Shown here: one piece after another, positions 1-59,853 of the stretch
How positions within the stretch are numbered: the first letter of the stretch is position 1
How the letters are laid out: every line of letters begins with the position of its first letter
NCBI GenBank assembly: GCA_900019985.1
Contig: FIZM01000047.1
Coordinates: 1 to 59,853, forward strand
Source: an uncultured Clostridia bacterium
Lineage (GTDB): Bacteria; Bacillota; SHA-98; UBA4971
Reading direction: 5' to 3'
DNA length: 59,853 bases
The notes under the pieces: generated by a model
What the model was told of the DNA's origin: nothing
The model's database searches: none
Seen by the model: only the letters and a program-made list of their open reading frames with translations
Made by a program: the position numbers and the translations under genes

Positions 1-324
1 GCTGTTTTCTTAGATCAAGGGCTTGCTTCCGCACGGGACTTGGTCGTAGGGCACCTTAGACTTTATGCTATAGATGTCAGGGACTTCCGGACACAAGCAG
101 GCTTTAGAAATTACAAAGCTGATTTGCAAGAGATGTTTCAAAAGAAGGGGAAAGACCTTCCCGTGTACAGAGTGGTAAATGAACAAGGGCCTGACCACGA
201 CAAGACATTTCAGGTCGCAGTCTATTCCGGAAAAACCGCTATAGGACAAGGTGCAGGCAAAACCAAGAAGGACGCTGAACAGGCTTCGGCAAAAGATGCC
301 TTGAACCGTCTTTTGTTCGACTGA
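1..324 (+). CDS. rnc: Ribonuclease III, C-terminal part (gene cut by window start)
   Basis: The reading frame is open from base 1 to the TGA at 322-324 and shows 107 residues. They contain the last part of the endonuclease domain (VFLDQGLASARDLV) and a complete double-stranded-RNA-binding domain of about 70 residues with the typical K-T-K-K-DAEQ-A-A helix. RNase III cleaves structured rRNA and mRNA precursors in the cytoplasm. The catalytic RNase III signature would lie upstream of the window. In Firmicutes rnc usually precedes smc and ftsY; here the same order is kept with two sporulation-related genes inserted between rnc and smc. Confidence 0.93.
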   Translation, partial: AVFLDQGLASARDLVVGHLRLYAIDVRDFRTQAGFRNYKADLQEMFQKKGKDLPVYRVVNEQGPDHDKTFQVAVYSGKTAIGQGAGKTKKDAEQASAKDALNRLLFD

Positions 325-356
325 TATCCTTACAAAATCGAGAAATTCCGCATTAC

Positions 357-385
357 AGAGGATCTTTTGGGGAGATATTGAATAA
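357..385 (+). promoter_or_regulatory. Putative sigma-H promoter of spoVS
   Basis: The -35-like element AGAGGATCT (357-365) fits the Bacillus SigH pattern RnAGGAwww with one mismatch. The -10-like element ATTGAATAA (377-385) fits RnnGAATww exactly. The spacer is 11 nt, as expected for SigH. It lies 54 nt upstream of the spoVS start. spoVS is a SigH-dependent gene in B. subtilis (established); assigning this site is inference. Confidence 0.55.
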
Positions 386-439
386 CTATATGAGAGATGC
401 GGCTTATGGTCCAAAACCTGGGAACGGGAGGTAGAACGC

Positions 440-700
440 GTGGAGGTACTGAAGGTGTCAGCGCAGACTAAGCCGAAGTCGGTAGCAGGCGCTCTGGCTG
501 CCGTACTCAGGGAGAGAGGGTCCGCTGAGGTCCAGGCAGTTGGAGCAGGTGCTGTGAATCAGGCTGTGAAGGCGATAGCGATTACCCGAGGGTTTGTTGC
601 ACCTAACGGAATAGACCTCATAGCTATTCCGGCATTCGCCGAGATCGTAATCGACGGAGAGGAGAGGACTGCGATAAAGTTTATTGTTGAGCCCAGGTAG
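440..700 (+). CDS. spoVS: Stage V sporulation protein S
   Basis: This 86-residue protein matches SpoVS over its whole length: an N-terminal MEVLKVSAQTKP strand, a central GAGAVNQAVKA-AI-R block and the C-terminal ERTAIKF. SpoVS is an Alba-like small protein needed for coat and cortex stages of sporulation in B. subtilis; its biochemical role is still unclear. Translation starts at a GTG, with GGGAGG about nine bases upstream. A SigH-type promoter lies in front and a SigH-like sigma gene follows 230 bp later, so the pair may be a small early-sporulation module inserted between rnc and smc. Confidence 0.95.
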   Translation: MEVLKVSAQTKPKSVAGALAAVLRERGSAEVQAVGAGAVNQAVKAIAITRGFVAPNGIDLIAIPAFAEIVIDGEERTAIKFIVEPR

Positions 701-930
701 AGCAAAGTAGAGTATTTGTGAGTATTAGCAGTCTATTGAGTCGCTCTTAGCTTTCGCATAAAATGGGACCGGTTTTGGACCTGCAGCCTGTTTTCCTGGA
801 GGCCGTTGCTTCAGAGGGAGCAGGCTGTGCCATTAATATGGGTGCGTGTCCGATTTTATAAGAATATTATCCCTTGGCCGATAGTATACATTTAGCGAAC
901 TTGGTGACAACCGGCCGAGGGGGACTCCGT
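701..930. other. Intergenic region between spoVS and the sigma factor gene
   Basis: No convincing gene is present. A 7-bp inverted repeat, CAGCCTG near 783 and CAGGCTG near 821, flanks a purine-rich stretch and could fold in RNA, but there is no T-tract, so I do not call it a terminator. I found no strong vegetative promoter. Confidence 0.4.
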
Positions 931-1623
931 ATGTCCGCTGATAACCAAGAGTTGGACCTGGAGTTGCTGCATCGAGCAAGGCAAGGACAAAATGAGGCCA
1001 GAGATGAGCTGGTTCGGAAGTACTTGCCTATGGTACGGCATATTGTCCAGACTACAACAGCAGGAACGTACGGTTTAGAGCTTGACGACCTGACCCAAGA
1101 AGGCCTGTTTGGCCTGATGGATGCCATCCGCAGATACGATCTTGACCGGCCCGGGGTTAAGTTCAGCTCTTTTGCGTACCTCTGCATTATCCGCAAGGTC
1201 TACAACAGCCTCCGCAGCCAGAGCAGCGGAAAACACAGGCTGCTGAACCAGGCGCTGTCTCTCTATGCAGTCACAGACGCAGAAGGCTCCCGCCCGATCC
1301 TGGATTTCATTTCCGGGAATTCCGTCAATCCCGAAACCGTTGTGGAAGACAAATGGACCGGTATGAGAGTGGAACAGGTATTAAGAGATTACCTGTCTGT
1401 TCTTGAGTACGTGGTCACCGTGCTCTTGCGCCAGGGCTACTCGACAAGCGAGATCAGCCGGGCTATGGGCCTTAACCTGAAAGCTGTGGATAACGCACGC
1501 ACACGAGTTAAAGCCAAGCTAAAACGCATTCTGCGTAAGTATGGTTCCCTTACTCATCCTGAGATTCCTCGAAAGATAAGGAAACGTGAGGATTTGTACC
1601 TGAAAGTAAAGGTGAGCCTGTAA
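931..1623 (+). CDS. sigH: RNA polymerase sigma-70 family factor, SigH-like
   Basis: This 230-residue sigma factor has region 2 with LDDLTQEGLFGLMDAIRRYD followed by FSSFAYLCIIRKVYNSLR, and a region 4 helix-turn-helix (YSTSEISRAMGLNLKAVDNA). The CI-R-- segment, the long linker with DFISG and NPE, and the VDNA--R-K-KL ending are characteristic of SigH/Spo0H, the factor of the transition phase and early sporulation. The ATG at 931 is chosen because GAGGGGG ends about seven bases upstream; an upstream TTG at 874 has no ribosome-binding site. In B. subtilis sigH lies near rpmG-secE-nusG, so its location beside smc is unusual. A second SigH paralogue elsewhere is possible. Confidence 0.82.
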   Translation: MSADNQELDLELLHRARQGQNEARDELVRKYLPMVRHIVQTTTAGTYGLELDDLTQEGLFGLMDAIRRYDLDRPGVKFSSFAYLCIIRKVYNSLRSQSSGKHRLLNQALSLYAVTDAEGSRPILDFISGNSVNPETVVEDKWTGMRVEQVLRDYLSVLEYVVTVLLRQGYSTSEISRAMGLNLKAVDNARTRVKAKLKRILRKYGSLTHPEIPRKIRKREDLYLKVKVSL

Positions 1624-1722
1624 CCACCCTGTAACATTCTCTTTTCACGTGCGCTGTGATACAATACCATTGTACTTTGGGAAAATTGGTTAAGATTTCA
1701 TAATTGGACCGGGTGGTTTTAT

Positions 1723-4700
1723 TTGTACCTGAAACGCGTGGAAATCTACGGATTTAAATCCTTTGCAGACAAAACGGAGCTTACCTTTTCTCCCGGTATC
1801 ACCGCAATTGTAGGTCCTAACGGGTCAGGGAAGAGCAACATTGCTGATGCAATCAGGTGGGCTTTAGGGGAGCAAAGCGCCAAAACCCTCCGCGGCTCCA
1901 GAATGGAAGATGTGATCTTCTCAGGCTCAAGTTCCAGAAAGCCCTTGGGGTTTGCAGAAGTAACATTAGTGTTCGACAATACCGACAGATATCTTCCCAT
2001 TGATTACCTGGAGGTCCAAGTTACCAGGCGTGTCTACCGGTCAGGGGCCAGCGAGTTCCTGATCTCAGGAGTTCCGTGCCGGCTTAGGGACATTCATATT
2101 CTCTTTATGGATACCGGGCTGGGTAAGTCCGGCTATTCCGTTATTGAGCAAGGCAAGATCGATTCTATCCTGGCTGCAGGATCAGATCAGCTTAGGGCAT
2201 TTCTGGAAGAAGCTGCAGGCATTCACAGGTACAAAACCCGGCGCAACGAGGTGGAAAGGCGGCTTGACGCTGTCGGAAAAATCCAAGATCGCCTCAGGGA
2301 TCTCATTGCTGAGCTGGGAAGGCAGGTTGAGCCTTTAGCCAAGAGGGCAGAAGAGGCGCGTAAGTACCGAGATTACAGTGCGGAGCTTTCCACCCTTGAG
2401 ATAGGCCTTATCATGACTGAGATTGACAAGTCAGAGGCCTTTTCAGATGACCTCCTGGACAAGCTGACTCAGGTTAAGGCAAAACTCGGTGATGCGAAGC
2501 AACAGCACAGTGTGCTTGAAGACGAGCTTTTGCAAGAAAAAGCCCATCTTACTGAATTAGAGGATTTGCGTGACGAGATACATTCTCAGCTTGCGAAACT
2601 GGGGACAGAGATTGAAGAAGCTGAAGGTAAGGTGGGGACAGACTCTGTCAGGCTGGCAAGTCTCGAGGATCAACTGGCTTCTCTTGAAGCATCGCGCAAG
2701 AAAAACATAAAAGCTCTAACCCGTTCCCAGGGCGAGATTGAAAAAATGAGGTCTTGTCTTTTCGAGATCAATTCAGAACTTGAAGAAGCGGAAGAATATC
2801 TAAGAGCAGGGGAAACCAGAGAGGAGCATCTCACAGGTGAGCTGGATAAAGAGAGGGAGAGGGAAGAACGCCTTAAGGTAGAGGTTATTGATGTCCTCTC
2901 TGAGCTGGCTGAAGTCAAGAACGCATTGGCCAGGAGGAGAATGGCTGATGAGGCAGAGGAACGTCAAGCTGAAAGAGGCAGGCAGCTTTTGGAAGATGCC
3001 GAGAAAGAGCTTGAGTCCATCTCCTCGGAGCTGGCATATACCACCGGCTGTTTGGAAGAGTTAAACTCACAGAAAGAAAACCTGCTGCAGGAAATGGCGA
3101 AGGTCAAGGAACAACTGGAACATGCCAGGGATCAGCTGGCAAGGCTCTATGATGCCCAAAGGGAGCTGGAAAGGGAGGCTCACGCGAGATCTTTAGAGCT
3201 GGAGGCTCTGAGACAAGAGGCGCAAAAAGACAGGTTATATCCGCAAGGCACCAAGGCTGTCATGGCTGCAGCAAGGCGGGGTGTCTTCCAGGGAGTTATC
3301 GGGACTGTTGCTGATGTGGTTCAGGCTCCCGGTGAATACACCCATGCCATTGAAGCGGCTTTAGGACGCTCTCTGTATAACATTGTTGTAGAGAAAGAGA
3401 GCGATGCAAAGTCCATAGTTGCGTACCTGAAAGAGCGCAAACTGGGTAGGGCTACGTTTCTGCCCCTGGACCTCATTAAACCTTCGGGTTTTCCCGGGAA
3501 ATACGCTAATGTCCTTAAGATGCCGGGTATCCGCGGGATTGCAAGTCAATTCGTATCTTATGATGCTGCTGTTACTTTGGTAGTGGAGTTTTTGTTAGGG
3601 CGGATCTTGATTGCGGAAGACTTGGATACAGCTGTTAACGCTGCCCGAGCCTGTGATCGATCTCTTAAGATCGTTACAACCGACGGTGATATTGTCTTCC
3701 CCGGAGGCGTGATTTCCGGCGGCAGCCGGGTGGCACGGGAAGGGGCAGGCTTGCTCGAGGCAAGGCGGCGCCTCCGTGGCCTAGAGGCTGATAAGAAGCG
3801 TCTCGATGAGGAAAGCCTCAAGGTAATGCAACGGATAGAACAGGCAAAGGATATAATCTTAGATAAAGAAAGGCTCGAGAGTGATTTGGTCGAGCAACTG
3901 CGTAAGGTTGAGCTGGAAAATGCGAAGCTACAGGCTGTGCAAGCCGAAAGGCAAAGGGAGTTTGATAAGAGCCGCCAACGGGTTGAGATGCTTCGTTCCC
4001 AGTTGGGGTCTGATGTCCGAAGTCTGCCTTCTCAGGATGATGAAGGAGAGGAATTGGAGAAAAGATATCAAGAGCTTACAGCTTCAGCGGAAAACCTGAG
4101 GCAAGTCCAAGCTGAGGTCTCAAACAGGATTAAAGAGTTGTCTTCTGCCCGGGATGAGGCTATGCGGGATATCACGGGCATTAAGGTAAGGATTGCCAAG
4201 AAGGGCCAGGAAGCAGAGAACCTGAAAACCCAGATAGCAGCTTTGGAAAAGTCCGTTTTTGAAGTAGCATCTGAGATTGACGCGACAGAAAGGGAGATAA
4301 CACGGGTCAGGGGCCTTATTTCACAGGCTTATCCTCGGTTGGAAGAGGCTAAGTCCGGTCTTTCTGAGCTCCGAGAGGCTAGGGCTGCATTAGACAAGAA
4401 GCTGGCATCTGTGAGGGAAGAAAGACGTGAGGTAGTTCGAAGTATCACTCGGACAGAGGATAATGAAAAGGCTCTGGAAGAGGAAATCGCAGGGCTCGAG
4501 AAGGAGGAGACTGAGCTTCGCCTCAAGAGGATTGAGGTCCTTGAGAGGACCCGCCACATGGCAGATGAGCTTCTCCGGAATTACAGGATGACACCGGAAG
4601 AAGCCAGGCGAAAGCTTGATCCTGCCTTGTATGAGAGCATCAAGCATCGGGACGACGTAAGAGAAGAGATCCAGACGCTGAGGGACAAGATGGATGCTAT

Positions 4701-5322
4701 AGGTGTTGTTGATCTCGGCGCAATCGAGGTATATGAGTCTGTGAAATCAAGAAAGGATTACCTGGATCAGGGGCTTGGTGATATTGAAGGTGCTGTTGAA
4801 TTCCTAAGGCAGATCATAGACCGCTATGATGCGGTAAGTGAAAGGCGGTTCAGGGAAACCTTCGACAGGGTGAAACAGGAATTCAACACACTGTTCTCAA
4901 GGCTTTTCAGGGGAGGACGCGCTGGCCTCATTTTAGTTGACTCTGAAGGTTCCGGCCTTCCCGGAGTTGAGATTGTGGCAGAACCTCCCGGCAAGAAACT
5001 TCAGAGTCTTAGCCTTCTGTCCACAGGCGAGAGAGCGTTATCCGCTATAGCCTTGGTATTTGCAATCCTCAAGATCCGCCCGAGCCCGTGCTGTATTTTA
5101 GATGAGATAGACGCAGCACTGGATGAGGCTAACATAGGAAGATTCGCAGATCTCCTGCAGGATTCAGCTAAAGAGGGCCAGTTCATTATAGTAACGCATA
5201 GGAAAGGGACGATGGAGACCTCTGATGCCCTCTACGGCGTTACAATGGAGGGATCAGGCGTCTCAAGGCTGGTTTCCCTCAACTTAGAGGACGCGTTGAA
5301 TCTCAACCGGGAGACAGCTTAG
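1723..5322 (+). CDS. smc: Chromosome segregation protein SMC
   Basis: This 1199-residue protein has full SMC architecture: an N-terminal ATPase half with Walker A GPNGSGKSN (about residues 31-39), a long coiled coil, a hinge domain around 510-680 with GG-FISGG-type glycines, a second coiled coil, and a C-terminal ATPase half with signature and Walker B (ILDEIDAALDEAN). With ScpA and ScpB it forms condensin, which compacts and aligns newly replicated origins. Translation starts at a TTG behind GGGTGG. The ABC signature reads LSTGE rather than the usual LSGGE. The gene sits directly upstream of ftsY, as in most Firmicutes. Confidence 0.97.
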   Translation: MYLKRVEIYGFKSFADKTELTFSPGITAIVGPNGSGKSNIADAIRWALGEQSAKTLRGSRMEDVIFSGSSSRKPLGFAEVTLVFDNTDRYLPIDYLEVQVTRRVYRSGASEFLISGVPCRLRDIHILFMDTGLGKSGYSVIEQGKIDSILAAGSDQLRAFLEEAAGIHRYKTRRNEVERRLDAVGKIQDRLRDLIAELGRQVEPLAKRAEEARKYRDYSAELSTLEIGLIMTEIDKSEAFSDDLLDKLTQVKAKLGDAKQQHSVLEDELLQEKAHLTELEDLRDEIHSQLAKLGTEIEEAEGKVGTDSVRLASLEDQLASLEASRKKNIKALTRSQGEIEKMRSCLFEINSELEEAEEYLRAGETREEHLTGELDKEREREERLKVEVIDVLSELAEVKNALARRRMADEAEERQAERGRQLLEDAEKELESISSELAYTTGCLEELNSQKENLLQEMAKVKEQLEHARDQLARLYDAQRELEREAHARSLELEALRQEAQKDRLYPQGTKAVMAAARRGVFQGVIGTVADVVQAPGEYTHAIEAALGRSLYNIVVEKESDAKSIVAYLKERKLGRATFLPLDLIKPSGFPGKYANVLKMPGIRGIASQFVSYDAAVTLVVEFLLGRILIAEDLDTAVNAARACDRSLKIVTTDGDIVFPGGVISGGSRVAREGAGLLEARRRLRGLEADKKRLDEESLKVMQRIEQAKDIILDKERLESDLVEQLRKVELENAKLQAVQAERQREFDKSRQRVEMLRSQLGSDVRSLPSQDDEGEELEKRYQELTASAENLRQVQAEVSNRIKELSSARDEAMRDITGIKVRIAKKGQEAENLKTQIAALEKSVFEVASEIDATEREITRVRGLISQAYPRLEEAKSGLSELREARAALDKKLASVREERREVVRSITRTEDNEKALEEEIAGLEKEETELRLKRIEVLERTRHMADELLRNYRMTPEEARRKLDPALYESIKHRDDVREEIQTLRDKMDAIGVVDLGAIEVYESVKSRKDYLDQGLGDIEGAVEFLRQIIDRYDAVSERRFRETFDRVKQEFNTLFSRLFRGGRAGLILVDSEGSGLPGVEIVAEPPGKKLQSLSLLSTGERALSAIALVFAILKIRPSPCCILDEIDAALDEANIGRFADLLQDSAKEGQFIIVTHRKGTMETSDALYGVTMEGSGVSRLVSLNLEDALNLNRETA

Positions 5323-5353
5323 AAGTAAGAACGTAAAGGTGTGAACTATTCTA

Positions 5354-6301
5354 ATGAATGCGGCAAACAGGAAAGGCTTTCTTGCCGGCTTTTCAGAAAG
5401 GCTGGTCCGCACCCGCCGGAGCATTGTGGGACAGGTTCAATCATTGATCAGAAGGAGGCCTGTGGTTGATTCAGAGTTCCTTGAGGAGCTCGAAGCCATA
5501 CTGATACAGGCTGATGTAGGTATAAATACTACAGAACGGTTGCTTTCCGGAATATCCGAGAGATTGAAAGAGAGCCGGCAAAGAGAAGCCTCTGATGAGG
5601 AAGTTGTATTAAGAGCGTTAAAAGATGAGATAGTTGCGGTCTTAGGCCCTCCTGAACCTCTCAGAAAGGCAGAGGAAGGCCCGACTGTGATCATGGTTGT
5701 AGGAGTCAATGGGACAGGCAAGACTACGACCGTGGGTAAGCTGGGTCACAGGTTCCGAGCGCAAGGAGCCGATGTTATCTTTGGTGCAACTGATACTTTC
5801 AGGGCTGCTGCCATCGAGCAACTGGAGATTTGGGGGGAAAGGGCAGGGGCCAGGGTCATCCGCCATGAAGAAGGCCATGATCCTGCCGCAGTTGCCTATG
5901 ACACTTGCCAGGCTGCGAAAGCACGCGGAGCTGACTACGTGATTTTAGATACGGCAGGAAGGCTTCACACCCACGTTAACTTAATGAGGGAACTGGAGAA
6001 GACAAAGCGCGTTGTAGGAAGAGAGATCCCTGGTGCGCCCCATGAAATCTTGCTTGTCCTTGATGCGACAGCAGGTCAGAATGGGCTGAGTCAGGCTAAG
6101 ACATTCAGGGAAGCTGTAGATGTTACAGGTATTGTCCTGACAAAGTTGGATGGTACTGCCAAAGGGGGTATTGTCTTAGCCATCAGGGACAGCCTGGAGA
6201 TTCCTGTAAAGCTCATAGGAATCGGCGAAGGTATTGATGATCTCCGGGATTTTGACCCGATAGAATTCGCTGATGCAATCTTTTACGATCTAGACGCTTA
6301 A
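5354..6301 (+). CDS. ftsY: Signal recognition particle receptor FtsY
   Basis: This 315-residue protein comprises the N (four-helix) and G domains of the SRP receptor, without the long acidic A domain seen in Proteobacteria. The GTPase motifs are visible: G1 GVNGTGKTTTVGKLG, the DTFRAAAIEQL block, G3 DTAGR and G4 TKLDGTAKGG. FtsY docks ribosome-nascent chain complexes carrying SRP at the membrane Sec translocon. The ATG at 5354 follows smc after 31 bp and has only a weak ribosome-binding site (AAGGTG), so coupling to smc is likely. Confidence 0.96.
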   Translation: MNAANRKGFLAGFSERLVRTRRSIVGQVQSLIRRRPVVDSEFLEELEAILIQADVGINTTERLLSGISERLKESRQREASDEEVVLRALKDEIVAVLGPPEPLRKAEEGPTVIMVVGVNGTGKTTTVGKLGHRFRAQGADVIFGATDTFRAAAIEQLEIWGERAGARVIRHEEGHDPAAVAYDTCQAAKARGADYVILDTAGRLHTHVNLMRELEKTKRVVGREIPGAPHEILLVLDATAGQNGLSQAKTFREAVDVTGIVLTKLDGTAKGGIVLAIRDSLEIPVKLIGIGEGIDDLRDFDPIEFADAIFYDLDA

Positions 6302-6380
6302 GCCTGGTAGTGAAGAGTGAGTTGACGCTGGTAGTTGCTGAGTGTATACTACTTGCGGTAGTAGGAGGAGGTGGGGCCTG

Positions 6381-7727
6381 ATGTTTGAAAACCTGACTCA
6401 GAGGCTTCAAGAAACCTTTCGTAAGCTGCGAGGGAAGGGCAAGTTAAGCGAAGCCGATGTGGAAGAGGCCCTACGTGAAATCCGTATAGCGCTGCTTGAA
6501 GCTGACGTTAACTTCAAAGTAGTCCGGGATTTTATTTCAAACGTTAAGATGCGGGCTGTAGGAAGCGAGGTTTCAGCAAGCCTCACCCCAGGCCAGCAAG
6601 TAATCAAGATTGTCAACTCAGAACTTACCGAGCTTATGGGTGGGCGCGAGAGTAAGATCCGGTATGCTCCGAAGCCGCCTACCGTTATCATGCTTGTTGG
6701 ATTGCAAGGCTCAGGAAAAACAACGACTGCTGCAAAGCTTGCGTATCTTTTTAAGAAGCAAGGAAGAAAACCTTTGCTGGTTGCAGCGGATACCTGGCGG
6801 CCTGCAGCGATAAAACAGCTCCTGGTTCTCGGCGAGAAAATCGGTGTTGAGGTGTTTTCCGCTGAGGAAGGCGAAGATCCGGTGGAGGTTGCGTCCAAAG
6901 GCGTAGACCGCGGGAAGTTCTTAGGCTGTGACACCGTGATTGTGGATACCAGAGGCAGACTGCACGTAGACGACGATCTCATGGCGGAACTTGGCAGTAT
7001 GCAGAAGGTGATTATGCCGCAGGAAGTCCTTCTCGTGGTGGACGCTATGACCGGTCAGGATGCAGTTAATGTTGCATCTTCTTTTGACGAACGGTTGGAG
7101 CTTTCCGGCGTCATCTTGACTAAACTTGACGGCGATGCCAGGGGAGGAGCCGCATTATCCACGAGAGCGGTAACAGGTAAACCCATAAAGTTCGTGGGAG
7201 TTGGCGAAAAGATCGATGCTTTGGAGCCTTTCCATCCGGATCGTATGGCATCGCGCATACTCGGGATGGGCGATATTCTCAGCCTAATCGAAAAGGCAGA
7301 GGCGGCTTATGATAAAGATAAAGCTGTTGAACTCAGAGAGAAGCTGAAAACTGCCGAGTTTACTCTGGAGGATTTCCAGGATCAGTTGGAGCAGATGCAG
7401 AAAATGGGTCCTTTGGACGAGATCCTCAGAATGATTCCGGGCATGAGCCGCATCAAAGGAGCAGCCGATTTGCAAGTCGACGAACACCATCTCAGGCAAA
7501 TAGAGGCAATAATAAACTCTATGACCCCTGAAGAGCGGCGGAATCCTGAAATTATTGACGGAAGCAGGCGAAGGAGAATCGCCAGAGGCAGCGGAGTAAG
7601 AGTCCAGGATGTTAATGCCCTCCTTCGTCAGTTCAATCAGGTGAAAGGGCTTCTGAAGCAATTCGGCGGCGGAGGCAAAGCCAAACGCCGTGCAATGAGA
7701 AAAGGGATAATTCCTTTCCTACAGTGA
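6381..7727 (+). CDS. ffh: Signal recognition particle protein Ffh
   Basis: This 448-residue protein has the N domain, the G domain ([37 protein letters not shown]) and a C-terminal methionine-rich M domain. The M domain includes the SRP-RNA-binding segment [10 protein letters not shown]. Ffh binds 4.5S/6S RNA and signal peptides and pairs with FtsY. The ATG at 6381 is chosen because GGAGGAGG lies about nine bases upstream; an earlier in-frame ATG at 6342 has no ribosome-binding site. The small ylxM gene, which precedes ffh in many Firmicutes, is absent: the 79-bp ftsY-ffh gap has no room for it. The G3 motif reads DTRGR instead of the usual DTAGR. Confidence 0.96.
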
Positions 7728-7782
7728 TATGTTAGGTTAGTATTGTATAAGGAGCAACGTTAGGAAATAGGAGGTGACAACA

Positions 7783-8055
7783 TTGGCGCCTAGAATAAGG
7801 CTTGCAAGAACCGGAGCGAAGAGACAACCTTCGTACAGGATTGTTGTGTCCGATTCCCGCTCACCCAGAGATGGGCGGTTTATTGAGATCCTTGGATATT
7901 ATAATCCCAGGGCGAACCCGGCAACTATAGTTGTTGACCGGGAGAAAACCCAGGAGTGGCTGAGTAAGGGTGCGCTTCCTACAGAATCTGCAGAATCAGT
8001 TCTTGCCAGGGCAGGTATAATTGAAGAGACGACTGAAGCTTCCAAGGGGAGTTGA
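7783..8055 (+). CDS. rpsP: Ribosomal protein S16
   Basis: The 90-residue product starts [20 protein letters not shown] and continues with the [20 protein letters not shown] core diagnostic of S16, a 30S assembly protein. The TTG at 7783 is the likely start because it lies seven bases after AGGAGGT; the in-frame GTG at 7774 overlaps that ribosome-binding site. The gene leads the conserved rpsP-khpA-rimM-trmD-rplS operon. Confidence 0.96.
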
Positions 8056-8061
8056 CTCTAG

Positions 8062-8292
8062 ATGAAGGAACTAGTTGAATACATTGCAAAGAACCTTGTT
8101 GATAATCCTGATGAGATTTCTGTCGTAGATACAACTAATGAAGAAGGACTTATTGTGTACGAGGTCTCTTGCAATCCTGATGAGAAGGGTAAGCTCATTG
8201 GGAAATCGGGTAGAACAGCGAAAGCCATAAGGACTTTGGTTCGGGCTTGTTCAGCGCGGCATGGAAAGAGGGCCACAGTGGAGATTGTATAA
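8062..8292 (+). CDS. khpA: KH-domain RNA-binding protein KhpA
   Basis: This 76-residue protein is a single KH domain with the GKLIGKSGRTAKAIRTL loop-helix motif. KhpA pairs with KhpB (Jag) in Gram-positive bacteria and binds RNA; it affects cell elongation and division in streptococci. Its stop overlaps the next gene (TAATG), which indicates translational coupling with rimM. The position between rpsP and rimM is the standard one. Confidence 0.94.
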   Translation: MKELVEYIAKNLVDNPDEISVVDTTNEEGLIVYEVSCNPDEKGKLIGKSGRTAKAIRTLVRACSARHGKRATVEIV

Positions 8293-8840
8293 TGGAAAAC
8301 TGCGCTTGGAGTAAGATGCCAGGGGATTACGTGGCAGTAGGAAGGATAACTACTTTCCATGGCAACCGGGGAGAAGTAAAGGTTATGCCTTTTACCGATT
8401 CCCTGGAGCAGTTTTCGCCCGGCTCAAGGTTCTTGGTGACGCATAAAGGCGTATCAAGGACCTTAGAGGTGGAACGGGCAAGATGCCACAAAAAGTCCGT
8501 GATTATAAAATTCTCAGGCATCGAAAGCATAGACGATGCTAAGCAGCTTCGAGGGGCAACACTTGAAGTTGCCAAGTCACAACTTGTCTCGCTCCCTGAA
8601 GGCGAGTATTACGTCTTTCAGATTGAAGGCTTAGAGGTTGTGACGACTGAAGGCAGGCGTCTAGGCAAGATAGTGCGCGTTATTAAAGGGGTTGCACACG
8701 ATATCTATGAGGTGGACCCCGGATCGGTTGAATCATGCGGGCAAGGGAATATACTGATACCTGCTGTCAGAGACATAGTGAAAAACATCGATCTCCGGCA
8801 AGGTACAGTGGTTGTAGACCTTATCCCCGGACTCGAGTAG
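8292..8840 (+). CDS. rimM: 16S rRNA processing / 30S maturation factor RimM
   Basis: This 182-residue protein has an N-terminal barrel starting VAVGRITTFHGNRGEVKVMPFTD and a C-terminal PRC-barrel domain (VSLPEGEYYVFQIEGLEV). RimM helps the 30S head domain mature and binds S19. The ATG overlaps the khpA stop by one base and has GGAG eight bases upstream; a later ATG at 8316 is possible but less well supported. Confidence 0.93.
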   Translation: MENCAWSKMPGDYVAVGRITTFHGNRGEVKVMPFTDSLEQFSPGSRFLVTHKGVSRTLEVERARCHKKSVIIKFSGIESIDDAKQLRGATLEVAKSQLVSLPEGEYYVFQIEGLEVVTTEGRRLGKIVRVIKGVAHDIYEVDPGSVESCGQGNILIPAVRDIVKNIDLRQGTVVVDLIPGLE

Positions 8841-8849
8841 GTGTGTGAA

Positions 8850-9626
8850 TTGAGGATTGACATACTGACAGTCTTTCCTGAGATGTTTCAGGAGGCGCTT
8901 TCCGGCAGTATTATCGGGAAGGCTCGTGAGAAGGGGCTTATTAAGATCAACGTCTACAACATAAGAGACTTTGCCACAGATAAGCACAGAATGACAGATG
9001 ATTATCCGTTCGGCGGCGGAAAAGGTATGATTATGAAGCCGGAACCTGTATTTGCCGCTGTCGAACATGTGCTGGAAGATGCGAAGGGAAAGCCTGCCAG
9101 GGTCATTTTGATGACGCCTCAAGGGAAGACCCTTGATCAAGATACGGTAAGAGACTTAGCTGAGGAAGAGCACATGATAATCATCTGTGGGCGCTATGAA
9201 GGCATTGATGAACGTATCAGATGCAGTCTAGCTACGGATGAGATATCCATCGGCGACTATGTGCTGACAGGCGGGGAATTGCCTGCCATGGTTCTGGTGG
9301 ACGCAGTAACCAGGTTTGTGCCTGGGGTCTTAAGTGAGGAAACTCTTATCAGCGAGTCGTTTACAAGCGGCCTCCTGGATTATCCGCAGTATACAAGGCC
9401 GAGGGAGTTCAGAGGCATGGCTGTGCCGGATGTCCTTGTCTCAGGAGACCATGAAAAAATAAGGCTCTGGAGAAGGAAGCAATCACTTGCCAGGACATTG
9501 GAGAGGAGGCCTGACTTGCTGGATATGGCTTCTTTAAGCGAAGAAGACCTTAAACTCCTTGACGAGATCAAGAAAGAGAAGTTCTCCGACTTAACGAGGG
9601 AGGATCCGGGAAATGAACATGATTGA
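8850..9626 (+). CDS. trmD: tRNA (guanine37-N1)-methyltransferase TrmD
   Basis: The 258-residue protein starts [13 protein letters not shown] and carries the deep trefoil-knot SAM site ([14 protein letters not shown]) plus DYPQYTRP near the substrate pocket. TrmD methylates G37 of tRNAs reading CNN/GG-type codons and prevents +1 frameshifting. The TTG at 8850 has AGGTG six bases upstream; the GTG at 8841, directly after the rimM stop, is an alternative. Its 3' end overlaps rplS by 14 nt. Confidence 0.96.
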
Positions 9627-9960
9627 CATTATTGAACAGGAACAACTGCGTGATGATATCCCTGATTTTGGACCTGGGGATTCTGTTAGGGTACACGGAA
9701 AAGTTGTCGAAGGCGGAAGAGAAAGAATCCAGGTCTTCGAAGGAGTCGTACTTTCGCGCAAAGGGAGCGGCACCCGGGAGACATTTACGGTCAGAAAGAT
9801 ATCAGCCGGGATAGGGGTAGAGAGGGCCTTCCCGCTTCATTCGCCGAGAATAGCTAAGATCGAAGTTATACGCAGAGGCAGAGTGCGCCGGGCAAAACTC
9901 TATTACTTGAGAGATCGTGTAGGTAAGCGGGCCAGGGTAAAAGAAGCGAGGAGAAGGTGA
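9613..9960 (+). CDS. rplS: Ribosomal protein L19
   Basis: This 115-residue protein has the L19 features: a central F-P-GD-VRV-GKVVEG block, ERIQ-FEGVVL, FTVRKIS-GIGVER-FPLHSP and a basic [12 protein letters not shown] tail. L19 sits at the 30S-50S interface. The ATG at 9613 has GGGAGG upstream and lies inside the end of trmD, so it is probably translationally coupled. Confidence 0.96.
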
Positions 9961-10688
9961 CATCCAAAGTGATCCCAGATGAACCCGGTTTAGAAAACAG
10001 AGATTCACACGATGAATGCTGTGACAGAGCGCATAATGAACTGACGAACGAAGCCGGCTGCTCGGCGACGTGTTTAGCATCGGGTACTGAACCTGTGCAA
10101 CAAGAGGGCATGGCAGGCGCAGGGGCCAGGCCTATTTTGTCTCCTGAGGTGAAAGCCGAGTTAATCGAGTATCTGCAGGCTTTCGCCATTGCCATTGTCC
10201 TTGCTGCGTTTATTATTACCTATGTTGCTCAGTCATTTGTCGTTGAAGGAAGCAGCATGGAACCGAGCCTTTATAACCGTGAGAGGCTCCTTGTAAATAA
10301 GCTTGTTTATAGATTCAGGAAGCCGGAGTACGGAGATGTCGTGGTGTTTAGATATCCTGCAAACCCCAAGCGTAGATTCATTAAGCGGGTTATCGGAGTC
10401 CCCGGAGACGTTGTGGAGATTAGAGACGGACACGTCATTCTCAACGGGGTGGTCCTTGATGAGGATTACACCAGGGATTTTACGTATGGCTATTTCGGCC
10501 CTAAGACTGTGCCCGAAGGGCGCTACTTCGTGCTGGGCGATAACAGGAATAATAGCGATGACTCAAGGTATCCTGATGTCGGGTTTGTCCCAATGGAGAA
10601 TATCGTAGGGAAAGCCAGTTTCAGATGGTGGCCTCCGGGCAGAATGAGCCTTATCAGAAAACCCGAAATGCGTGCCGTAAACCAATGA
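9957..10688 (+). CDS. lepB: Signal peptidase I (LepB/SipS type)
   Basis: This 243-residue membrane serine protease removes signal peptides on the outer face of the membrane. One transmembrane helix (about residues 71-92) is followed by the catalytic Ser in EGSSMEPSL (Ser100), the catalytic Lys in [13 protein letters not shown] (Lys143) and box [12 protein letters not shown]. Ahead of the helix is an unusual, acidic, cysteine-containing extension of about 65 residues. The GTG at 9957 overlaps the rplS stop; another GTG at 9969, eight bases after AAGGTGA, would shorten the extension by only four residues. Confidence 0.94.
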
Positions 10689-11578
10689 AGTTGTCTTGGT
10701 ATCCCGGTCACATGGCAAAAGCCAGGCGAACGATGAGGCAATACATCTCCGGTATTGACCTTGTTATTGAGGTGCTTGATGCCAGGATCCCTATGACAAG
10801 CAGGAATCCTGATATTTCACAAATCACCCGGATGAAGCCTCGCGTTGTCGTATTGGCAAAAGCCGATTTGGCTGAACCCAAAGACACAGAGGCCTGGCGC
10901 AAGATCCTGGCAGCTGAAGGACACCCTTGTTATGCAGTGAATGCGGAGACAGGTGAAGGTGTCAAAGATGTCGTATCCGGGATTTCGCGCCTGGCTCGAG
11001 AGGTTATGACAAAGCTCAAGGACCGTAGACGCAAGATGCGGCCCCTGAGAGCCATGGTAGTCGGCATTCCTAATGTGGGAAAGTCGTCCTTGATCAATCG
11101 GCTGGCAGGAAGAAAATCTGCTAAGATTGGGGCAAAGCCCGGGGTTACCACAGGCCGCCAGTGGATAAAAGTAGGAAACAACATTGAGCTTTTGGATATG
11201 CCGGGTGTTCTGTCCCCCAGAGTTGACGATCCTTTAAGCATTTTTAAGCTTGCTGCAACCGGTGCTTTAGCGGAAGACAGCTATGATTCAGTGGAAGTGG
11301 CCCATGACCTTCTTAAAATCCTACAAGATAAAACCCCCGCTACTCTTGGCGAGCGTTTTCATTTAGAAGATATCCGGACCTGGGACAGCCACAGGCTCCT
11401 TCACGCGATAGGCGAGAGGAGAGGCTGTCTGGGTGCAGGCGGCACAGTGGATACTCTAAGAGCAGGTGTACTTGTGCTGTCTGAGTTCAGGAAAGGCCTG
11501 CTTGGTAAGGTGACCTTAGACAATGCAGAGGATTACGGCGGGGAAACCCATGGAGCAGATGGCGATGAACCCTCTTGA
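10685..11578 (+). CDS. rbgA: Ribosome biogenesis GTPase RbgA (YlqF)
   Basis: This 297-residue protein is a circularly permuted GTPase: G4 (AKADL) comes first, then G1 (GIPNVGKSSLIN), G2 (PGVT) and G3 (DMPG). The start WYPGHMAKA is the YlqF signature. RbgA acts in a late step of 50S assembly. The ATG overlaps the lepB stop (ATGA). The order rplS-lepB-rbgA-rnhB matches B. subtilis. Confidence 0.96.
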   Translation: MKLSWYPGHMAKARRTMRQYISGIDLVIEVLDARIPMTSRNPDISQITRMKPRVVVLAKADLAEPKDTEAWRKILAAEGHPCYAVNAETGEGVKDVVSGISRLAREVMTKLKDRRRKMRPLRAMVVGIPNVGKSSLINRLAGRKSAKIGAKPGVTTGRQWIKVGNNIELLDMPGVLSPRVDDPLSIFKLAATGALAEDSYDSVEVAHDLLKILQDKTPATLGERFHLEDIRTWDSHRLLHAIGERRGCLGAGGTVDTLRAGVLVLSEFRKGLLGKVTLDNAEDYGGETHGADGDEPS

Positions 11579-12188
11579 TTATGAGATGAGACTGTGGCAG
11601 GAGGGTTTCACTCACGTAGCAGGAATAGACGAGGCAGGCAGGGGTGCGCTGGTAGGTTCAGTGGTAGCTGCCGCCGTGGTTTTGACGCCCGGGACATTCA
11701 TTGAAGGTGTCCGTGACTCCAAAGTGTTATCTCCGAAAAAGCGCGAAGAGTTATACGAGGTGATTACAGATACTGCACTGGCATGGGGTGTTGGCATCGT
11801 TGATGAAACGATGATAGATAAGATCAATATCCGGCAGGCCACAAGGCTTGCTATGAAACTCGCTGTGGAAGACCTCAATGTCCAAGTCGACCACCTCCTG
11901 GTCGATGCGGAGACGGTTCCGGTTTCTATCCCGCAAACGAAGCTTGTCCATGGAGATGCATTATCTCACAGCATCTCATGTGCATCCATTATTGCCAAAG
12001 TTACGAGAGACAGAATGTGCAGGCTGTGGCATGAAAGGTTTCCTTCCTACGGCATCCTCGCCAATAAAGGGTACTGCACAGCTGAGCACGTCAGAACCCT
12101 CCTTGAGCACGGCCCTTCCCCAATCCACAGGAAGTCCTTCATAAGGAAAATTCTGCAAAAGAATGCAAACCTCACCATTGATTTCTAG
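11550..12188 (+). CDS. rnhB: Ribonuclease HII
   Basis: This protein of about 212 residues shows the RNase HII motif GIDEAGRGALVGSVVAAAVVL with the catalytic Asp-Glu pair, DSKVLS-KKREELY, and further acidic residues (LLVDAE). It removes misincorporated ribonucleotides and RNA-DNA hybrids. The start is not settled: ATGs at 11523, 11550, 11559 and 11565 are all in frame. 11550 (after GGGGA) and 11565 (after GGAG) have the better ribosome-binding sites. All overlap the end of rbgA. Confidence 0.95.
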   Translation: MEQMAMNPLDYEMRLWQEGFTHVAGIDEAGRGALVGSVVAAAVVLTPGTFIEGVRDSKVLSPKKREELYEVITDTALAWGVGIVDETMIDKINIRQATRLAMKLAVEDLNVQVDHLLVDAETVPVSIPQTKLVHGDALSHSISCASIIAKVTRDRMCRLWHERFPSYGILANKGYCTAEHVRTLLEHGPSPIHRKSFIRKILQKNANLTIDF

Positions 12189-12246
12189 TAGCCAAACTGA
12201 AAATTCGCCCTAACGTGCTAACCCAATATATGGAAGGAAAATCCAG

Positions 12247-12657
12247 TTGCCTCCACGAATTAATTGGTCAAAGGAGGCAGAGAGAGTGTTTCAATCCGGT
12301 AGGGACCTAGGCTGCTTTGGAGAGGACACTGCCGCAGAGTATCTGGAAGCTCGGGGATTGTCTGTTATCGCAAGGAACTTCCGTTCCAGGTTCGGCGAAA
12401 TCGATATCATTGCCAAAGACGGCGACACCATCGTGTTTGTGGAAGTAAAGACAAGATCCGGCAGGAGATTCGGTCAAGCAATAGAGCAGATTACCCGCGG
12501 AAAGCAAAGGAAGATAATCAAGACAGCCAGGGAGTATCTCAGAAGATCAGGGTTTCCGGGAAGCTCAGCAAGGTTTGATGTGTTAGCCATCGATATAATA
12601 TCGGGGGAAGAGAAGGTAATTGAGCACGTAAAAGGCGCATTCGATGGGTGGAGGTGA
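12247..12657 (+). CDS. yraN: YraN/UPF0102 family putative endonuclease-fold protein
   Basis: The 136-residue protein has the UPF0102 layout: G--GED-AA-YLE--G, then NFR-RFGEIDIIA--GDTIVFVEVKTR, a PD-(D/E)XK-like core with the E-I-D...E-V-K residues, and a Lys/Arg-rich helix. The family's role is not firmly established; the fold resembles Holliday-junction resolvases. Translation starts at a TTG with GGAAGGA eight bases upstream. The neighbours comM and dprA act in DNA uptake and recombination, consistent with a DNA role. Confidence 0.9.
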   Translation: MPPRINWSKEAERVFQSGRDLGCFGEDTAAEYLEARGLSVIARNFRSRFGEIDIIAKDGDTIVFVEVKTRSGRRFGQAIEQITRGKQRKIIKTAREYLRRSGFPGSSARFDVLAIDIISGEEKVIEHVKGAFDGWR

Positions 12658-12662
12658 AACCT

Positions 12663-14192
12663 GTGCCTGCAAGAGTTCCCGGCGGTGCCATACTTGGCGT
12701 GGACGGATATATAGTCTACGTTGAGGTTGACGTATCATCGGGATTACCGTCCTTTGAGATAGTAGGGCTGCCTGATGCTTCTATCCGTGAAGCAAGAGAG
12801 AGGGTCAGAGCCGCTCTCAGGAATTCAGGCTATGAGTTCCCCTTAAAGAGGATAACTGTAAACCTTGCACCTGCCATGATCCGCAAAGAAGGTGCAGGTT
12901 TTGACCTTCCTATAGCCATTGGGATTCTCTCTGCCATCGGAGGAGTCAGCCACAAGAAGGCTCAGCAATGTGTATTCCTGGGAGAGTTGTCATTGGACGG
13001 GCGTGTCAGATGGACGCCAGGTGCATTGCCTGTTGCATTTGCCGCAAAAGAACAGGGATTCAAAGAAATGGCGGTAGCCGGAGATAATGTGGAAGAGGCT
13101 GCCTTAGTTGATGGTCTTGATATTTACGGGGCATACACACTCAGAGAGGTGGTTAGCCACTTAAACGGTGAAAAGCGTATAGTTCAGGCAAAAAAGACGG
13201 ATATTGAGCTTTCCTCGGACGATTCATACGACGTAGACTTCAAAGACGTAGTAGGCCAAGAATATGCTAAACGCGTACTGGAAATAGCTGCTGCAGGAGG
13301 TCACAATGTCCTTATGGTAGGGCCTCCGGGTTCAGGCAAAACGATGCTGGCAAGACGCTTTCTGACTATTCTCCCCCCACTCACCAGGGAAGAGGCACTT
13401 GAAGTAATAAAGGTTTACAGTGTTTCAGGTTTGCTTCCTCCGGGCAAGAGTATAATCCCTAAAAGGCCTTTCCGCAGCCCGCACCATACGATTTCTGCTG
13501 CAGGCCTCATCGGAGGTGGGCGCGTGCCGAAGCCCGGAGAAATCACCTTGGCGCACCGAGGGGTCCTTTTCCTCGACGAGTTTCCCCAATTCAGCAGCCA
13601 TGCGCTGGATGCTTTGAGACAGCCGATGGAAGACGGATTTGTAACTGTGGCAAGGGTTAACGGTGTAGCCCGATTTCCCAGCCAATTTACGCTTCTGGCA
13701 GCTATGAATCCATGTCTGTGCTTCAGGAGGCCAAGCCGTGGAAAAACTGCGGTGTGCACCTGTTCTCCGGGAGCAGTCAGGCGCTACCTCAGTAGGATTT
13801 CAGGGCCGCTCCTTGACAGGATAGATCTCCACATTGAACTCAAGCAAGTTGAAGTCAGCAAGCTTCAGTCAGTAAGATCCGGAGAGAGTTCACGTGACAT
13901 TCGAGACAGAGTCATAGAGGCAAGGGATGTACAGTTGAGGCGGTTTCAAGGGAAGGGGATCCTGAGCAATGCAGAGATGCGCCTAAAAGATGCGGAAACC
14001 TGCTGCCACATGACGAAGGATGCCAGGACGTTTCTCTATTCTGCCGTGCGCAAGCTGGGGTTATCTGCGCGTGCATATGCAAGGATTCTGAAAGTTGCAA
14101 GGACTGTTGCAGACCTTGAAGGAAGTGAGCGGGTGGATGTCCACCACGTAGCGGAAGCTGTCGGCTATAGAATGCCTGTTTTCCAAGTGTGA
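12663..14192 (+). CDS. comM: YifB/ComM family Mg-chelatase-like AAA+ ATPase
   Basis: This 509-residue protein has an N-terminal Lon-protease-like (ChlI) domain beginning GVDGYIVYVEVDVSSGLPSF. An AAA+ module with Walker A GPPGSGKTML and Walker B GVLFLDEFPQF follows, then a Mg-chelatase C-terminal domain. In Haemophilus and Vibrio, ComM is a branch-migration helicase for natural transformation (known for that family, inferred here). The GTG at 12663 is preferred because GGAGGTG lies six bases upstream; the GTG at 12648 would overlap yraN. It sits where B. subtilis has ylqH-sucCD. Confidence 0.93.
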   Translation: MPARVPGGAILGVDGYIVYVEVDVSSGLPSFEIVGLPDASIREARERVRAALRNSGYEFPLKRITVNLAPAMIRKEGAGFDLPIAIGILSAIGGVSHKKAQQCVFLGELSLDGRVRWTPGALPVAFAAKEQGFKEMAVAGDNVEEAALVDGLDIYGAYTLREVVSHLNGEKRIVQAKKTDIELSSDDSYDVDFKDVVGQEYAKRVLEIAAAGGHNVLMVGPPGSGKTMLARRFLTILPPLTREEALEVIKVYSVSGLLPPGKSIIPKRPFRSPHHTISAAGLIGGGRVPKPGEITLAHRGVLFLDEFPQFSSHALDALRQPMEDGFVTVARVNGVARFPSQFTLLAAMNPCLCFRRPSRGKTAVCTCSPGAVRRYLSRISGPLLDRIDLHIELKQVEVSKLQSVRSGESSRDIRDRVIEARDVQLRRFQGKGILSNAEMRLKDAETCCHMTKDARTFLYSAVRKLGLSARAYARILKVARTVADLEGSERVDVHHVAEAVGYRMPVFQV

Positions 14193-14237
14193 AGAGAGGG
14201 CATTGTCTCTCCATTAAAACCGAGCGGAGTGTGTCAG

Positions 14238-15323
14238 GTGGAGGAAAGAGAATGCATCATTGCCCTTAACACCGTTGATATTATCGGAGGCAAAAGGCTT
14301 GCCGATCTTATGGAGAGATTCGGGTCAGCGGAGGCCATAATAAAAGCCAAAGAGAAAGACCTTCTCCAGGTGAGGGGAGTTGGCCAGGAGACTGCAGGAC
14401 GAATCAAGGCCCTACGAGACGGAAAAGCAGCGCTGCGAGAGATAAAGAAGGCCAAGGAATCAGGGGTCAAGATAGTGACCTCGGATGAACCTTCATATCC
14501 TGCTGCTTTGTTGAACACGGCATATCCTCCTCCTGTCATCTATATCCTGGGAGAAATCCTGCCTGCTGATGCCCTTGCCATTGCGATTGTAGGTTCCAGG
14601 CGGCCTACCTACTACGGCAGGAAGGTAGCCGGGGGATTGGCGAAGAATGCAGCAGAAGAAGGGCTTACTGTAGTATCTGGTTTAGCCAGGGGCATCGATT
14701 CAACCGCTCATGAAGGGGCGCTCAAAGGTGGAGGGCGGACAATCGCAGTTTTAGGCAGCGGCATAGATGTGATATACCCGCCTGAGAATAGAGAGCTGGC
14801 AGAAAGGATTACAGAGAGCGGGGCTGTGGTGAGCGAATTTCCCTTCGGGTCATGCCCATTTCGCCAGAACTTTCCAAGGCGAAACCGGATTATCAGCGGG
14901 TTGGCTTTAGGTGTCGTGATAGTCCAGGCAGGAGAGTCAAGCGGAGCCCTTATTACTGCAGACTTTGCCTTAGAACAGGGAAGGGAAGTTTTTGCTGTTC
15001 CAGGTGAAATCGGGAACCCTCTTTCCCGGGGAACTCATAATCTAATCAGGCAAGGGGCACGGCTTATAGAAGGAATACCTGATATCTTAGAAGAACTTGG
15101 GATATCGGCTGCTGAGGAACATAGCATCGAGAACAAGGACAGTGGAGTAAGGCTTTCATCCCGAGAGAAAAGAGTCTTGTCACACCTGGGCTTTTCACCT
15201 ATATCTACTGATGATATAGTAATCGCGACGGGGTTCTTCCCGTCTGAAGTCACGAGGGCCCTTGTTTCTCTGGAAGTAAAGGGTATAGTAACAAGGGTTA
15301 GAGGTGGCTGGGTGAGAACCTGA
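14238..15323 (+). CDS. dprA: DNA-processing protein DprA/Smf
   Basis: This protein of about 361 residues has an N-terminal helix-hairpin-helix/SAM-like domain (LLQVRGVGQETAGRIKAL). The DprA Rossmann-like domain follows, with IVGSRRPTYYGRK, VSGLARGIDSTAH and FPRRNRIISGL, and a C-terminal winged-helix domain. DprA loads RecA onto incoming single-stranded DNA in transformation. The GTG at 14238 has GGAG eight bases upstream; the GTG at 14229 is an alternative. Upstream comM and downstream topA give the usual DNA-metabolism context. Confidence 0.95.
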   Translation: MEERECIIALNTVDIIGGKRLADLMERFGSAEAIIKAKEKDLLQVRGVGQETAGRIKALRDGKAALREIKKAKESGVKIVTSDEPSYPAALLNTAYPPPVIYILGEILPADALAIAIVGSRRPTYYGRKVAGGLAKNAAEEGLTVVSGLARGIDSTAHEGALKGGGRTIAVLGSGIDVIYPPENRELAERITESGAVVSEFPFGSCPFRQNFPRRNRIISGLALGVVIVQAGESSGALITADFALEQGREVFAVPGEIGNPLSRGTHNLIRQGARLIEGIPDILEELGISAAEEHSIENKDSGVRLSSREKRVLSHLGFSPISTDDIVIATGFFPSEVTRALVSLEVKGIVTRVRGGWVRT

Positions 15324-15337
15324 GAAGGAGTGTAACA

Positions 15338-17416
15338 ATGCCGAAAGGTCTTATAATTGTAGAATCGCCGGCGAAAGCCAAGACAGTCGAGAGAATGCTC
15401 GGCGGAGAATACCGAGTTAAAGCTTCAATGGGGCATATCAGGGATCTCCCCAAGAGCAAGCTTGGGGTGGATGTAGAGAACAACTATAAGCCTCACTACA
15501 TCACGATTCGAGGAAAGAGCGGTACAATTCGAGAGCTTAAAGAGGCAGTAAAGGATTCCGGCAAGGTGTTGCTTGCCACTGACCCGGACCGTGAAGGGGA
15601 GGCAATATCCTGGCATCTCACACAGGCACTGGATCTTAATTGTGATACCCCTTGCCGGATTGAGTTTCACGAGATTACTGAGCGAGCGGTAAGGAATGCA
15701 CTTGCCAATCCAAGGCCTATTCATATGGACAGAGTCAACGCTCAACAGGCCAGGAGGATTCTGGACAGGCTTGTCGGTTATACTCTAAGCCCGTTTTTGT
15801 GGAAGAAGGTCCGCAGGGGACTTTCTGCAGGCAGAGTCCAGTCTGTTGCAGTCAAACTGATATGCGACAGAGAGAAGGAAATAGAGGACTTTGTCAAGGA
15901 AGAATACTGGTCTATTACCGCTTTCTTGAAAGCACACGGCGATTCCTTGGAATTCCCTGCAAAACTCCTCCGAAGAGCAGGAAAAAAGGTACAGATAGGC
16001 ACAGCTGATGAAGCTTGGAAAATCCTTAAGGATTTGGAGGGAGCTGAGTACCAGGTATCGAAGGTGGCCAAGAAGGAACGGAAGAGGAATCCTCAGCCTC
16101 CTTTTACCACAAGCACGCTCCAGCAGGAAGCCTCAAGGAAGCTCCGGTTCGGGGCCAGAAAGACTATGCAAATAGCCCAGCAGTTGTATGAGGGTTTGGA
16201 AATCGGCCCTGAAGGCACCGTAGGTCTGATAACTTATATCAGAACTGACTCAGTACGGGTCGCATCTGAAGCGGAAGCTGCAGCCAGGTCGTTTATTACA
16301 GGTGCATACGGAAAAGACTACGTTCCTCAGCGGCCCAGGCGGTTTAAGGTGAAAGCCGCAAGTCAGGATGCGCATGAGGCTATCAGGCCTACACTTGTTA
16401 CCCGTCGCCCTGATGATGTTAAGAAGTTCTTGTCGGAAGACCAGTTCAAACTGTACAAGCTGATATGGGATAGGTTTGTGGCAAGCCAGATGGAATCAGC
16501 GGTTTTGGATACTGTCAGTGTAGACATCAAAGCAAAGAACTATCTGTTCCGCGCTACAGGGTCTCGAATTAAATTCCCGGGATTTACCGTTTTGTATCAG
16601 GAAGGGTCTGACAATCCTGAGGAAGATGACCCGGTCCTGCCTGAGATTTCTGAAGGACAGAAGCTTCTGCTCTCAAGGCTTGAAGATAAACAGCATTTCA
16701 CAGAGCCGCCGCCGCGGTACACAGAGGCCACGCTCGTGCGGGCTCTTGAGGAAAACGGCATAGGCAGGCCCAGCACATATGCGCCTATTATCGAGACGAT
16801 TATCAGGCGGGAGTATGTGGTTCTTGAAGATAGGAGATTCCGCCCGACAAAACTGGGGTTTGTTGTCGTGGATGTACTAAATCAAGTATATCCCAATGTC
16901 GTTGATGTGGCATTTACAGCCAATATGGAAGACAGGTTAGATAAGATTGCCGAAGGCGAACTCGAGTGGGAGAGCGTTATAGATGAATTCTACCGGCCTT
17001 TCAAGGAAACAGTGGAAACCGCTCACGAGCGCGTCGAAAAAGTCAAAATCCCTGAAGAGGTCACTGACGAACTTTGCCCTGAATGCGGTCGAAACCTCGT
17101 AGTAAAGCACGGCAGGTTCGGGGCGTTCCTCGGTTGTCAAGGGTACCCTGAATGCAAATTCACCAAGAGAATGACACGGTCGACAGGCGTCAAATGCCCT
17201 AAGTGCGGATCTGAGATAGTTGAACGGAAGACGAAGAGAGGCAGGAAATTCTACGGTTGCAGCGGGTACCCCGAGTGCACGTTTAGTACCTGGTACACGC
17301 CGGTTAAGAAGTCCTGTCCCAAATGCGGGGCGTTCCTTGTAAAGCGCGGCGGCAAGAAGGGTTATCTCGCCTGTGTGAAGGAAGATTGTGACTTTCGCGA
17401 GGGTATTGGAGGTTGA
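15338..17416 (+). CDS. topA: DNA topoisomerase I
   Basis: This 692-residue type IA topoisomerase has a TOPRIM domain (IVESPAKAKTVERML; TDPDREGEAISWHL) and the catalytic tyrosine in TYIRTDS (Tyr300). It ends with three C-terminal zinc-ribbon motifs of CPECG/CPKCG type at about residues 583-690; the last has the spacing C-x2-C...C-x4-C. It relaxes negative supercoils. AAGGAG precedes the ATG. It opens the topA-trmFO-xerC-hslV-hslU-codY block, which has the same order in B. subtilis. Confidence 0.97.
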   Translation: MPKGLIIVESPAKAKTVERMLGGEYRVKASMGHIRDLPKSKLGVDVENNYKPHYITIRGKSGTIRELKEAVKDSGKVLLATDPDREGEAISWHLTQALDLNCDTPCRIEFHEITERAVRNALANPRPIHMDRVNAQQARRILDRLVGYTLSPFLWKKVRRGLSAGRVQSVAVKLICDREKEIEDFVKEEYWSITAFLKAHGDSLEFPAKLLRRAGKKVQIGTADEAWKILKDLEGAEYQVSKVAKKERKRNPQPPFTTSTLQQEASRKLRFGARKTMQIAQQLYEGLEIGPEGTVGLITYIRTDSVRVASEAEAAARSFITGAYGKDYVPQRPRRFKVKAASQDAHEAIRPTLVTRRPDDVKKFLSEDQFKLYKLIWDRFVASQMESAVLDTVSVDIKAKNYLFRATGSRIKFPGFTVLYQEGSDNPEEDDPVLPEISEGQKLLLSRLEDKQHFTEPPPRYTEATLVRALEENGIGRPSTYAPIIETIIRREYVVLEDRRFRPTKLGFVVVDVLNQVYPNVVDVAFTANMEDRLDKIAEGELEWESVIDEFYRPFKETVETAHERVEKVKIPEEVTDELCPECGRNLVVKHGRFGAFLGCQGYPECKFTKRMTRSTGVKCPKCGSEIVERKTKRGRKFYGCSGYPECTFSTWYTPVKKSCPKCGAFLVKRGGKKGYLACVKEDCDFREGIGG

Positions 17417-17423
17417 CCGGCAA

Positions 17424-18755
17424 GTGAAAGGTTCCGGTGTTTTGGTTGTAGGCGGAGGGCTTGCAGGCAGTGAGGCAGCATGGCAGGTAGCCAGGAGGGG
17501 AATACCGGTCACCCTGGTTGAAATGAGGCCTCATGTGATGACGCCTGCGCATAAGACATCAGGCCTTGCAGAGCTGGTATGCTCCAATTCGCTGGGGTCA
17601 GATGGCTTCAGGAACGCATCAGGCATCCTCAAAGAAGAGCTGAGGATTTACAGCTCGCTAATCATGAGGTGTGCGGAAGCTGCCAGGCTCCCTGCGGGCT
17701 TGGCTCTGGCAGTGGACAGAGACAGATTCTCACGCCTTATCAGCTCATATGTGGAGAGATCCCCAAATATCCGCCTGGTAAGGGAGGAAGTCACTGATAT
17801 CCCCCTGAACAGGCCTTGCATAATAGCCAGCGGGCCGCTGACTTCCCCCGGCCTTGCCGAATCTATTGCTGAACTGACAGGCGAAGATAATCTATATTTT
17901 TATGATGCAGTATCCCCCATTGTGACCTTGGAGTCTTTGGATATGTCCAAGGTGTTTTGGGGTTCACGGTACGGCAGGGGCGGAGATGACTATCTGAACT
18001 GCCCAATGACAGAAGATGAATACAACCGCTTCTATGATGCTTTGGTTGCTGCAAAGACAGCGCCTTTACATGAATTTGAAGACATGAAAGTCTTTGAAGC
18101 CTGTATGCCCGTGGAGACTATGGCAAAGCGCGGGCGGGAATCGCTGGCTTACGGCCCTCTAAGGCCGGTTGGGCTGACTGACCCACGTACAGGAAAACGG
18201 CCTTATGCAGTAGTGCAGCTAAGGCCTGAGAACATCTCACGTTCTCTGTTGAACCTGGTAGGGTTCCAAACGCGACTTACATGGGATGAGCAGCGAAGGG
18301 TCTTCCGAATGATACCCGGCCTGGAAAAGGCTGAATTCGTCAGATATGGGGTGATGCATAGAAATACCTTTGTTAACTCTCCGGCAATCCTACTTCCGAC
18401 TCTACAGTGCCGTAATGACCCAGGCCTCCTTTTCGCAGGTCAAATAACAGGAGTTGAAGGGTACTTAGAATCTACTGCATCCGGATTGGTTGCCGGAATA
18501 AATGCAGCCAGACTCATCTTGGGCTTGCCCCCTCTCGCGTTCCCCAGGGAAACGGTTACAGGTTCCCTCTGCCACTATATATCCGCATCACAATCTCAAC
18601 CGTTTCAGCCCATGAACGCCAATTTTGGAATTCTTCAGAAATCCGACACGGTACGACGCAAAAAGGCTGACAGGCTGAAAATTGCGGCATTTTCTTTGAA
18701 AATCGCACATGATTTTGGGAAAACCCTTGGTTCCAGACTTGATCAACAATTATGA
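17424..18755 (+). CDS. trmFO: Methylenetetrahydrofolate-tRNA-(uracil54-C5)-methyltransferase TrmFO
   Basis: This 443-residue flavoprotein begins with the FAD-binding motif VLVVGGGLAGSEAAWQ and contains the TrmFO blocks VEMRP, AELVCSNS and CPMTEDEYNRFYDAL. It uses methylene-THF and FADH2 to make m5U54 in the tRNA T-loop. The GTG at 17424 lies ten bases after GGAGGT, which itself overlaps the topA stop; earlier in-frame codons at 17388 and 17406 lie inside topA and are less likely. Confidence 0.96.
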   Translation: MKGSGVLVVGGGLAGSEAAWQVARRGIPVTLVEMRPHVMTPAHKTSGLAELVCSNSLGSDGFRNASGILKEELRIYSSLIMRCAEAARLPAGLALAVDRDRFSRLISSYVERSPNIRLVREEVTDIPLNRPCIIASGPLTSPGLAESIAELTGEDNLYFYDAVSPIVTLESLDMSKVFWGSRYGRGGDDYLNCPMTEDEYNRFYDALVAAKTAPLHEFEDMKVFEACMPVETMAKRGRESLAYGPLRPVGLTDPRTGKRPYAVVQLRPENISRSLLNLVGFQTRLTWDEQRRVFRMIPGLEKAEFVRYGVMHRNTFVNSPAILLPTLQCRNDPGLLFAGQITGVEGYLESTASGLVAGINAARLILGLPPLAFPRETVTGSLCHYISASQSQPFQPMNANFGILQKSDTVRRKKADRLKIAAFSLKIAHDFGKTLGSRLDQQL

Positions 18756-18830
18756 TTATGATAGAGTTTTTAAATGAAAGAATCTGATTGTCCGGTTTAA
18801 TGTTTGGTTCTCCGCAAGGGAGCTGTATTT

Positions 18831-19736
18831 GTGTTGACCTCCGTTATTGATGGATTTCTTGGATATTTGTCCCTTGAAAAGGGCTATTCATCCAATACGA
18901 TAAATGCTTATGCAAACGATCTTCGAACATTTGCAGATTTTGTCGAGGACATGTATGGGGACGATGTAAATCCGGGTCTTGGCAACATTACCGGCCGTGA
19001 GATCAGGGCTTACCTAGCACATCTCCAAAAAGCGAATTATTCCAGGCAAACGATTGCCAGGAGGCTCGCGGCTCTTCGGGCCCTTTTTTCTTATCTTTGC
19101 AGTAAAGGGATTATTTCTCAAAACCCTGCAAAAGGTGTTAGGACTCCGAAAGAGAGGCGCAGAATACCGCCTTTTCTTCGTGAAGACGAAGTTACATCCT
19201 TGCTGGAAGCGCCTTCAGGAGATACACCCCTTGGGCTCCGTGACAGAGCAATCCTGGAAACCCTTTATGCAGCAGGCCTTCGCGTCGGAGAGCTGGTCGG
19301 GCTCGATCTTGACAGCGTTGATTTGGCTACAGGCTATGTCAGGGCCTACGGTAAGGGATCCAAAGAGAGAATAGTCCCGTTAGGGAAAAAGGCTGTGTCG
19401 GCACTTGCCAAGTACCTGGAACGCGGAAGGCCTAAACTTGCGCTAAAGGGGAAGGAACCTAAGGCGCTTTTCCTGAATCGCAACGGGACCAGGCTTTCGG
19501 CACGTGCTGTTCAAATAATGGTGAATAAATACATAGATAAGGCATCTATTAATAAAGAGATCAGCCCCCATGCTCTGAGGCACTCTTTTGCTACTCATCT
19601 TCTGGACCGTGGAGCGGATCTCCGGGCTGTACAGGAACTTCTTGGGCACGCTACTATTTCCACGACCCAACTCTACACGCATATGACCAGAAAGAGGCTG
19701 CGTGTAGTGTACGACAGGGCCCATCCGAGAGCATAA
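18831..19736 (+). CDS. xerC: Tyrosine recombinase XerC (CodV type)
   Basis: This 301-residue protein has an N-terminal SAM-like core-binding domain and a C-terminal catalytic domain. The catalytic residues are visible: Arg in [11 protein letters not shown], the [10 protein letters not shown] motif, LGHATI and the nucleophile Tyr in TTQLYTH. XerC-type recombinases resolve chromosome dimers at dif sites; the location in the topA-codY block supports this housekeeping role over a mobile-element integrase. The GTG at 18831 is chosen because GGGAG lies eight bases upstream. Confidence 0.94.
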
Positions 19737-19765
19737 TACTGTGTCACTGGGGGAGGAGGTTGGCC

Positions 19766-20305
19766 GTGGCAAGACAGGAGTTTCATGCAACGACCATAGT
19801 TGCGGTGAGGCGTGGTGACCATTTGGCTATTGCCGGAGACGGGCAGGTAACTATGGGCAACACCGTAATGAAGCATAAGGCAAGAAAAGTCCGTAGGCTC
19901 TATGAGGGAAGGGTTTTAGCGGGTTTTGCAGGGGCTGCGGCTGACGCATTTGCCCTTTTTGAACGATTCGAAGGCAAGCTCGAGGAGTACCATGGAAACT
20001 TGCAGAGGGCCGCAGTTGAGTTGGTAAAGGAATGGCGCATGGATCGCGCCTTGAGAAGGCTGGAAGCTTTGTTGGTTGTGGGAGATGAGTCCAACTTGCT
20101 TGTGATTTCCGGGAACGGAGACCTTATCGAGCCAGATGACGGTGTTGCTGCAGTCGGTTCAGGCGGACCTATAGCCTTGGCAGCAGCAAAGGCTTTGATT
20201 CGCCACACGGATCTTGAGTGCGGTGAAATTGCCAGAGAAGCACTGCGAATTGCCTCCTCTATTTGCATATATACAAATGGGGAGATCGTGTGTGAGGAGA
20301 TATGA
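19766..20305 (+). CDS. hslV: ATP-dependent protease subunit HslV (ClpQ)
   Basis: This protein of about 179 residues has the proteasome beta-type core with [11 protein letters not shown] and GDGQVTMGN near the N terminus. Cleavage before the Thr-Thr pair would expose the catalytic threonine. It forms dodecamers that degrade proteins unfolded by HslU. The GTG at 19766 has GGAGG six bases upstream; the TTG at 19760 is too close to the ribosome-binding site. Confidence 0.96.
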
Positions 20306-20319
20306 AAGGGGGCTTACAC

Positions 20320-21720
20320 GTGGAGTGGCTTGACGAGCTGACACCCCGTGCCATTGTGGCGGAACTTGATAAATTCATCGTCGGACAAAACAGAGCCAAG
20401 AGATCAGTGGCCATTGCTATTCGCAACAGATACCGCAGGCTGAAGCTAAAGGGGTCTCTCCGCGATGAAGTAATCCCCAAGAACATCTTGATGATAGGAC
20501 CTACCGGGGTAGGTAAGACTGAAATCGCCAGGAGGCTGGCAAGGTTAATCAAAGCGCCTTTTACAAAAGTTGAGGCCACGAAATTCACTGAAGTAGGGTA
20601 TGTAGGCAGAGATGTAGATTCCATCATCAGGGATTTGGTGGAAAACGCCGTTAGAATGGTGAAGTCTGAGAAAATGGCAAGAGTCTACCATAGGGCGGAA
20701 ACCCTTGTGGATGACAGGCTTTTGGATCTTCTGGCTCCTTTGCCTTCCCAGGAATCGAGAAGGAATCCCTTTGCAGTCCTTGTCGGGGGATTCGGTGCGG
20801 AGCGAGATGATGACAGTTTTGAGCGGAGACTGGAAGAAGCGAAACGTAAGCGTGAGGAGATAAGGGCAAAGCTCGTTCGAGGGGAACTTGAGGACGTAAT
20901 GGTTGAAGTATCCGTAGAGGATAAGAGCCCTCCTATGCTCGAGGTTTTCAGCGGAGCCGGAGTCGAGGAGATGGGCATTAACATGCAAGACCTCTTCGGA
21001 GGGATTTTCCCGAGAAAGGTAAGGCGAAGGAGAGTTCCCATAAGAGAAGCCAGGAAGATTATCGCGCAGGAAGAGGCGCAAAAGCTCATTGATATGGCAG
21101 AGGTGGAGCAAGAAGCCATTACCCGCGTTGAGCAATCAGGGATTGTCTTCATTGATGAGTTAGACAAGATAGCAGGGAAGGAAAGGAGTACCGGCCCTGA
21201 TGTCTCCAGAGAAGGGGTTCAGAGAGATATCCTGCCCATTGTTGAAGGCTCTACAGTGATGACTAAGTACGGCCCTGTAAGGACTGACCATATACTGTTT
21301 ATCGCTGCAGGCGCTTTTCATGTATCAAAGCCTTCCGACTTGATTCCTGAACTCCAGGGAAGGTTCCCGATTCGCGTAGAACTTGACAGCCTCACGAAAG
21401 AAGACTTTAAACGCATCCTTTGCGAACCTGAAAACGCTTTGATCAAGCAATATACTGCACTCCTTGCCACAGAAGGAATTGAACTGGTGTTTACACCGGA
21501 CGGCATAGATGAAATCGCGGCTATTGCCTGTGAGGTCAATGAAGAGACTGAAAACATCGGTGCCAGGCGATTACATACAGTAATGGAGAAACTCCTTGAG
21601 GACATATCTTTTGACGCTCCTGATCTTTCTTGGAAAAACGCAACAATCGACAGGGAATACGTAAGGGAGAAGCTTGGTGACATTGTCGGCAATAAGGATC
21701 TCAGCAGATTCATCCTATGA
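20320..21720 (+). CDS. hslU: ATP-dependent protease ATPase subunit HslU (ClpY)
   Basis: This protein of about 466 residues is a full Hsl[18 protein letters not shown], Walker [16 protein letters not shown], the [16 protein letters not shown] segment with the pore loop, an inserted I domain, Walker [13 protein letters not shown] and the conserved C-terminal RFIL, which docks into HslV. The GTG at 20320, seven bases after AAGGGGG, gives the family's usual length. An ATG at 20302 overlapping the hslV stop has its ribosome-binding site too close. Confidence 0.96.
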
Positions 21721-21864
21721 TTCATCGTTCCGTCAAAGCATCGCTATGGACCACTTTATCCTTGGGGTTGGACAAGCCCCGAAAGGAGACAGGCAGTCTC
21801 AAACAGTAAGTGTTTGGCATCAAGGGGAGAACAGGCCCTGAAGCAGCTGAAGGAGGTAATAAAC

Positions 21865-22650
21865 ATGAGAGAGCTACTGGAGAAATCGCGAAGGATCAGT
21901 CGTTTTGTTCAAGAGTCTCAAGGACCGGCATTGAGCCTCAAGGAACTCGCAGAAGTCCTTTGTGAGGAAGTTGGGGCGAATATCTATATAGTAAGTCGCA
22001 GAGGAAAGCTGCTGGGATTCGCCACCATGGACGAGTTCGAATGCGATGTAGTCGCTTGGCTGACAGGAAACGGTGCGGCTTTTCCAAAGGAGTGCATGGA
22101 TTGGCTTCTCCGGATTATTGAGGCATCGGAAAACCTCAGGCAGGACGAGGGTAAGTGCTTCCTCAATGCAGACAGCAAGTGTCCGTTTGGAGAGGCAGTT
22201 ATTACTGTAGTTCCGGTCTACGCAGGCGGAGACAGGCTGGCTACCCTAGTGATGGCAAGGTTTGAGCCTGAGTTTGAAGAAGACGAACTGGTTCTTGCAG
22301 AGTTTGCTGCAACGATCATTGGCATGGAAGTGCTGCGTTCAAAGGCAGACAGGATCGAAGAAGAAGCAAGGAAGCAGGCTGCGGTTCAAATGGCCTTTGA
22401 TACCTTATCCTTCTCGGAGCAAGAGGCTGTTGAGCATATCTTCAGAGAGCTCAACGGAGACGAAGGCTTGCTCGTAGCCAGCAAGATTGCGGATAAAGTC
22501 GGTATCACAAGGTCTGTCATTGTCAATGCCCTGCGCAAATTTGAGAGTGCAGGTGTGATCGAATCCCGATCTTTGGGAATGAAAGGCACTTACATTCGAG
22601 TGCTCAATGATAAACTCTTTGATGAGCTTGAGCGTTTGCGTACACGTTAG
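21865..22650 (+). CDS. codY: GTP/branched-chain-amino-acid-sensing transcriptional regulator CodY
   Basis: This 261-residue protein has the CodY GAF ligand-binding domain (from MRELLEKSRRISRFVQES) and a C-terminal winged helix containing ASKIADKVGITRSVIVNALR. CodY represses or activates stationary-phase, nutrient-uptake and virulence genes in low-GC Gram-positives according to GTP and Ile/Leu/Val levels. The ATG at 21865 follows a perfect AAGGAGGT by eight bases; the frame is open further upstream but lacks a ribosome-binding site. It closes the block that starts at topA. Confidence 0.96.
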   Translation: MRELLEKSRRISRFVQESQGPALSLKELAEVLCEEVGANIYIVSRRGKLLGFATMDEFECDVVAWLTGNGAAFPKECMDWLLRIIEASENLRQDEGKCFLNADSKCPFGEAVITVVPVYAGGDRLATLVMARFEPEFEEDELVLAEFAATIIGMEVLRSKADRIEEEARKQAAVQMAFDTLSFSEQEAVEHIFRELNGDEGLLVASKIADKVGITRSVIVNALRKFESAGVIESRSLGMKGTYIRVLNDKLFDELERLRTR

Positions 22651-22662
22651 TGCGCTCTGAGT

Positions 22663-22839
22663 TTATCCTCTGAATATCAAGAGAGCAAGAGGGGCCATAA
22701 AGCACATGGCTGCGATGATGAACACGCCTATGGCTCCTCTGATGTTTCCCGTTTTCAAAAGCCAGCGGCCAAAACTAACTGTATAAACTGCCGCAAGAGT
22801 CGGCGGCAACATCAATATCACGATCGTGCCGGGCCTCAT
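22663..22839 (-). CDS. Small two-helix membrane protein, probable germinant-receptor D subunit
   Basis: This frame encodes 58 residues starting MRPGTIVILMLPPTLAAVYT and ending LALLIFRG. AAGGGGGA lies four to five bases before the ATG. Two hydrophobic segments (about residues 5-21 and 36-56) are separated by a short basic loop (GRWLLKTGNIRG). It lies 140 bp downstream of gerC on the same strand, as the fourth gene of the ger operon. In Bacillus, small (about 55-80 residue) two-helix proteins in or beside ger operons have been described as D subunits that modulate germination. Homology is inferred from size, topology and position only. Confidence 0.7.
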   Translation of the reverse strand: MRPGTIVILMLPPTLAAVYTVSFGRWLLKTGNIRGAIGVFIIAAMCFMAPLALLIFRG

Positions 22840-22979
22840 CTTATCCCCCTTATAGGTCTATCAAGTCCAAGTCGCATACCGCGGGTTTCCGTTCATGGCT
22901 CCGGTATTTTTGGGCCATGTGCTGCAATGGAACACCTCAAAAGATGTATACGATGCATCCGAAGTTTCCCAGTGGCCGT

Positions 22980-24326
22980 TTAGTCTGCTGAAGGTTGTGG
23001 AGATCTAAACAGAAGGCCGGTCCTTCGCAACTCAACTTGTACAGAAACCTCCACATCGGCATCGGGAAACTCGCTATTCCAATTTAAGTCTTGCCATTCT
23101 TTCCACGTCATAGTCAGGTGTCTCGCCTTATTCCCAAACCCGAAGATATCAGATGAAAACTCAGTCTGAGCTTTCCTCACAATATCCCTGCAGCCTTTTT
23201 GTATCTCGCTAGCCAGCTTCGTCTCAACGGCTTGAAGCACTTTTGGATCGAAATAGTCTCCCCGTTCCTGGCTTCCTACAAGGCCTCCTTCGAGTCTTAC
23301 ATCAACCTTGATCTTGAACCTGTCTCCGTCTCTTGTTACTCGAGTCTGCGTGGGACGGGCAAGGCGCAAGTCAGCTGCGATAAACCTGTCATGGGCTTCA
23401 CTGTCCCGCACCACTGCAATGCCTTGCTTGAAGGTTCCTTTGAGCAAAAGGACCTGTCTTACCTCTTCTCCTGTAATCTCTCCCACCATTTTGTCGCCGC
23501 GGAAGACCGCTGCGCCCAGCAGCTCAACGGGATTCCCTCCCACTGACGGCGATTGGCCTGCAAAATAACGAATGTCTGACGTGGCGACGGGTATATCTGG
23601 TAAAGGGCTATTGCTTTTGCTCCCTGTCCCTTCTTCATCTGTTTTGCTCTCTTGACTTTCTTGCTCCTTTGACGATTGCTGGTCCTTGTTGATCCCTGCA
23701 AGAACGACGAGAGGTTGTTCAGCTTGAGACTGGGCTTCCACGAGGAACCTGTTAAGAGTCGACGGTGGGATCAGTCCTGCTTTTCTACTGGCAAGTGTAA
23801 GGAGTTCCAGATTTTTTGCAGGGTTTTGCTCGAGAATAGGTTTGTTTTCAGTGATGAATTCCAGGGCAGTCCCTTTTGCGACCAGGAGGAACATAGTCCT
23901 CCTGATTTCAGGGAACCGCACAAGCTCTGACACATATGGTGCTACACCTTCTCTGGCAAGGTCTTCACCTATTACCAGCACCTTGGTATGCACAAAGGAC
24001 AGACGCCGATCTATATATGTATTTGCCATGTCAACGAGACCCAGGATGGACCTGCCGCGCATCGTTGTAATGAGACTGGGGTCAGGCCCTTCTCGGCCTG
24101 AACCAGGCTCTCCTCCTTGTCCTCCGCCGCCTGCCACAGCCCGCGGCACTGCGATCTGAAATGTTACATAAACAGTATTGTCTTCTCCTTTGTCTAAGCC
24201 AATGGACATCACAAAGGCCAGGTCATCCACTTCAGTCCTCCCCCAGCAACCTCCTACCATCAACAGGCATGCTATGACAAGTATTGAGATTCCTGCGGCT
24301 CTTGAGTAGTGCAAGGTTCTTATCAT
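22980..24326 (-). CDS. gerC: Ger(x)C family spore germination lipoprotein
   Basis: This 448-residue protein has a lipoprotein signal peptide with lipobox MVGGC (Cys27) followed by WGRTEVDDLAFVMSIGLDK, the GerC family start. It has the three-domain GerC layout, a Gln/Ser/Glu-rich low-complexity stretch around residue 220-245, and the C-terminal GYFDP-like and FGFGN-like blocks. GerC subunits anchor on the outer face of the spore inner membrane and complete the germinant receptor with GerA and GerB. The start overlaps the gerB stop (ATGA). GGAG abuts the ATG, so coupling rather than independent initiation is likely. Confidence 0.93.
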   Translation of the reverse strand: MIRTLHYSRAAGISILVIACLLMVGGCWGRTEVDDLAFVMSIGLDKGEDNTVYVTFQIAVPRAVAGGGGQGGEPGSGREGPDPSLITTMRGRSILGLVDMANTYIDRRLSFVHTKVLVIGEDLAREGVAPYVSELVRFPEIRRTMFLLVAKGTALEFITENKPILEQNPAKNLELLTLASRKAGLIPPSTLNRFLVEAQSQAEQPLVVLAGINKDQQSSKEQESQESKTDEEGTGSKSNSPLPDIPVATSDIRYFAGQSPSVGGNPVELLGAAVFRGDKMVGEITGEEVRQVLLLKGTFKQGIAVVRDSEAHDRFIAADLRLARPTQTRVTRDGDRFKIKVDVRLEGGLVGSQERGDYFDPKVLQAVETKLASEIQKGCRDIVRKAQTEFSSDIFGFGNKARHLTMTWKEWQDLNWNSEFPDADVEVSVQVELRRTGLLFRSPQPSAD

Positions 24327-25420
24327 CTCCTGCCGGTACTTCGGCCTTCTCGGATTCGGGAGGCCAAAAGTAAGATCAAAGGTACAACGAATAAGAGAAG
24401 GCCGCTGTAGGTTTTAACTACCATAAAGTCAATATGCGTTGTTTGAGGCACGTCTGAAGGCACAAACGCAAGGGTGAATTGAAGGATGGCAAGTGCAGGC
24501 AAGAGGGGTTTGTGAGACGGAAGCCTTAACATGTCTTTGGCGATTACAGCCGATGTGTATCCGCTAAGTGCCAGATGGATACATGCACTGATAACCCAGA
24601 GAAACACGAAGGCTACTTCAACACGTTGAAAGAACCGACCCATATATATCAGGGTCGAGGCCTCGTACCCCGGATAGGATATGTGTAAGCTCAAAGGATA
24701 AGGAAATACCGCTGAATAATTGAGTGTTGATACAACGACGAAAACAGCTGATACCAGGAGACTTACAATTCCCATCCTCTGCACTTTGTCTGATTCGTTG
24801 AGCTGTCCCGCTATGATGCAGAGAAATATGATTTCTCCTGCGATTCCCGAGTGAATTATGCCGTTATAAACAAGCTTCCCGATGCCCGGCCCAAACAAGG
24901 GAAATATCGTGTCAAAGTTGCTTTGAGGCAGCAGCAGCACATTGAGGACAATAAGCGTTCCGATAATAAGCGGCATGCCCACCAGAGAGGCTCTGGTTAT
25001 GGCTTCAAGCCCCGCAGATATGGCAACAAGGGTTGCAATGATGAAGACTCCCATGATTACCGAAAGCGGAGTGCGGGGAAGCAGCGAGGTGCTGACTGTC
25101 TCTGAGAATTCTCGGATTGAAAAGATCGTAGTTGCGAAGAAGAAAGCGAAATACCCGAGCGAGGCGATTATGCCGAATATTGGTCCGCCTGCTTCCTCAC
25201 TTGCTTCCACAATGTTCTTTCCCGGGTACCGTCTTAGGAGTGCTACTATTATGAGAAATCCCAAGGTTGCAGTGGCAAAGCTTATGGCAGGCACTATCCA
25301 TGCTGCAGTTTGGCCCAGCTCAGCCATGTGCTGGGGAAAGGAGATCAAGAGTTTTGCTGAAAGAAAGTAGATTGTGGCTGCTATCGCTTCTCTGGTGCCG
25401 ATACTGTCTTTACTGCCCAT
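24323..25420 (-). CDS. gerB: GerB family spore germination permease (GerAB/endospore amino-acid permease)
   Basis: This protein of about 365 residues has roughly ten hydrophobic helices and belongs to the APC-like spore germination permeases (REAIAATIYFLSAKLL at the N terminus). GerB subunits are thought to bind the nutrient germinant. The ATG at 25420 is preferred because AAGGAG lies six bases upstream; an ATG at 25438 is in the same frame. The start lies inside the end of gerA, so the three genes are tightly coupled. Confidence 0.93.
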   Translation of the reverse strand: MGSKDSIGTREAIAATIYFLSAKLLISFPQHMAELGQTAAWIVPAISFATATLGFLIIVALLRRYPGKNIVEASEEAGGPIFGIIASLGYFAFFFATTIFSIREFSETVSTSLLPRTPLSVIMGVFIIATLVAISAGLEAITRASLVGMPLIIGTLIVLNVLLLPQSNFDTIFPLFGPGIGKLVYNGIIHSGIAGEIIFLCIIAGQLNESDKVQRMGIVSLLVSAVFVVVSTLNYSAVFPYPLSLHISYPGYEASTLIYMGRFFQRVEVAFVFLWVISACIHLALSGYTSAVIAKDMLRLPSHKPLLPALAILQFTLAFVPSDVPQTTHIDFMVVKTYSGLLLFVVPLILLLASRIREGRSTGRR

Positions 25421-27548
25421 TTCCTTCTCCTTTTTCATTTTTCGATTTTCCTACCTTACCCCAATGGCTATTCCCAATCCACTTTCTGGATATCTTAGGT
25501 TGCCTTTGTTTTTGCTGTGGCTTGAGGTAAGAAGGACGGGTCTCTGACTTCCACAGAGGGTACCGGAAAAGCGCATCTCCGCTGGAGCGTGTGTGCGGTG
25601 CCACAGGCGACATGTACGGTATGCCAAAGGATTTGAGGTTTACATATGTTACAAGCTGGACAAACACGCCCACCGCAACACCGTAGAAGCCTAAAGCTGC
25701 AGCCAGGACTATATACACAAAGCGGTAGATGCGAATGGCGAAAGACATGTTGAAATTGGGGACTGCGAACGCACCCAGAGCGGTAATGGCTACGATTACT
25801 ATCAGTATCGGGCTGACTATTGATGCTGCGACAGCTGCCTGGCCCAGGATAAGTGCGCCCACTATCCCAAGGGTGGGTCCGATTACGCCCGGAATACGAA
25901 TCCCTGCTTCCCGTATCAGTTCGATGGAGATCTCCATTATCAGCACTTCAATCACTGTGGGGAAAGGGACTTTTTCGCGACTGGCAGCTATCGCCAGAAG
26001 GAGGTCGGTCGGGATCATTTCCGGATGGAAATTGGTTAGAGCCACGTAGACAGCAGGTAGGAATATGGCCAGGATAAGGGCGACCGTCCTGACTATCCGG
26101 AGAAAAGCGCCAAAAGGCCATCTTAGGAAATAGTCTTCAGCTGACTGCAGGAGCGACCAGAAGGTTGCAGGCACCACCAATGCGAAGGGACTGCCGTCCA
26201 ATAAGATTCCAACGTGTCCTTCTGCGAGAAATGCTGCCATCCTGTCAGGCCGCTCTGTGGAGAGGGTTTGCGGCGCAAGAACAAACGGCTTTTCCTCTAT
26301 GAACTGCTCAAGTATGCCTGTATCCTGCATATGGTCTGACTTGGACTCATTGATCCTTTTTCTGACTTCATCTACCAGCTGCGGATTGGTCAGGCCTTCT
26401 ATGTAAAGAATTGCGCAGCCTGTTCTCGAAAGCGTGCCTACTTTGATCATTTCAGTTATCAGGTCCGGGGTTTGTAGCCTTCTTCGTATCAACGCCAGAT
26501 TGCTTCTTAAAGTCTCATTGAAGGCTTCCTGAGGGCCTCTGACCACCATTTCTGCTGAAGGTCGGTCTATTGACCTGTGTTCCCATTGTCGGGTCTCTAT
26601 GGAGAGAGCGATGTCACTGCCTTCAATAAGCAGGCAGGTAGCGCCTGAAAGAACAGCTTCTATTATCGCTCTTAAGTTGTTGCTTTCCGTTATTTGATTG
26701 CCGGGCAGGAGCCTTCTTTTGACCGCTTCCAGGCGGTTCAATGTTCCCTCTTTATCGTCCAGATGTGCTATGAGCATAAGAGGTTGAAGTATAGAGAAGT
26801 CGATGGCGTCTTTGCCTGCCAACCCATCCATAAATACAATCGCAGCCTTTGTCACAGGCTCTGTGGGTATGTCGAATTCCCTTACCACCACGTCTGCGTT
26901 GGTGCCATAGTGAAGGATCTTCTTCAGCATTTCCAGGTTTGTATCGAGGTCATTTGTGAGGGGTTTTACCTCGTCTTCTCTTGCCTCGTCTTGGCTTGTT
27001 TCATCTTTATTTGCTTTTTCCGCATGAAGGTGGCCTTTGCGTCGGCACTTCCCGGCTCTGGCCGGTTCGTCCTCGGGATGAAAATCTTCAGATGATGTTT
27101 CAAAGGTTAAGATATCCAGGTAGCTTTCAGGTGATATCGCTGATGGAAGAGTACCCGGTTGAGCCGAAGATGCATCCGGGGAGCGCTCGATAACCAACGG
27201 CCGGACGAATCCGAATCCCGGCTTCGGTTTGACACCCCGAAGCCGCTTCGGTTCCATCTTGTTCAAACCGGATCGAACTTTTGAGCCTGAACGAACCTTT
27301 AGTCGGGATCGTGTCTTACGTCTGGCTTCTATACGTTCTCTATCGGGTTTTTCATCATGCTTACGCTGTGTCTCGTGTTTATCCCGTCTATCCGTTCTGT
27401 CCCGCCTATCAGTTCCGTCCCGTCTATCCGGTCTGCCCCGGCCGTCATGGCCCGTCCCTTGCGCTGTCCGGTACTGGTTTCCATCTTCCGGAGGATCAAA
27501 TGACAGAAAGGAGATAAGCTTCTGAAGCAACATGTGAATTAATTCCAC
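25410..27548 (-). CDS. gerA: GerA family spore germination protein with long charged N-terminal extension
   Basis: This 712-residue protein has the GerA core from about residue 205: the soluble domain starting LEMLKKILHYGTNADVVVREF, then about five membrane helices including FPTVIEVLIMEISIELIREAG. B. subtilis GerAA has 482 residues, so about 200 extra hydrophilic residues precede the core. They include an Arg/Asp repeat (DRRDGTDRRDRTDRRD) and a basic stretch. The GTG at 27548 is chosen because GGAGG lies seven bases upstream and because a SigG-like -10 element covers the alternative ATG at 27584. It is the first gene of the germination operon. Confidence 0.92.
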   Translation of the reverse strand: MELIHMLLQKLISFLSFDPPEDGNQYRTAQGTGHDGRGRPDRRDGTDRRDRTDRRDKHETQRKHDEKPDRERIEARRKTRSRLKVRSGSKVRSGLNKMEPKRLRGVKPKPGFGFVRPLVIERSPDASSAQPGTLPSAISPESYLDILTFETSSEDFHPEDEPARAGKCRRKGHLHAEKANKDETSQDEAREDEVKPLTNDLDTNLEMLKKILHYGTNADVVVREFDIPTEPVTKAAIVFMDGLAGKDAIDFSILQPLMLIAHLDDKEGTLNRLEAVKRRLLPGNQITESNNLRAIIEAVLSGATCLLIEGSDIALSIETRQWEHRSIDRPSAEMVVRGPQEAFNETLRSNLALIRRRLQTPDLITEMIKVGTLSRTGCAILYIEGLTNPQLVDEVRKRINESKSDHMQDTGILEQFIEEKPFVLAPQTLSTERPDRMAAFLAEGHVGILLDGSPFALVVPATFWSLLQSAEDYFLRWPFGAFLRIVRTVALILAIFLPAVYVALTNFHPEMIPTDLLLAIAASREKVPFPTVIEVLIMEISIELIREAGIRIPGVIGPTLGIVGALILGQAAVAASIVSPILIVIVAITALGAFAVPNFNMSFAIRIYRFVYIVLAAALGFYGVAVGVFVQLVTYVNLKSFGIPYMSPVAPHTRSSGDALFRYPLWKSETRPSYLKPQQKQRQPKISRKWIGNSHWGKVGKSKNEKGEGNGQ
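27383..27436 (-). repeat. Three tandem 18-nt repeats inside gerA
   Basis: Three consecutive imperfect 18-base units occur at 27383-27400, 27401-27418 and 27419-27436. Each reads CCC-G-CTAT-C-GTTC-GT or close to it on the + strand. They encode the six-residue unit DR-TDR/RD in the N-terminal extension of GerA. The period keeps the frame, so copy number could vary without breaking the gene. Confidence 0.8.
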
Positions 27549-27578
27549 AAAGGAACCTCCGCTTATACCGCTTATCGC

Positions 27579-27608
27579 TAACATGTGGATTGCTTAGTTT
27601 AGGTATTC
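27579..27608 (-). promoter_or_regulatory. Putative sigma-G promoter of the ger operon
   Basis: On the - strand, GAATA (27604-27608, fitting the SigG -35 pattern GHATR) is followed after exactly 18 nt by CATGTTA (27579-27585, close to the SigG -10 pattern CATnHTA). The expected RNA start would be near 27572, about 25 nt before the GTG start of gerA. ger operons of Bacillus are SigG-dependent in the forespore (established); this match is inference. Confidence 0.55.
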
Positions 27609-27800
27609 CCCTGCCGTGCTCAAGTATTCCCGCAGGTGGTCGAGTCTCGCCCATCAAACCCTTGACCTGTGGTGGAAAAAGGATCTCGACCACCCCGGTG
27701 GGATCTGTGGCGGAAATCTTGCCACGGAGAGTGCATACGGTGGACGAAAGCAGTACATCACTTCCAGAAATAAGACAAGGCAAAAGTAAGAGAATGTCCG
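27609..27800. other. Divergent intergenic region with nested inverted repeats
   Basis: Between the gerA promoter and the rpsB promoter lie about 190 bp without a credible gene. GGTGGTCGAG (27635-27644) and CTCGACCACC (27685-27694) form a perfect 10-bp inverted repeat with a 40-nt interval. The right arm overlaps a second palindrome, CCACCCCGGTGG (27690-27701), so two alternative pairings are possible. GTGGC and GCCAC nearby form another short stem. The function is unknown. Confidence 0.6.
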
Positions 27801-27829
27801 TTGATATGGGTATGGTAGTGTGGTATACT
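27801..27829 (+). promoter_or_regulatory. Vegetative (SigA-type) promoter of rpsB-tsf operon
   Basis: TTGATA (27801-27806) and TATACT (27824-27829) are separated by 17 bp, an almost ideal housekeeping promoter. It lies about 115 nt upstream of the rpsB start and fits the need for strong transcription of ribosomal protein S2 and EF-Ts. Confidence 0.8.
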
Positions 27830-27860
27830 ACGCATTAGCGTTATCACGCACGTTCCGAGA

Positions 27861-27898
27861 CCTTGGTATCGGTGCCCGTCATCCGGGTTATACCAGGG
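27861..27898 (+). promoter_or_regulatory. Hairpin in the rpsB 5' leader
   Basis: CCTTGGTAT (27861-27869) pairs with ATACCAGGG (27890-27898) over nine positions including one G-U. An inner stem CCCG/CGGG has the loop TCATC. There is no T-tract, so it is not a terminator. It sits between the promoter and the rpsB ribosome-binding site and could be an S2 autoregulatory site (inference). Confidence 0.5.
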
Positions 27899-27944
27899 AA
27901 TGAAGGGAGCGGAGGAAAAAACCGAACAGGGAGGAGGTGAGAGT

Positions 27945-28781
27945 ATGGCAGTAGTCACTATGAAGCAACTGCTTGAGGCCGGCGTCCATTTCGGGCATCA
28001 GACCAGGCGTTGGAATCCCAAGATGAAGCCATATATCTTCACCGAGCGTAATGGAATTTACATTATCGATCTGCAGAAGACTGTGAAGATGATGGAAGAC
28101 GCCTATGCATTCGTCAGGGATGTAGTGGCGGATGGAGGAACCGTACTGTTCGTCGGCACGAAGAAGCAGGCTCAAAACACCATCAGAGAGGAAGCTGAAC
28201 GGTGTGGCATGTTCTACGTTAACGTACGATGGCTAGGTGGAATGCTCACCAACTTCCAGACTATAAGAAAGCGGGTTCAGAGGCTTCAAGAGATTGAAGA
28301 TATGGAAGCCGACGGCTCCCTTGAGCTGCGTCCGAAGAAGGAAGTCCTTCAGATTCTGAAAGAAAAGGAGAAGCTCGAGAAGTTTCTAGGTGGCGTTCGT
28401 GAGATGACGGAATTGCCAGATGCAGTCTTCGTAGTGGATCCGCGTAAGGAGCGAATAGCAGTGCAAGAAGCGAGGAAGCTCAATATCCCGATAGTCGCAA
28501 TCGTTGACACAAATTGTGATCCCGACGAAGTCGACTACATCATCCCCGGCAATGACGACGCTATCCGTGCTATCAAACTGATATGTGGCAAGATATCAGA
28601 CGCAGTCATTGAAGGCCTGGAAGGCATGGATGCAGGAGTGGAGGAATCCGCATCTCCGGTTGGCGAAATCAGGGAAGATGAGATTGCCGGTGAGATTCAA
28701 GACAGCGTAACTGACGTTGTTGAGATGCCTCTTGACAATGATGTCGTAGAAATAGTCAAGATGGATGACTTTAACAATTAA
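27945..28781 (+). CDS. rpsB: Ribosomal protein S2
   Basis: This 278-residue protein has the S2 start [19 protein letters not shown] and conserved blocks [31 protein letters not shown] and [20 protein letters not shown]2 binds the 30S neck and is assembled late. An acidic C-terminal tail of about 40 residues extends past the core. The ATG at 27945 follows GGGAGGAGGTGAG; earlier in-frame starts are not supported. Confidence 0.97.
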
Positions 28782-28826
28782 TGACTTCGGTAATGACCGA
28801 TACTCGAATACAAGGAGGTAGGACTT

Positions 28827-29459
28827 GTGGCTATTAAGGCCGAGGATGTCAAGAAACTACGTGAAAAAACCGGCGCCGGCATGATGGATTGCAAGAAGGC
28901 TCTTGCTGAAACCGGCGGTGATATGGAAAAGGCCGTGGCCTATCTCCGTGAGAAGGGCCTCGCAAGAATGGTGAGGAGAGCCGACAGGGTGGCTGCAGAA
29001 GGGATCGTGGAAGCTTATATCCACCACGGAAGTAAAGTAGGAGTCCTCGTTGAAGTCAATTGTGAAACTGACTTCGTGGCAAGGACGGATGATTTCCGTG
29101 CCCTTGCAAAAGAGATTGCTCTTCAGGTTGCAGCATCCAAGCCTCTTTTCGTATCCAGAGAAGATGTTCCTGAAGAGCTTATTGAGAACGAAAAGGCGAT
29201 CTTGAAGGCTCAGGCATTGAATGAAGGTAAACCAGAGCATATTGCAGAAAAGATCGTTGAAGGCCGAATTGTAAAGTTCTATCAAGAAGTCTGTCTTCTG
29301 GAACAGCCTTACATCCGTGATTCCGAGAAAACCATATACGATCTGCTCATGGAAGTCTCAGCTAAGACCGGAGAAAAGATGGAGATTAAACGGTTTGTCA
29401 GATTTGAAGTCGGAGAAGGAATTGACCCTGCTGACAAACCACAGTGCGCTATAGGCTAG
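28827..29459 (+). CDS. tsf: Translation elongation factor Ts
   Basis: This 210-residue EF-Ts is the short form. It has the N-terminal UBA-like domain (KKLREKTGAGMMDCKKAL), then VEVNCETDFVAR and the core ending MEIKRFVRFEVGEGI. It recycles EF-Tu-GDP to EF-Tu-GTP. Translation starts at a GTG behind AAGGAGGTAGGA. It is the second gene of the rpsB operon. Confidence 0.97.
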   Translation: MAIKAEDVKKLREKTGAGMMDCKKALAETGGDMEKAVAYLREKGLARMVRRADRVAAEGIVEAYIHHGSKVGVLVEVNCETDFVARTDDFRALAKEIALQVAASKPLFVSREDVPEELIENEKAILKAQALNEGKPEHIAEKIVEGRIVKFYQEVCLLEQPYIRDSEKTIYDLLMEVSAKTGEKMEIKRFVRFEVGEGIDPADKPQCAIG

Positions 29460-30224
<765 letters not shown>

Positions 30225-30225
30225 T

Positions 30226-30783
30226 ATGCCTGACGACGATTACCGCAAGACTGAAGAAAGAATGAAGGACGTTATAGAGGCAACCCGAAGGGAGTTTGCG
30301 TCTATCAGGACAGGAAGGGCGAATCCTGCCTTGCTGGACAGGGTTAGCGTGGAGGCTTACGGTGATATCTACCCCATTAACCAGGTGGCCAGTATTTCTG
30401 TGCCTGAACCTCGCCTTCTCGTGATTCAACCATGGGATCGCACACTCGTCCCTAGTATCGAGCGCGCCATTCTCAAGTCGGATCTTGCTTTGACACCTAT
30501 GAGCGATGGATCCATAATCAGAATACCCATTCCTGCCCTTACTGAAGACAGACGCCGCGAGTTGGTCAAGATGGCGAAAAAGATCGCGGAAGATATGCGG
30601 GTTCGTATACGCAATATCAGGCGTGAAGCCATTGACATCCTACGTGAACAAGAGAAAAACAAAGAGATCACAGAGGATGACCTCAGGCATGGACAGGAAG
30701 ATATTCAAAAACTGACAGATAGATTCATTGCCGAGATCGACAGTTTGCTCGAAGCTAAGGAAGCTGAAATCACGGAATTTTGA
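30226..30783 (+). CDS. frr: Ribosome recycling factor
   Basis: This 185-residue protein matches RRF over its length: FASIRTGRANPALLDRV, YG---PINQVASISVPEPR-L-IQPWD and the C-terminal helical domain. It splits post-termination ribosomes with EF-G. The ATG follows the pyrH stop by one base, with GGGGGAG upstream. Confidence 0.97.
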   Translation: MPDDDYRKTEERMKDVIEATRREFASIRTGRANPALLDRVSVEAYGDIYPINQVASISVPEPRLLVIQPWDRTLVPSIERAILKSDLALTPMSDGSIIRIPIPALTEDRRRELVKMAKKIAEDMRVRIRNIRREAIDILREQEKNKEITEDDLRHGQEDIQKLTDRFIAEIDSLLEAKEAEITEF

Positions 30784-30798
30784 GGGGAGGTGGCCGGA

Positions 30799-30972
30799 TT
30801 GCCACATTACATCACAGATGATTGCACTAAGTGCGGAACATGTGCTGATGTATGCCCGTTTGAAGCCATCAGCGAGGGGGAGGACAAGTACGTAATAGAC
30901 CCTGACATCTGCACAGACTGTGGAATATGTGCGGAAGAGTGCCCGGACGGCGCAATCATAGAGGAAGAATAA
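30799..30972 (+). CDS. Small 2[4Fe-4S] ferredoxin
   Basis: The 57-residue product has two classical cluster motifs, CTKCGTCADVCPFEAI and CTDCGICAEECPDGAI, and is otherwise acidic, as expected for a clostridial-type ferredoxin. Such proteins carry low-potential electrons between hydrogenases, Nfn, Rnf and 2-oxoacid oxidoreductases. The TTG at 30799 is chosen because GGGGAGGTG lies six bases upstream; the GTG at 30790 overlaps it. Its place right after frr is unusual and would link its expression to translation genes. A hairpin terminator follows. Confidence 0.92.
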   Translation: MPHYITDDCTKCGTCADVCPFEAISEGEDKYVIDPDICTDCGICAEECPDGAIIEEE

Positions 30973-30985
30973 TTAGTAGAATCCT

Positions 30986-31026
30986 GATCTTCAAAGGGGA
31001 GGTTTACCTCCCCTAAAGATTTTATA
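30986..31026 (+). terminator. Rho-independent terminator after the ferredoxin gene
   Basis: AGGGGAGG (30995-31002) pairs perfectly with CCTCCCCT (31007-31014) around a TTTA loop. An outer ATCTT/AAGAT pairing extends the stem. The tail GATTTTATATAGG is only moderately T-rich, so termination may be partial. It would end the rpsB-ferredoxin transcript before uppS. Confidence 0.65.
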
Positions 31027-31080
31027 TAGGCGATATTTGCTTGACATATCAATTAGACTGAGGAGGTTTACGCTACAGAG

Positions 31081-31914
31081 GTGGAAAGGAACGTCTTTTC
31101 ACGATTGCTTTCAGGCATAAGACGACTCCTGAAACAACGTGCAGGTGCACCTGGAGAACAGCATGTCGGTGACATGGCGGACGACGTAGACTCCCTGAAA
31201 GAAAAGGTCTCCCAGGGTAAGCTGCCTGTGCATGTAGGGATAATCATGGACGGAAACGGAAGGTGGGCTAAGAGGAGAGGCCTTCCACGGCTGTCAGGCC
31301 ATGCAGCAGGCGGTAGAAAAGCCGAGGAGATCGTCAAGTTCGCCCAGGACGTAGGCATAAAACACATAACGCTTTATGTATTCTCCACTGAAAACTGGAG
31401 GAGGCCCAAGGACGAAGTCGACGGGCTTATGAACCTTCTCGTTGATATGTTTGAGAAGAGATTTGACGACTTGGTTAATTACGGGGCAAAGATAAGGATT
31501 ATTGGACGTCGTGACAGGTTGCCCCATAATGTGCTTCGTGCAATAATGAATGTTGAAGAGAGAACAAGAACAAATAGCAGGATATCGGTGAATCTTGCCA
31601 TAGACTACGGCGGCCGCGACGAGATTAAGAGGGCTTTTCAACGACTGGCGAAAAAGGCGGCTCTAGGTGAGATTTCCCCTGATGATATTGGTGAGGAAGA
31701 TATAAGTTCTCATCTTGACACCTCCGGTGTCCCTGATCCTGATCTAATAATCCGCACAGGCGGGGAGAAGAGGATATCCAACTTTCTCATCTGGCAATCC
31801 GCCTATGCTGAGCTGGTGGTCACACCTGTTCTCTGGCCGGACTTTTCTCGACAGGATTTGCTTATGGCAATATCAGAGTATCAGCAGAGGGATCGAAGAT
31901 TCGGGAGCGTGTAG
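31081..31914 (+). CDS. uppS: Isoprenyl transferase (undecaprenyl diphosphate synthase)
   Basis: This cis-prenyltransferase is up to 277 residues. The signature IIMDGNGRWAKRRGLPR contains the catalytic Asp; YVFSTENWRRP and DLIIRTGGEKRISNFLIWQSAYAE are also present. It makes undecaprenyl diphosphate for cell-wall synthesis. The GTG at 31081 gives an N terminus about 30 residues longer than usual, without a well-spaced ribosome-binding site. The ATG at 31174 would give 246 residues, near the family norm, so the start is uncertain. Confidence 0.95.
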   Translation: MERNVFSRLLSGIRRLLKQRAGAPGEQHVGDMADDVDSLKEKVSQGKLPVHVGIIMDGNGRWAKRRGLPRLSGHAAGGRKAEEIVKFAQDVGIKHITLYVFSTENWRRPKDEVDGLMNLLVDMFEKRFDDLVNYGAKIRIIGRRDRLPHNVLRAIMNVEERTRTNSRISVNLAIDYGGRDEIKRAFQRLAKKAALGEISPDDIGEEDISSHLDTSGVPDPDLIIRTGGEKRISNFLIWQSAYAELVVTPVLWPDFSRQDLLMAISEYQQRDRRFGSV

Positions 31915-31949
31915 GCTGCCACGGATCAGTTTGATAGGAGGATTCTGAT

Positions 31950-32765
31950 TTGAACCAGAGAGTTTTAAGTGCACTCATTGCAATACCCATTGCACTCTTG
32001 GTCATTATTCTAGGTAGAGCCTATCTTGCCGCTGCTTTGCTTGTATTCGGAATACTGGCTGCAAGAGAGTTCTACAGTCTGGCTCAATTATCAGGTTACA
32101 GTCCTGCGAACTACGTAGGGATCTTAGGCATAGTCGCTTTTGTCACCTTCGGTTATCTGGGAATGCATCAGAGCATAGGCTTTGTTGTAGCTCTTTTGGT
32201 CGTCCTCAGCCTCGTGTTTCAGACACTCACCTTGGGAGGCCAAAAATCTATTGCCAATTCTGCCATTACCTTGCTGGGATCTGTCTATATCGGCCTGCCT
32301 ATGGCCAGCGCTGTGATGTTGCGGCATACCGGCGAAAACGGGGCAGGCTTTGGCTATCTTCTGGTTGCCATACTTACTGTATGGGCCACAGACACAGGAG
32401 CATATTTCGGCGGCAAGGCCTTTGGCAAGCGAAAGCTGGCACCTAAACTCAGCCCGAATAAGACTTGCGAAGGAGCGATTATAGGCTTAGCTTGCGGCGT
32501 GGCAGCAGGTGTCATTGTAAGGTGGCTGGGTTCTCTCCTCATGTGGTGGCCGCACCTTGGTTTTGGCCACAGTCTTATCCTGGCTGTCATAACTTCGGTT
32601 TCGGGACAAATGGGCGACTTGGCTGAATCAGCATTTAAGCGAAGTGCAGAGGTTAAAGATTCAGGTGTCTTTATGCCGGGCCATGGTGGAGTTTTGGACA
32701 GACTTGACAGCTTGCTTCTTTCCATCCCGTTAGTGTACTATTATGTACGACTCTTCTTGTCCTGA
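31950..32765 (+). CDS. cdsA: Phosphatidate cytidylyltransferase
   Basis: This 271-residue protein has about seven to eight membrane helices and the CdsA signature near the C terminus (KRSAEVKDSGVFMPGHGGVL-DR-DS). It converts phosphatidic acid and CTP to CDP-diacylglycerol. Translation starts at a TTG behind AGGAGGA. uppS-cdsA-dxr-rseP is the common order, here interrupted by ytvI. Confidence 0.96.
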   Translation: MNQRVLSALIAIPIALLVIILGRAYLAAALLVFGILAAREFYSLAQLSGYSPANYVGILGIVAFVTFGYLGMHQSIGFVVALLVVLSLVFQTLTLGGQKSIANSAITLLGSVYIGLPMASAVMLRHTGENGAGFGYLLVAILTVWATDTGAYFGGKAFGKRKLAPKLSPNKTCEGAIIGLACGVAAGVIVRWLGSLLMWWPHLGFGHSLILAVITSVSGQMGDLAESAFKRSAEVKDSGVFMPGHGGVLDRLDSLLLSIPLVYYYVRLFLS

Positions 32766-32802
32766 CTAATCTGCGCTTTTGCGCTTTTCCGAGGTAGACG
32801 CC

Positions 32803-33849
32803 ATGCAAAGACTTTCTGAGGAATGGAGATATTTCCTCATATGGGGTGCGGTTCTTACCGCCTGTTATATTGCGGCCAGATTTGTGCTGCCGCTTTTTAC
32901 CCCTTTTATAGCTGCTCTTCTGTTGGCAGCAATCATTGACCCTGTTGTGGAACTATTGACAAAGCGGTCTCGTTTGACGAGAGGGGTAAGTGCTTCCGTC
33001 AGCCTGATAATTGTGTTTGTCTTGCTGTCAGTCATCATTGCTCTGTTGGTTATCAGAATAGTCGCTGAAGTGCAGGATCTATATAGGTCTTTGCCGCTCT
33101 ACTACATGAACGCTCAAGAAATTATTGACAGGATCATTTCATACATAGGAAGTGTGACTGAAGATCTTCCCTATTCGGTTATAGAGACAGTAAGGAGGAT
33201 TCAGTCTCGACTGTATGCCAGTGCTGAAGGGGTGCTTCTGAGTGTTACAAGCGTTGTCATGGGCCTTCCTCGACTCAGCATCAATGTTATCGTCAGCTTC
33301 TTCGCTGCGTTTTTCATAAGCCGCGATAAGAAAGAGCTTTCAGAGCACATGGCAAGTCTTGCACCTCTGAGATGGCGTGAGAGAGCAGAAGAAGCAAGGG
33401 CAGGGATGATCTCAGCATTACTTGGGTTTATCAGAGCTTATCTCATTCTGATCAGCATAACAGTTGTGGTCAGCATAATCGGTTTCCGGATTGCAGGGAT
33501 CAAGTACGCTTGGATACTGGGGATCATAGCAGGTATTCTCGATTTAATTCCATTGATCGGACCCGGATTTTTGTATGTACCTATGATCCTCTTTTATCTT
33601 GCAGTAAGACAGTTTTACCGGGCTATAGTGATTATGGCTCTCATGGCGGTGCAGTTCTTCGTCAGAAAAGGCATGGAGCCTAAGGTGCTAGGGAGCAACT
33701 TAGGTATCCATCCTATTGCGGTGCTTGTTTCCATGTACCTTGGATACAGGCTGCTGGGCACCTATGGAATGATTGTAGGACCGCTTATTGCAGTTTTGCT
33801 GAAAGTAACGGTTGCAGTAGGGATATTGCCTTCATGGCCCAGGGAATAG
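32803..33849 (+). CDS. ytvI: YtvI/PerM (AI-2E transporter superfamily) sporulation-type membrane protein
   Basis: This protein of about 348 residues has about eight predicted helices and the AI-2E/PerM family C-terminal blocks GILDLIPLIGPGFLY, KVLGSNLGIHPI and GPLIAVLLKV. It most resembles the YtvI group annotated as sporulation integral membrane protein; transported substrates are not established. The ATG at 32803 lies nine bases after GAGGT. Its insertion between cdsA and dxr is uncommon, and its end overlaps the upstream part of the dxr frame. Confidence 0.85.
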   Translation: MQRLSEEWRYFLIWGAVLTACYIAARFVLPLFTPFIAALLLAAIIDPVVELLTKRSRLTRGVSASVSLIIVFVLLSVIIALLVIRIVAEVQDLYRSLPLYYMNAQEIIDRIISYIGSVTEDLPYSVIETVRRIQSRLYASAEGVLLSVTSVVMGLPRLSINVIVSFFAAFFISRDKKELSEHMASLAPLRWRERAEEARAGMISALLGFIRAYLILISITVVVSIIGFRIAGIKYAWILGIIAGILDLIPLIGPGFLYVPMILFYLAVRQFYRAIVIMALMAVQFFVRKGMEPKVLGSNLGIHPIAVLVSMYLGYRLLGTYGMIVGPLIAVLLKVTVAVGILPSWPRE

Positions 33850-33860
33850 GAGGGAACCTA

Positions 33861-35024
33861 TTGGCTCGTTCCATTGTAGTTTTAGGGTCTACAGGTTCTA
33901 TTGGAACACAAACACTTGAGGTATGTAAGTGGCATCAAGGCGATATTGAAGTAGTAGGCCTTGCAGCCGGCAGGAACATTGATGTTTTGGAAGGCCAGGT
34001 AAGGGCATTTTGCCCCCGCATTGTGGGAATAGCTGATTCTGATGCAGCTTTGGCGTTCAAAGATAGGGTCAGCGATCTACGGATTGAGATCGTATCCGGG
34101 AAAGATGCAGCGTCCGAAGTTGCATCATATGAAGATGCAGACCTGGCAGTATGTTCCATTGTGGGGATGGAAGGGCTTATTCCGACGCTTAAAGCGATAG
34201 AGAGCGGAAAAACCATCGCCTTGGCAACGAAAGAAGCTCTGGTGTCAGCAGGGCAAATAGTGATGGATGCGGCATCCGGCCGCGGTGTGAAGGTTCTTCC
34301 TATTGACAGTGAACATTCTGCCATATTTCAATGCCTCCAAGGGAACGATATAGCCGGAGTGAAAAGACTGATCCTCACCGCATCAGGCGGGCCTTTTCTA
34401 AGGCTCAGCAAGGAAGAGATGGAGACTGTCACACCGAAGGAGGCTCTTCGTCATCCCACATGGTCCATGGGCCCTAAAGTCACGATAGACTCAGCAACTC
34501 TGATGAATAAATCCCTTGAACTGATAGAAGCGAGATGGCTTTTCGGAGTCAGTCCAGGAAAGATCAGTGCAGTCATCCACAGGCAAAGTGTCGTCCACTC
34601 CATGGTGGAGTTTGTTGACGGATCCATACTGGCTCAGCTCGGTTCACAGGACATGAGGCTTGCGATTCAGTACGCTCTTTGTTATCCCCATCGGGTTGAA
34701 GGGCACTGCGATAAGCTTGACCTCATTGAAGTGGGGTCTCTTACGTTTGAGGAGCCTGACTTAGAAAGGTTCCCGGCGCTTCGTTTGGGGTACGAGGCCT
34801 TGCGGGTAGGAGGCACACTCCCTTGTGTCATGAATGCCGCTAATGAAGAGGCGGTAAGGTTGTTCTTAGGAGAATACATTGGATTCGGTGATATTGCGCG
34901 GCTTGTTGAGGAAACAATGCAAAACCACGAGGTGCTGGAAGCCTCGTCCCTGGAGCAGGTGCTTGCTGCTGACGCTTGGGCGAGGGAGCACATTGTGAGA
35001 CATGCCGGCATAGTAGGGAGATGA
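33861..35024 (+). CDS. dxr: 1-deoxy-D-xylulose 5-phosphate reductoisomerase
   Basis: This 387-residue enzyme has the NADPH-binding start VVLGSTGSIGTQTLEV, the metal-site region PIDSEHSAIFQCL, the active-site loop HPTWSMGPKVTIDSATLMNK and the family C-terminal helical domain. It catalyses the second step of the MEP isoprenoid pathway. The TTG at 33861 is chosen because GGAGGG lies six bases upstream; the ATG at 33834 is inside ytvI. ispG, three genes on, encodes a later MEP enzyme. Confidence 0.96.
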   Translation: MARSIVVLGSTGSIGTQTLEVCKWHQGDIEVVGLAAGRNIDVLEGQVRAFCPRIVGIADSDAALAFKDRVSDLRIEIVSGKDAASEVASYEDADLAVCSIVGMEGLIPTLKAIESGKTIALATKEALVSAGQIVMDAASGRGVKVLPIDSEHSAIFQCLQGNDIAGVKRLILTASGGPFLRLSKEEMETVTPKEALRHPTWSMGPKVTIDSATLMNKSLELIEARWLFGVSPGKISAVIHRQSVVHSMVEFVDGSILAQLGSQDMRLAIQYALCYPHRVEGHCDKLDLIEVGSLTFEEPDLERFPALRLGYEALRVGGTLPCVMNAANEEAVRLFLGEYIGFGDIARLVEETMQNHEVLEASSLEQVLAADAWAREHIVRHAGIVGR

Positions 35025-35025
35025 T

Positions 35026-36087
35026 TTGGTGCTCGGTTCTGCACTTTTGATGATAATTGCATTTGCGTTTGTGTTTCTCACTTTCGCTTTTTCCCATGAA
35101 TTCGGACATTTCATTGTAGGTAAAGCTGCAGGTGTACGCGTATATGAATTCAGCTTGGGGTTCGGTCCCGGCATCTACAGGTTTAAGCGCGGGGAGACTG
35201 TATACTCCCTGAGACTTCTCCCTGTTGGGGCGTTTGTCAAGTTTGCAGGGCTGGATGAGCCTATTGATCCTGACGATGATGTTGACGATGAGGATCCCAG
35301 GAGTTTCAGGTCAAAACCTATTTATCTCAGAGTTCTCACTATCCTGGCAGGCCCCTTCATGAATTTCGTTGTTGCTTTCATCCTTTTTGCCATAGTCTTC
35401 GTATCAGTGGGGGTGCCTTCTGCTGTTATCGGAGAGGTATACCATGATACACCTGCCTCACGTGCAGGCATAATGGAAGGGGACAGGATCATCTCAATAA
35501 GCGGCACCAGAACTCTTTCTATTGCAGATGTGAAGGAGAAGATCTGGCAGCACCCGGGCGAGCAATTGACCTTTGTAATTGAGCGGGACGGGGAGATAAT
35601 TGAGCGTAGAGTGACTCCGGAGAGAGATGACACAGGGCATGGTGGAGTCATAGGTGTTTTGCTTTCAGAGATCTGGACACGGAGGGGTGTTCTTGAATCT
35701 GTAAGCTACGGCGTAACCTTCACAAAGACCATCTCAAAGAGTCTCATTACCACGATCTGGAGAATGATAACAGGAAAGATGAAGCCTGATGTGGCAGGGC
35801 CTATAGGTATAGTCCAGGCAGTGGGACAGACTGCAAAGCTAGGTTTTATCAACGTGCTGTACCTCGCAGGCTTACTAAATGTTAACCTTGGGCTTTTGAA
35901 CCTTCTTCCCATACCTGTCCTTGACGGAGGGTGGATTGTCCTCCTTCTGCTAGAAGCCATACGCAGGAAGCCTCTTAGCGTAGAACAAGAGGCCTTTGCC
36001 AGGATGGTCGGCTTGGCTATTCTTGGGTTCATTATAGTCTATGCCACTTTCTCTGACATTACCAGGCTTGGAGTGCTTGGCGGTTGA
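35026..36087 (+). CDS. rseP: Site-2 intramembrane metalloprotease RseP/RasP
   Basis: This 353-residue membrane protease has the zinc motif HEFGH in the first helix, an inserted PDZ domain (about residues 125-205, DTPASRAGIMEGDRIISISG) and the second zinc-site motif NLLPIPVLDGG in a later helix. In Firmicutes it cleaves anti-sigma factors and other membrane proteins. The start is TTG 35026 or GTG 35029, both after GGGAG. The position after dxr is conserved. Confidence 0.95.
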   Translation: MVLGSALLMIIAFAFVFLTFAFSHEFGHFIVGKAAGVRVYEFSLGFGPGIYRFKRGETVYSLRLLPVGAFVKFAGLDEPIDPDDDVDDEDPRSFRSKPIYLRVLTILAGPFMNFVVAFILFAIVFVSVGVPSAVIGEVYHDTPASRAGIMEGDRIISISGTRTLSIADVKEKIWQHPGEQLTFVIERDGEIIERRVTPERDDTGHGGVIGVLLSEIWTRRGVLESVSYGVTFTKTISKSLITTIWRMITGKMKPDVAGPIGIVQAVGQTAKLGFINVLYLAGLLNVNLGLLNLLPIPVLDGGWIVLLLLEAIRRKPLSVEQEAFARMVGLAILGFIIVYATFSDITRLGVLGG

Positions 36088-36107
36088 AAGTGGAGGAGCG
36101 TGTCTTT

Positions 36108-37262
36108 GTGAGTATTCTGAGACGTAGAACAAGGCAGGTTCTGGTAGGCCCGGTGGGGATAGGGGGAGATGCCCGTATCTCCGTCCAGTCAATGACAAAA
36201 ACCGATACCAGGGATGTGGAAGCAACTCTTTCTCAGATAAGGAGTCTCAAAGATGCAGGCTGCGATATAGTAAGGTGCGCTGTTCCTGATATGGAAGCAG
36301 CTGTTGCTCTGGAGGAGATCAAGAAAAGGTCTCCTCTGCCTATTGTTGCAGACATCCATTTTGATTACAGGCTTGCACTTGCTTCCATTAATGCAGGTGT
36401 TGACAAATTGAGGATAAATCCGGGGAACATCGGCGGCAGGGAAAGACTGGGCAAAGTGGCCAAAGCCGCTAAGGCGCGGGGGATTCCCATAAGAGTCGGG
36501 GCGAATTCAGGCTCGATTCCCAGGGACCTTCTTTCAAAATATGCAGGGCCGACCTGTGAGGCTTTGGTTGAGAGCGCAAAAAGGAGCATATCGCAGCTTG
36601 AAGATGAAGGCTTCGAGGACATAGTTGTGTCGCTGAAAGCATCAGATGTACTGACTACGATAGAAGCCTACCGGGCTTTGGCAAATCTTTGCGATTTCCC
36701 GTTGCACCTTGGTGTAACTGAAGCCGGTGGGGTAAGGCCAGGAACAGTTAAGTCTTCCATTGCCATTGGGACACTGCTTATGGAAGGCATAGGCGATACA
36801 ATCCGTGTATCACTTACTTCGGAACCTGAGGAAGAAGTGCGAGTAGGCATAGAAATACTAAAAAGCGTAGGAATCCGGGTAGACAGTGTAGAAATAATAT
36901 CATGTCCCACTTGCGGGCGCTGCCGTGGCGACCTGATGAATATTCTAAAGGATGTAGAAGATAGACTAGCGGGTTTGAAATATCCGGTCAAAGTTGCTGT
37001 AATGGGATGTGAGGTTAACGGCCCGGGAGAGGCAAGAGAAGCAGATGTCGGTGTAGCTCTGGGTGAGAAATCAGGGTTGATCTTTGCCGGGGGCAATCCA
37101 CTGGGCCGCGTTGGTGCCGGAGAGATTGTAGAGAAGTTGGTGGAAGAAGTTATAAAGATCGGGAAGGAGAAAATCAGGTTAGAAGATTGTTTGAAGCTTT
37201 CTGAGGAGATGGGTAGAAGTGAAGGTGTCTGTAATAATACCTGCTTACAACGAAGGCGGTAG
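36108..37262 (+). CDS. ispG: (E)-4-hydroxy-3-methylbut-2-enyl diphosphate synthase IspG
   Basis: This protein of about 384 residues has the TIM-barrel start TRQVLVGPVGIGGDARISVQSM and the cluster-binding C-terminal part with CPTCGRCRGD and GCEVNGPGEA, which supply the [4Fe-4S] cysteines. It reduces MEcPP to HMBPP in the MEP pathway using ferredoxin or flavodoxin. The GTG at 36108 has GGAGGAG ten bases upstream; TTG 36084 and GTG 36090 are alternatives. The tail after the conserved end runs 44 nt into the next gene. Confidence 0.95.
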   Translation: MSILRRRTRQVLVGPVGIGGDARISVQSMTKTDTRDVEATLSQIRSLKDAGCDIVRCAVPDMEAAVALEEIKKRSPLPIVADIHFDYRLALASINAGVDKLRINPGNIGGRERLGKVAKAAKARGIPIRVGANSGSIPRDLLSKYAGPTCEALVESAKRSISQLEDEGFEDIVVSLKASDVLTTIEAYRALANLCDFPLHLGVTEAGGVRPGTVKSSIAIGTLLMEGIGDTIRVSLTSEPEEEVRVGIEILKSVGIRVDSVEIISCPTCGRCRGDLMNILKDVEDRLAGLKYPVKVAVMGCEVNGPGEAREADVGVALGEKSGLIFAGGNPLGRVGAGEIVEKLVEEVIKIGKEKIRLEDCLKLSEEMGRSEGVCNNTCLQRRR

Positions 37263-37842
37263 AGTACAGAGAGTAATCTCAGCTGCAAAGAGAGCAAGTT
37301 TGCCTTCAGAGATTATAGTGGTAAGTGACGGTTCTACAGATGATACAGCGGAAGTTGCACGTTCGGAGGGAGTACGCGTTGTAGAGCTACCGTACAATCG
37401 AGGAAAAGGAGCTGCCATGAAGGCAGGTGTGAGTTCTACAGATGCTGAAGTCTACGTGTTCATCGATGCGGATCTGATAGGCCTCACCCCGAGGCACGTA
37501 GACAGTCTAATCCGTCCTGTTGTGGACGGAGAAGCTGATGCGACTTTGGGAGTGTTCGAAGGAGGAAGGGTCACAACGGATTTTGCTCAAAAGGTGACTC
37601 CCGGGCTTTCGGGACAGCGTGCAGTAAAGGCTGAGTTTCTCAAGGACCTCTCGGGTATTGAAGAGTCAGGGTTTGGAGTAGAGGTCATGCTAAATAAATA
37701 TCTGGAGCGGCAGCATGCCAAGGTTAAAAAGGTCGAGCTTCACGGAGTATCTCAGGTCCTCAAGGAGGAGAAAATGGGAGGCCTTGAAGGTTTGGCTGCC
37801 CGTCTTAAGATGTATAAAGATATCGTAGCCCAGATGAAATAG
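37219..37842 (+). CDS. Family 2 glycosyltransferase
   Basis: This 207-residue protein is a minimal GT-A fold enzyme. It has VSVIIPAYNEG, IIVVSDGSTDDT, NRGKGAAMKAG and the metal/nucleotide-binding DAD of VYVFIDADLIG. No membrane helix is seen. The acceptor is unknown; the GpgS-like spacing suggests a soluble small-acceptor enzyme but does not prove it. It starts at a GTG inside ispG and ends before a strong promoter, so it likely closes the uppS operon. Confidence 0.85.
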   Translation: MKVSVIIPAYNEGGRVQRVISAAKRASLPSEIIVVSDGSTDDTAEVARSEGVRVVELPYNRGKGAAMKAGVSSTDAEVYVFIDADLIGLTPRHVDSLIRPVVDGEADATLGVFEGGRVTTDFAQKVTPGLSGQRAVKAEFLKDLSGIEESGFGVEVMLNKYLERQHAKVKKVELHGVSQVLKEEKMGGLEGLAARLKMYKDIVAQMK

Positions 37843-37859
37843 GAAAAATCCATGTAGTG

Positions 37860-37888
37860 TTGACGCAATGCTTTGGCTAAGATATCAT
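37860..37888 (+). promoter_or_regulatory. Vegetative promoter of the valS T-box transcript
   Basis: TTGACG (37860-37865) and TATCAT (37883-37888) are separated by 17 bp. The predicted RNA start near 37895 precedes the T-box leader. Confidence 0.75.
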
Positions 37889-37924
37889 ATGGGCAACTGA
37901 ATATCCTATCACATTAAATTCGAT

Positions 37925-38206
37925 GATGAAGAGGAGTAGGGTGGCGCTGCCCTAAGAGAGGGAGGCCGTAATGTGGTGAGAGCCTGCCGGGACAAGCACA
38001 CTCCGAAGGTCGCTTCTGAGAATTGGCATCGAACGAGTTTGGTTTAGATTGCATCTCCAGTAGATGTTAACGGGTAAGGCCCGTTACAGCCGAAAGAGAG
38101 TTTGCAGTGTCAATTCTGATGGTTTTGTGCTGACCTGCAAAAAACAAGGTGGTACCGCGGAAGATGGCTCCTTTCGCCCTTGGGGCGAAGGAGCCTTAAT
38201 AATTTC
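37925..38206 (+). promoter_or_regulatory. T-box riboswitch upstream of valS (Val, specifier GUC)
   Basis: The leader contains the hallmark AAGGTGGTACCGCGG (38146-38160), followed by a long terminator hairpin. Stem I begins near 37925. A GTC triplet at 38009-38011 in the CGAAGGTCGCTTCTGAG context is in the expected specifier position and is a valine codon, which matches the downstream gene. Uncharged tRNA-Val would stabilise the antiterminator and switch valS on. The T-box motif is seen directly; the exact stem borders are inferred. Confidence 0.92.
38166..38205 (+). terminator. Regulated terminator of the valS T-box
   Basis: GGCTCCTTTCGCCC (38166-38179) pairs with GGGCGAAGGAGCC (38183-38195) with one bulged T, followed by TTAATAATTTC. 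The 5' part competes with the T-box antiterminator pairing. Confidence 0.88.
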
Positions 38207-38245
38207 TAAACGAACAGGTGAACGAAAGGAGGAAGGCAAGGAGCT

Positions 38246-40942
38246 ATGGCAGATGAAAAGAAGATGAAAACAAAGAATGAAAGCCACCTGCCTACTGTTT
38301 ATAATCCCCTCGAGTTCGAAAGCAAGATCTATGAAAGATGGCTGGAGGACGGACTTTTCCATCAAGAAGTCCAACCCGGAAGCGAGCCTTTTTGCATAGT
38401 GATTCCCCCGCCGAACATTACAGGGGAGCTGCATATAGGGCATGCCCTGGACAACACGCTTCAGGATATCCTGATAAGGTGGCACAGAATGCTAGGGCAC
38501 AACACTGTGTGGATTCCCGGAACAGACCATGCAGGCATTGCCACGCAAGTTAAGGTGGAAGCCGCCCTTGCCAAAGAGGGTTTGACCAGACATGACCTGG
38601 GAAGGGAGAAATTCGTGGAGCGTGTCTGGGAATGGAAGAACAAGTACGGCGGGACTATACGGAAACAACTCCAAAGGCTCGGTGCGTCCTGTGATTGGGA
38701 AAGGGAAAGGTTTACCATGGATGAAGGCCTTTCTAAAGCAGTCCGCCGGGTGTTTGTAAGCCTTTATGAGAAAGGGCTGATATACAAAGGGGCCTACATT
38801 GTGAATTGGTGTCCCAGGTGCCATACGTCTTTGTCTGATCTCGAAGTCGAACATGAAGAGACAGAAGGGGCCTTGTATTACATCAACTATCCTTTCGCAG
38901 ACGGCGAAGGTTATATACAGATTGCGACAACACGCCCTGAGACGATGCTGGGCGACACTGCAGTTGCGGTAAACCCTGATGATCCCAGATACAAGGACAT
39001 TATCGGCAAGAACGTGATCCTCCCTGTAATGAACAGGGAAATACCGGTTATTGCAGATGAATGGGCAGACCCTGAGTTCGGGACAGGGGCTGTTAAAGTG
39101 ACTCCTGCCCATGACCCCAACGACTTTGAGATTGGAGTCAGGCATTCTCTGCCTTCAGTTAAAGTCATCGACGAAAGCGGCAGAATGACTGAGGAGGCAG
39201 GTAAGTATCAGGGGCTTGACAGGTATGAATGCCGCAAAGAACTAGTGGCTGAGCTGGAAGCCTTAGGATACTTGGTCAAAATAGAAGAGCACGCTCACTC
39301 TGTCGGACACTGCCAGAGGTGCCATACATCAGTTGAACCTTTGGTTTCTGAACAATGGTTCGTGAGAATGAAACCCCTTGCAGAGCCTGCCATCAAAGCC
39401 GTTGAAGAAGGCAAGGTAAGGTTTGTGCCTGAGAGATTCCGCAAGGTGTATCTGAACTGGATGGAAAATGTCCATGATTGGTGCATATCAAGGCAGCTCT
39501 GGTGGGGACACAGGATTCCGGTCTGGTACTGCAATGAATGTAACGAGGTAATTGCTCAAGTGGACACTCCTAACAAATGCACAAAATGTGGTTCCGAGGA
39601 TTTGACTCAGGATCCTGATGTTTTGGACACATGGTTCTCTTCTGCCCTGTGGCCATTCTCTACAATGGGGTGGCCTGAGGAAACGCCTGACCTTAAGCAT
39701 TTCTACCCTACCTCAGTTCTGGTCACAGGATATGACATCATTTTCTTTTGGGTAGCCAGGATGATAGTGATGGGTCTTGAGTTCATGAACGATGTGCCGT
39801 TCCATGACGTCTTGATTCACGGATTGGTGAGAGCATCCAGCGGTGAGAAGATGAGCAAATCCCTTGGCACGGGAGTGGATCCTCTGGAGGTCATCGACAA
39901 ATACGGTGCAGACGTGCTCAGGTTCACTCTTATTATGGGTAACACTCCGGGAAATGACATAAGGTTCAGAGATGAGAGGCTGGAAGCAAGCAGAAATTTC
40001 GGAAACAAGCTGTGGAATGCTTCAAGATTCGTCATTATGAACCTTGACGGTTTCAGCCTTGATTCAACAGGAGATGTGGAACTCTTAGCCCGTGAGATAG
40101 AAGCTGACCTGACATTGGCTGACAGGTGGATAAGGAGCAGGGCCAACAAGATCGCAAAAGAAGTCTCAGACTACTTGAAGGAGTACGAAATCGGCGAAGC
40201 TGCCCGGACTCTGTACAATTTCACATGGGACGAATTCTGCGATTGGTACATTGAGATCGCAAAGTCAAGGCTGTATTCTGACAATGAAAAGGCCAGAAGA
40301 TGTGCACAGTATGTCTTATGGGAGACCTTGAAGAAGACTGTTAAGCTTCTCCATCCGTTTATACCTTTCATCACTGAGCGGATATGGAGATTACTGCCGG
40401 AAACCTCCGGAAGCGTTGTAGTTGCCGACTGGCCGCGATTTGATGACAGTCTGGAAGATCCTGAGGCTGAGGCGGCCATGGGTATTGTCATGGATACAGT
40501 GAGAGCTATCAGGAATATAAGGTCAGAGATGAATGTGCCTCCTCAGAGGAAAATCGAAGCTGTTATTGTGGCGGACAGGGCTGCATCTTCTGTGTTGGAG
40601 GAAAACAGCGAAACGATAGGTACGCTTTCCGGCCTAAGCAGCATGGTGATTAAGGAGCATCTAGACATTAAACCTGAGAAAGCTGCTTCACAGATCATAC
40701 CCGGCGCTGAAATATATGTGCCGCTTAAAGGGGTAATTGATCTTGATGTTGAAATCCGGAAGCTGGAGAAAGGCTTAGATGCCACGCTAGCAGCCATTAC
40801 CAGGTCTCAAGAGAAACTAAGCAACAAGGGGTTCTTGGAAAAGGCCAGGGAAGAAGTTGTTGAGAAGGAACGAGAGAAACTCAGTGAGTACCTGGCGAAA
40901 GAGGAGAGGCTACAAAAGCGGCTGAAAGAATTGAAGGAGTGA
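38246..40942 (+). CDS. valS: Valyl-tRNA synthetase
   Basis: This 898-residue class I synthetase has the HIGH motif ([16 protein letters not shown], residues 63-66), the CP1 editing domain ([18 protein letters not shown]), a zinc-binding segment ([10 protein letters not shown]...CTKCGSED), the KMSKS motif (residues 535-539), an anticodon-binding domain and the C-terminal ValS coiled coil. It charges tRNA-Val and edits Thr. The ATG follows AAGGAGGAAGGCAAGGAG. Expression is controlled by the T-box. Confidence 0.98.
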
Positions 40943-40953
40943 CAGTTCAAGTT

Positions 40954-42942
40954 ATGGATTATGAAGAGGCCATAGCCTTTCTTCGGGAACTCGGTAAATT
41001 CGGGATCAATATAGGCCTTGAGCGGAACCTTGCCTTGTCCGAGGAGCTCGGCAGCCCTGAACGGAAGTTTCACGTGGTGCATGTGGCAGGCACCAACGGA
41101 AAAGGTTCAGTATGTGCAATGGTTGATTCCGTTCTCCGAAGCGCAGGTTTTCGTGTCGGCCTGTTTACCTCTCCCCATCTTTTTTCCTACACTGAGAGGA
41201 TTCGGATTGGGGGGAGGCCGATTCCCAGGGCGAGATTTGCCGAGTTGATGACAGAATTAAAGCCGGTTTTTCAAAGGATCGCAAACGATCCTGAACTTGG
41301 CCCTCCGACTGAGTTTGAAATAGGGACTGCCCTTGCTTTTTTGTATTTTGCCTCAATGAACGTGGATTTCGCCGTAGTCGAAGTAGGGCTGGGAGGCAGG
41401 TTGGATTCTACTAATATCGTGCTGCCGAAGGTATCAGCCATTACATCCATCAGCCTGGAACATACGAGCATACTCGGGAATACGCTGGAGGAGATCGCAA
41501 GGGAAAAGGCGGGAATCATAAAGCAAGGGGTTCCGGTTGTCGTAGGACGCCAGCACCCTTCCGCGCTCCGAGTGATAGAAGAGGAGGCAGGGTTGAAGTC
41601 TGCCCCTCTTACCCTGTTTGGCAGCGACATAGAGGTGCACAGAAAGTCGGGGTCCATTGAGGGGCAGGTCTTTTCAGTCAGGGTCAAAGATCGCATCTAT
41701 GATTCCCTGGAGATCCCCTTAATAGGAGCGCACCAGGTTGACAATGCAGCAGTTGCGGTAGGCATCGTAGAGGCCTTACGGGAGCTTGGAGTGGATATAA
41801 GAGAGGCACAACTTAGAACCGGGCTTAAGCTTGCATCATGGCCGGGGAGGCTGGAGGTTCTGCAGCGCAGGCCGCTGGTTCTGGTAGACGGCGCCCATAA
41901 TCCGGCAGGCGTAAAGAGACTTCGGGAAGCAATTCCCGAGATAGTCGGTAACCGGCCTGTTACATCAGTGGTGGGCATATCCCGGGATAAACCCGCCGGG
42001 GAGATGGTCCAAGAGATCTCAACGTTTGCCCACACTTTCATTGCAACTCAAGCCACATCATCAAGATCCGGCATGGTAGATCCATCCGAGCTGCAGACCC
42101 TTGCTGAGAAGCTCGGAATGCAGGCGGAAGCTATCCCCAATCCTATAGAGGCTGTAGAGAAAGGGCTGCAAGAAACAGCATGTGCCGGTGCATTGGTGGT
42201 TTCAGGCTCTATTTACCTTGTAGGCAATGTCCGCAGGCATCTCCTGCAAACAGCCGGAGAACTGCCTATGAGCAAGAGATTAGTGATATTTGTGGGCGCT
42301 TTCGGATCCGGAAAGACTGAGATCTCTTTGAATTTTGCAGAACGCTTACGTGACGAAGGCAAAAGAGTTGCAATCGTCGACTTTGATATTGTAAATCCGT
42401 ATTTTAGGTCCCGTGAAGCACAGTCAGGCATGGAAAGCCTTGGGATAAGCGTCATCTCGTCCAATCCCGGCCTTGAAGCAGCAGATCTTCCGGCGATCTC
42501 TCCTGCTGTACTTGGCGCTTTTCAAGATCCCACACTTCACGTAGTGATTGATGCAGGAGGAGACCCGGTAGGTGCTAAGGTTCTCTCCGGGTTCAGGCGG
42601 CAATTTGAGGCTGCAGGTTATGACATGTATTTCGTGATAAATGCAAATCGTCCGTTTACCCGGGATGCAGCAGGTGCTTTAAAGATGCTTGAATCGATTG
42701 AGAGGGCATCAGGCCTTTCTGTGACAGGACTCGTCAGCAATACCCACTTGGGTAAGGATACGACACCTGACGATATTCTGAGAGGAATAGATATTTCAGA
42801 GTCTCTCGGTATAGAATTAGACCTTCCCTTGGTCTTTGCGTGTGCCGGCAGGGATTTGGCCGGAAAAGTCGAAGACTCCCTCAAAACCAGGCTGCTTGAA
42901 CTTGACCTCCATATGCGTCCTCCGTGGGAGCGGATCTCTTAA
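40954..42942 (+). CDS. folC: Folylpolyglutamate synthase FolC fused to a P-loop ATPase domain
   Basis: The frame is open for about 662 codons. Residues 1 to about 438 form a complete FolC/Mur-ligase-type enzyme (VAGTNGKGSVCAM, TSPHLFSYTERI, EVGLGGRLDSTN, EHTSILG, LVDGAHNP). Residues 439-662 form a MinD/CobQ-like P-loop NTPase (VGAFGSGKTE, then AIVDFDIVNPYFRSRE) that is a separate gene beside folC-like loci in related Firmicutes, as far as I recall. The ATG at 42268 (codon 439) has CGGAGA eight bases upstream and could start the ATPase alone. The folC start is ATG 40954 or GTG 40939. Confidence 0.9.
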   Translation: MDYEEAIAFLRELGKFGINIGLERNLALSEELGSPERKFHVVHVAGTNGKGSVCAMVDSVLRSAGFRVGLFTSPHLFSYTERIRIGGRPIPRARFAELMTELKPVFQRIANDPELGPPTEFEIGTALAFLYFASMNVDFAVVEVGLGGRLDSTNIVLPKVSAITSISLEHTSILGNTLEEIAREKAGIIKQGVPVVVGRQHPSALRVIEEEAGLKSAPLTLFGSDIEVHRKSGSIEGQVFSVRVKDRIYDSLEIPLIGAHQVDNAAVAVGIVEALRELGVDIREAQLRTGLKLASWPGRLEVLQRRPLVLVDGAHNPAGVKRLREAIPEIVGNRPVTSVVGISRDKPAGEMVQEISTFAHTFIATQATSSRSGMVDPSELQTLAEKLGMQAEAIPNPIEAVEKGLQETACAGALVVSGSIYLVGNVRRHLLQTAGELPMSKRLVIFVGAFGSGKTEISLNFAERLRDEGKRVAIVDFDIVNPYFRSREAQSGMESLGISVISSNPGLEAADLPAISPAVLGAFQDPTLHVVIDAGGDPVGAKVLSGFRRQFEAAGYDMYFVINANRPFTRDAAGALKMLESIERASGLSVTGLVSNTHLGKDTTPDDILRGIDISESLGIELDLPLVFACAGRDLAGKVEDSLKTRLLELDLHMRPPWERIS

Positions 42943-42960
42943 TAGCTTAGAAGGAAAGTC

Positions 42961-42988
42961 TTGTTATGTGAGGTAATATTACTAGATA
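42961..42988 (+). promoter_or_regulatory. Possible promoter upstream of the SPOR/hydrogenase-sensor genes
   Basis: TTGTTA (42961-42966) and TAGATA (42983-42988) are spaced by 16 bp, about 25 bp before the start of the SPOR gene. The spacer contains the perfect palindrome GTAATATTAC. The match is moderate. Confidence 0.35.
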
Positions 42989-43012
42989 GACGGCGCTAAG
43001 GAGGAGTGCAGG

Positions 43013-43546
43013 ATGCCCGATGGAAAAACCAGATCCAGAGAGCAGTCTATATGGCTCATAATGGTATGGATTGTGACGCTGGCAGCCATGGTAGGACTCG
43101 GTGTCCTAATCGGTAAATATGTTTTAAGCTATTATGCATCATCTTTACAGACACCTCGATCCAGTCAAGCCCTGACAACCCAACAGCGAATAGCAAGTAG
43201 TGACAGCACGCAAAAGGACGAGACGCCGGCATCCTCCATCGCTACCGGGGCGGAGCAAGTACCGGCTCAAACCAAGCCCCAAGAGCCGGCTGCCGGTACC
43301 CAGACCCAGCCGGGGATAACCGGAGTCGCATCAGGATCTGTCCTGTACAAAGTCCAAGTGGGAGAGTTTTATGACAGAAGCGAGGCAGAGAAAGTCGCCC
43401 GTGTCCTTGAAGAAGCAGGATATCCTATTTACATTACACCCGGTGCGCCGCATAGGATTCAAGTAGGCGCATTTCAGAATAAAGCCAACGCAGATGCCTT
43501 GAAAGAGCAATTGGAGGCTGAAGGATATTCTGTAGTCATCCAGTGA
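43013..43546 (+). CDS. SPOR-domain membrane protein
   Basis: This 177-residue protein has a short cytoplasmic N terminus, one transmembrane helix (about residues 14-36), a Gln/Thr/Pro-rich linker and a C-terminal SPOR domain with YKVQVGEFYDRSEAEKVA and HRIQVGAFQNKANADAL. SPOR domains bind glycan strands of peptidoglycan, often at division septa or during sporulation. AAGGAGG precedes the ATG. It is the first gene after the folC fusion and seems unrelated to the redox genes that follow. Confidence 0.88.
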   Translation: MPDGKTRSREQSIWLIMVWIVTLAAMVGLGVLIGKYVLSYYASSLQTPRSSQALTTQQRIASSDSTQKDETPASSIATGAEQVPAQTKPQEPAAGTQTQPGITGVASGSVLYKVQVGEFYDRSEAEKVARVLEEAGYPIYITPGAPHRIQVGAFQNKANADALKEQLEAEGYSVVIQ

Positions 43547-43580
43547 CGGATTATGCTTCGAGATGGAGGGTGGAAACCAG

Positions 43581-43964
43581 GTGCAGCTTAAGGATATTGC
43601 CAGAATCCTTGAGGCGGAAGTCCTCACGTGCGAGGACAAGCTTAACTGTACAGTGGAAGCTGCTTGCGGGTGCGATCTAATAAGTGATATGTTGGCATTT
43701 ACGAAAGAGAAGATGATTGTCCTTACAGGATTGGTATCTCCCCAGATCATCCGTGCAGCCGAGATGGTGGATCTTTCCGGTGTCGTATTTGTCCGCGGTA
43801 AGAGGCCTACACCTGACATCATTGAATTAAGTGAAGAATTAGGCATTCCGATTATGTGCACGCACTATCCGTTGTATGAGTCAGCAGGCTTGCTGTTTGC
43901 TGCAGGCTTGCCCGGGTGGAGGCATTGGCCTCGTGCTGTGGGAGGATCGGAGGATGCGCCTTGA
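43581..43964 (+). CDS. DRTGG-domain protein, first copy
   Basis: This 127-residue protein resembles the DRTGG domain family (about 110 residues): it starts MQLKDIARILEAEVLTC, then has MVDLSGVVFVRGKRP, ELGIPIMCT and LYESAGLLFAAG. DRTGG domains occur in HPr kinase N termini and CBS proteins and probably bind ligands; the function is unknown. The GTG at 43581 follows GGAGGG. It overlaps the next gene by 11 nt and has a paralogue at 45739, with an ATPase and a hydrogenase homologue between them. Confidence 0.75.
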   Translation: MQLKDIARILEAEVLTCEDKLNCTVEAACGCDLISDMLAFTKEKMIVLTGLVSPQIIRAAEMVDLSGVVFVRGKRPTPDIIELSEELGIPIMCTHYPLYESAGLLFAAGLPGWRHWPRAVGGSEDAP

Positions 43965-44382
43965 GTTCCCGGTTGCAGGCCGGGATTTCCAAGCTGCGGG
44001 AGGAGCAGCACAAAAGATTAAGCGGACTCTTCGTCAGATAGGTATAGATGCAGAAACCGCCCGACGTGTAGGCATAGTTGCGTATGAGGCGGAGATGAAT
44101 ATCGTGATACACGCTTTTTCAGGTAAGGTGGGCGTGGACATATTGCCTGAAAGGATCAATGTTTTTGCTTATGACCAGGGCCCCGGCATTGCTGACATCG
44201 ATCTGGCAATGCAAGTAGGGTACTCAACAGCTCCAGAAGATATTAAGGAGATGGGATTCGGAGCAGGATTAGGCCTTCCTAACATGAAACGGTATTCAGA
44301 CAACCTCGTGATAGAGTCAGAAGTAGGTTGCGGGACGAGTATCCGAGCAGTGATAAACTTACCGACGAAAGAAGGAAGTTGA
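43954..44382 (+). CDS. Anti-sigma-factor-type (RsbW-like) GHKL ATPase
   Basis: This 142-residue protein consists of one HATPase domain: N box EAEMNIVIHAF, G1 DQGPGI and the GFGAGLGLPNMKR lid with a final GCGTSI. This layout is that of RsbW/SpoIIAB-type serine kinases or anti-sigma factors, but no partner sigma or anti-anti-sigma gene is adjacent. GGAGG lies eight bases before the ATG. Placed between the DRTGG protein and the hydrogenase homologue, it may pass a redox signal to a protein partner (inference). Confidence 0.82.
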   Translation: MRLEFPVAGRDFQAAGGAAQKIKRTLRQIGIDAETARRVGIVAYEAEMNIVIHAFSGKVGVDILPERINVFAYDQGPGIADIDLAMQVGYSTAPEDIKEMGFGAGLGLPNMKRYSDNLVIESEVGCGTSIRAVINLPTKEGS

Positions 44383-44384
44383 TC

Positions 44385-45734
44385 ATGGGGCAGTTATTCC
44401 ACTCAGTTTTGCTCATTGAGGAAAAGTGCCGCGGATGCACCAGGTGCATTAAGAACTGTCCTACAGAAGCTATCCGGGTGAGAGCAGGTAAAGCCAGGAT
44501 CAACGCAGAACGATGTACAGATTGCGGTGAGTGTATCAGGACATGTGACAACTATGCGAAAACAGCCATTACTGACCCTTTGTCAAGACTGAAAGATTAC
44601 GAGTATGCCATCGCTCTACCCGCTCCTGCCTTGTACTCTCAATTCGGCCCCGATGTTGACCCCGCAACAGTATTGGCTGCACTCATAGATATGGGATTTG
44701 ACGATGTTTTTGAAGTTGCTTACGGTGCAGACATATCCACCTTCCTGACTGTAGAGTACCTCAGGAGGAATAAGAGAAAGGGGCCAATGATCTCAGCTGC
44801 GTGCCCCGCTGTTGTTAGGCTGATTCAGGTTCGCTTCCCTGCATTAATCGACTCCTTGATTCCTGTGGATTCACCTATGGCGTGCTCAGGGAAGCTGGCG
44901 AAAGAGGCGAAAAGCAGGGAGCTTGGAATCTGTGAAGGTAAGATCGGGGCTTTCTTCATCACTCCGTGCCCTGCCAAGGTCACATGGGTCAGAGAAGCGA
45001 ATAACCTTGGCAGTTTTGCTGTAGACGGAGCTATATCCATCTCTGATGTCTATGGAGAGGTTGCAAAAAGGCTGCCTGAAGTCATACCTCCTTATCCTAA
45101 ACCCAAGGCATCATCTGCCGGAGCAGGTTGGGGGCGCACAGGGGGCGAGCGTATTGCAGCGGGAATAGGGAAGAGCCTCGTGGTGGATGGAATACATAAT
45201 GTCATAGACGTCCTCGAGCAGCTGGAAATGGGCAAGCTTTCTGACATAAGATTTGTGGAAGCTCAGGCCTGTACAGGAGGATGTGTCGGTGGGGCTCTGA
45301 CCGTACTTAACCCGTTCATAGGCAGAATGAACCTGGAAGCCTTAGTTGCCAGATTGGAGACGCCTCCTAATCTCTTTGAAGAGCTTGACATAGATCTTAA
45401 CCTTCTGAGACGTTTTGATGAGTTTGCTATTAAACCCCAGATCGTAGCAGTGCCTGCGTTCAGGCTTGACCAAGATGTATCTCGGGCTATCAGCAAAGCA
45501 GAGATGATAGAGAAGGTAGTAAACGAGCTGCCAGGGCTTGACTGCGGTTCGTGCGGCAGCCCCCATTGCCGTGCACTTGCTGAGGATATCGTCCAGGGGC
45601 TTGCTGTTGACACTGACTGTGTCTTTAAACTGCGGGAAGAGATCGAAATCCTTGCTGAACAGCTCTTTGAAATGGCCAAGAAGAGCCCGCCTGCTCTAAA
45701 GGATAATGACGCTTTTTCAAAGCCTTGGGAGTGA
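44385..45734 (+). CDS. Sensory-type [FeFe]-hydrogenase homologue (HydS-like)
   Basis: This 449-residue protein has two N-terminal [4Fe-4S] motifs (CRGCTRCIKNCP and CTDCGECIRTC), then a hydrogenase-like core with changed H-cluster motifs. L1 is SAACPAVV (Cys140), L2 TPCPAK (Cys195) and L3 QACTGGCVGG (Cys296, Cys300). All four cluster ligands appear present. A C-terminal [4Fe-4S] domain of CGSC-x4-C-x16-C type (Cys387, 390, 395, 412) follows. The Ala before Cys140 replaces the proton-relay cysteine of catalytic enzymes, as reported for HydS of Thermoanaerobacter. A role as H2/redox sensor is inferred. Confidence 0.85.
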   Translation: MGQLFHSVLLIEEKCRGCTRCIKNCPTEAIRVRAGKARINAERCTDCGECIRTCDNYAKTAITDPLSRLKDYEYAIALPAPALYSQFGPDVDPATVLAALIDMGFDDVFEVAYGADISTFLTVEYLRRNKRKGPMISAACPAVVRLIQVRFPALIDSLIPVDSPMACSGKLAKEAKSRELGICEGKIGAFFITPCPAKVTWVREANNLGSFAVDGAISISDVYGEVAKRLPEVIPPYPKPKASSAGAGWGRTGGERIAAGIGKSLVVDGIHNVIDVLEQLEMGKLSDIRFVEAQACTGGCVGGALTVLNPFIGRMNLEALVARLETPPNLFEELDIDLNLLRRFDEFAIKPQIVAVPAFRLDQDVSRAISKAEMIEKVVNELPGLDCGSCGSPHCRALAEDIVQGLAVDTDCVFKLREEIEILAEQLFEMAKKSPPALKDNDAFSKPWE

Positions 45735-45738
45735 TGGT

Positions 45739-46101
45739 ATGGATCGTAGGGTGACAGTGGGCGATATCGCAAAGGAACTTGAATGTGAAGTAGTAGCGGG
45801 GAAAAGCTGCTTGGACAATGAGGTATCTTTCGGGTATTCGTCGGATCTCCTGAGCGATGTCATGGCAGGCGCAGGGCCTGGAGATGTCTGGGTTACTGTG
45901 CAGGTACACCAGAATATCATTGCTGTTGCAAGCCTTACCGGGATCTCCGCGATTATTGTCGCAGGGGGAGCTGCTCCTGCCGATGAGACTGTTCTTCGGG
46001 CCAATGAAGAAGGGATCCCGCTGCTGACCACGGCAAAACCTTCTTTTGAGGTGGCAGGCAGGCTGTACAGCATGGGTATCAGAGGCAGGGTAAAGACGTG
46101 A
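45739..46101 (+). CDS. DRTGG-domain protein, second copy
   Basis: This 120-residue paralogue of the protein at 43581 has VTVGDIAKELECEVVAG, SFGYSSDLLSDVMAGAGPGDV, LTGISAIIVAGG and EGIPLLTT. The ATG has GGGAG eight bases upstream and lies four bases after the stop of the HydS-like gene. The two copies differ in the loop after the first strand pair, so they may bind different ligands. Confidence 0.8.
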   Translation: MDRRVTVGDIAKELECEVVAGKSCLDNEVSFGYSSDLLSDVMAGAGPGDVWVTVQVHQNIIAVASLTGISAIIVAGGAAPADETVLRANEEGIPLLTTAKPSFEVAGRLYSMGIRGRVKT

Positions 46102-46119
46102 TGCGGGGAGGAGGGCTAA

Positions 46120-46869
46120 GTGAAGCTCTTTTTTGCTGATCTCCACATCCACACAGCTCTTTCCCCTTGTGCTGAGAATGAGATGACTCCGCCTGCGATA
46201 ATCAAGGCTGCAAAAGCCGAAGGACTGGACATTATCGGTATCTCCGACCATAATTCCGCAGAGAATGTGGTGGCAGCTATCGAGGCAGGTGCGGCTGAAG
46301 GCGTAACCGTCATAGGCGGAATTGAGGTCCAGACTGTAGAAGATGTCCATGTCCTGACATTTTTTCCGTGTGTAGACACGTTGTTCCGGTGGCAGGATGA
46401 AGTCTATTCCGCTTTGCCTGATATTGAGAATGACGAGAAAAGGTTCGGAGAGCAACTATTGATGGATTCCAATGGCAATGTAACAGGTAAATTACGGACC
46501 TTTCTTCTTGCGTCTACATCTATGAGCGTTGACTATGTGGGGAAAAGGGTCAGGGAATTGGGCGGCCTCGTTATACCTGCGCACATTGACAGGCCGTCAT
46601 TCAGCCTCATAAGGAACCTTGGTTTTGTTCCTGATACGCTTCTGCCTTGTTGTGTTGAGATATCGAAAAACACAAGCTCCGGATCGGCGAAGGAACGTTT
46701 TTCTTCTATTGCCGGGCTTCCTGTTATCAAGTCATCAGATGCTCACAGGTTAAGCGAAATATCGGCATATACAGAAATCCTGATGGAGGAGGCAAGTTGG
46801 GAGGAACTCCTGCTTGCTCTCGCATTTGTCGGTGGGCGAAGTATAAGGCCTCTTGATATTGTGTGTTAA
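46120..46869 (+). CDS. PHP-domain phosphoesterase
   Basis: This 249-residue protein keeps the metal ligands of the PHP superfamily: DLHIHTALSPC near residue 7, ISDHNS, GGIEVQT, IPAHIDRPSF and KSSDAH. PHP enzymes hydrolyse phosphate esters such as histidinol phosphate or nucleoside phosphates. Here the substrate is unknown, and the context suggests a role in the sensor module. It starts at a GTG behind GGGAGGAGG. Confidence 0.88.
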   Translation: MKLFFADLHIHTALSPCAENEMTPPAIIKAAKAEGLDIIGISDHNSAENVVAAIEAGAAEGVTVIGGIEVQTVEDVHVLTFFPCVDTLFRWQDEVYSALPDIENDEKRFGEQLLMDSNGNVTGKLRTFLLASTSMSVDYVGKRVRELGGLVIPAHIDRPSFSLIRNLGFVPDTLLPCCVEISKNTSSGSAKERFSSIAGLPVIKSSDAHRLSEISAYTEILMEEASWEELLLALAFVGGRSIRPLDIVC

Positions 46870-46908
46870 CTACAGTGGGTTAGAACCCGAGAAACGGGGA
46901 GGGATCAT

Positions 46909-47454
46909 GTGCGAGAGCTTTCTCTTCATATCCTTGACATAGCTCAAAACTCTATAGAATCAGGAGCTCGAAACATAGAGATCCTAATCGATGAAGACGA
47001 GTCTTCCGATGTTTTGACAATCGTAATTGCTGATGACGGCAAAGGGATTCCACCTGAGATCCTAAAGAGCATTACAGATCCTTTTGTCACAACGAGAAAA
47101 ACGCGCCGGGTTGGCCTTGGAATCCCCCTGTTTCAGGAGGCTGCAAGAATGGCAGGAGGGGATTTGGAGGTTCGCTCAACAGTCGGGGAAGGGACCGAGG
47201 TCATAGCTGAGTTTAAGCTGAGCAGTATTGACAGGGCGCCTCTCGGGGATATGGCGGAGACGATGGCTCTCTTAATGGTCCTGAATCCCGATGTGAATTT
47301 TAGATACGAGCATACCCGGGGGTATGCCAAATTTGTGTGCAGCACTGACGCTTTAGTAGAGATGCTTGGAGATACACCTATTTGGAGTCCGTCTGCAGTG
47401 CCTGTTATACGCAGTATAATCAGGGAAGGGCTCAGGAATGTCCAGGCTTCGTAA
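46909..47454 (+). CDS. Second GHKL-type ATPase (histidine-kinase-like ATPase domain)
   Basis: This 181-residue protein has an HATPase fold in the first 110 residues (HILDIAQNSIESGA, ADDGKGI, TTRKTRRVGLGIPLF). An additional C-terminal part of about 65 residues shows no motif I recognise. It has no dimerisation helix or His box, so it is not a complete histidine kinase. It starts at a GTG after GGGAGG. With the RsbW-like gene it makes two ATPases in the same island. Confidence 0.8.
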   Translation: MRELSLHILDIAQNSIESGARNIEILIDEDESSDVLTIVIADDGKGIPPEILKSITDPFVTTRKTRRVGLGIPLFQEAARMAGGDLEVRSTVGEGTEVIAEFKLSSIDRAPLGDMAETMALLMVLNPDVNFRYEHTRGYAKFVCSTDALVEMLGDTPIWSPSAVPVIRSIIREGLRNVQAS

Positions 47455-47489
47455 ACCGGTCGCTGTTGATGTCGGAGGTTATAGGCCTT

Positions 47490-47921
47490 ATGAAAGAGCG
47501 GGGAAGAGTGATTGAGACTCTAGGCAACGTGGCTAAAGTTGAGATATTCAGGAGAGACGAATGCAGCCGCTGCAAAGTATGCGGGTTTGGATCGAGAGAT
47601 AAGATTGTAGCGCATGCCACAAACACAGTAGGCGCAAAGGCACGTGATGAAGTTGAGCTTGAGTTGGAAGGCTCACAGGTAGTGAGGGCAGCTGCGATTA
47701 TGTACCTCGTGCCTCTTGCGTTTTTCTTAGTAGGCCTTTATCTTGGAAATCTATATGCATCCTACATCCATAGGCAGGATATTGCAGCTGTTGCTTCAGC
47801 GGTTTTGGGTTTCGCATTGCTGGGCCTTTCATACGTGTTGATTTCTCAATACAGCAGGGGGCCTGCCATTTCCCAATACCGGGCAAAGATTATCAGGATA
47901 GTGAGTAGGGACCAAGATTGA
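47490..47921 (+). CDS. RseC/MucC-family membrane protein
   Basis: This protein of about 143 residues has an N-terminal cysteine cluster CSRCKVCGFGS in a small beta domain (RGRVIETLGNVAKVEIFR) and two transmembrane helices (about residues 70-90 and 100-120). This matches SoxR-reducing system protein RseC, which is often linked to Rnf and other redox complexes. The ATG at 47490 lies about 12 bases after GGAGG; the frame is open further upstream. It is the last gene before the hyd operon leader. Confidence 0.75.
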   Translation: MKERGRVIETLGNVAKVEIFRRDECSRCKVCGFGSRDKIVAHATNTVGAKARDEVELELEGSQVVRAAAIMYLVPLAFFLVGLYLGNLYASYIHRQDIAAVASAVLGFALLGLSYVLISQYSRGPAISQYRAKIIRIVSRDQD

Positions 47922-47948
47922 AGGTGAGGGGATATAGATATTTATAAT
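47918..47948 (+). promoter_or_regulatory. Possible promoter of the hyd operon
   Basis: TATAAT (47943-47948) is a perfect -10 element. The best -35 match, TTGAAG (47918-47923), is 19 bp away, which is longer than ideal. Activity may depend on the Rex site just downstream. Confidence 0.4.
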
Positions 47949-47973
47949 AAATCATGAAAAATGAAAAAAGGGA

Positions 47974-47991
47974 TTGTGAAATTTAGCACAA
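47974..47991 (+). promoter_or_regulatory. Putative Rex operator in front of the hyd genes
   Basis: TTGTGAAATTTAGCACAA is an 18-bp inverted repeat with TTGTG and CACAA ends. It matches the Bacillus Rex consensus TTGTGAAnnnnTTCACAA at 12 of 14 fixed positions. It lies about 25 bp downstream of a TATAAT box and 84 bp upstream of the first hyd-operon gene, with rex itself encoded downstream in the same island. Confidence 0.72.
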
Positions 47992-48074
47992 AGTAGTAAG
48001 CTATTAGAGAGAATGTGGGACCGTAGGGTTTGAATTCCAGATGTAAGAAGGGTAAGTCGTGGGAGGTGTCGCAT

Positions 48075-48437
48075 GTGAAAACAGTTGACGACCTTGAACG
48101 GATCAGGAAGCAAGCTAAGGCGATGACAAGACTGAGAGAAAGCGCGGAGACTACTAAGATTGTAGTAGCTATGGGGACGTGTGGGATTGCGGCAGGCGCC
48201 CGTGAAACTCTGTCAGCCATTATGGATGAGCTTGCAAGGCGGAATCTTCAGGATGTTATTGTGACTCAGACAGGTTGTATCGGACTATGCGAACAGGAGC
48301 CAATCATCGCTGTGATGATACCGGGCAGAGAGAAAGTGTCGTACGGAAGAGTGTCTCCGGAAAAAGCGCGTCAGATTGTGGCCAGCCATGTTGTAAATGG
48401 CCAGGTAGTCGGCGAGTGGGTCATTCCAACAGGTTAA
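48075..48437 (+). CDS. Thioredoxin-like [2Fe-2S] ferredoxin domain protein
   Basis: This 120-residue protein has the fold of the N-terminal part of HydB/NuoF-associated thioredoxin-like ferredoxins: VVAMGTCGIAAGARE, then TQTGCIGLCEQEP. Only three of the usual four cluster cysteines are obvious (one in GTCG, two in CIGLC), which I believe is usual for this subfamily. GGGAGG lies eight bases before the GTG. It is the first gene downstream of the Rex site and is probably co-transcribed with hydCBA. Confidence 0.85.
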   Translation: MKTVDDLERIRKQAKAMTRLRESAETTKIVVAMGTCGIAAGARETLSAIMDELARRNLQDVIVTQTGCIGLCEQEPIIAVMIPGREKVSYGRVSPEKARQIVASHVVNGQVVGEWVIPTG

Positions 48438-48478
48438 ACAACAGAAAAGAGCGCCTTTCATGAAAAGGGGGCTTTAAA

Positions 48479-48958
48479 ATGGATGTCGTGTCCATGAGCC
48501 TGGATAGTTTGGAATCGGCCGTTAAGGAGATTGTTCAGCGGCATGGTGGAAGTGAGTATGAACTTGTTGCTATCTTGAACGATGTTCAGAAGGTGTGCGG
48601 GTACCTTCCTGAAAGTGCGCTCATCCAGGTTGCTAAGGGCCTTGATGTGCCTCTCTCAAAGGTGTATGGTGTCGCTACCTTCTACAGCCTGCTTTCTGTG
48701 GAACCCTTGGGAGAACACGTAATCAGAGTCTGCGAGAATGCCCCTTGCCATCTGTTAGGCGCAGAGTCTTTAGTCGATGTTCTCCAAAAGGAGCTCGGGA
48801 TTCCCATGGGTGGGACTACAAGTTGCGGCAAGTTTTCTCTTAAGTACACCAGTTGTCTCGGAGTATGCGGTGTTGCACCGGCGATTATGATCGATGATGA
48901 AGTGTACGGTAACCTCACGCCCGATGATATTCCGGTTATTCTTGACAAATACAGATGA
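48479..48958 (+). CDS. hydC: Bifurcating hydrogenase subunit HydC (NuoE-like)
   Basis: This 159-residue NuoE-type subunit has four [2Fe-2S] cysteines (CENAPC and CLGVC), with VYGVATFYSLL and VCGVAPAIMIDDEVYG around them. It passes electrons between HydB and HydA in the NADH/ferredoxin-dependent [FeFe]-hydrogenase. The ATG has GGGGG eight bases upstream. Confidence 0.93.
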   Translation: MDVVSMSLDSLESAVKEIVQRHGGSEYELVAILNDVQKVCGYLPESALIQVAKGLDVPLSKVYGVATFYSLLSVEPLGEHVIRVCENAPCHLLGAESLVDVLQKELGIPMGGTTSCGKFSLKYTSCLGVCGVAPAIMIDDEVYGNLTPDDIPVILDKYR

Positions 48959-48982
48959 CATCCGGGGAGGAGGTGGCGATCG

Positions 48983-50593
48983 ATGCGATTCTACCGTTCA
49001 CATGTCCTGGTATGTGGGGGAACTCCATGTGTTCTCGAAGGATGCACAGCAGTTCGTGACGCACTGATAGGTGAGTTAAAGCGCCTGGGTCTTGATGAAG
49101 AAGTAAGGGTAGTTGAAACCGGCTGCTTAGGCCCGTGTGATCTCGGACCTGTAATTGTCGTTTACCCCGAAGGGACTCTGTATGAGAAAGTCAAGGTCTC
49201 TGACGTTCCAAGAATAGTTGAGGAGCATCTTCTAAAAGGCAGGATTGTACGGAGCCTTACAGGCGAAGGCAGGGTTCTGGGGATTGCTAGATATGAAGAG
49301 CCTCAATATCTTGAAGTGCAAGAGCGGATTGTCCTTAGAAATTGCGGTATTATCGATCCTTCCTCTATCGAAGAGTACATCGCTGCCGACGGGTATAGAG
49401 CTTTAGCAAAGTGTCTGACTGAGATGGAACCTTCTGATGTCATAGAAGTTGTCAAGGAGTCCGGTCTTGTGGGCAGAGGAGGAGCTGCGTTTCCCACAGG
49501 CCTTAAATGGAACTTTACAGCGAAAGCTGATGCTGATGAGAAGTTCATCATATGCAATGCAGATGAAGGGGAACCCGGTACGTTTAAGGATCGCCTGATT
49601 TTGGAAGGAGATCCCCATAGTATAATTGAGGCTATGGCTATTGCCGGGTATGCGGTGGGAGCCAATCGAGGTTTCGTCTACATAAGGGGTGAGTACGGCC
49701 TTTCCATCGACCGGATAAACGAAGGAATTAAGCAGGCAAAAGCCATGGGATTACTGGGTGAGGACATCCTTGGATCAGGCTTTTCTTTTGACATAGAGAT
49801 ACGAAGAGGTGCAGGCGCCTACGTGTGCGGTGAGGAGACTGCCCTTATTGAGTCGATGGAAGGCGGCAGAGGAGAGCCGAGGGTCAAGCCCCCGTATCCA
49901 AGCACCCATGGTTTCCTCGGAAAGCCTACTGTGGTGAATAACGTAGAAACACTGGCCAATATCCCTCCGATAATACTTGACGGGTCCGACTGGTTCAGAG
50001 GATTCGGCACATCTAGGTGTCCGGGCACTAAGGTCTTTACCATGACAGGGGACATCAACTGCAAAGGCCTCATTGAAGTGCCTATGGGTATCACCTTGCG
50101 CAAGATTATCTATGAGATAGGAGGAGGGATTCCCGGGGGCAGGAAGTTTAAGATGGCGCAGACCGGAGGGACTTCCGGAGGGTGTCTCCCCGCTGAGATG
50201 CTTGATGTGCCCATGGATTACTTTACCCTTCCTGAGATGGGATCCGCCCTTGGATCAGGCGCATTGCTGATAATGGATGACAGCCACTGCATAGTTGATA
50301 TCGCAGAATCCTTCATGAGGTTCTTTGCAAGCGAATCGTGTGGGAAATGTGTTCCCTGCCGTGAAGGCACGGCCAGATTGCACGATATCGTAAAGAAGCT
50401 CGCGGAAGGTAACGGAACCGGAGAAGACATTAGGCTCTTGGAAGATCTGAGCCATACCATGCAAAGAACGGCTCTCTGCGGGCTTGGTCAGTCTGCCCCT
50501 GTGCCCATCATGACTATGCTCAAGTATTTCAGGGATGAGTTTGAATCTCATATTAAAGACAGGCTGTGTCCCACAGGGACATGCAGGCTGTGA
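48983..50593 (+). CDS. hydB: Bifurcating hydrogenase subunit HydB (NuoF-like), without C-terminal ferredoxin domain
   Basis: This 536-residue flavoprotein has an N-terminal [2Fe-2S] thioredoxin-like domain (Cys11/16 and TGCLGPC), the FMN/NADH module (GRGGAAFPTGLKW, CNADEGEPGTFKDR, GAGAYVCGEETALIESMEG) and the NuoF [4Fe-4S] motif ESCGKCVPCREGT...ALCGLG. It is the site of NAD(H) oxidation and, in the bifurcating complex, of flavin-based splitting. Most HydB proteins (about 600 residues or more) continue with two more [4Fe-4S] motifs; this one stops at CPTGTCRL, 36 bp before hydA, with no remnant downstream. Confidence 0.94.
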   Translation: MRFYRSHVLVCGGTPCVLEGCTAVRDALIGELKRLGLDEEVRVVETGCLGPCDLGPVIVVYPEGTLYEKVKVSDVPRIVEEHLLKGRIVRSLTGEGRVLGIARYEEPQYLEVQERIVLRNCGIIDPSSIEEYIAADGYRALAKCLTEMEPSDVIEVVKESGLVGRGGAAFPTGLKWNFTAKADADEKFIICNADEGEPGTFKDRLILEGDPHSIIEAMAIAGYAVGANRGFVYIRGEYGLSIDRINEGIKQAKAMGLLGEDILGSGFSFDIEIRRGAGAYVCGEETALIESMEGGRGEPRVKPPYPSTHGFLGKPTVVNNVETLANIPPIILDGSDWFRGFGTSRCPGTKVFTMTGDINCKGLIEVPMGITLRKIIYEIGGGIPGGRKFKMAQTGGTSGGCLPAEMLDVPMDYFTLPEMGSALGSGALLIMDDSHCIVDIAESFMRFFASESCGKCVPCREGTARLHDIVKKLAEGNGTGEDIRLLEDLSHTMQRTALCGLGQSAPVPIMTMLKYFRDEFESHIKDRLCPTGTCRL

Positions 50594-50629
50594 CTTCACT
50601 TTGCTCCATAACGGAAGGAGTGATAGAAG

Positions 50630-52372
50630 GTGGCAGTGGTAACGATAGACGGCCAGAAAGTCCAGGTAGATGCCGGTACTACCATTCTTGAGGCCGCTCG
50701 GAAGCTGAGCATTGATATCCCCACTTTGTGCCATCATCCTGACCTGGAAGTCCAAGCCGTTTGCCGTGTTTGCGTCGTAGAGATAGAAGGAGAGAAACTG
50801 CTTCAACCTGCATGTGCCTATCCGGTAAGGGACAACATGGCAGTCCGCACAAACACACCTGATGTCAGACGGGCAAGGAGAGTAAACCTCGAGCTTATCC
50901 TCGCTCATCACCCCACTGACTGCCTCCAATGCGTCAGGAATCAGAATTGTGAGCTTCAAGCACTGGCTGAAAGGTTAGGGATGAGAGAGGTTCGCTTTGA
51001 GCATAAACTACGTGGCCTTCGCCTGGATGAGTCGACTCCGTCAATAGTACGCGAACCTGACAAATGCATAGTATGTCGCAGATGCGTAGCTATGTGCCGG
51101 GATGTGCAGGCTGCGACCGTGTTGTGGCCGGTGGGGAGAGGCCAGGACACAGTGGTGGTGCCTGCATGTGAGAGGGACTTGGCAGATGTTGCATGCGCCC
51201 TGTGTGGACAGTGCATACATGCGTGTCCTGTAGGGGCGATTGCGGAGCGAGATGATACAGAAAAGGTTTACCGGGCACTTGCAGATCCTACCAAACACGT
51301 AGTTGTCCAGACTGCACCTGCTACAAGGGTCAGCATTGGCGAGGAGCTGGGCTTCCCGCCGGGTAAGATTTTCACAGGGAAACTTGTTGCAGCTCTCAGA
51401 AGGCTAGGATTTGACAAGGTCATGGATACAGACTTCACTGCTGACCTGACGATTATCGAAGAAGGACATGAGCTTCTGAAAAGAATTAAGGAAGGCGGCC
51501 CTCTTCCACTGATTACTTCGTGCAGCCCCGGCTGGATTAAGTTCGGCGAGCATTTCTTCCCGGATCTTTTGGATCATGTCTCTACATGCAAGTCGCCGCA
51601 GCAAATGTTCGGGGCCTTGGTGAAGACCTATTATGCGAAGAAAGCAGGGATAGATCCGAAGGATATATTCTCAGTATCCCTTATGCCGTGCACTGCTAAG
51701 AAGTTTGAAGCGGAGCGCCCTGAGATGGCTTCTTCAGGCTATCAAGATGTCGATGTCGTCCTCACCAGCAGAGAACTGGGTAGGATGATGCGTGAGGCAG
51801 GGATTGATTTTGCGAATCTCCCTAATGAGGAGCATGACGACCCAATGGGCATTTCCACCGGCGCAGCTGCGATTTTCGGTGCTACCGGCGGGGTTATGGA
51901 GGCTGCATTGAGGACGGTATATGAAGTGGCAACAGGCCTGGACCTGCCCAGTATCGACTTTCATGAAGTCAGAGGCCTTGAAGGGATAAAAGAGGCAGAG
52001 GTAATGCTTGGCAATATGAAAGTCAGGGTGGGGATCGCCCACGGTCTCGCCAACAGCAAGAGGATCTTGGAAATGGTGAGAGACAAGGAGAGGGAATACC
52101 ACTTCATTGAGATAATGGCATGTCCAGGCGGTTGTGTTGGCGGAGGAGGCCAACCCATACCGACTAATATGGAAATACGCGGGATTCGCGGTAATGCGCT
52201 GTATGAAGCAGACCGCCTGCTGCCGCTCAGGAAGTCTCATGATAACCCTGCGATAAAGCAACTCTATGAAGAATTCTTGATGCAACCGCTTGGGGAAGTG
52301 TCCCACCGGCTTTTGCATACTCACTACACAAAACGCAGCAAGTATCCGGTTTCCAAGGACACCTGCGGTTGA
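50630..52372 (+). CDS. hydA: [FeFe]-hydrogenase catalytic subunit HydA (group A3)
   Basis: This 580-residue protein has an N-terminal [2Fe-2S] domain, a His-ligated [4Fe-4S] site (HHPTDCLQCVRNQNC), two [4Fe-4S] motifs (CIVCRRCVAMC and CALCGQCIHACP) and an H-cluster domain. Its motifs are L1 TSCSPGW (Cys298), L2 MPCTAKKFE (Cys354) and L3 MACPGGCVGGGGQP (Cys498, Cys502). It makes or uses H2, exchanging electrons with NADH and ferredoxin through HydB and HydC. GGAAGGAG lies nine bases before the GTG. Confidence 0.96.
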   Translation: MAVVTIDGQKVQVDAGTTILEAARKLSIDIPTLCHHPDLEVQAVCRVCVVEIEGEKLLQPACAYPVRDNMAVRTNTPDVRRARRVNLELILAHHPTDCLQCVRNQNCELQALAERLGMREVRFEHKLRGLRLDESTPSIVREPDKCIVCRRCVAMCRDVQAATVLWPVGRGQDTVVVPACERDLADVACALCGQCIHACPVGAIAERDDTEKVYRALADPTKHVVVQTAPATRVSIGEELGFPPGKIFTGKLVAALRRLGFDKVMDTDFTADLTIIEEGHELLKRIKEGGPLPLITSCSPGWIKFGEHFFPDLLDHVSTCKSPQQMFGALVKTYYAKKAGIDPKDIFSVSLMPCTAKKFEAERPEMASSGYQDVDVVLTSRELGRMMREAGIDFANLPNEEHDDPMGISTGAAAIFGATGGVMEAALRTVYEVATGLDLPSIDFHEVRGLEGIKEAEVMLGNMKVRVGIAHGLANSKRILEMVRDKEREYHFIEIMACPGGCVGGGGQPIPTNMEIRGIRGNALYEADRLLPLRKSHDNPAIKQLYEEFLMQPLGEVSHRLLHTHYTKRSKYPVSKDTCG

Positions 52373-52426
52373 TCGCGGAGTCTAGGTGGCGCCTATCCTG
52401 CCTTAAGCGGAAAGACAGATGAATCG

Positions 52427-52462
52427 TGTTATAGAGCGGCGCTGGTGCGCCGCTTTATAACA
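52427..52462 (+). repeat. Strong inverted repeat between hydA and rex
   Basis: TGTTATAGAGCGGCG (52427-52441) and CGCCGCTTTATAACA (52448-52462) pair over 15 positions with one G-T, around a CTGGTG loop. No T-run follows, so it is not a typical terminator. It could stabilise the hydA mRNA end, attenuate transcription into rex, or act as an operator. The outer TGTTATA/TATAACA halves recall Rex half-sites but are spaced too far apart. Confidence 0.7.
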
Positions 52463-52524
52463 ACGTTTGAGAGCTTTCCAAGCCTTTTCAAAACTGAAGC
52501 TATTCGTATGTGGAGGGGAGCAGA

Positions 52525-53160
52525 GTGGAGCAAAAGAACATACCAGACGTTGTTATCAGGCGCCTCCCCGTATACCTTAGGGTTCTCGAGAACCTTCCCG
52601 AGGACTTCCATGAAAATGTGATTTCCTCGTTTGAACTGGGTGAAAGGTCAGGTGTGACTCCTGCCCAGGTCAGGAAGGATCTAAGTATGGCCGGCGCCTT
52701 CGGTAAACAGGGGCTGGGCTATGATATCCATGTTCTGCAAGACAAACTCAAGAAGATCCTTAATTTAGACAAAGAAATAAGGGTTGCAATTATCGGTGTC
52801 GGGAGTCTGGGCCATGCGATTGCCAGGTATATAACGCAAAGGTACAGCGCGGAAAGGGATTACCATCTTAGATTAGTTGCCCTCTTTGACACCGATCCCG
52901 GGGTGTTAGGTGAAGTTATCGGCGGTATAGAGGTACATCACATAGACAGCTTCCGCGAGAAGGCTCGAGAGCTCAAATTCAGAATGGTTGTCATAGCTGT
53001 TCCTGCTGAGGCTGCTCAAGCCGTGATGAACGAGTGTGCTGTTGCAGGAATCGAGGCAGTTCTTAACTTTGCACCTGTCCACTTGAAAGCCCCTGAAGGC
53101 ATAAGGATTCATAATACAGATCTTAGCATCGACCTGATGCACTTAGCTTATTACCTTTAG
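52525..53160 (+). CDS. rex: Redox-sensing transcriptional repressor Rex
   Basis: This 211-residue protein has an N-terminal winged helix (IRRLPVYLRVLE, SSFELGERSGVTPAQVRKDLS) and a Rossmann NAD(H)-binding domain (VAIIGVGSLGHAIARY). It ends with the domain-swapped helix region HNTDLSIDLMHLAYYL. Rex represses fermentation and hydrogenase genes at low NADH and releases DNA when NADH binds. The GTG at 52525 has GGAGGGG seven bases upstream. Rex-like palindromes flank it at 47974 and 53209. Confidence 0.96.
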   Translation: MEQKNIPDVVIRRLPVYLRVLENLPEDFHENVISSFELGERSGVTPAQVRKDLSMAGAFGKQGLGYDIHVLQDKLKKILNLDKEIRVAIIGVGSLGHAIARYITQRYSAERDYHLRLVALFDTDPGVLGEVIGGIEVHHIDSFREKARELKFRMVVIAVPAEAAQAVMNECAVAGIEAVLNFAPVHLKAPEGIRIHNTDLSIDLMHLAYYL

Positions 53161-53208
53161 ACTGTGGGAAGGATTAGTTAAAGTCGTATCGAATATACAT
53201 CGTGGTTA

Positions 53209-53226
53209 TTGTAGGCGTACTAACAA
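53209..53226 (+). promoter_or_regulatory. Putative Rex operator in front of nfnAB
   Basis: TTGTAGGCGTACTAACAA is an 18-bp imperfect palindrome. It matches the clostridial Rex consensus TTGTTAAnnnnTTAACAA at 10 of 14 fixed positions, the right half being off by one base. A TATACA -10-like element lies at 53194-53199 just upstream. It is 70 bp before nfnA. Confidence 0.55.
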
Positions 53227-53295
53227 TTGCACCAGGATACATTCTCCGGATTTTGGGACGTAACTCATGTCAGGTTATGGGCAAGGAGGAATAAT

Positions 53296-54147
53296 ATGTA
53301 TAGAATTCTCAAGAAAGAAATGTTAGCGCCTAAGATCAAGCTGATTCAAGTTTATGCCCCTGAAATATGTACGCATGCACGCCCAGGGCAGTTCGTCATC
53401 TTAAGGATGCATGAAAAAGGAGAACGGATACCGCTGACAATAGCAGACAGCGACCGGGATACTGGCTTGCTGACTTTGGTATTTCAGGAGGTCGGGAAGA
53501 GCACGACAGAGCTGGGGATGCTTTCGGAAGGTGATTCCATTTTAGATATAGTCGGCCCTCTCGGAACCGCAAGAGACATCGAAAAGCTGGATTGTGTCGT
53601 GTGTGTTGCAGGGGGAGTGGGGGTTGCTCCCATGTATCCTGAGGCAAAAGCCTACCACCTGCTGGGAACCAGGGTCATATCGCTTATCGGTGCACAGACA
53701 AAAGATATGTTGATATTTAAGGACAGGATGGAAAAAGTCAGTGATGAGGTCTACTACAGCACAGATGACGGGAGCTTCGGACATAAAGGTTTTGTAACTG
53801 AGATTCTCTGCAAATTGCTGGAAGACGGGCTGCGTCCTGATGAGGTAATAGCCATAGGTCCTCTTCCAATGATGCGTGCAGCTGCAAGAGTTACTGAAAG
53901 GTTCGGAGTTAAGACTGTTGTCAGTTTGAATGCGATTATGGTAGACGGCACAGGGATGTGCGGTTCATGCCGCGTGACAGTAGATGGAGAAGTTAAGTTT
54001 TCATGTGTTGAAGGTCCTGCGTTTGACGGTCATAAAGTGGATTTTGATGAATTGATAGCACGACAAAACCGATTCTTGGCAGAGGAGAAACTTGCCTTGG
54101 AGCGATATCTGGCCGGCGTGGGGGGATGCAAATGTCATCAAAAGTAA
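53296..54147 (+). CDS. nfnA: NfnA, small subunit of NADH-dependent reduced ferredoxin:NADP+ oxidoreductase
   Basis: This 283-residue protein belongs to the ferredoxin-NADP reductase-like family with an FAD domain (RPGQFVILRMHEKGERIPLTI), a nucleotide-binding domain (VVCVAGGVGVAPMYPEAKAY) and a C-terminal [2Fe-2S] site (GTGMCGSCRV...FSC). With NfnB it couples NADH and reduced ferredoxin to NADPH formation by flavin bifurcation. AAGGAGG precedes the ATG. The end overlaps nfnB by 16 nt. Confidence 0.93.
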   Translation: MYRILKKEMLAPKIKLIQVYAPEICTHARPGQFVILRMHEKGERIPLTIADSDRDTGLLTLVFQEVGKSTTELGMLSEGDSILDIVGPLGTARDIEKLDCVVCVAGGVGVAPMYPEAKAYHLLGTRVISLIGAQTKDMLIFKDRMEKVSDEVYYSTDDGSFGHKGFVTEILCKLLEDGLRPDEVIAIGPLPMMRAAARVTERFGVKTVVSLNAIMVDGTGMCGSCRVTVDGEVKFSCVEGPAFDGHKVDFDELIARQNRFLAEEKLALERYLAGVGGCKCHQK

Positions 54148-55547
54148 GACAACCAAGACAAGAAATGCCGAAACAACAACCTGATGTCCGTTCTAAGAAC
54201 TTCCAAGAGGTAGCATTAGGTTACACAGAAGAGCTGGCAGTGGCTGAAGCTAATCGCTGCATTCAATGTCCGAAAAAGCCTTGCGTCTCCGGGTGCCCTG
54301 TCGGTGTAGATATTCCTGAGTTTATAGACCTTATTGCTAAAGGAGACTTCCTCGGAGCGGCAAGAAAGATTAAAGAGAAAAACAGTCTGCCTGCTATGTG
54401 CGGCCGTGTGTGTCCCCAGGAAACCCAGTGTGAGGCAGTGTGCACTCTGGGTAAGAGGGGCGAGCCTGTGGCAATAGGGGCTCTTGAGCGTTTTTGTGCT
54501 GATTACGAAAGAATGCACGGGGACCCACTTTCTGATGCCCAGCGTTCTGATGGGTCTTCCGGAAGAGTTGCAGTCGTCGGCTCAGGCCCGGCAGGTTTAA
54601 CATGTGCCTCTGAGCTTGCGAAGCTTGGATACAAAGTTGTTTTATTTGAATCTTTGCACGACACAGGTGGCGTGCTTAGATACGGTATACCTGAGTTTCG
54701 TTTGCCTAAAGCTATTGTGGATGAGGAGGTGGAATACATCAAGAGTCAAGGCGTAGAAATACGCCTGAATGTGCTTGTAGGTGCAACGGTTACAGTGGAT
54801 GAGCTTTTCCAGGAAGGGTTTGATGCGATATTTCTGGGGACAGGTGCAGGATTGCCATATTTCCTGGGAATACCCGGGGAGAACCTGAACGGCGTATATT
54901 CGGCAAATGAGTTCCTGACCAGAGTGAACCTGATGAAAGCCTACAGGTTTCCTGATTATGATACCCCGGTTTGGGTAGGGAAGCGTGTTGCAGTTGTAGG
55001 CGGAGGGAATGTCGCCATGGATTCAGCCAGGACCGCACTGCGGCTGGGCGCAGAAAAAGTGACAGTTGTGTACAGGCGTTCAAGGGCGGAAATGCCTGCG
55101 AGGCTTGAAGAGATTGAAAATGCTGAGGAAGAAGGGATTGAGTTTTATCTCCTTGCAAACCCGGTCCGCATTCTCAGCGATGACAAAGGCTGGGTTAAGG
55201 GGATGGAGTGCGTCAGGATGGAGTTGGGAGAGGAAGACTCCAGCGGTAGGCGCAGGCCTGTCCCTGTTCCCGGTTCAGAATTCATCCTTGACGTTGATAC
55301 TGTAATATCAGCTGTTGGTACAGATCCTAATCCTCTGTTAGTCAGGACTATTCCCGGACTTGATTTGGGAAGGCGCGGGAATGTTATTATTGATGAAGAA
55401 ACAGGAATGACGAATATACCTGGAGTGTTTGCAGGTGGTGACATTGTTACCGGCTCTGCTACTGTAATCGCAGCGATGGGCGCAGGCAAGGCAGCTGCCC
55501 ATGGCATTGATAAGTATATTAGTGCAAGAAACGGAAGGGGTATGTAA
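54132..55547 (+). CDS. nfnB: NfnB, large subunit (glutamate synthase small-subunit-like)
   Basis: This 471-residue flavoprotein has N-terminal [4Fe-4S] cysteines ([35 protein letters not shown]), an FAD Rossmann motif ([18 protein letters not shown]), an NADPH motif ([19 protein letters not shown]) and the final GVFAGGDIV block. GltD alone could look similar, but its position directly after nfnA identifies it as NfnB. The ATG at 54132 lies six bases after GGGGGG; the ATG at 54126 is in frame but too close. Confidence 0.92.
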
Positions 55548-55549
55548 AT

Positions 55550-57244
55550 ATGTCTAAGGATTACGGTAGAATTCCTCCTGATATCGAGATCGCACAGGGT
55601 GCTAAGCTGAAGCCTATCCTGGAAATCGCAAAGAGCATAGGCCTTACCGAAGATGATCTCGAGTTCTACGGTAAGTACATGGCAAAAGTCAGTTTGGAGA
55701 CAATTGAAAGGCTGAAAGAGCGTCCCTACGGAAAACTGATTTATACTACTGCGATAACAGCTACGCCTGCCGGTGAAGGCAAGACGTGTACAGCTGTAGG
55801 ATTGACTCAGGCTTTGGGGAGGATGAACAAAAAGGTTATGGTAGCCCTCAGAGAGCCTTCCTTAGGCCCTACTTTCGGTATTAAAGGTGGAGCTGCAGGA
55901 GGAGGATACTCTCAGGTGCTTCCCATGGAGGATATTAACCTTCATTTCACCGGTGATATCCATGCAGTGGGCTCAGCCCATAACCTCCTTGCAGCCATGG
56001 TGGAAAACCATATCCATCAAGGGAATGACCTGGGGATAGATCCCAGGAGGGTCGCATGGCGCAGGGTCATGGACATCAGTGACAGGCAATTACGTAATAT
56101 CGTAGTCGGCCTTGGAGGAAAGGCAAACGGTACTCCTATGGAGAGCGGATTCGATATTACGGTAGCATCAGAAATAATGGCTTGTTTCGGACTGTCTCGC
56201 TCACTAAGCGATCTTAAGGAACGCTTTGCCAAGCTCATTGTAGGGTACACCTACGACGGAAAACCGGTGACTGCTGCTGACCTGAAGGCAGTGGGAGCTA
56301 TGGCAGTCCTTATGAAAAACGCGATAAAACCCAACTTGGTCCAGACCCTTGAAGGACAGCCTGCTTTTGTGCACTGCGGGCCTTTTGCCAATATCGCGTA
56401 CGGCAATAACAGCATAATGGCCACGGAGACAGCTCTTAGGTTGGCTGACTATGCCGTTACAGAAGGCGGATTTGCCGCTGACCTCGGTGCTGAGAAATTC
56501 TTCGACATAGTATGCCGCTTGACTGACGTAAGGCCTGACGTAGTGGTGCTGGTTACCTCTGTCCGTGCGCTCAACCACCATGGCGGAGCAGCCAGGGATG
56601 AACTTGCTGAAACCAACCTGGCTTACTTGGAGAAGGGTTGCGCGAACCTGGATAAGCACATTGAAAATGTAAGAGACAAATTCGGCCTTCCGGTCGTTGT
56701 AGCCATTAACAGATTCCCCACAGACGATGATGTCGAGCTGGAGTTCTTGAAGAAGCATTGCGATGACATGGGAGTCAGAGCTGCTATCTCCGAGGTAGTG
56801 GCGCGCGGTGGTGAAGGCGGCATTGAGCTTGCAAATGAAGTCCTGGATGCCCTGGAGAATGAAAAGCCTAACTTCAGATTCTTGTATGACCTGGACATAC
56901 CTGTGAAAGACAAGATTGAGAAGTTGGCTAAGGAGATTTACGGGGCTCGAGGAGTTGTGTACTCAGCTGCTGCGGAGCGTTCCATCAGGAATATCGAAAA
57001 GCAGGGCTTAGGAGGTTTGCCGATCTGCACTGCTAAGACACAGCTTTCATTGAGCGATGATCCTGCTTTGCGGGGAGCGCCCACTGATTGGGAGCTTAAC
57101 GTACGCGAGGTAAGGGTATCTGCAGGAGCAGGGTTCATTGTGCCTCTTTGCGGACAGATGATGACAATGCCCGGTCTTCCAAAGCATCCTGCTGCAGAAA
57201 ACGTAGATATTGATGATGAGGGACATGTCGTAGGCCTATTCTAA
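55550..57244 (+). CDS. fhs: Formate--tetrahydrofolate ligase
   Basis: This 564-residue protein starts [13 protein letters not shown] and contains the P-loop [34 protein letters not shown] and the family's C-terminal PGLPKHPAA. It makes 10-formyl-THF from formate, THF and ATP, the first step of the Wood-Ljungdahl methyl branch in acetogens and syntrophs. It follows nfnB after two bases, so it is probably in the nfnAB operon and under the same control. Confidence 0.97.
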
Positions 57245-57279
57245 CCGACGGTCTTACTCGTGGAGGTTTTCCAAGGTGG

Positions 57280-57319
57280 CTTCCCGGCGGCGTTTCAGCC
57301 GCCGGGAAGTCTTATGTCT
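57280..57319 (+). terminator. Terminator after fhs
   Basis: CTTCCCGGCGGC (57280-57291) pairs perfectly with GCCGCCGGGAAG (57298-57309) around the loop GTTTCA, followed by TCTTATGTCTT. The 12-bp GC-rich stem is strong and the tail is moderately T-rich. Confidence 0.82.
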
Positions 57320-57576
57320 TGCGGTATTTGTGGATTAATGTGAACCAACAACTCGGGAGGCGCCGGAATCCTGGTGCCCGTCTTATGGTTTTCTGATATT
57401 CGCAAGCTAGTGTTCGTTTTGTTCTGCATAGGAGAATCAATTGTGGTATTATCTTATAGGGATTATTACAAGGCACTACCCATGGGATCCATGGCGCCTG
57501 GCGCCTATTTAACTGTATGAAGGTATTCGGAGGCAAATGGGGGATAAGATTCTCGGAAGGGGGAGTATTTAGAGAC
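57320..57576. other. Intergenic region upstream of rnfC
   Basis: About 260 bp separate the fhs terminator from rnfC. I see no gene and no clear promoter; a TATTAT at 57447-57452 lacks a matching -35. Two CCATGG and two GGCGCC six-mers lie close together near 57480-57506. A Rex-like site was looked for and not found. Confidence 0.5.
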
Positions 57577-58899
57577 ATGGCACTCAGGACTTTCAGGGGA
57601 GGAGTCCATCCAAGCTATAACAAAGATGCAACGTATGCGAAACCGGTTTTGTCTATATCTACTCCGGAAAAGGTTGTCATCCCTCTTCATCAGCACACCG
57701 GTGCTCCTTGTGAGCCCATTGTGAAGGTGGGAGATGAAGTCAAGATCGGCCAGAAGATAGGCGACAGCCAGGCTGCCCTCACCGCTCCTGTTCATGCCAG
57801 CGTATCCGGAAAGGTAAAAGCCATAACAAATCATCCGTTGTCAACCGGTGTGGACGGCCGTTGCGTCGTCATTGAATCTGACGGCCTTGATGCATGGGAC
57901 GAGAGTGTAAAACCCAGGAACGATGTGGACAAACTGAGCCCGGAAGAGATCATTGGAATCATTCGCGAAGCAGGCATAGTGGGTTTGGGAGGAGCTGCAT
58001 TTCCTACGTATTTCAAGCTTACCCCTCCTAAAGGTAAGACCTTTGACACGCTCTTACTCAACGGGGCTGAGTGTGAGCCTTATCTTTCTGCTGATCACAG
58101 GATAATGGTTGAACGCCCTGCTGACGTAGTTGCCGGTGCCAGGCTTCTTATGAAGGCTATCGGAGTGGAAAAGGCAATTATCGGTGTGGAAAACAACAAA
58201 CCTGACGCGATTTCTGCTTTGATGAAAGAAGTCGAGGGAGATAAGGGAATCGAAATCGTCCCTCTCGGAGTCAAGTACCCTCAAGGCGCTGAAAAACAGC
58301 TGATCTGGGCGATTTTAGGGCGAGAAGTGCCTTCAGGCGGTTTGCCTGTTGATGTCGGTGTCGTAGTAAACAATGTGGGTACTGCAGTTGCAGTTAAAGA
58401 GGCTGTTGCGGAAGGAATGCCCCTTGTCAGGCGGGTTGTTACCGTGGCCGGAAGCTGCGTGAAAGAGCCCAAAAACCTTATGGTTCCCATAGGGACTCTC
58501 GTCAGCGATCTAATAGAGGCGTGCGGCGGGACTCAGATCCCTCCGAGGAAGGTAATAATCGGCGGGCCTATGATGGGTGTGGCACAGCATACTACAGAGG
58601 TTCCGGTGACAAAGGGCACGTCGGGAATACTGCTCCTTTCAGAGAAAGAAGCAGCTGTATATGAGCCGATTCCTTGCATTAGATGTGGAAAATGCGTAGA
58701 TGCGTGTCCAATGAATCTTATGCCGCTCTGGCTGTCAGGCTACGCTGAAGCCTCAAGGTTTGATGATTGTGAGAGGCTCGGTGCACTTGACTGTATAGAG
58801 TGCGGGTGCTGCAGTTTTATTTGCCCGTCGTCAAGACGGTTGGTGCAAGGGATCCGGTTGGCAAAAGCGGAGATTATGGCAAAGCGTAGAGCGAAATAA
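57577..58899 (+). CDS. rnfC: Rnf complex subunit RnfC
   Basis: This 440-residue protein has the RnfC start TFRGGVHPSYNK, a NuoF-like nucleotide domain (GLGGAAFPTYFKL, LLNGAECEPYLSADHR) and two [4Fe-4S] motifs (CIRCGKCVDACPMNLMP and CIECGCCSFICPS). RnfC is the peripheral NADH-oxidising subunit of the membrane Rnf complex, which couples ferredoxin:NAD+ electron flow to Na+ or H+ transport. The ATG at 57577 follows AAGGGGGAG by 11 bases; the ATG at 57517 has none. Confidence 0.94.
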   Translation: MALRTFRGGVHPSYNKDATYAKPVLSISTPEKVVIPLHQHTGAPCEPIVKVGDEVKIGQKIGDSQAALTAPVHASVSGKVKAITNHPLSTGVDGRCVVIESDGLDAWDESVKPRNDVDKLSPEEIIGIIREAGIVGLGGAAFPTYFKLTPPKGKTFDTLLLNGAECEPYLSADHRIMVERPADVVAGARLLMKAIGVEKAIIGVENNKPDAISALMKEVEGDKGIEIVPLGVKYPQGAEKQLIWAILGREVPSGGLPVDVGVVVNNVGTAVAVKEAVAEGMPLVRRVVTVAGSCVKEPKNLMVPIGTLVSDLIEACGGTQIPPRKVIIGGPMMGVAQHTTEVPVTKGTSGILLLSEKEAAVYEPIPCIRCGKCVDACPMNLMPLWLSGYAEASRFDDCERLGALDCIECGCCSFICPSSRRLVQGIRLAKAEIMAKRRAK

Positions 58900-58960
58900 C
58901 GATAATGCTTCATTGATACCGGTAAATCTTGGAGAAGTGGGAGTTCGGAGGGATTAGGAA

Positions 58961-59853
58961 ATGGAAGGCAGCGGATTCATAGTATCTTCGTCACCGCATC
59001 AGCGTACAACTGTCACAACTCCTATGATAATGATGGACGTAATATTAGCGCTTATGCCTGCATGTTTTGCAGGCGTGTGGTTTTTCGGATTGCATGCTCT
59101 TGCCATGATGGTAGTATGCGTGGCATCAGCAGTTATCACAGAGGCGGCTCTTCAGAAGATCTGTGGCAAACCTATTACAGTGAGCGATTACAGCGCAGCT
59201 GTAACCGGGTTGTTGCTTGCTCTTATAGTTCCGCCTGATTTGCCGCTTTGGCTTGGGGCAATTGGGTCAGTGTTTTCTATAGCCATAGCTAAGTTTGTTT
59301 TTGGCGGCCTTGGCCAGAACATATTCAACCCTGCGCTCATCGGTAGGGCATTCCTAGTGGCCTCATGGCCTGTTTTTATGACTGATTGGCGTTGGCCTGC
59401 CGGTCAGATAGCCTGGATACCGAATTTCGATGCTCTGACCACTGCAACCCCACTGGTTCTCATGAAGAGGATGGCTATTAAGGCACCTTATGCAGATCTA
59501 TTCATCGGGAGGGTTGCAGGTTGTATAGGTGAGACCTCAGCCCTTGCCATTCTTTTGGGTGCGGCTTATCTGGTTTACAGGGGCCACATAAGCTTGAGGA
59601 TTCCTCTTAGCTTTATAGGCACTGTCATGGTAGTGACAGCACTCTTTGGGCAAGACCCGCTGTTTCACCTTTTGGCAGGCGGGCTTCTTATCGGGGCGTT
59701 CTTTATGGCTACAGACTATGTAACCAGCCCTGTGACTCCGAGAGGCCAGATAATCTACGGGATAGGGTGCGGCGTGCTGGTGGCTTTAATGAGGCTTTAC
59801 GGCGGATATCCTGAAGGTGTGTGTTATGCGATTCTCATAATGAATGCTGCCAC
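58961..59853 (+). CDS. rnfD: Rnf complex subunit RnfD, 5' part (cut by window end)
   Basis: The frame runs from the ATG at 58961 (GGAGGGATTAGGAA upstream) to the window end without a stop, 297 codons. Several membrane helices and the blocks SSSPHQR, LGQNIFNPALIGRAFL, LTTATPLVLMK and FMATDYVTSPVTPRGQ match RnfD. The Thr in the TTATP motif is the expected covalent FMN attachment site. Only the last few percent of the protein is missing. rnfG, rnfE, rnfA and rnfB would be expected downstream. Confidence 0.94.
   Translation, partial: MEGSGFIVSSSPHQRTTVTTPMIMMDVILALMPACFAGVWFFGLHALAMMVVCVASAVITEAALQKICGKPITVSDYSAAVTGLLLALIVPPDLPLWLGAIGSVFSIAIAKFVFGGLGQNIFNPALIGRAFLVASWPVFMTDWRWPAGQIAWIPNFDALTTATPLVLMKRMAIKAPYADLFIGRVAGCIGETSALAILLGAAYLVYRGHISLRIPLSFIGTVMVVTALFGQDPLFHLLAGGLLIGAFFMATDYVTSPVTPRGQIIYGIGCGVLVALMRLYGGYPEGVCYAILIMNAA

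Follow-up and report, generated by a model that had tools for sequence, protein, structure and literature searches.

Sensory [FeFe] hydrogenases of group D have been studied in detail as isolated enzymes, and the hand-on of their signal is left open in the accessible portions of the papers. The group D enzyme of Thermoanaerobacter mathranii (TamHydS) reacts with H2 (PMC8163306, PMC10407848), and the role of its glutamate pair E252/E289 is described in the available text of PMC10407848. Hydrogenases of the M2e class lie upstream of a trimeric bifurcating hydrogenase and near "histidine/serine kinase" genes, and were considered sensory by this proximity (PMC3561251, available sections). For the group C sensors, deletion of hfsB is reported to alter fermentation (available text of PMC11837493 and PMC10055695).

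The window analyzed here is contig FIZM01000047.1, 59,853 nt in full (assembly GCA_900019985.1), from an uncultured Clostridia bacterium (Bacillota; SHA-98; UBA4971) whose genome is 90% complete. It holds six genes in the order DRTGG1, HATP1, HydS, DRTGG2, PHP and HATP2, and it seems probable to us that they belong together as a single signalling cassette with HATP1 at its centre, HydS as its input and a DRTGG/PHP/HATP2 arm; the gating, the phosphorylation, its substrate and the output are what we infer. Such a cassette would probably inform the cell of the amount of hydrogen or of reducing power.

The first-pass annotation had reported six adjacent co-directional genes, and a Pfam search bore this out: all six score over the Pfam cut-offs, lie on the plus strand and are tightly packed, with overlaps or 2–39 bases between them. 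They had also been placed directly upstream of the hydrogenase operon; they are indeed upstream, but a plus-strand gene for an RseC/MucC-like membrane protein with an N-terminal Cys cluster (47472..47921; RseC_MucC 77.7 bits) intervenes. This gene is an occasional associate, found in a few related loci. Next come a [2Fe-2S] ferredoxin, HydC, HydB and HydA of a bifurcating group A [FeFe] hydrogenase (48075..52372, plus strand; HydA matches NF040763, group A6, at 898 bits), and downstream of these Rex, the NADH/NAD+-responsive repressor (52510..53160, plus strand), NfnAB, formate-THF ligase, RnfC and RnfD. The claimed lack of a classical histidine kinase or response regulator agrees with the Pfam results for the locus: the product of HATP2 (46909..47454; HATPase_c 64 bits) is a histidine-kinase-type ATP-binding domain without HisKA/DHp, with a conserved C-terminal region beside HATPase_c, and neither a HisKA nor a receiver domain was found. 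A scan for the Rex operator found nothing that fits the strict consensus, and the one loose match in the vicinity of the module falls inside the HydS gene; promoter and terminator scans gave matches not above those in shuffled sequences, and the defence and phage libraries nothing useful.

By its sequence, the protein originally called "HydS-like" (HydS-D, 44385..45734; Fe_hyd_lg_C, FeS and Fer4) is a group D (M2e) [FeFe] hydrogenase. It has two N-terminal [4Fe-4S] clusters, the H-domain and a C-terminal Cx2Cx4Cx16C cluster, whose cysteines (C387, C390, C395, C412) are invariant, as are the H-cluster ligands C140, C195, C296 and C300 in the alignment. The proton-relay cysteine (C299 of CpI) and both framing methionines are replaced, so that HydS reads ISAACPA, ITPC and AQAC versus MPC and MAC in the HydA of the window. 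The invariant E255 and E292 correspond to E252 and E289 of TamHydS, with GGE and E-x-x-x-C at their flanks as the guide. A Pfam search for a PAS domain C-terminal to the H-domain found none in HydS, which has an FeS hit, and the protein falls in a separate clade from the PAS-bearing HydS of the same genome. Two other HydS are encoded in this genome, both wired to phospho-signalling, one with a PAS-histidine kinase and a sigma54-type response regulator, the other with a SpoIIE-type phosphatase. The earlier call of a hydrogenase-derived sensor therefore stands, but with the qualification that group D/M2e is a class already known, whose position near kinase genes and bifurcating hydrogenases has already been published (PMC3561251, PMC8163306). 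A description of the whole cassette was not found in the open literature; neither was a link between DRTGG and hydrogenase, the DRTGG passage in the lone co-mention, as far as that source was accessible, dealing with lactate use.

Many anaerobic bacteria share this gene block. The order DRTGG1-HATP1-HydS-DRTGG2-PHP is kept in 60 of 81 loci, and in Parabacteroides (Bacteroidota) all six genes occur in the same order; because the order recurs in several phyla, the arrangement is far above chance. A co-occurrence survey of 399 genomes of the phylum found HydS-D and HATP1 together in 159, HydS only in 2 and HATP1 only in 11, which means that HydS is accompanied by HATP1 in 159 of the 161 HydS-bearing genomes; for PHP with HATP1 the figure is 151/155. 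The first-pass annotation had held that absent linkage across genomes would speak against its module; what appeared was conserved linkage. On the other hand, five loci (L052, L078, L083, L088, L111) have HATP1-HydS without DRTGG, and DRTGG is therefore dispensable there.

Four kinds of natural fusion join parts of the cassette: DRTGG1-HATP1 (12 loci), a CBS pair with HATP1 (11 loci), PHP-HATP2 (6 loci) and HATP1-HydS (3 loci of one family, L092 at 9539-11359, L167 and L168, with a reading frame free of stop codons). An AlphaFold model of DRTGG1-HATP1 (pTM 0.54) placed the two domains relative to each other with low confidence. In each of the five loci read that lack HydS but keep PHP (L152, L156, L165, L166, L194), HATP1 bears a CBS pair, which suggests two inputs that can replace each other, HydS being one of them. 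The best reading of these data is that HATP1 acts as a protein kinase, an activity that we infer, gated by interchangeable inputs, HydS for H2/ferredoxin and CBS for adenylates. Another explanation, that the genes are merely co-operonic and have unrelated jobs, could draw on the mirror-tree correlations among the module proteins (0.29–0.44), which are no higher than those with the control HydB and for that reason tell us nothing about the module, but the four fusion kinds, the near-constant company of HydS and HATP1 and the order kept in Bacteroidota make it extremely improbable.

The surroundings of the block vary. In Parabacteroides the cassette is on its own, and there and in other loci it lies apart from hydrogenase operons; modules that have no HydS adjoin Rnf or Rex/Nfn, with CBS pairs as the input in several cases. 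Rex is a frequent neighbour and lies beside DRTGG1-HATP1 in loci L158-L160 and L169-L175. We therefore rejected the view that the cassette always belongs to the hydrogenase operon: of the dedicated multi-gene module first proposed, the module itself is backed by the conserved linkage and by the fusion of hydrogenase-derived sensor and GHKL kinase genes in one family, but its tie to the hydrogenase is not. The same surroundings bear on the idea that the cassette is a machine for maintaining or assembling iron-sulphur redox enzymes, in which the GHKL proteins work as chaperone-like motors and HydS serves as scaffold or redox helper. Operons of large Fe-S redox enzymes (hyd, Rnf) do often contain or adjoin the cassette, and the HATP2 gene is usually inside the hydrogenase operon; however, PHP, the CBS inputs and the replacement of HydS by CBS suit regulation better, and the loci that hold the module away from any hydrogenase operon add to the case against such a machine, which we consider quite unlikely.

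HATP1 (43954..44382; HATPase_c_2) is a predicted SpoIIAB/RsbT-like GHKL protein kinase. The N-box catalytic Glu/Asn (E47, N51) and the motifs DxGxGI (G1) and GFGAGxGL (G2) are invariant or nearly so. Its nearest solved structures are SpoIIAB and RsbW, with a profile match to SpoIIAB in the PDB at 7e-12 and SpoIIAB found also by fold. This resemblance would fit an anti-sigma factor like SpoIIAB/RsbW that answers HydS, with DRTGG as anti-anti-sigma in the place of STAS. Yet a sigma factor gene is absent from the neighbourhoods read, and the G2 region, GYSTA...GFGAGMGLPN, resembles more that of the switch kinase RsbT (32% identity to an approximate RsbT sequence, a lead only). RsbT binds no sigma factor, and overall an anti-sigma role for HATP1 appears very unlikely. 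The usual substrate of the SpoIIAB/RsbW/RsbT kinases is a STAS protein. No STAS substrate linked to the cassette was found, the only STAS protein detected in this genome (90% complete) lying beside SpoIIAB on another contig, which counts against the kinase cassette that we favour. In favour of that cassette are the conserved order, the near-perfect co-occurrence, the fusions, the intact catalytic residues and the phospho-signalling links of the two other HydS of this genome, together with the published H2 reactivity of TamHydS.

Both stand-alone DRTGG proteins score over the Pfam gathering cut-off (DRTGG1, 43581..43964, 40.7 bits; DRTGG2, 45739..46101, 33.3 bits), with a fold match to 2ioj, and a profile-profile match of 99.9% makes them paralogues. 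The DRTGG1 start at 43581 is a GTG with GGAGGG close upstream, and an alternative ATG lies at 43563. In DRTGG1 the D-x-x-S motif (D38 and S41, counted from 43563) is invariant in the aligned set, with S41 present in 69/69 loci; in DRTGG2 the serine is S38, counted from 45742. The occasional fusion of DRTGG1 to the kinase would suit both a regulatory domain and a substrate. A merged DRTGG profile run against the PDB matched designed repeat proteins, which we judged false. In the predicted PHP-family phosphoesterase (46120..46869; PHP and PHP_C) all putative metal ligands of the trinuclear set (H9, H11, D43, H44, E69, H77, H155, D207, H209) are invariant; its nearest solved relatives are nucleic-acid enzymes (EndoQ and a 5'-3' exoribonuclease), too distant to fix the substrate. 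These relatives, the CBS pairs fused to HATP1 and the co-occurrence of CBS and DRTGG in the regulatory region of a C. perfringens pyrophosphatase (3l2b) would fit a signal that is a nucleotide rather than a protein phosphate, with CBS and DRTGG binding adenylates, PHP cleaving a messenger nucleotide and the two GHKL proteins serving as ATP-dependent switches. However, a nucleotide cyclase or synthase is absent from the cassette, and in HATP1 the catalytic Glu/Asn, conserved throughout, speak for phosphoryl transfer, so that we regard a nucleotide signal as unlikely.

In the HATP1-centred cassette that we favour, HydS, as a slow group D hydrogenase, would equilibrate with H2 and reduced ferredoxin, and a shift in its conformation or redox state would switch HATP1 on or off. 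DRTGG1 would be a second domain attached directly to HATP1, either regulatory or a substrate, and DRTGG2, the PHP phosphoesterase and HATP2 would make up a downstream arm. HATP1 would most likely phosphorylate a partner, the DRTGG proteins being the first candidates, PHP would strip the phosphate from that partner, and HATP2 would convey the output to hydrogenase and other redox enzymes. Taken further, the cassette might be a partner switch that makes up a signalling class of its own. A hydrogenase (H2/ferredoxin) or CBS (energy charge) would gate its RsbT-like kinase; the kinase would place phosphate on the invariant Ser of DRTGG rather than on a STAS protein, PHP rather than PP2C would take it off again, and HATP2 would read out to HydABC, Rnf and Nfn. 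This we put forward tentatively, as a doubtful extension.

HATP1 is the likely signalling partner of HydS: the two are inherited together in almost all genomes, and one family has them as a fusion. With two suggested exchangeable inputs and three proposed downstream partners, the signalling question becomes directly testable. The carriers include acetogens, syntrophs, biofuel clostridia and gut Parabacteroides, in which H2/ferredoxin control decides the fermentation products.

Compared with TamHydS (PMC8163306, PMC10407848, PMC13104023), HydS has the same domain plan, with the four H-cluster cysteines, the lost C299, the E252/E289 path and the C-terminal Cx2Cx4Cx16C; it likewise lacks PAS and lies upstream of a bifurcating hydrogenase. 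The available text of these papers treats the enzyme alone, and DRTGG, PHP, CBS and fusions are not described there. The M2e hydrogenases of PMC3561251 (Cthe_0335 near Cthe_0340-0342, Csac_1857, Athe_1292) are of the same gene class as HydS; the accessible part of that account does not give the six-gene order, the occurrence of modules without HydS or the fusions. In group C HydS/HfsB (Ruminococcus albus, Thermoanaerobacterium, T. maritima; available text of PMC11837493, PMC10055695) an H-domain sensor is tied to signalling proteins, as here; unlike the cassette HydS, the group C proteins carry a PAS domain, have a histidine kinase or serine phosphatase fused to them or encoded next to them, and form a separate clade. 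The two other HydS systems of this genome are of this group C kind. The DRTGG fold is common to the cassette, the clostridial pyrophosphatase CBS-DRTGG region (3l2b, 3l31), where CBS also accompanies DRTGG, and AF_1212 (2ioj), where the cassette's D-x-x-S motif is not apparent; in the pyrophosphatase, unlike the cassette, CBS-DRTGG regulates the enzyme in cis. With the partner-switching kinases SpoIIAB, RsbW and RsbT, HATP1 has the GHKL fold and catalytic residues in common, and a similar kinase-substrate-phosphatase logic is possible; in place of their STAS substrate, PP2C phosphatase and sigma factor, the cassette has DRTGG and PHP.

The Pfam domains found on consecutive plus-strand genes bear out the six co-directional genes that the first-pass annotation had placed at 43581-47454 as a putative hydrogen/redox signalling module: in gene order, DRTGG (DRTGG1, 43581..43964), HATPase_c_2 (HATP1, a SpoIIAB/RsbT-like GHKL protein, 43954..44382), Fe_hyd_lg_C with Fer4 and FeS clusters (HydS, a hydrogenase-derived sensor, 44385..45734), DRTGG (DRTGG2, 45739..46101), PHP (46120..46869) and HATPase_c (HATP2, a second GHKL protein, 46909..47454). 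The GTG at 43581 originally taken as the first start codon is most likely right, with GGAGGG upstream; an alternative ATG lies at 43563. Neighbouring genes overlap by up to 11 bases or lie up to 39 bases apart, which makes a single transcript likely. Directly after the cassette, genes for an RseC-like membrane protein (47472-47921), a [2Fe-2S] ferredoxin, HydC, HydB, HydA (NADH-dependent group A6 according to NCBIfam), Rex, NfnAB, formate-THF ligase, RnfC and RnfD follow in this order, so that genes concerned with balancing H2, NADH and ferredoxin stand in a row in the window. The part of this array from NfnAB to RnfD (53293-59851) suggests acetogenic or syntrophic energy metabolism. A few lineages (neighbourhoods L150 and L157) also have the RseC-like protein together with the cassette, Rex and Nfn; in E. 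coli, RseC likewise accompanies Rsx/Rnf.

The assignment of HydS to group D (M2e) of the [FeFe] hydrogenases is secure, judging from its residues and domain plan. Four H-cluster and eight N-terminal cluster cysteines, a C-terminal Cx2Cx4Cx16C motif and the glutamates E255 and E292 are invariant among ten homologues; PMC10407848 describes the corresponding glutamates of TamHydS, the group D enzyme of Thermoanaerobacter mathranii, as important for proton transfer. The proton-relay cysteine is replaced by Ala or Ser in most of the homologues, and the window protein has Thr and Gln in place of the two framing methionines. A Pfam scan of the protein returned no PAS domain. In the tree the HydS clade (support 97/99) stands apart from PAS-bearing group C proteins and from HydA, with long branches and unsure deep joins. 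That group D HydS senses H2 is taken solely from the literature, where it stands as a proposal.

The HydS alignment, used to scan species genomes in GTDB, yielded 80 named loci, spanning Bacillota, Atribacterota, Thermodesulfobacteriota, Spirochaetota and Armatimonadota. The order DRTGG1-HATP1-HydS-DRTGG2-PHP was found within expected distances in at least 60 of 81 loci (the 80 plus the window), and HATP2 lies downstream in at least 37 of these 60, both counts being lower bounds since several loci end at contig edges; most often HATP2 sits within the hydrogenase operon, flanked by HydC and the [2Fe-2S] ferredoxin. Parabacteroides distasonis (Bacteroidota) has all six genes in exactly the window order, DRTGG1 being the gene annotated there as 'hypothetical'; its neighbourhood showed no hydrogenase operon beside the cassette. 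Among 399 genomes across the phylum of the window's own genome, group D HydS occurs in 161, HATP1 in 170 and both in 159 (Fisher p = 5e-95, a value that ignores shared ancestry and is not to be taken literally); 151 of the 155 genomes with the cassette-family PHP also have HATP1. HATP1 is a sharply separate family (8e-62 in a search of its own genome, the next GHKL protein scoring 8e-12), and that genome has no DRTGG matches beyond the two in the window.

HATP1 occurs without HydS in 12 loci. Five of them (L152, L156, L165, L166, L194) keep DRTGG1, HATP1, DRTGG2, PHP and HATP2, with a CBS pair on HATP1 in 5/5; in two (L151, L155) DRTGG1 and CBS-HATP1 head an Rnf operon; L150 and L157 combine DRTGG1-HATP1 with RseC, Rex and Nfn; and in L149, L153 and L154 a set of DRTGG proteins, HATP1 and HATP2 lies close to Rex. 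CBS-HATP1 and HydS are both present in L161-L164. The HydS-less and CBS-bearing loci thus point to HATP1, not HydS, as the constant centre; its companions are HydABC, Rnf, Nfn and Rex.

Several loci show further genes. A stand-alone thioredoxin-like [2Fe-2S] ferredoxin lies between DRTGG1/CBS-kinase and RnfC in L151 and L155, and polysaccharide deacetylase and TPR genes lie inside the L149 set, where L153 and L154 have genes similar in size and order. L052, L078 and L088 have the HATP1-HydS pair without DRTGG or PHP; in all three, a gene for a large histidine kinase-like protein lies upstream, with a ~240 aa neighbour. The L078 versions encode a GAF-PAS histidine kinase and an OmpR-type response regulator, with Sir2 and CheW genes next in line.

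Natural fusions fall into four kinds: DRTGG1-HATP1 in 12 loci (L035, L040, L158-L160, L169-L175); HATP1-HydS, with no stop codon between, in L092 (Fermentithermobacillaceae) and two further genomes (one family, two genera); CBS pair-HATP1 in 11 loci (CBS at 7e-32 to 2e-29 in six scanned); and PHP-HATP2 in L089 and five genomes of one family (L189-L193). These numbers count loci, not independent events, from two overlapping collections with redundancy kept; since the fusions recur from genome to genome, sequencing error is an unlikely cause. They connect DRTGG1, HATP1 and HydS mutually, and PHP with HATP2.

The best supported reading is that HydS (or CBS) would gate the HATP1 kinase, with the DRTGG proteins, PHP and HATP2 as its partners. 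Readings of the cassette as an anti-sigma system, a nucleotide-signal system or an assembly machine carry less weight. Gating is suggested by the fusions and the exchange of inputs. The HATP1-HydS fusion model (mean pLDDT 91.7, pTM 0.79) matches [FeFe] hydrogenases. In the DRTGG1-HATP1 fusion (pLDDT 91, pTM 0.54) each domain is well modelled but their mutual orientation is not. Phosphorylation by HATP1 may be expected from its conserved catalytic residues (N box Glu and Asn, DxGxGI, GFGAGxGL). Its nearest solved relatives by sequence and fold are SpoIIAB and RsbW, and 32% identity to an approximate RsbT query is a lead only. The single STAS protein of the genome (90% complete) adjoins SpoIIAB on contig C3, leaving no visible STAS substrate for the cassette kinase.

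Linkage and fusion are what suggest roles for PHP and HATP2 in a HydS- or CBS-gated system. PHP keeps 9/9 putative metal ligands. HATP2 is similar to histidine-kinase ATP-binding domains, and Pfam detected no HisKA in it. DRTGG1 and DRTGG2 are paralogues, with D38, S41 and T55 (DRTGG1 numbering) invariant in a joint alignment of 38 sequences; S41 could be either a phosphoacceptor or a ligand-site residue. Comparison with DRTGG proteins gave no evident D38/S41 motif in AF_1212 (structure 2ioj). A full phospho-switch, with DRTGG as the kinase substrate, appears rather improbable.

In the open literature searched, a single paper mentions both DRTGG and hydrogenase, its DRTGG passage dealing with lactate use; an earlier remark in Zheng 2014 or Calusinska 2010 is possible. 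Already in 2012, PMC3561251 listed M2e hydrogenases whose genes precede those of trimeric bifurcating hydrogenases and lie close to histidine/serine kinase genes, and termed them sensory by this proximity. The window's own genome also encodes, by domains read from sequence, a HydS-PAS-histidine kinase protein (contig C27, L117 3540-5882) with an adjacent sigma54-type response regulator, beside a trimeric hydrogenase, and a HydS-PAS protein (contig C55, L118 2247-4073) beside a SpoIIE-type phosphatase (Pfam match) and another trimeric hydrogenase. The third H-cluster motif of the former, LFCEGCING, spaces its cysteines by two residues instead of the three seen in proteins of groups D and A; this may be genuine or an artefact of assembly. 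Together with the cassette, these loci make three hydrogenase operons, each with its own HydS and a different phospho-signalling partner.
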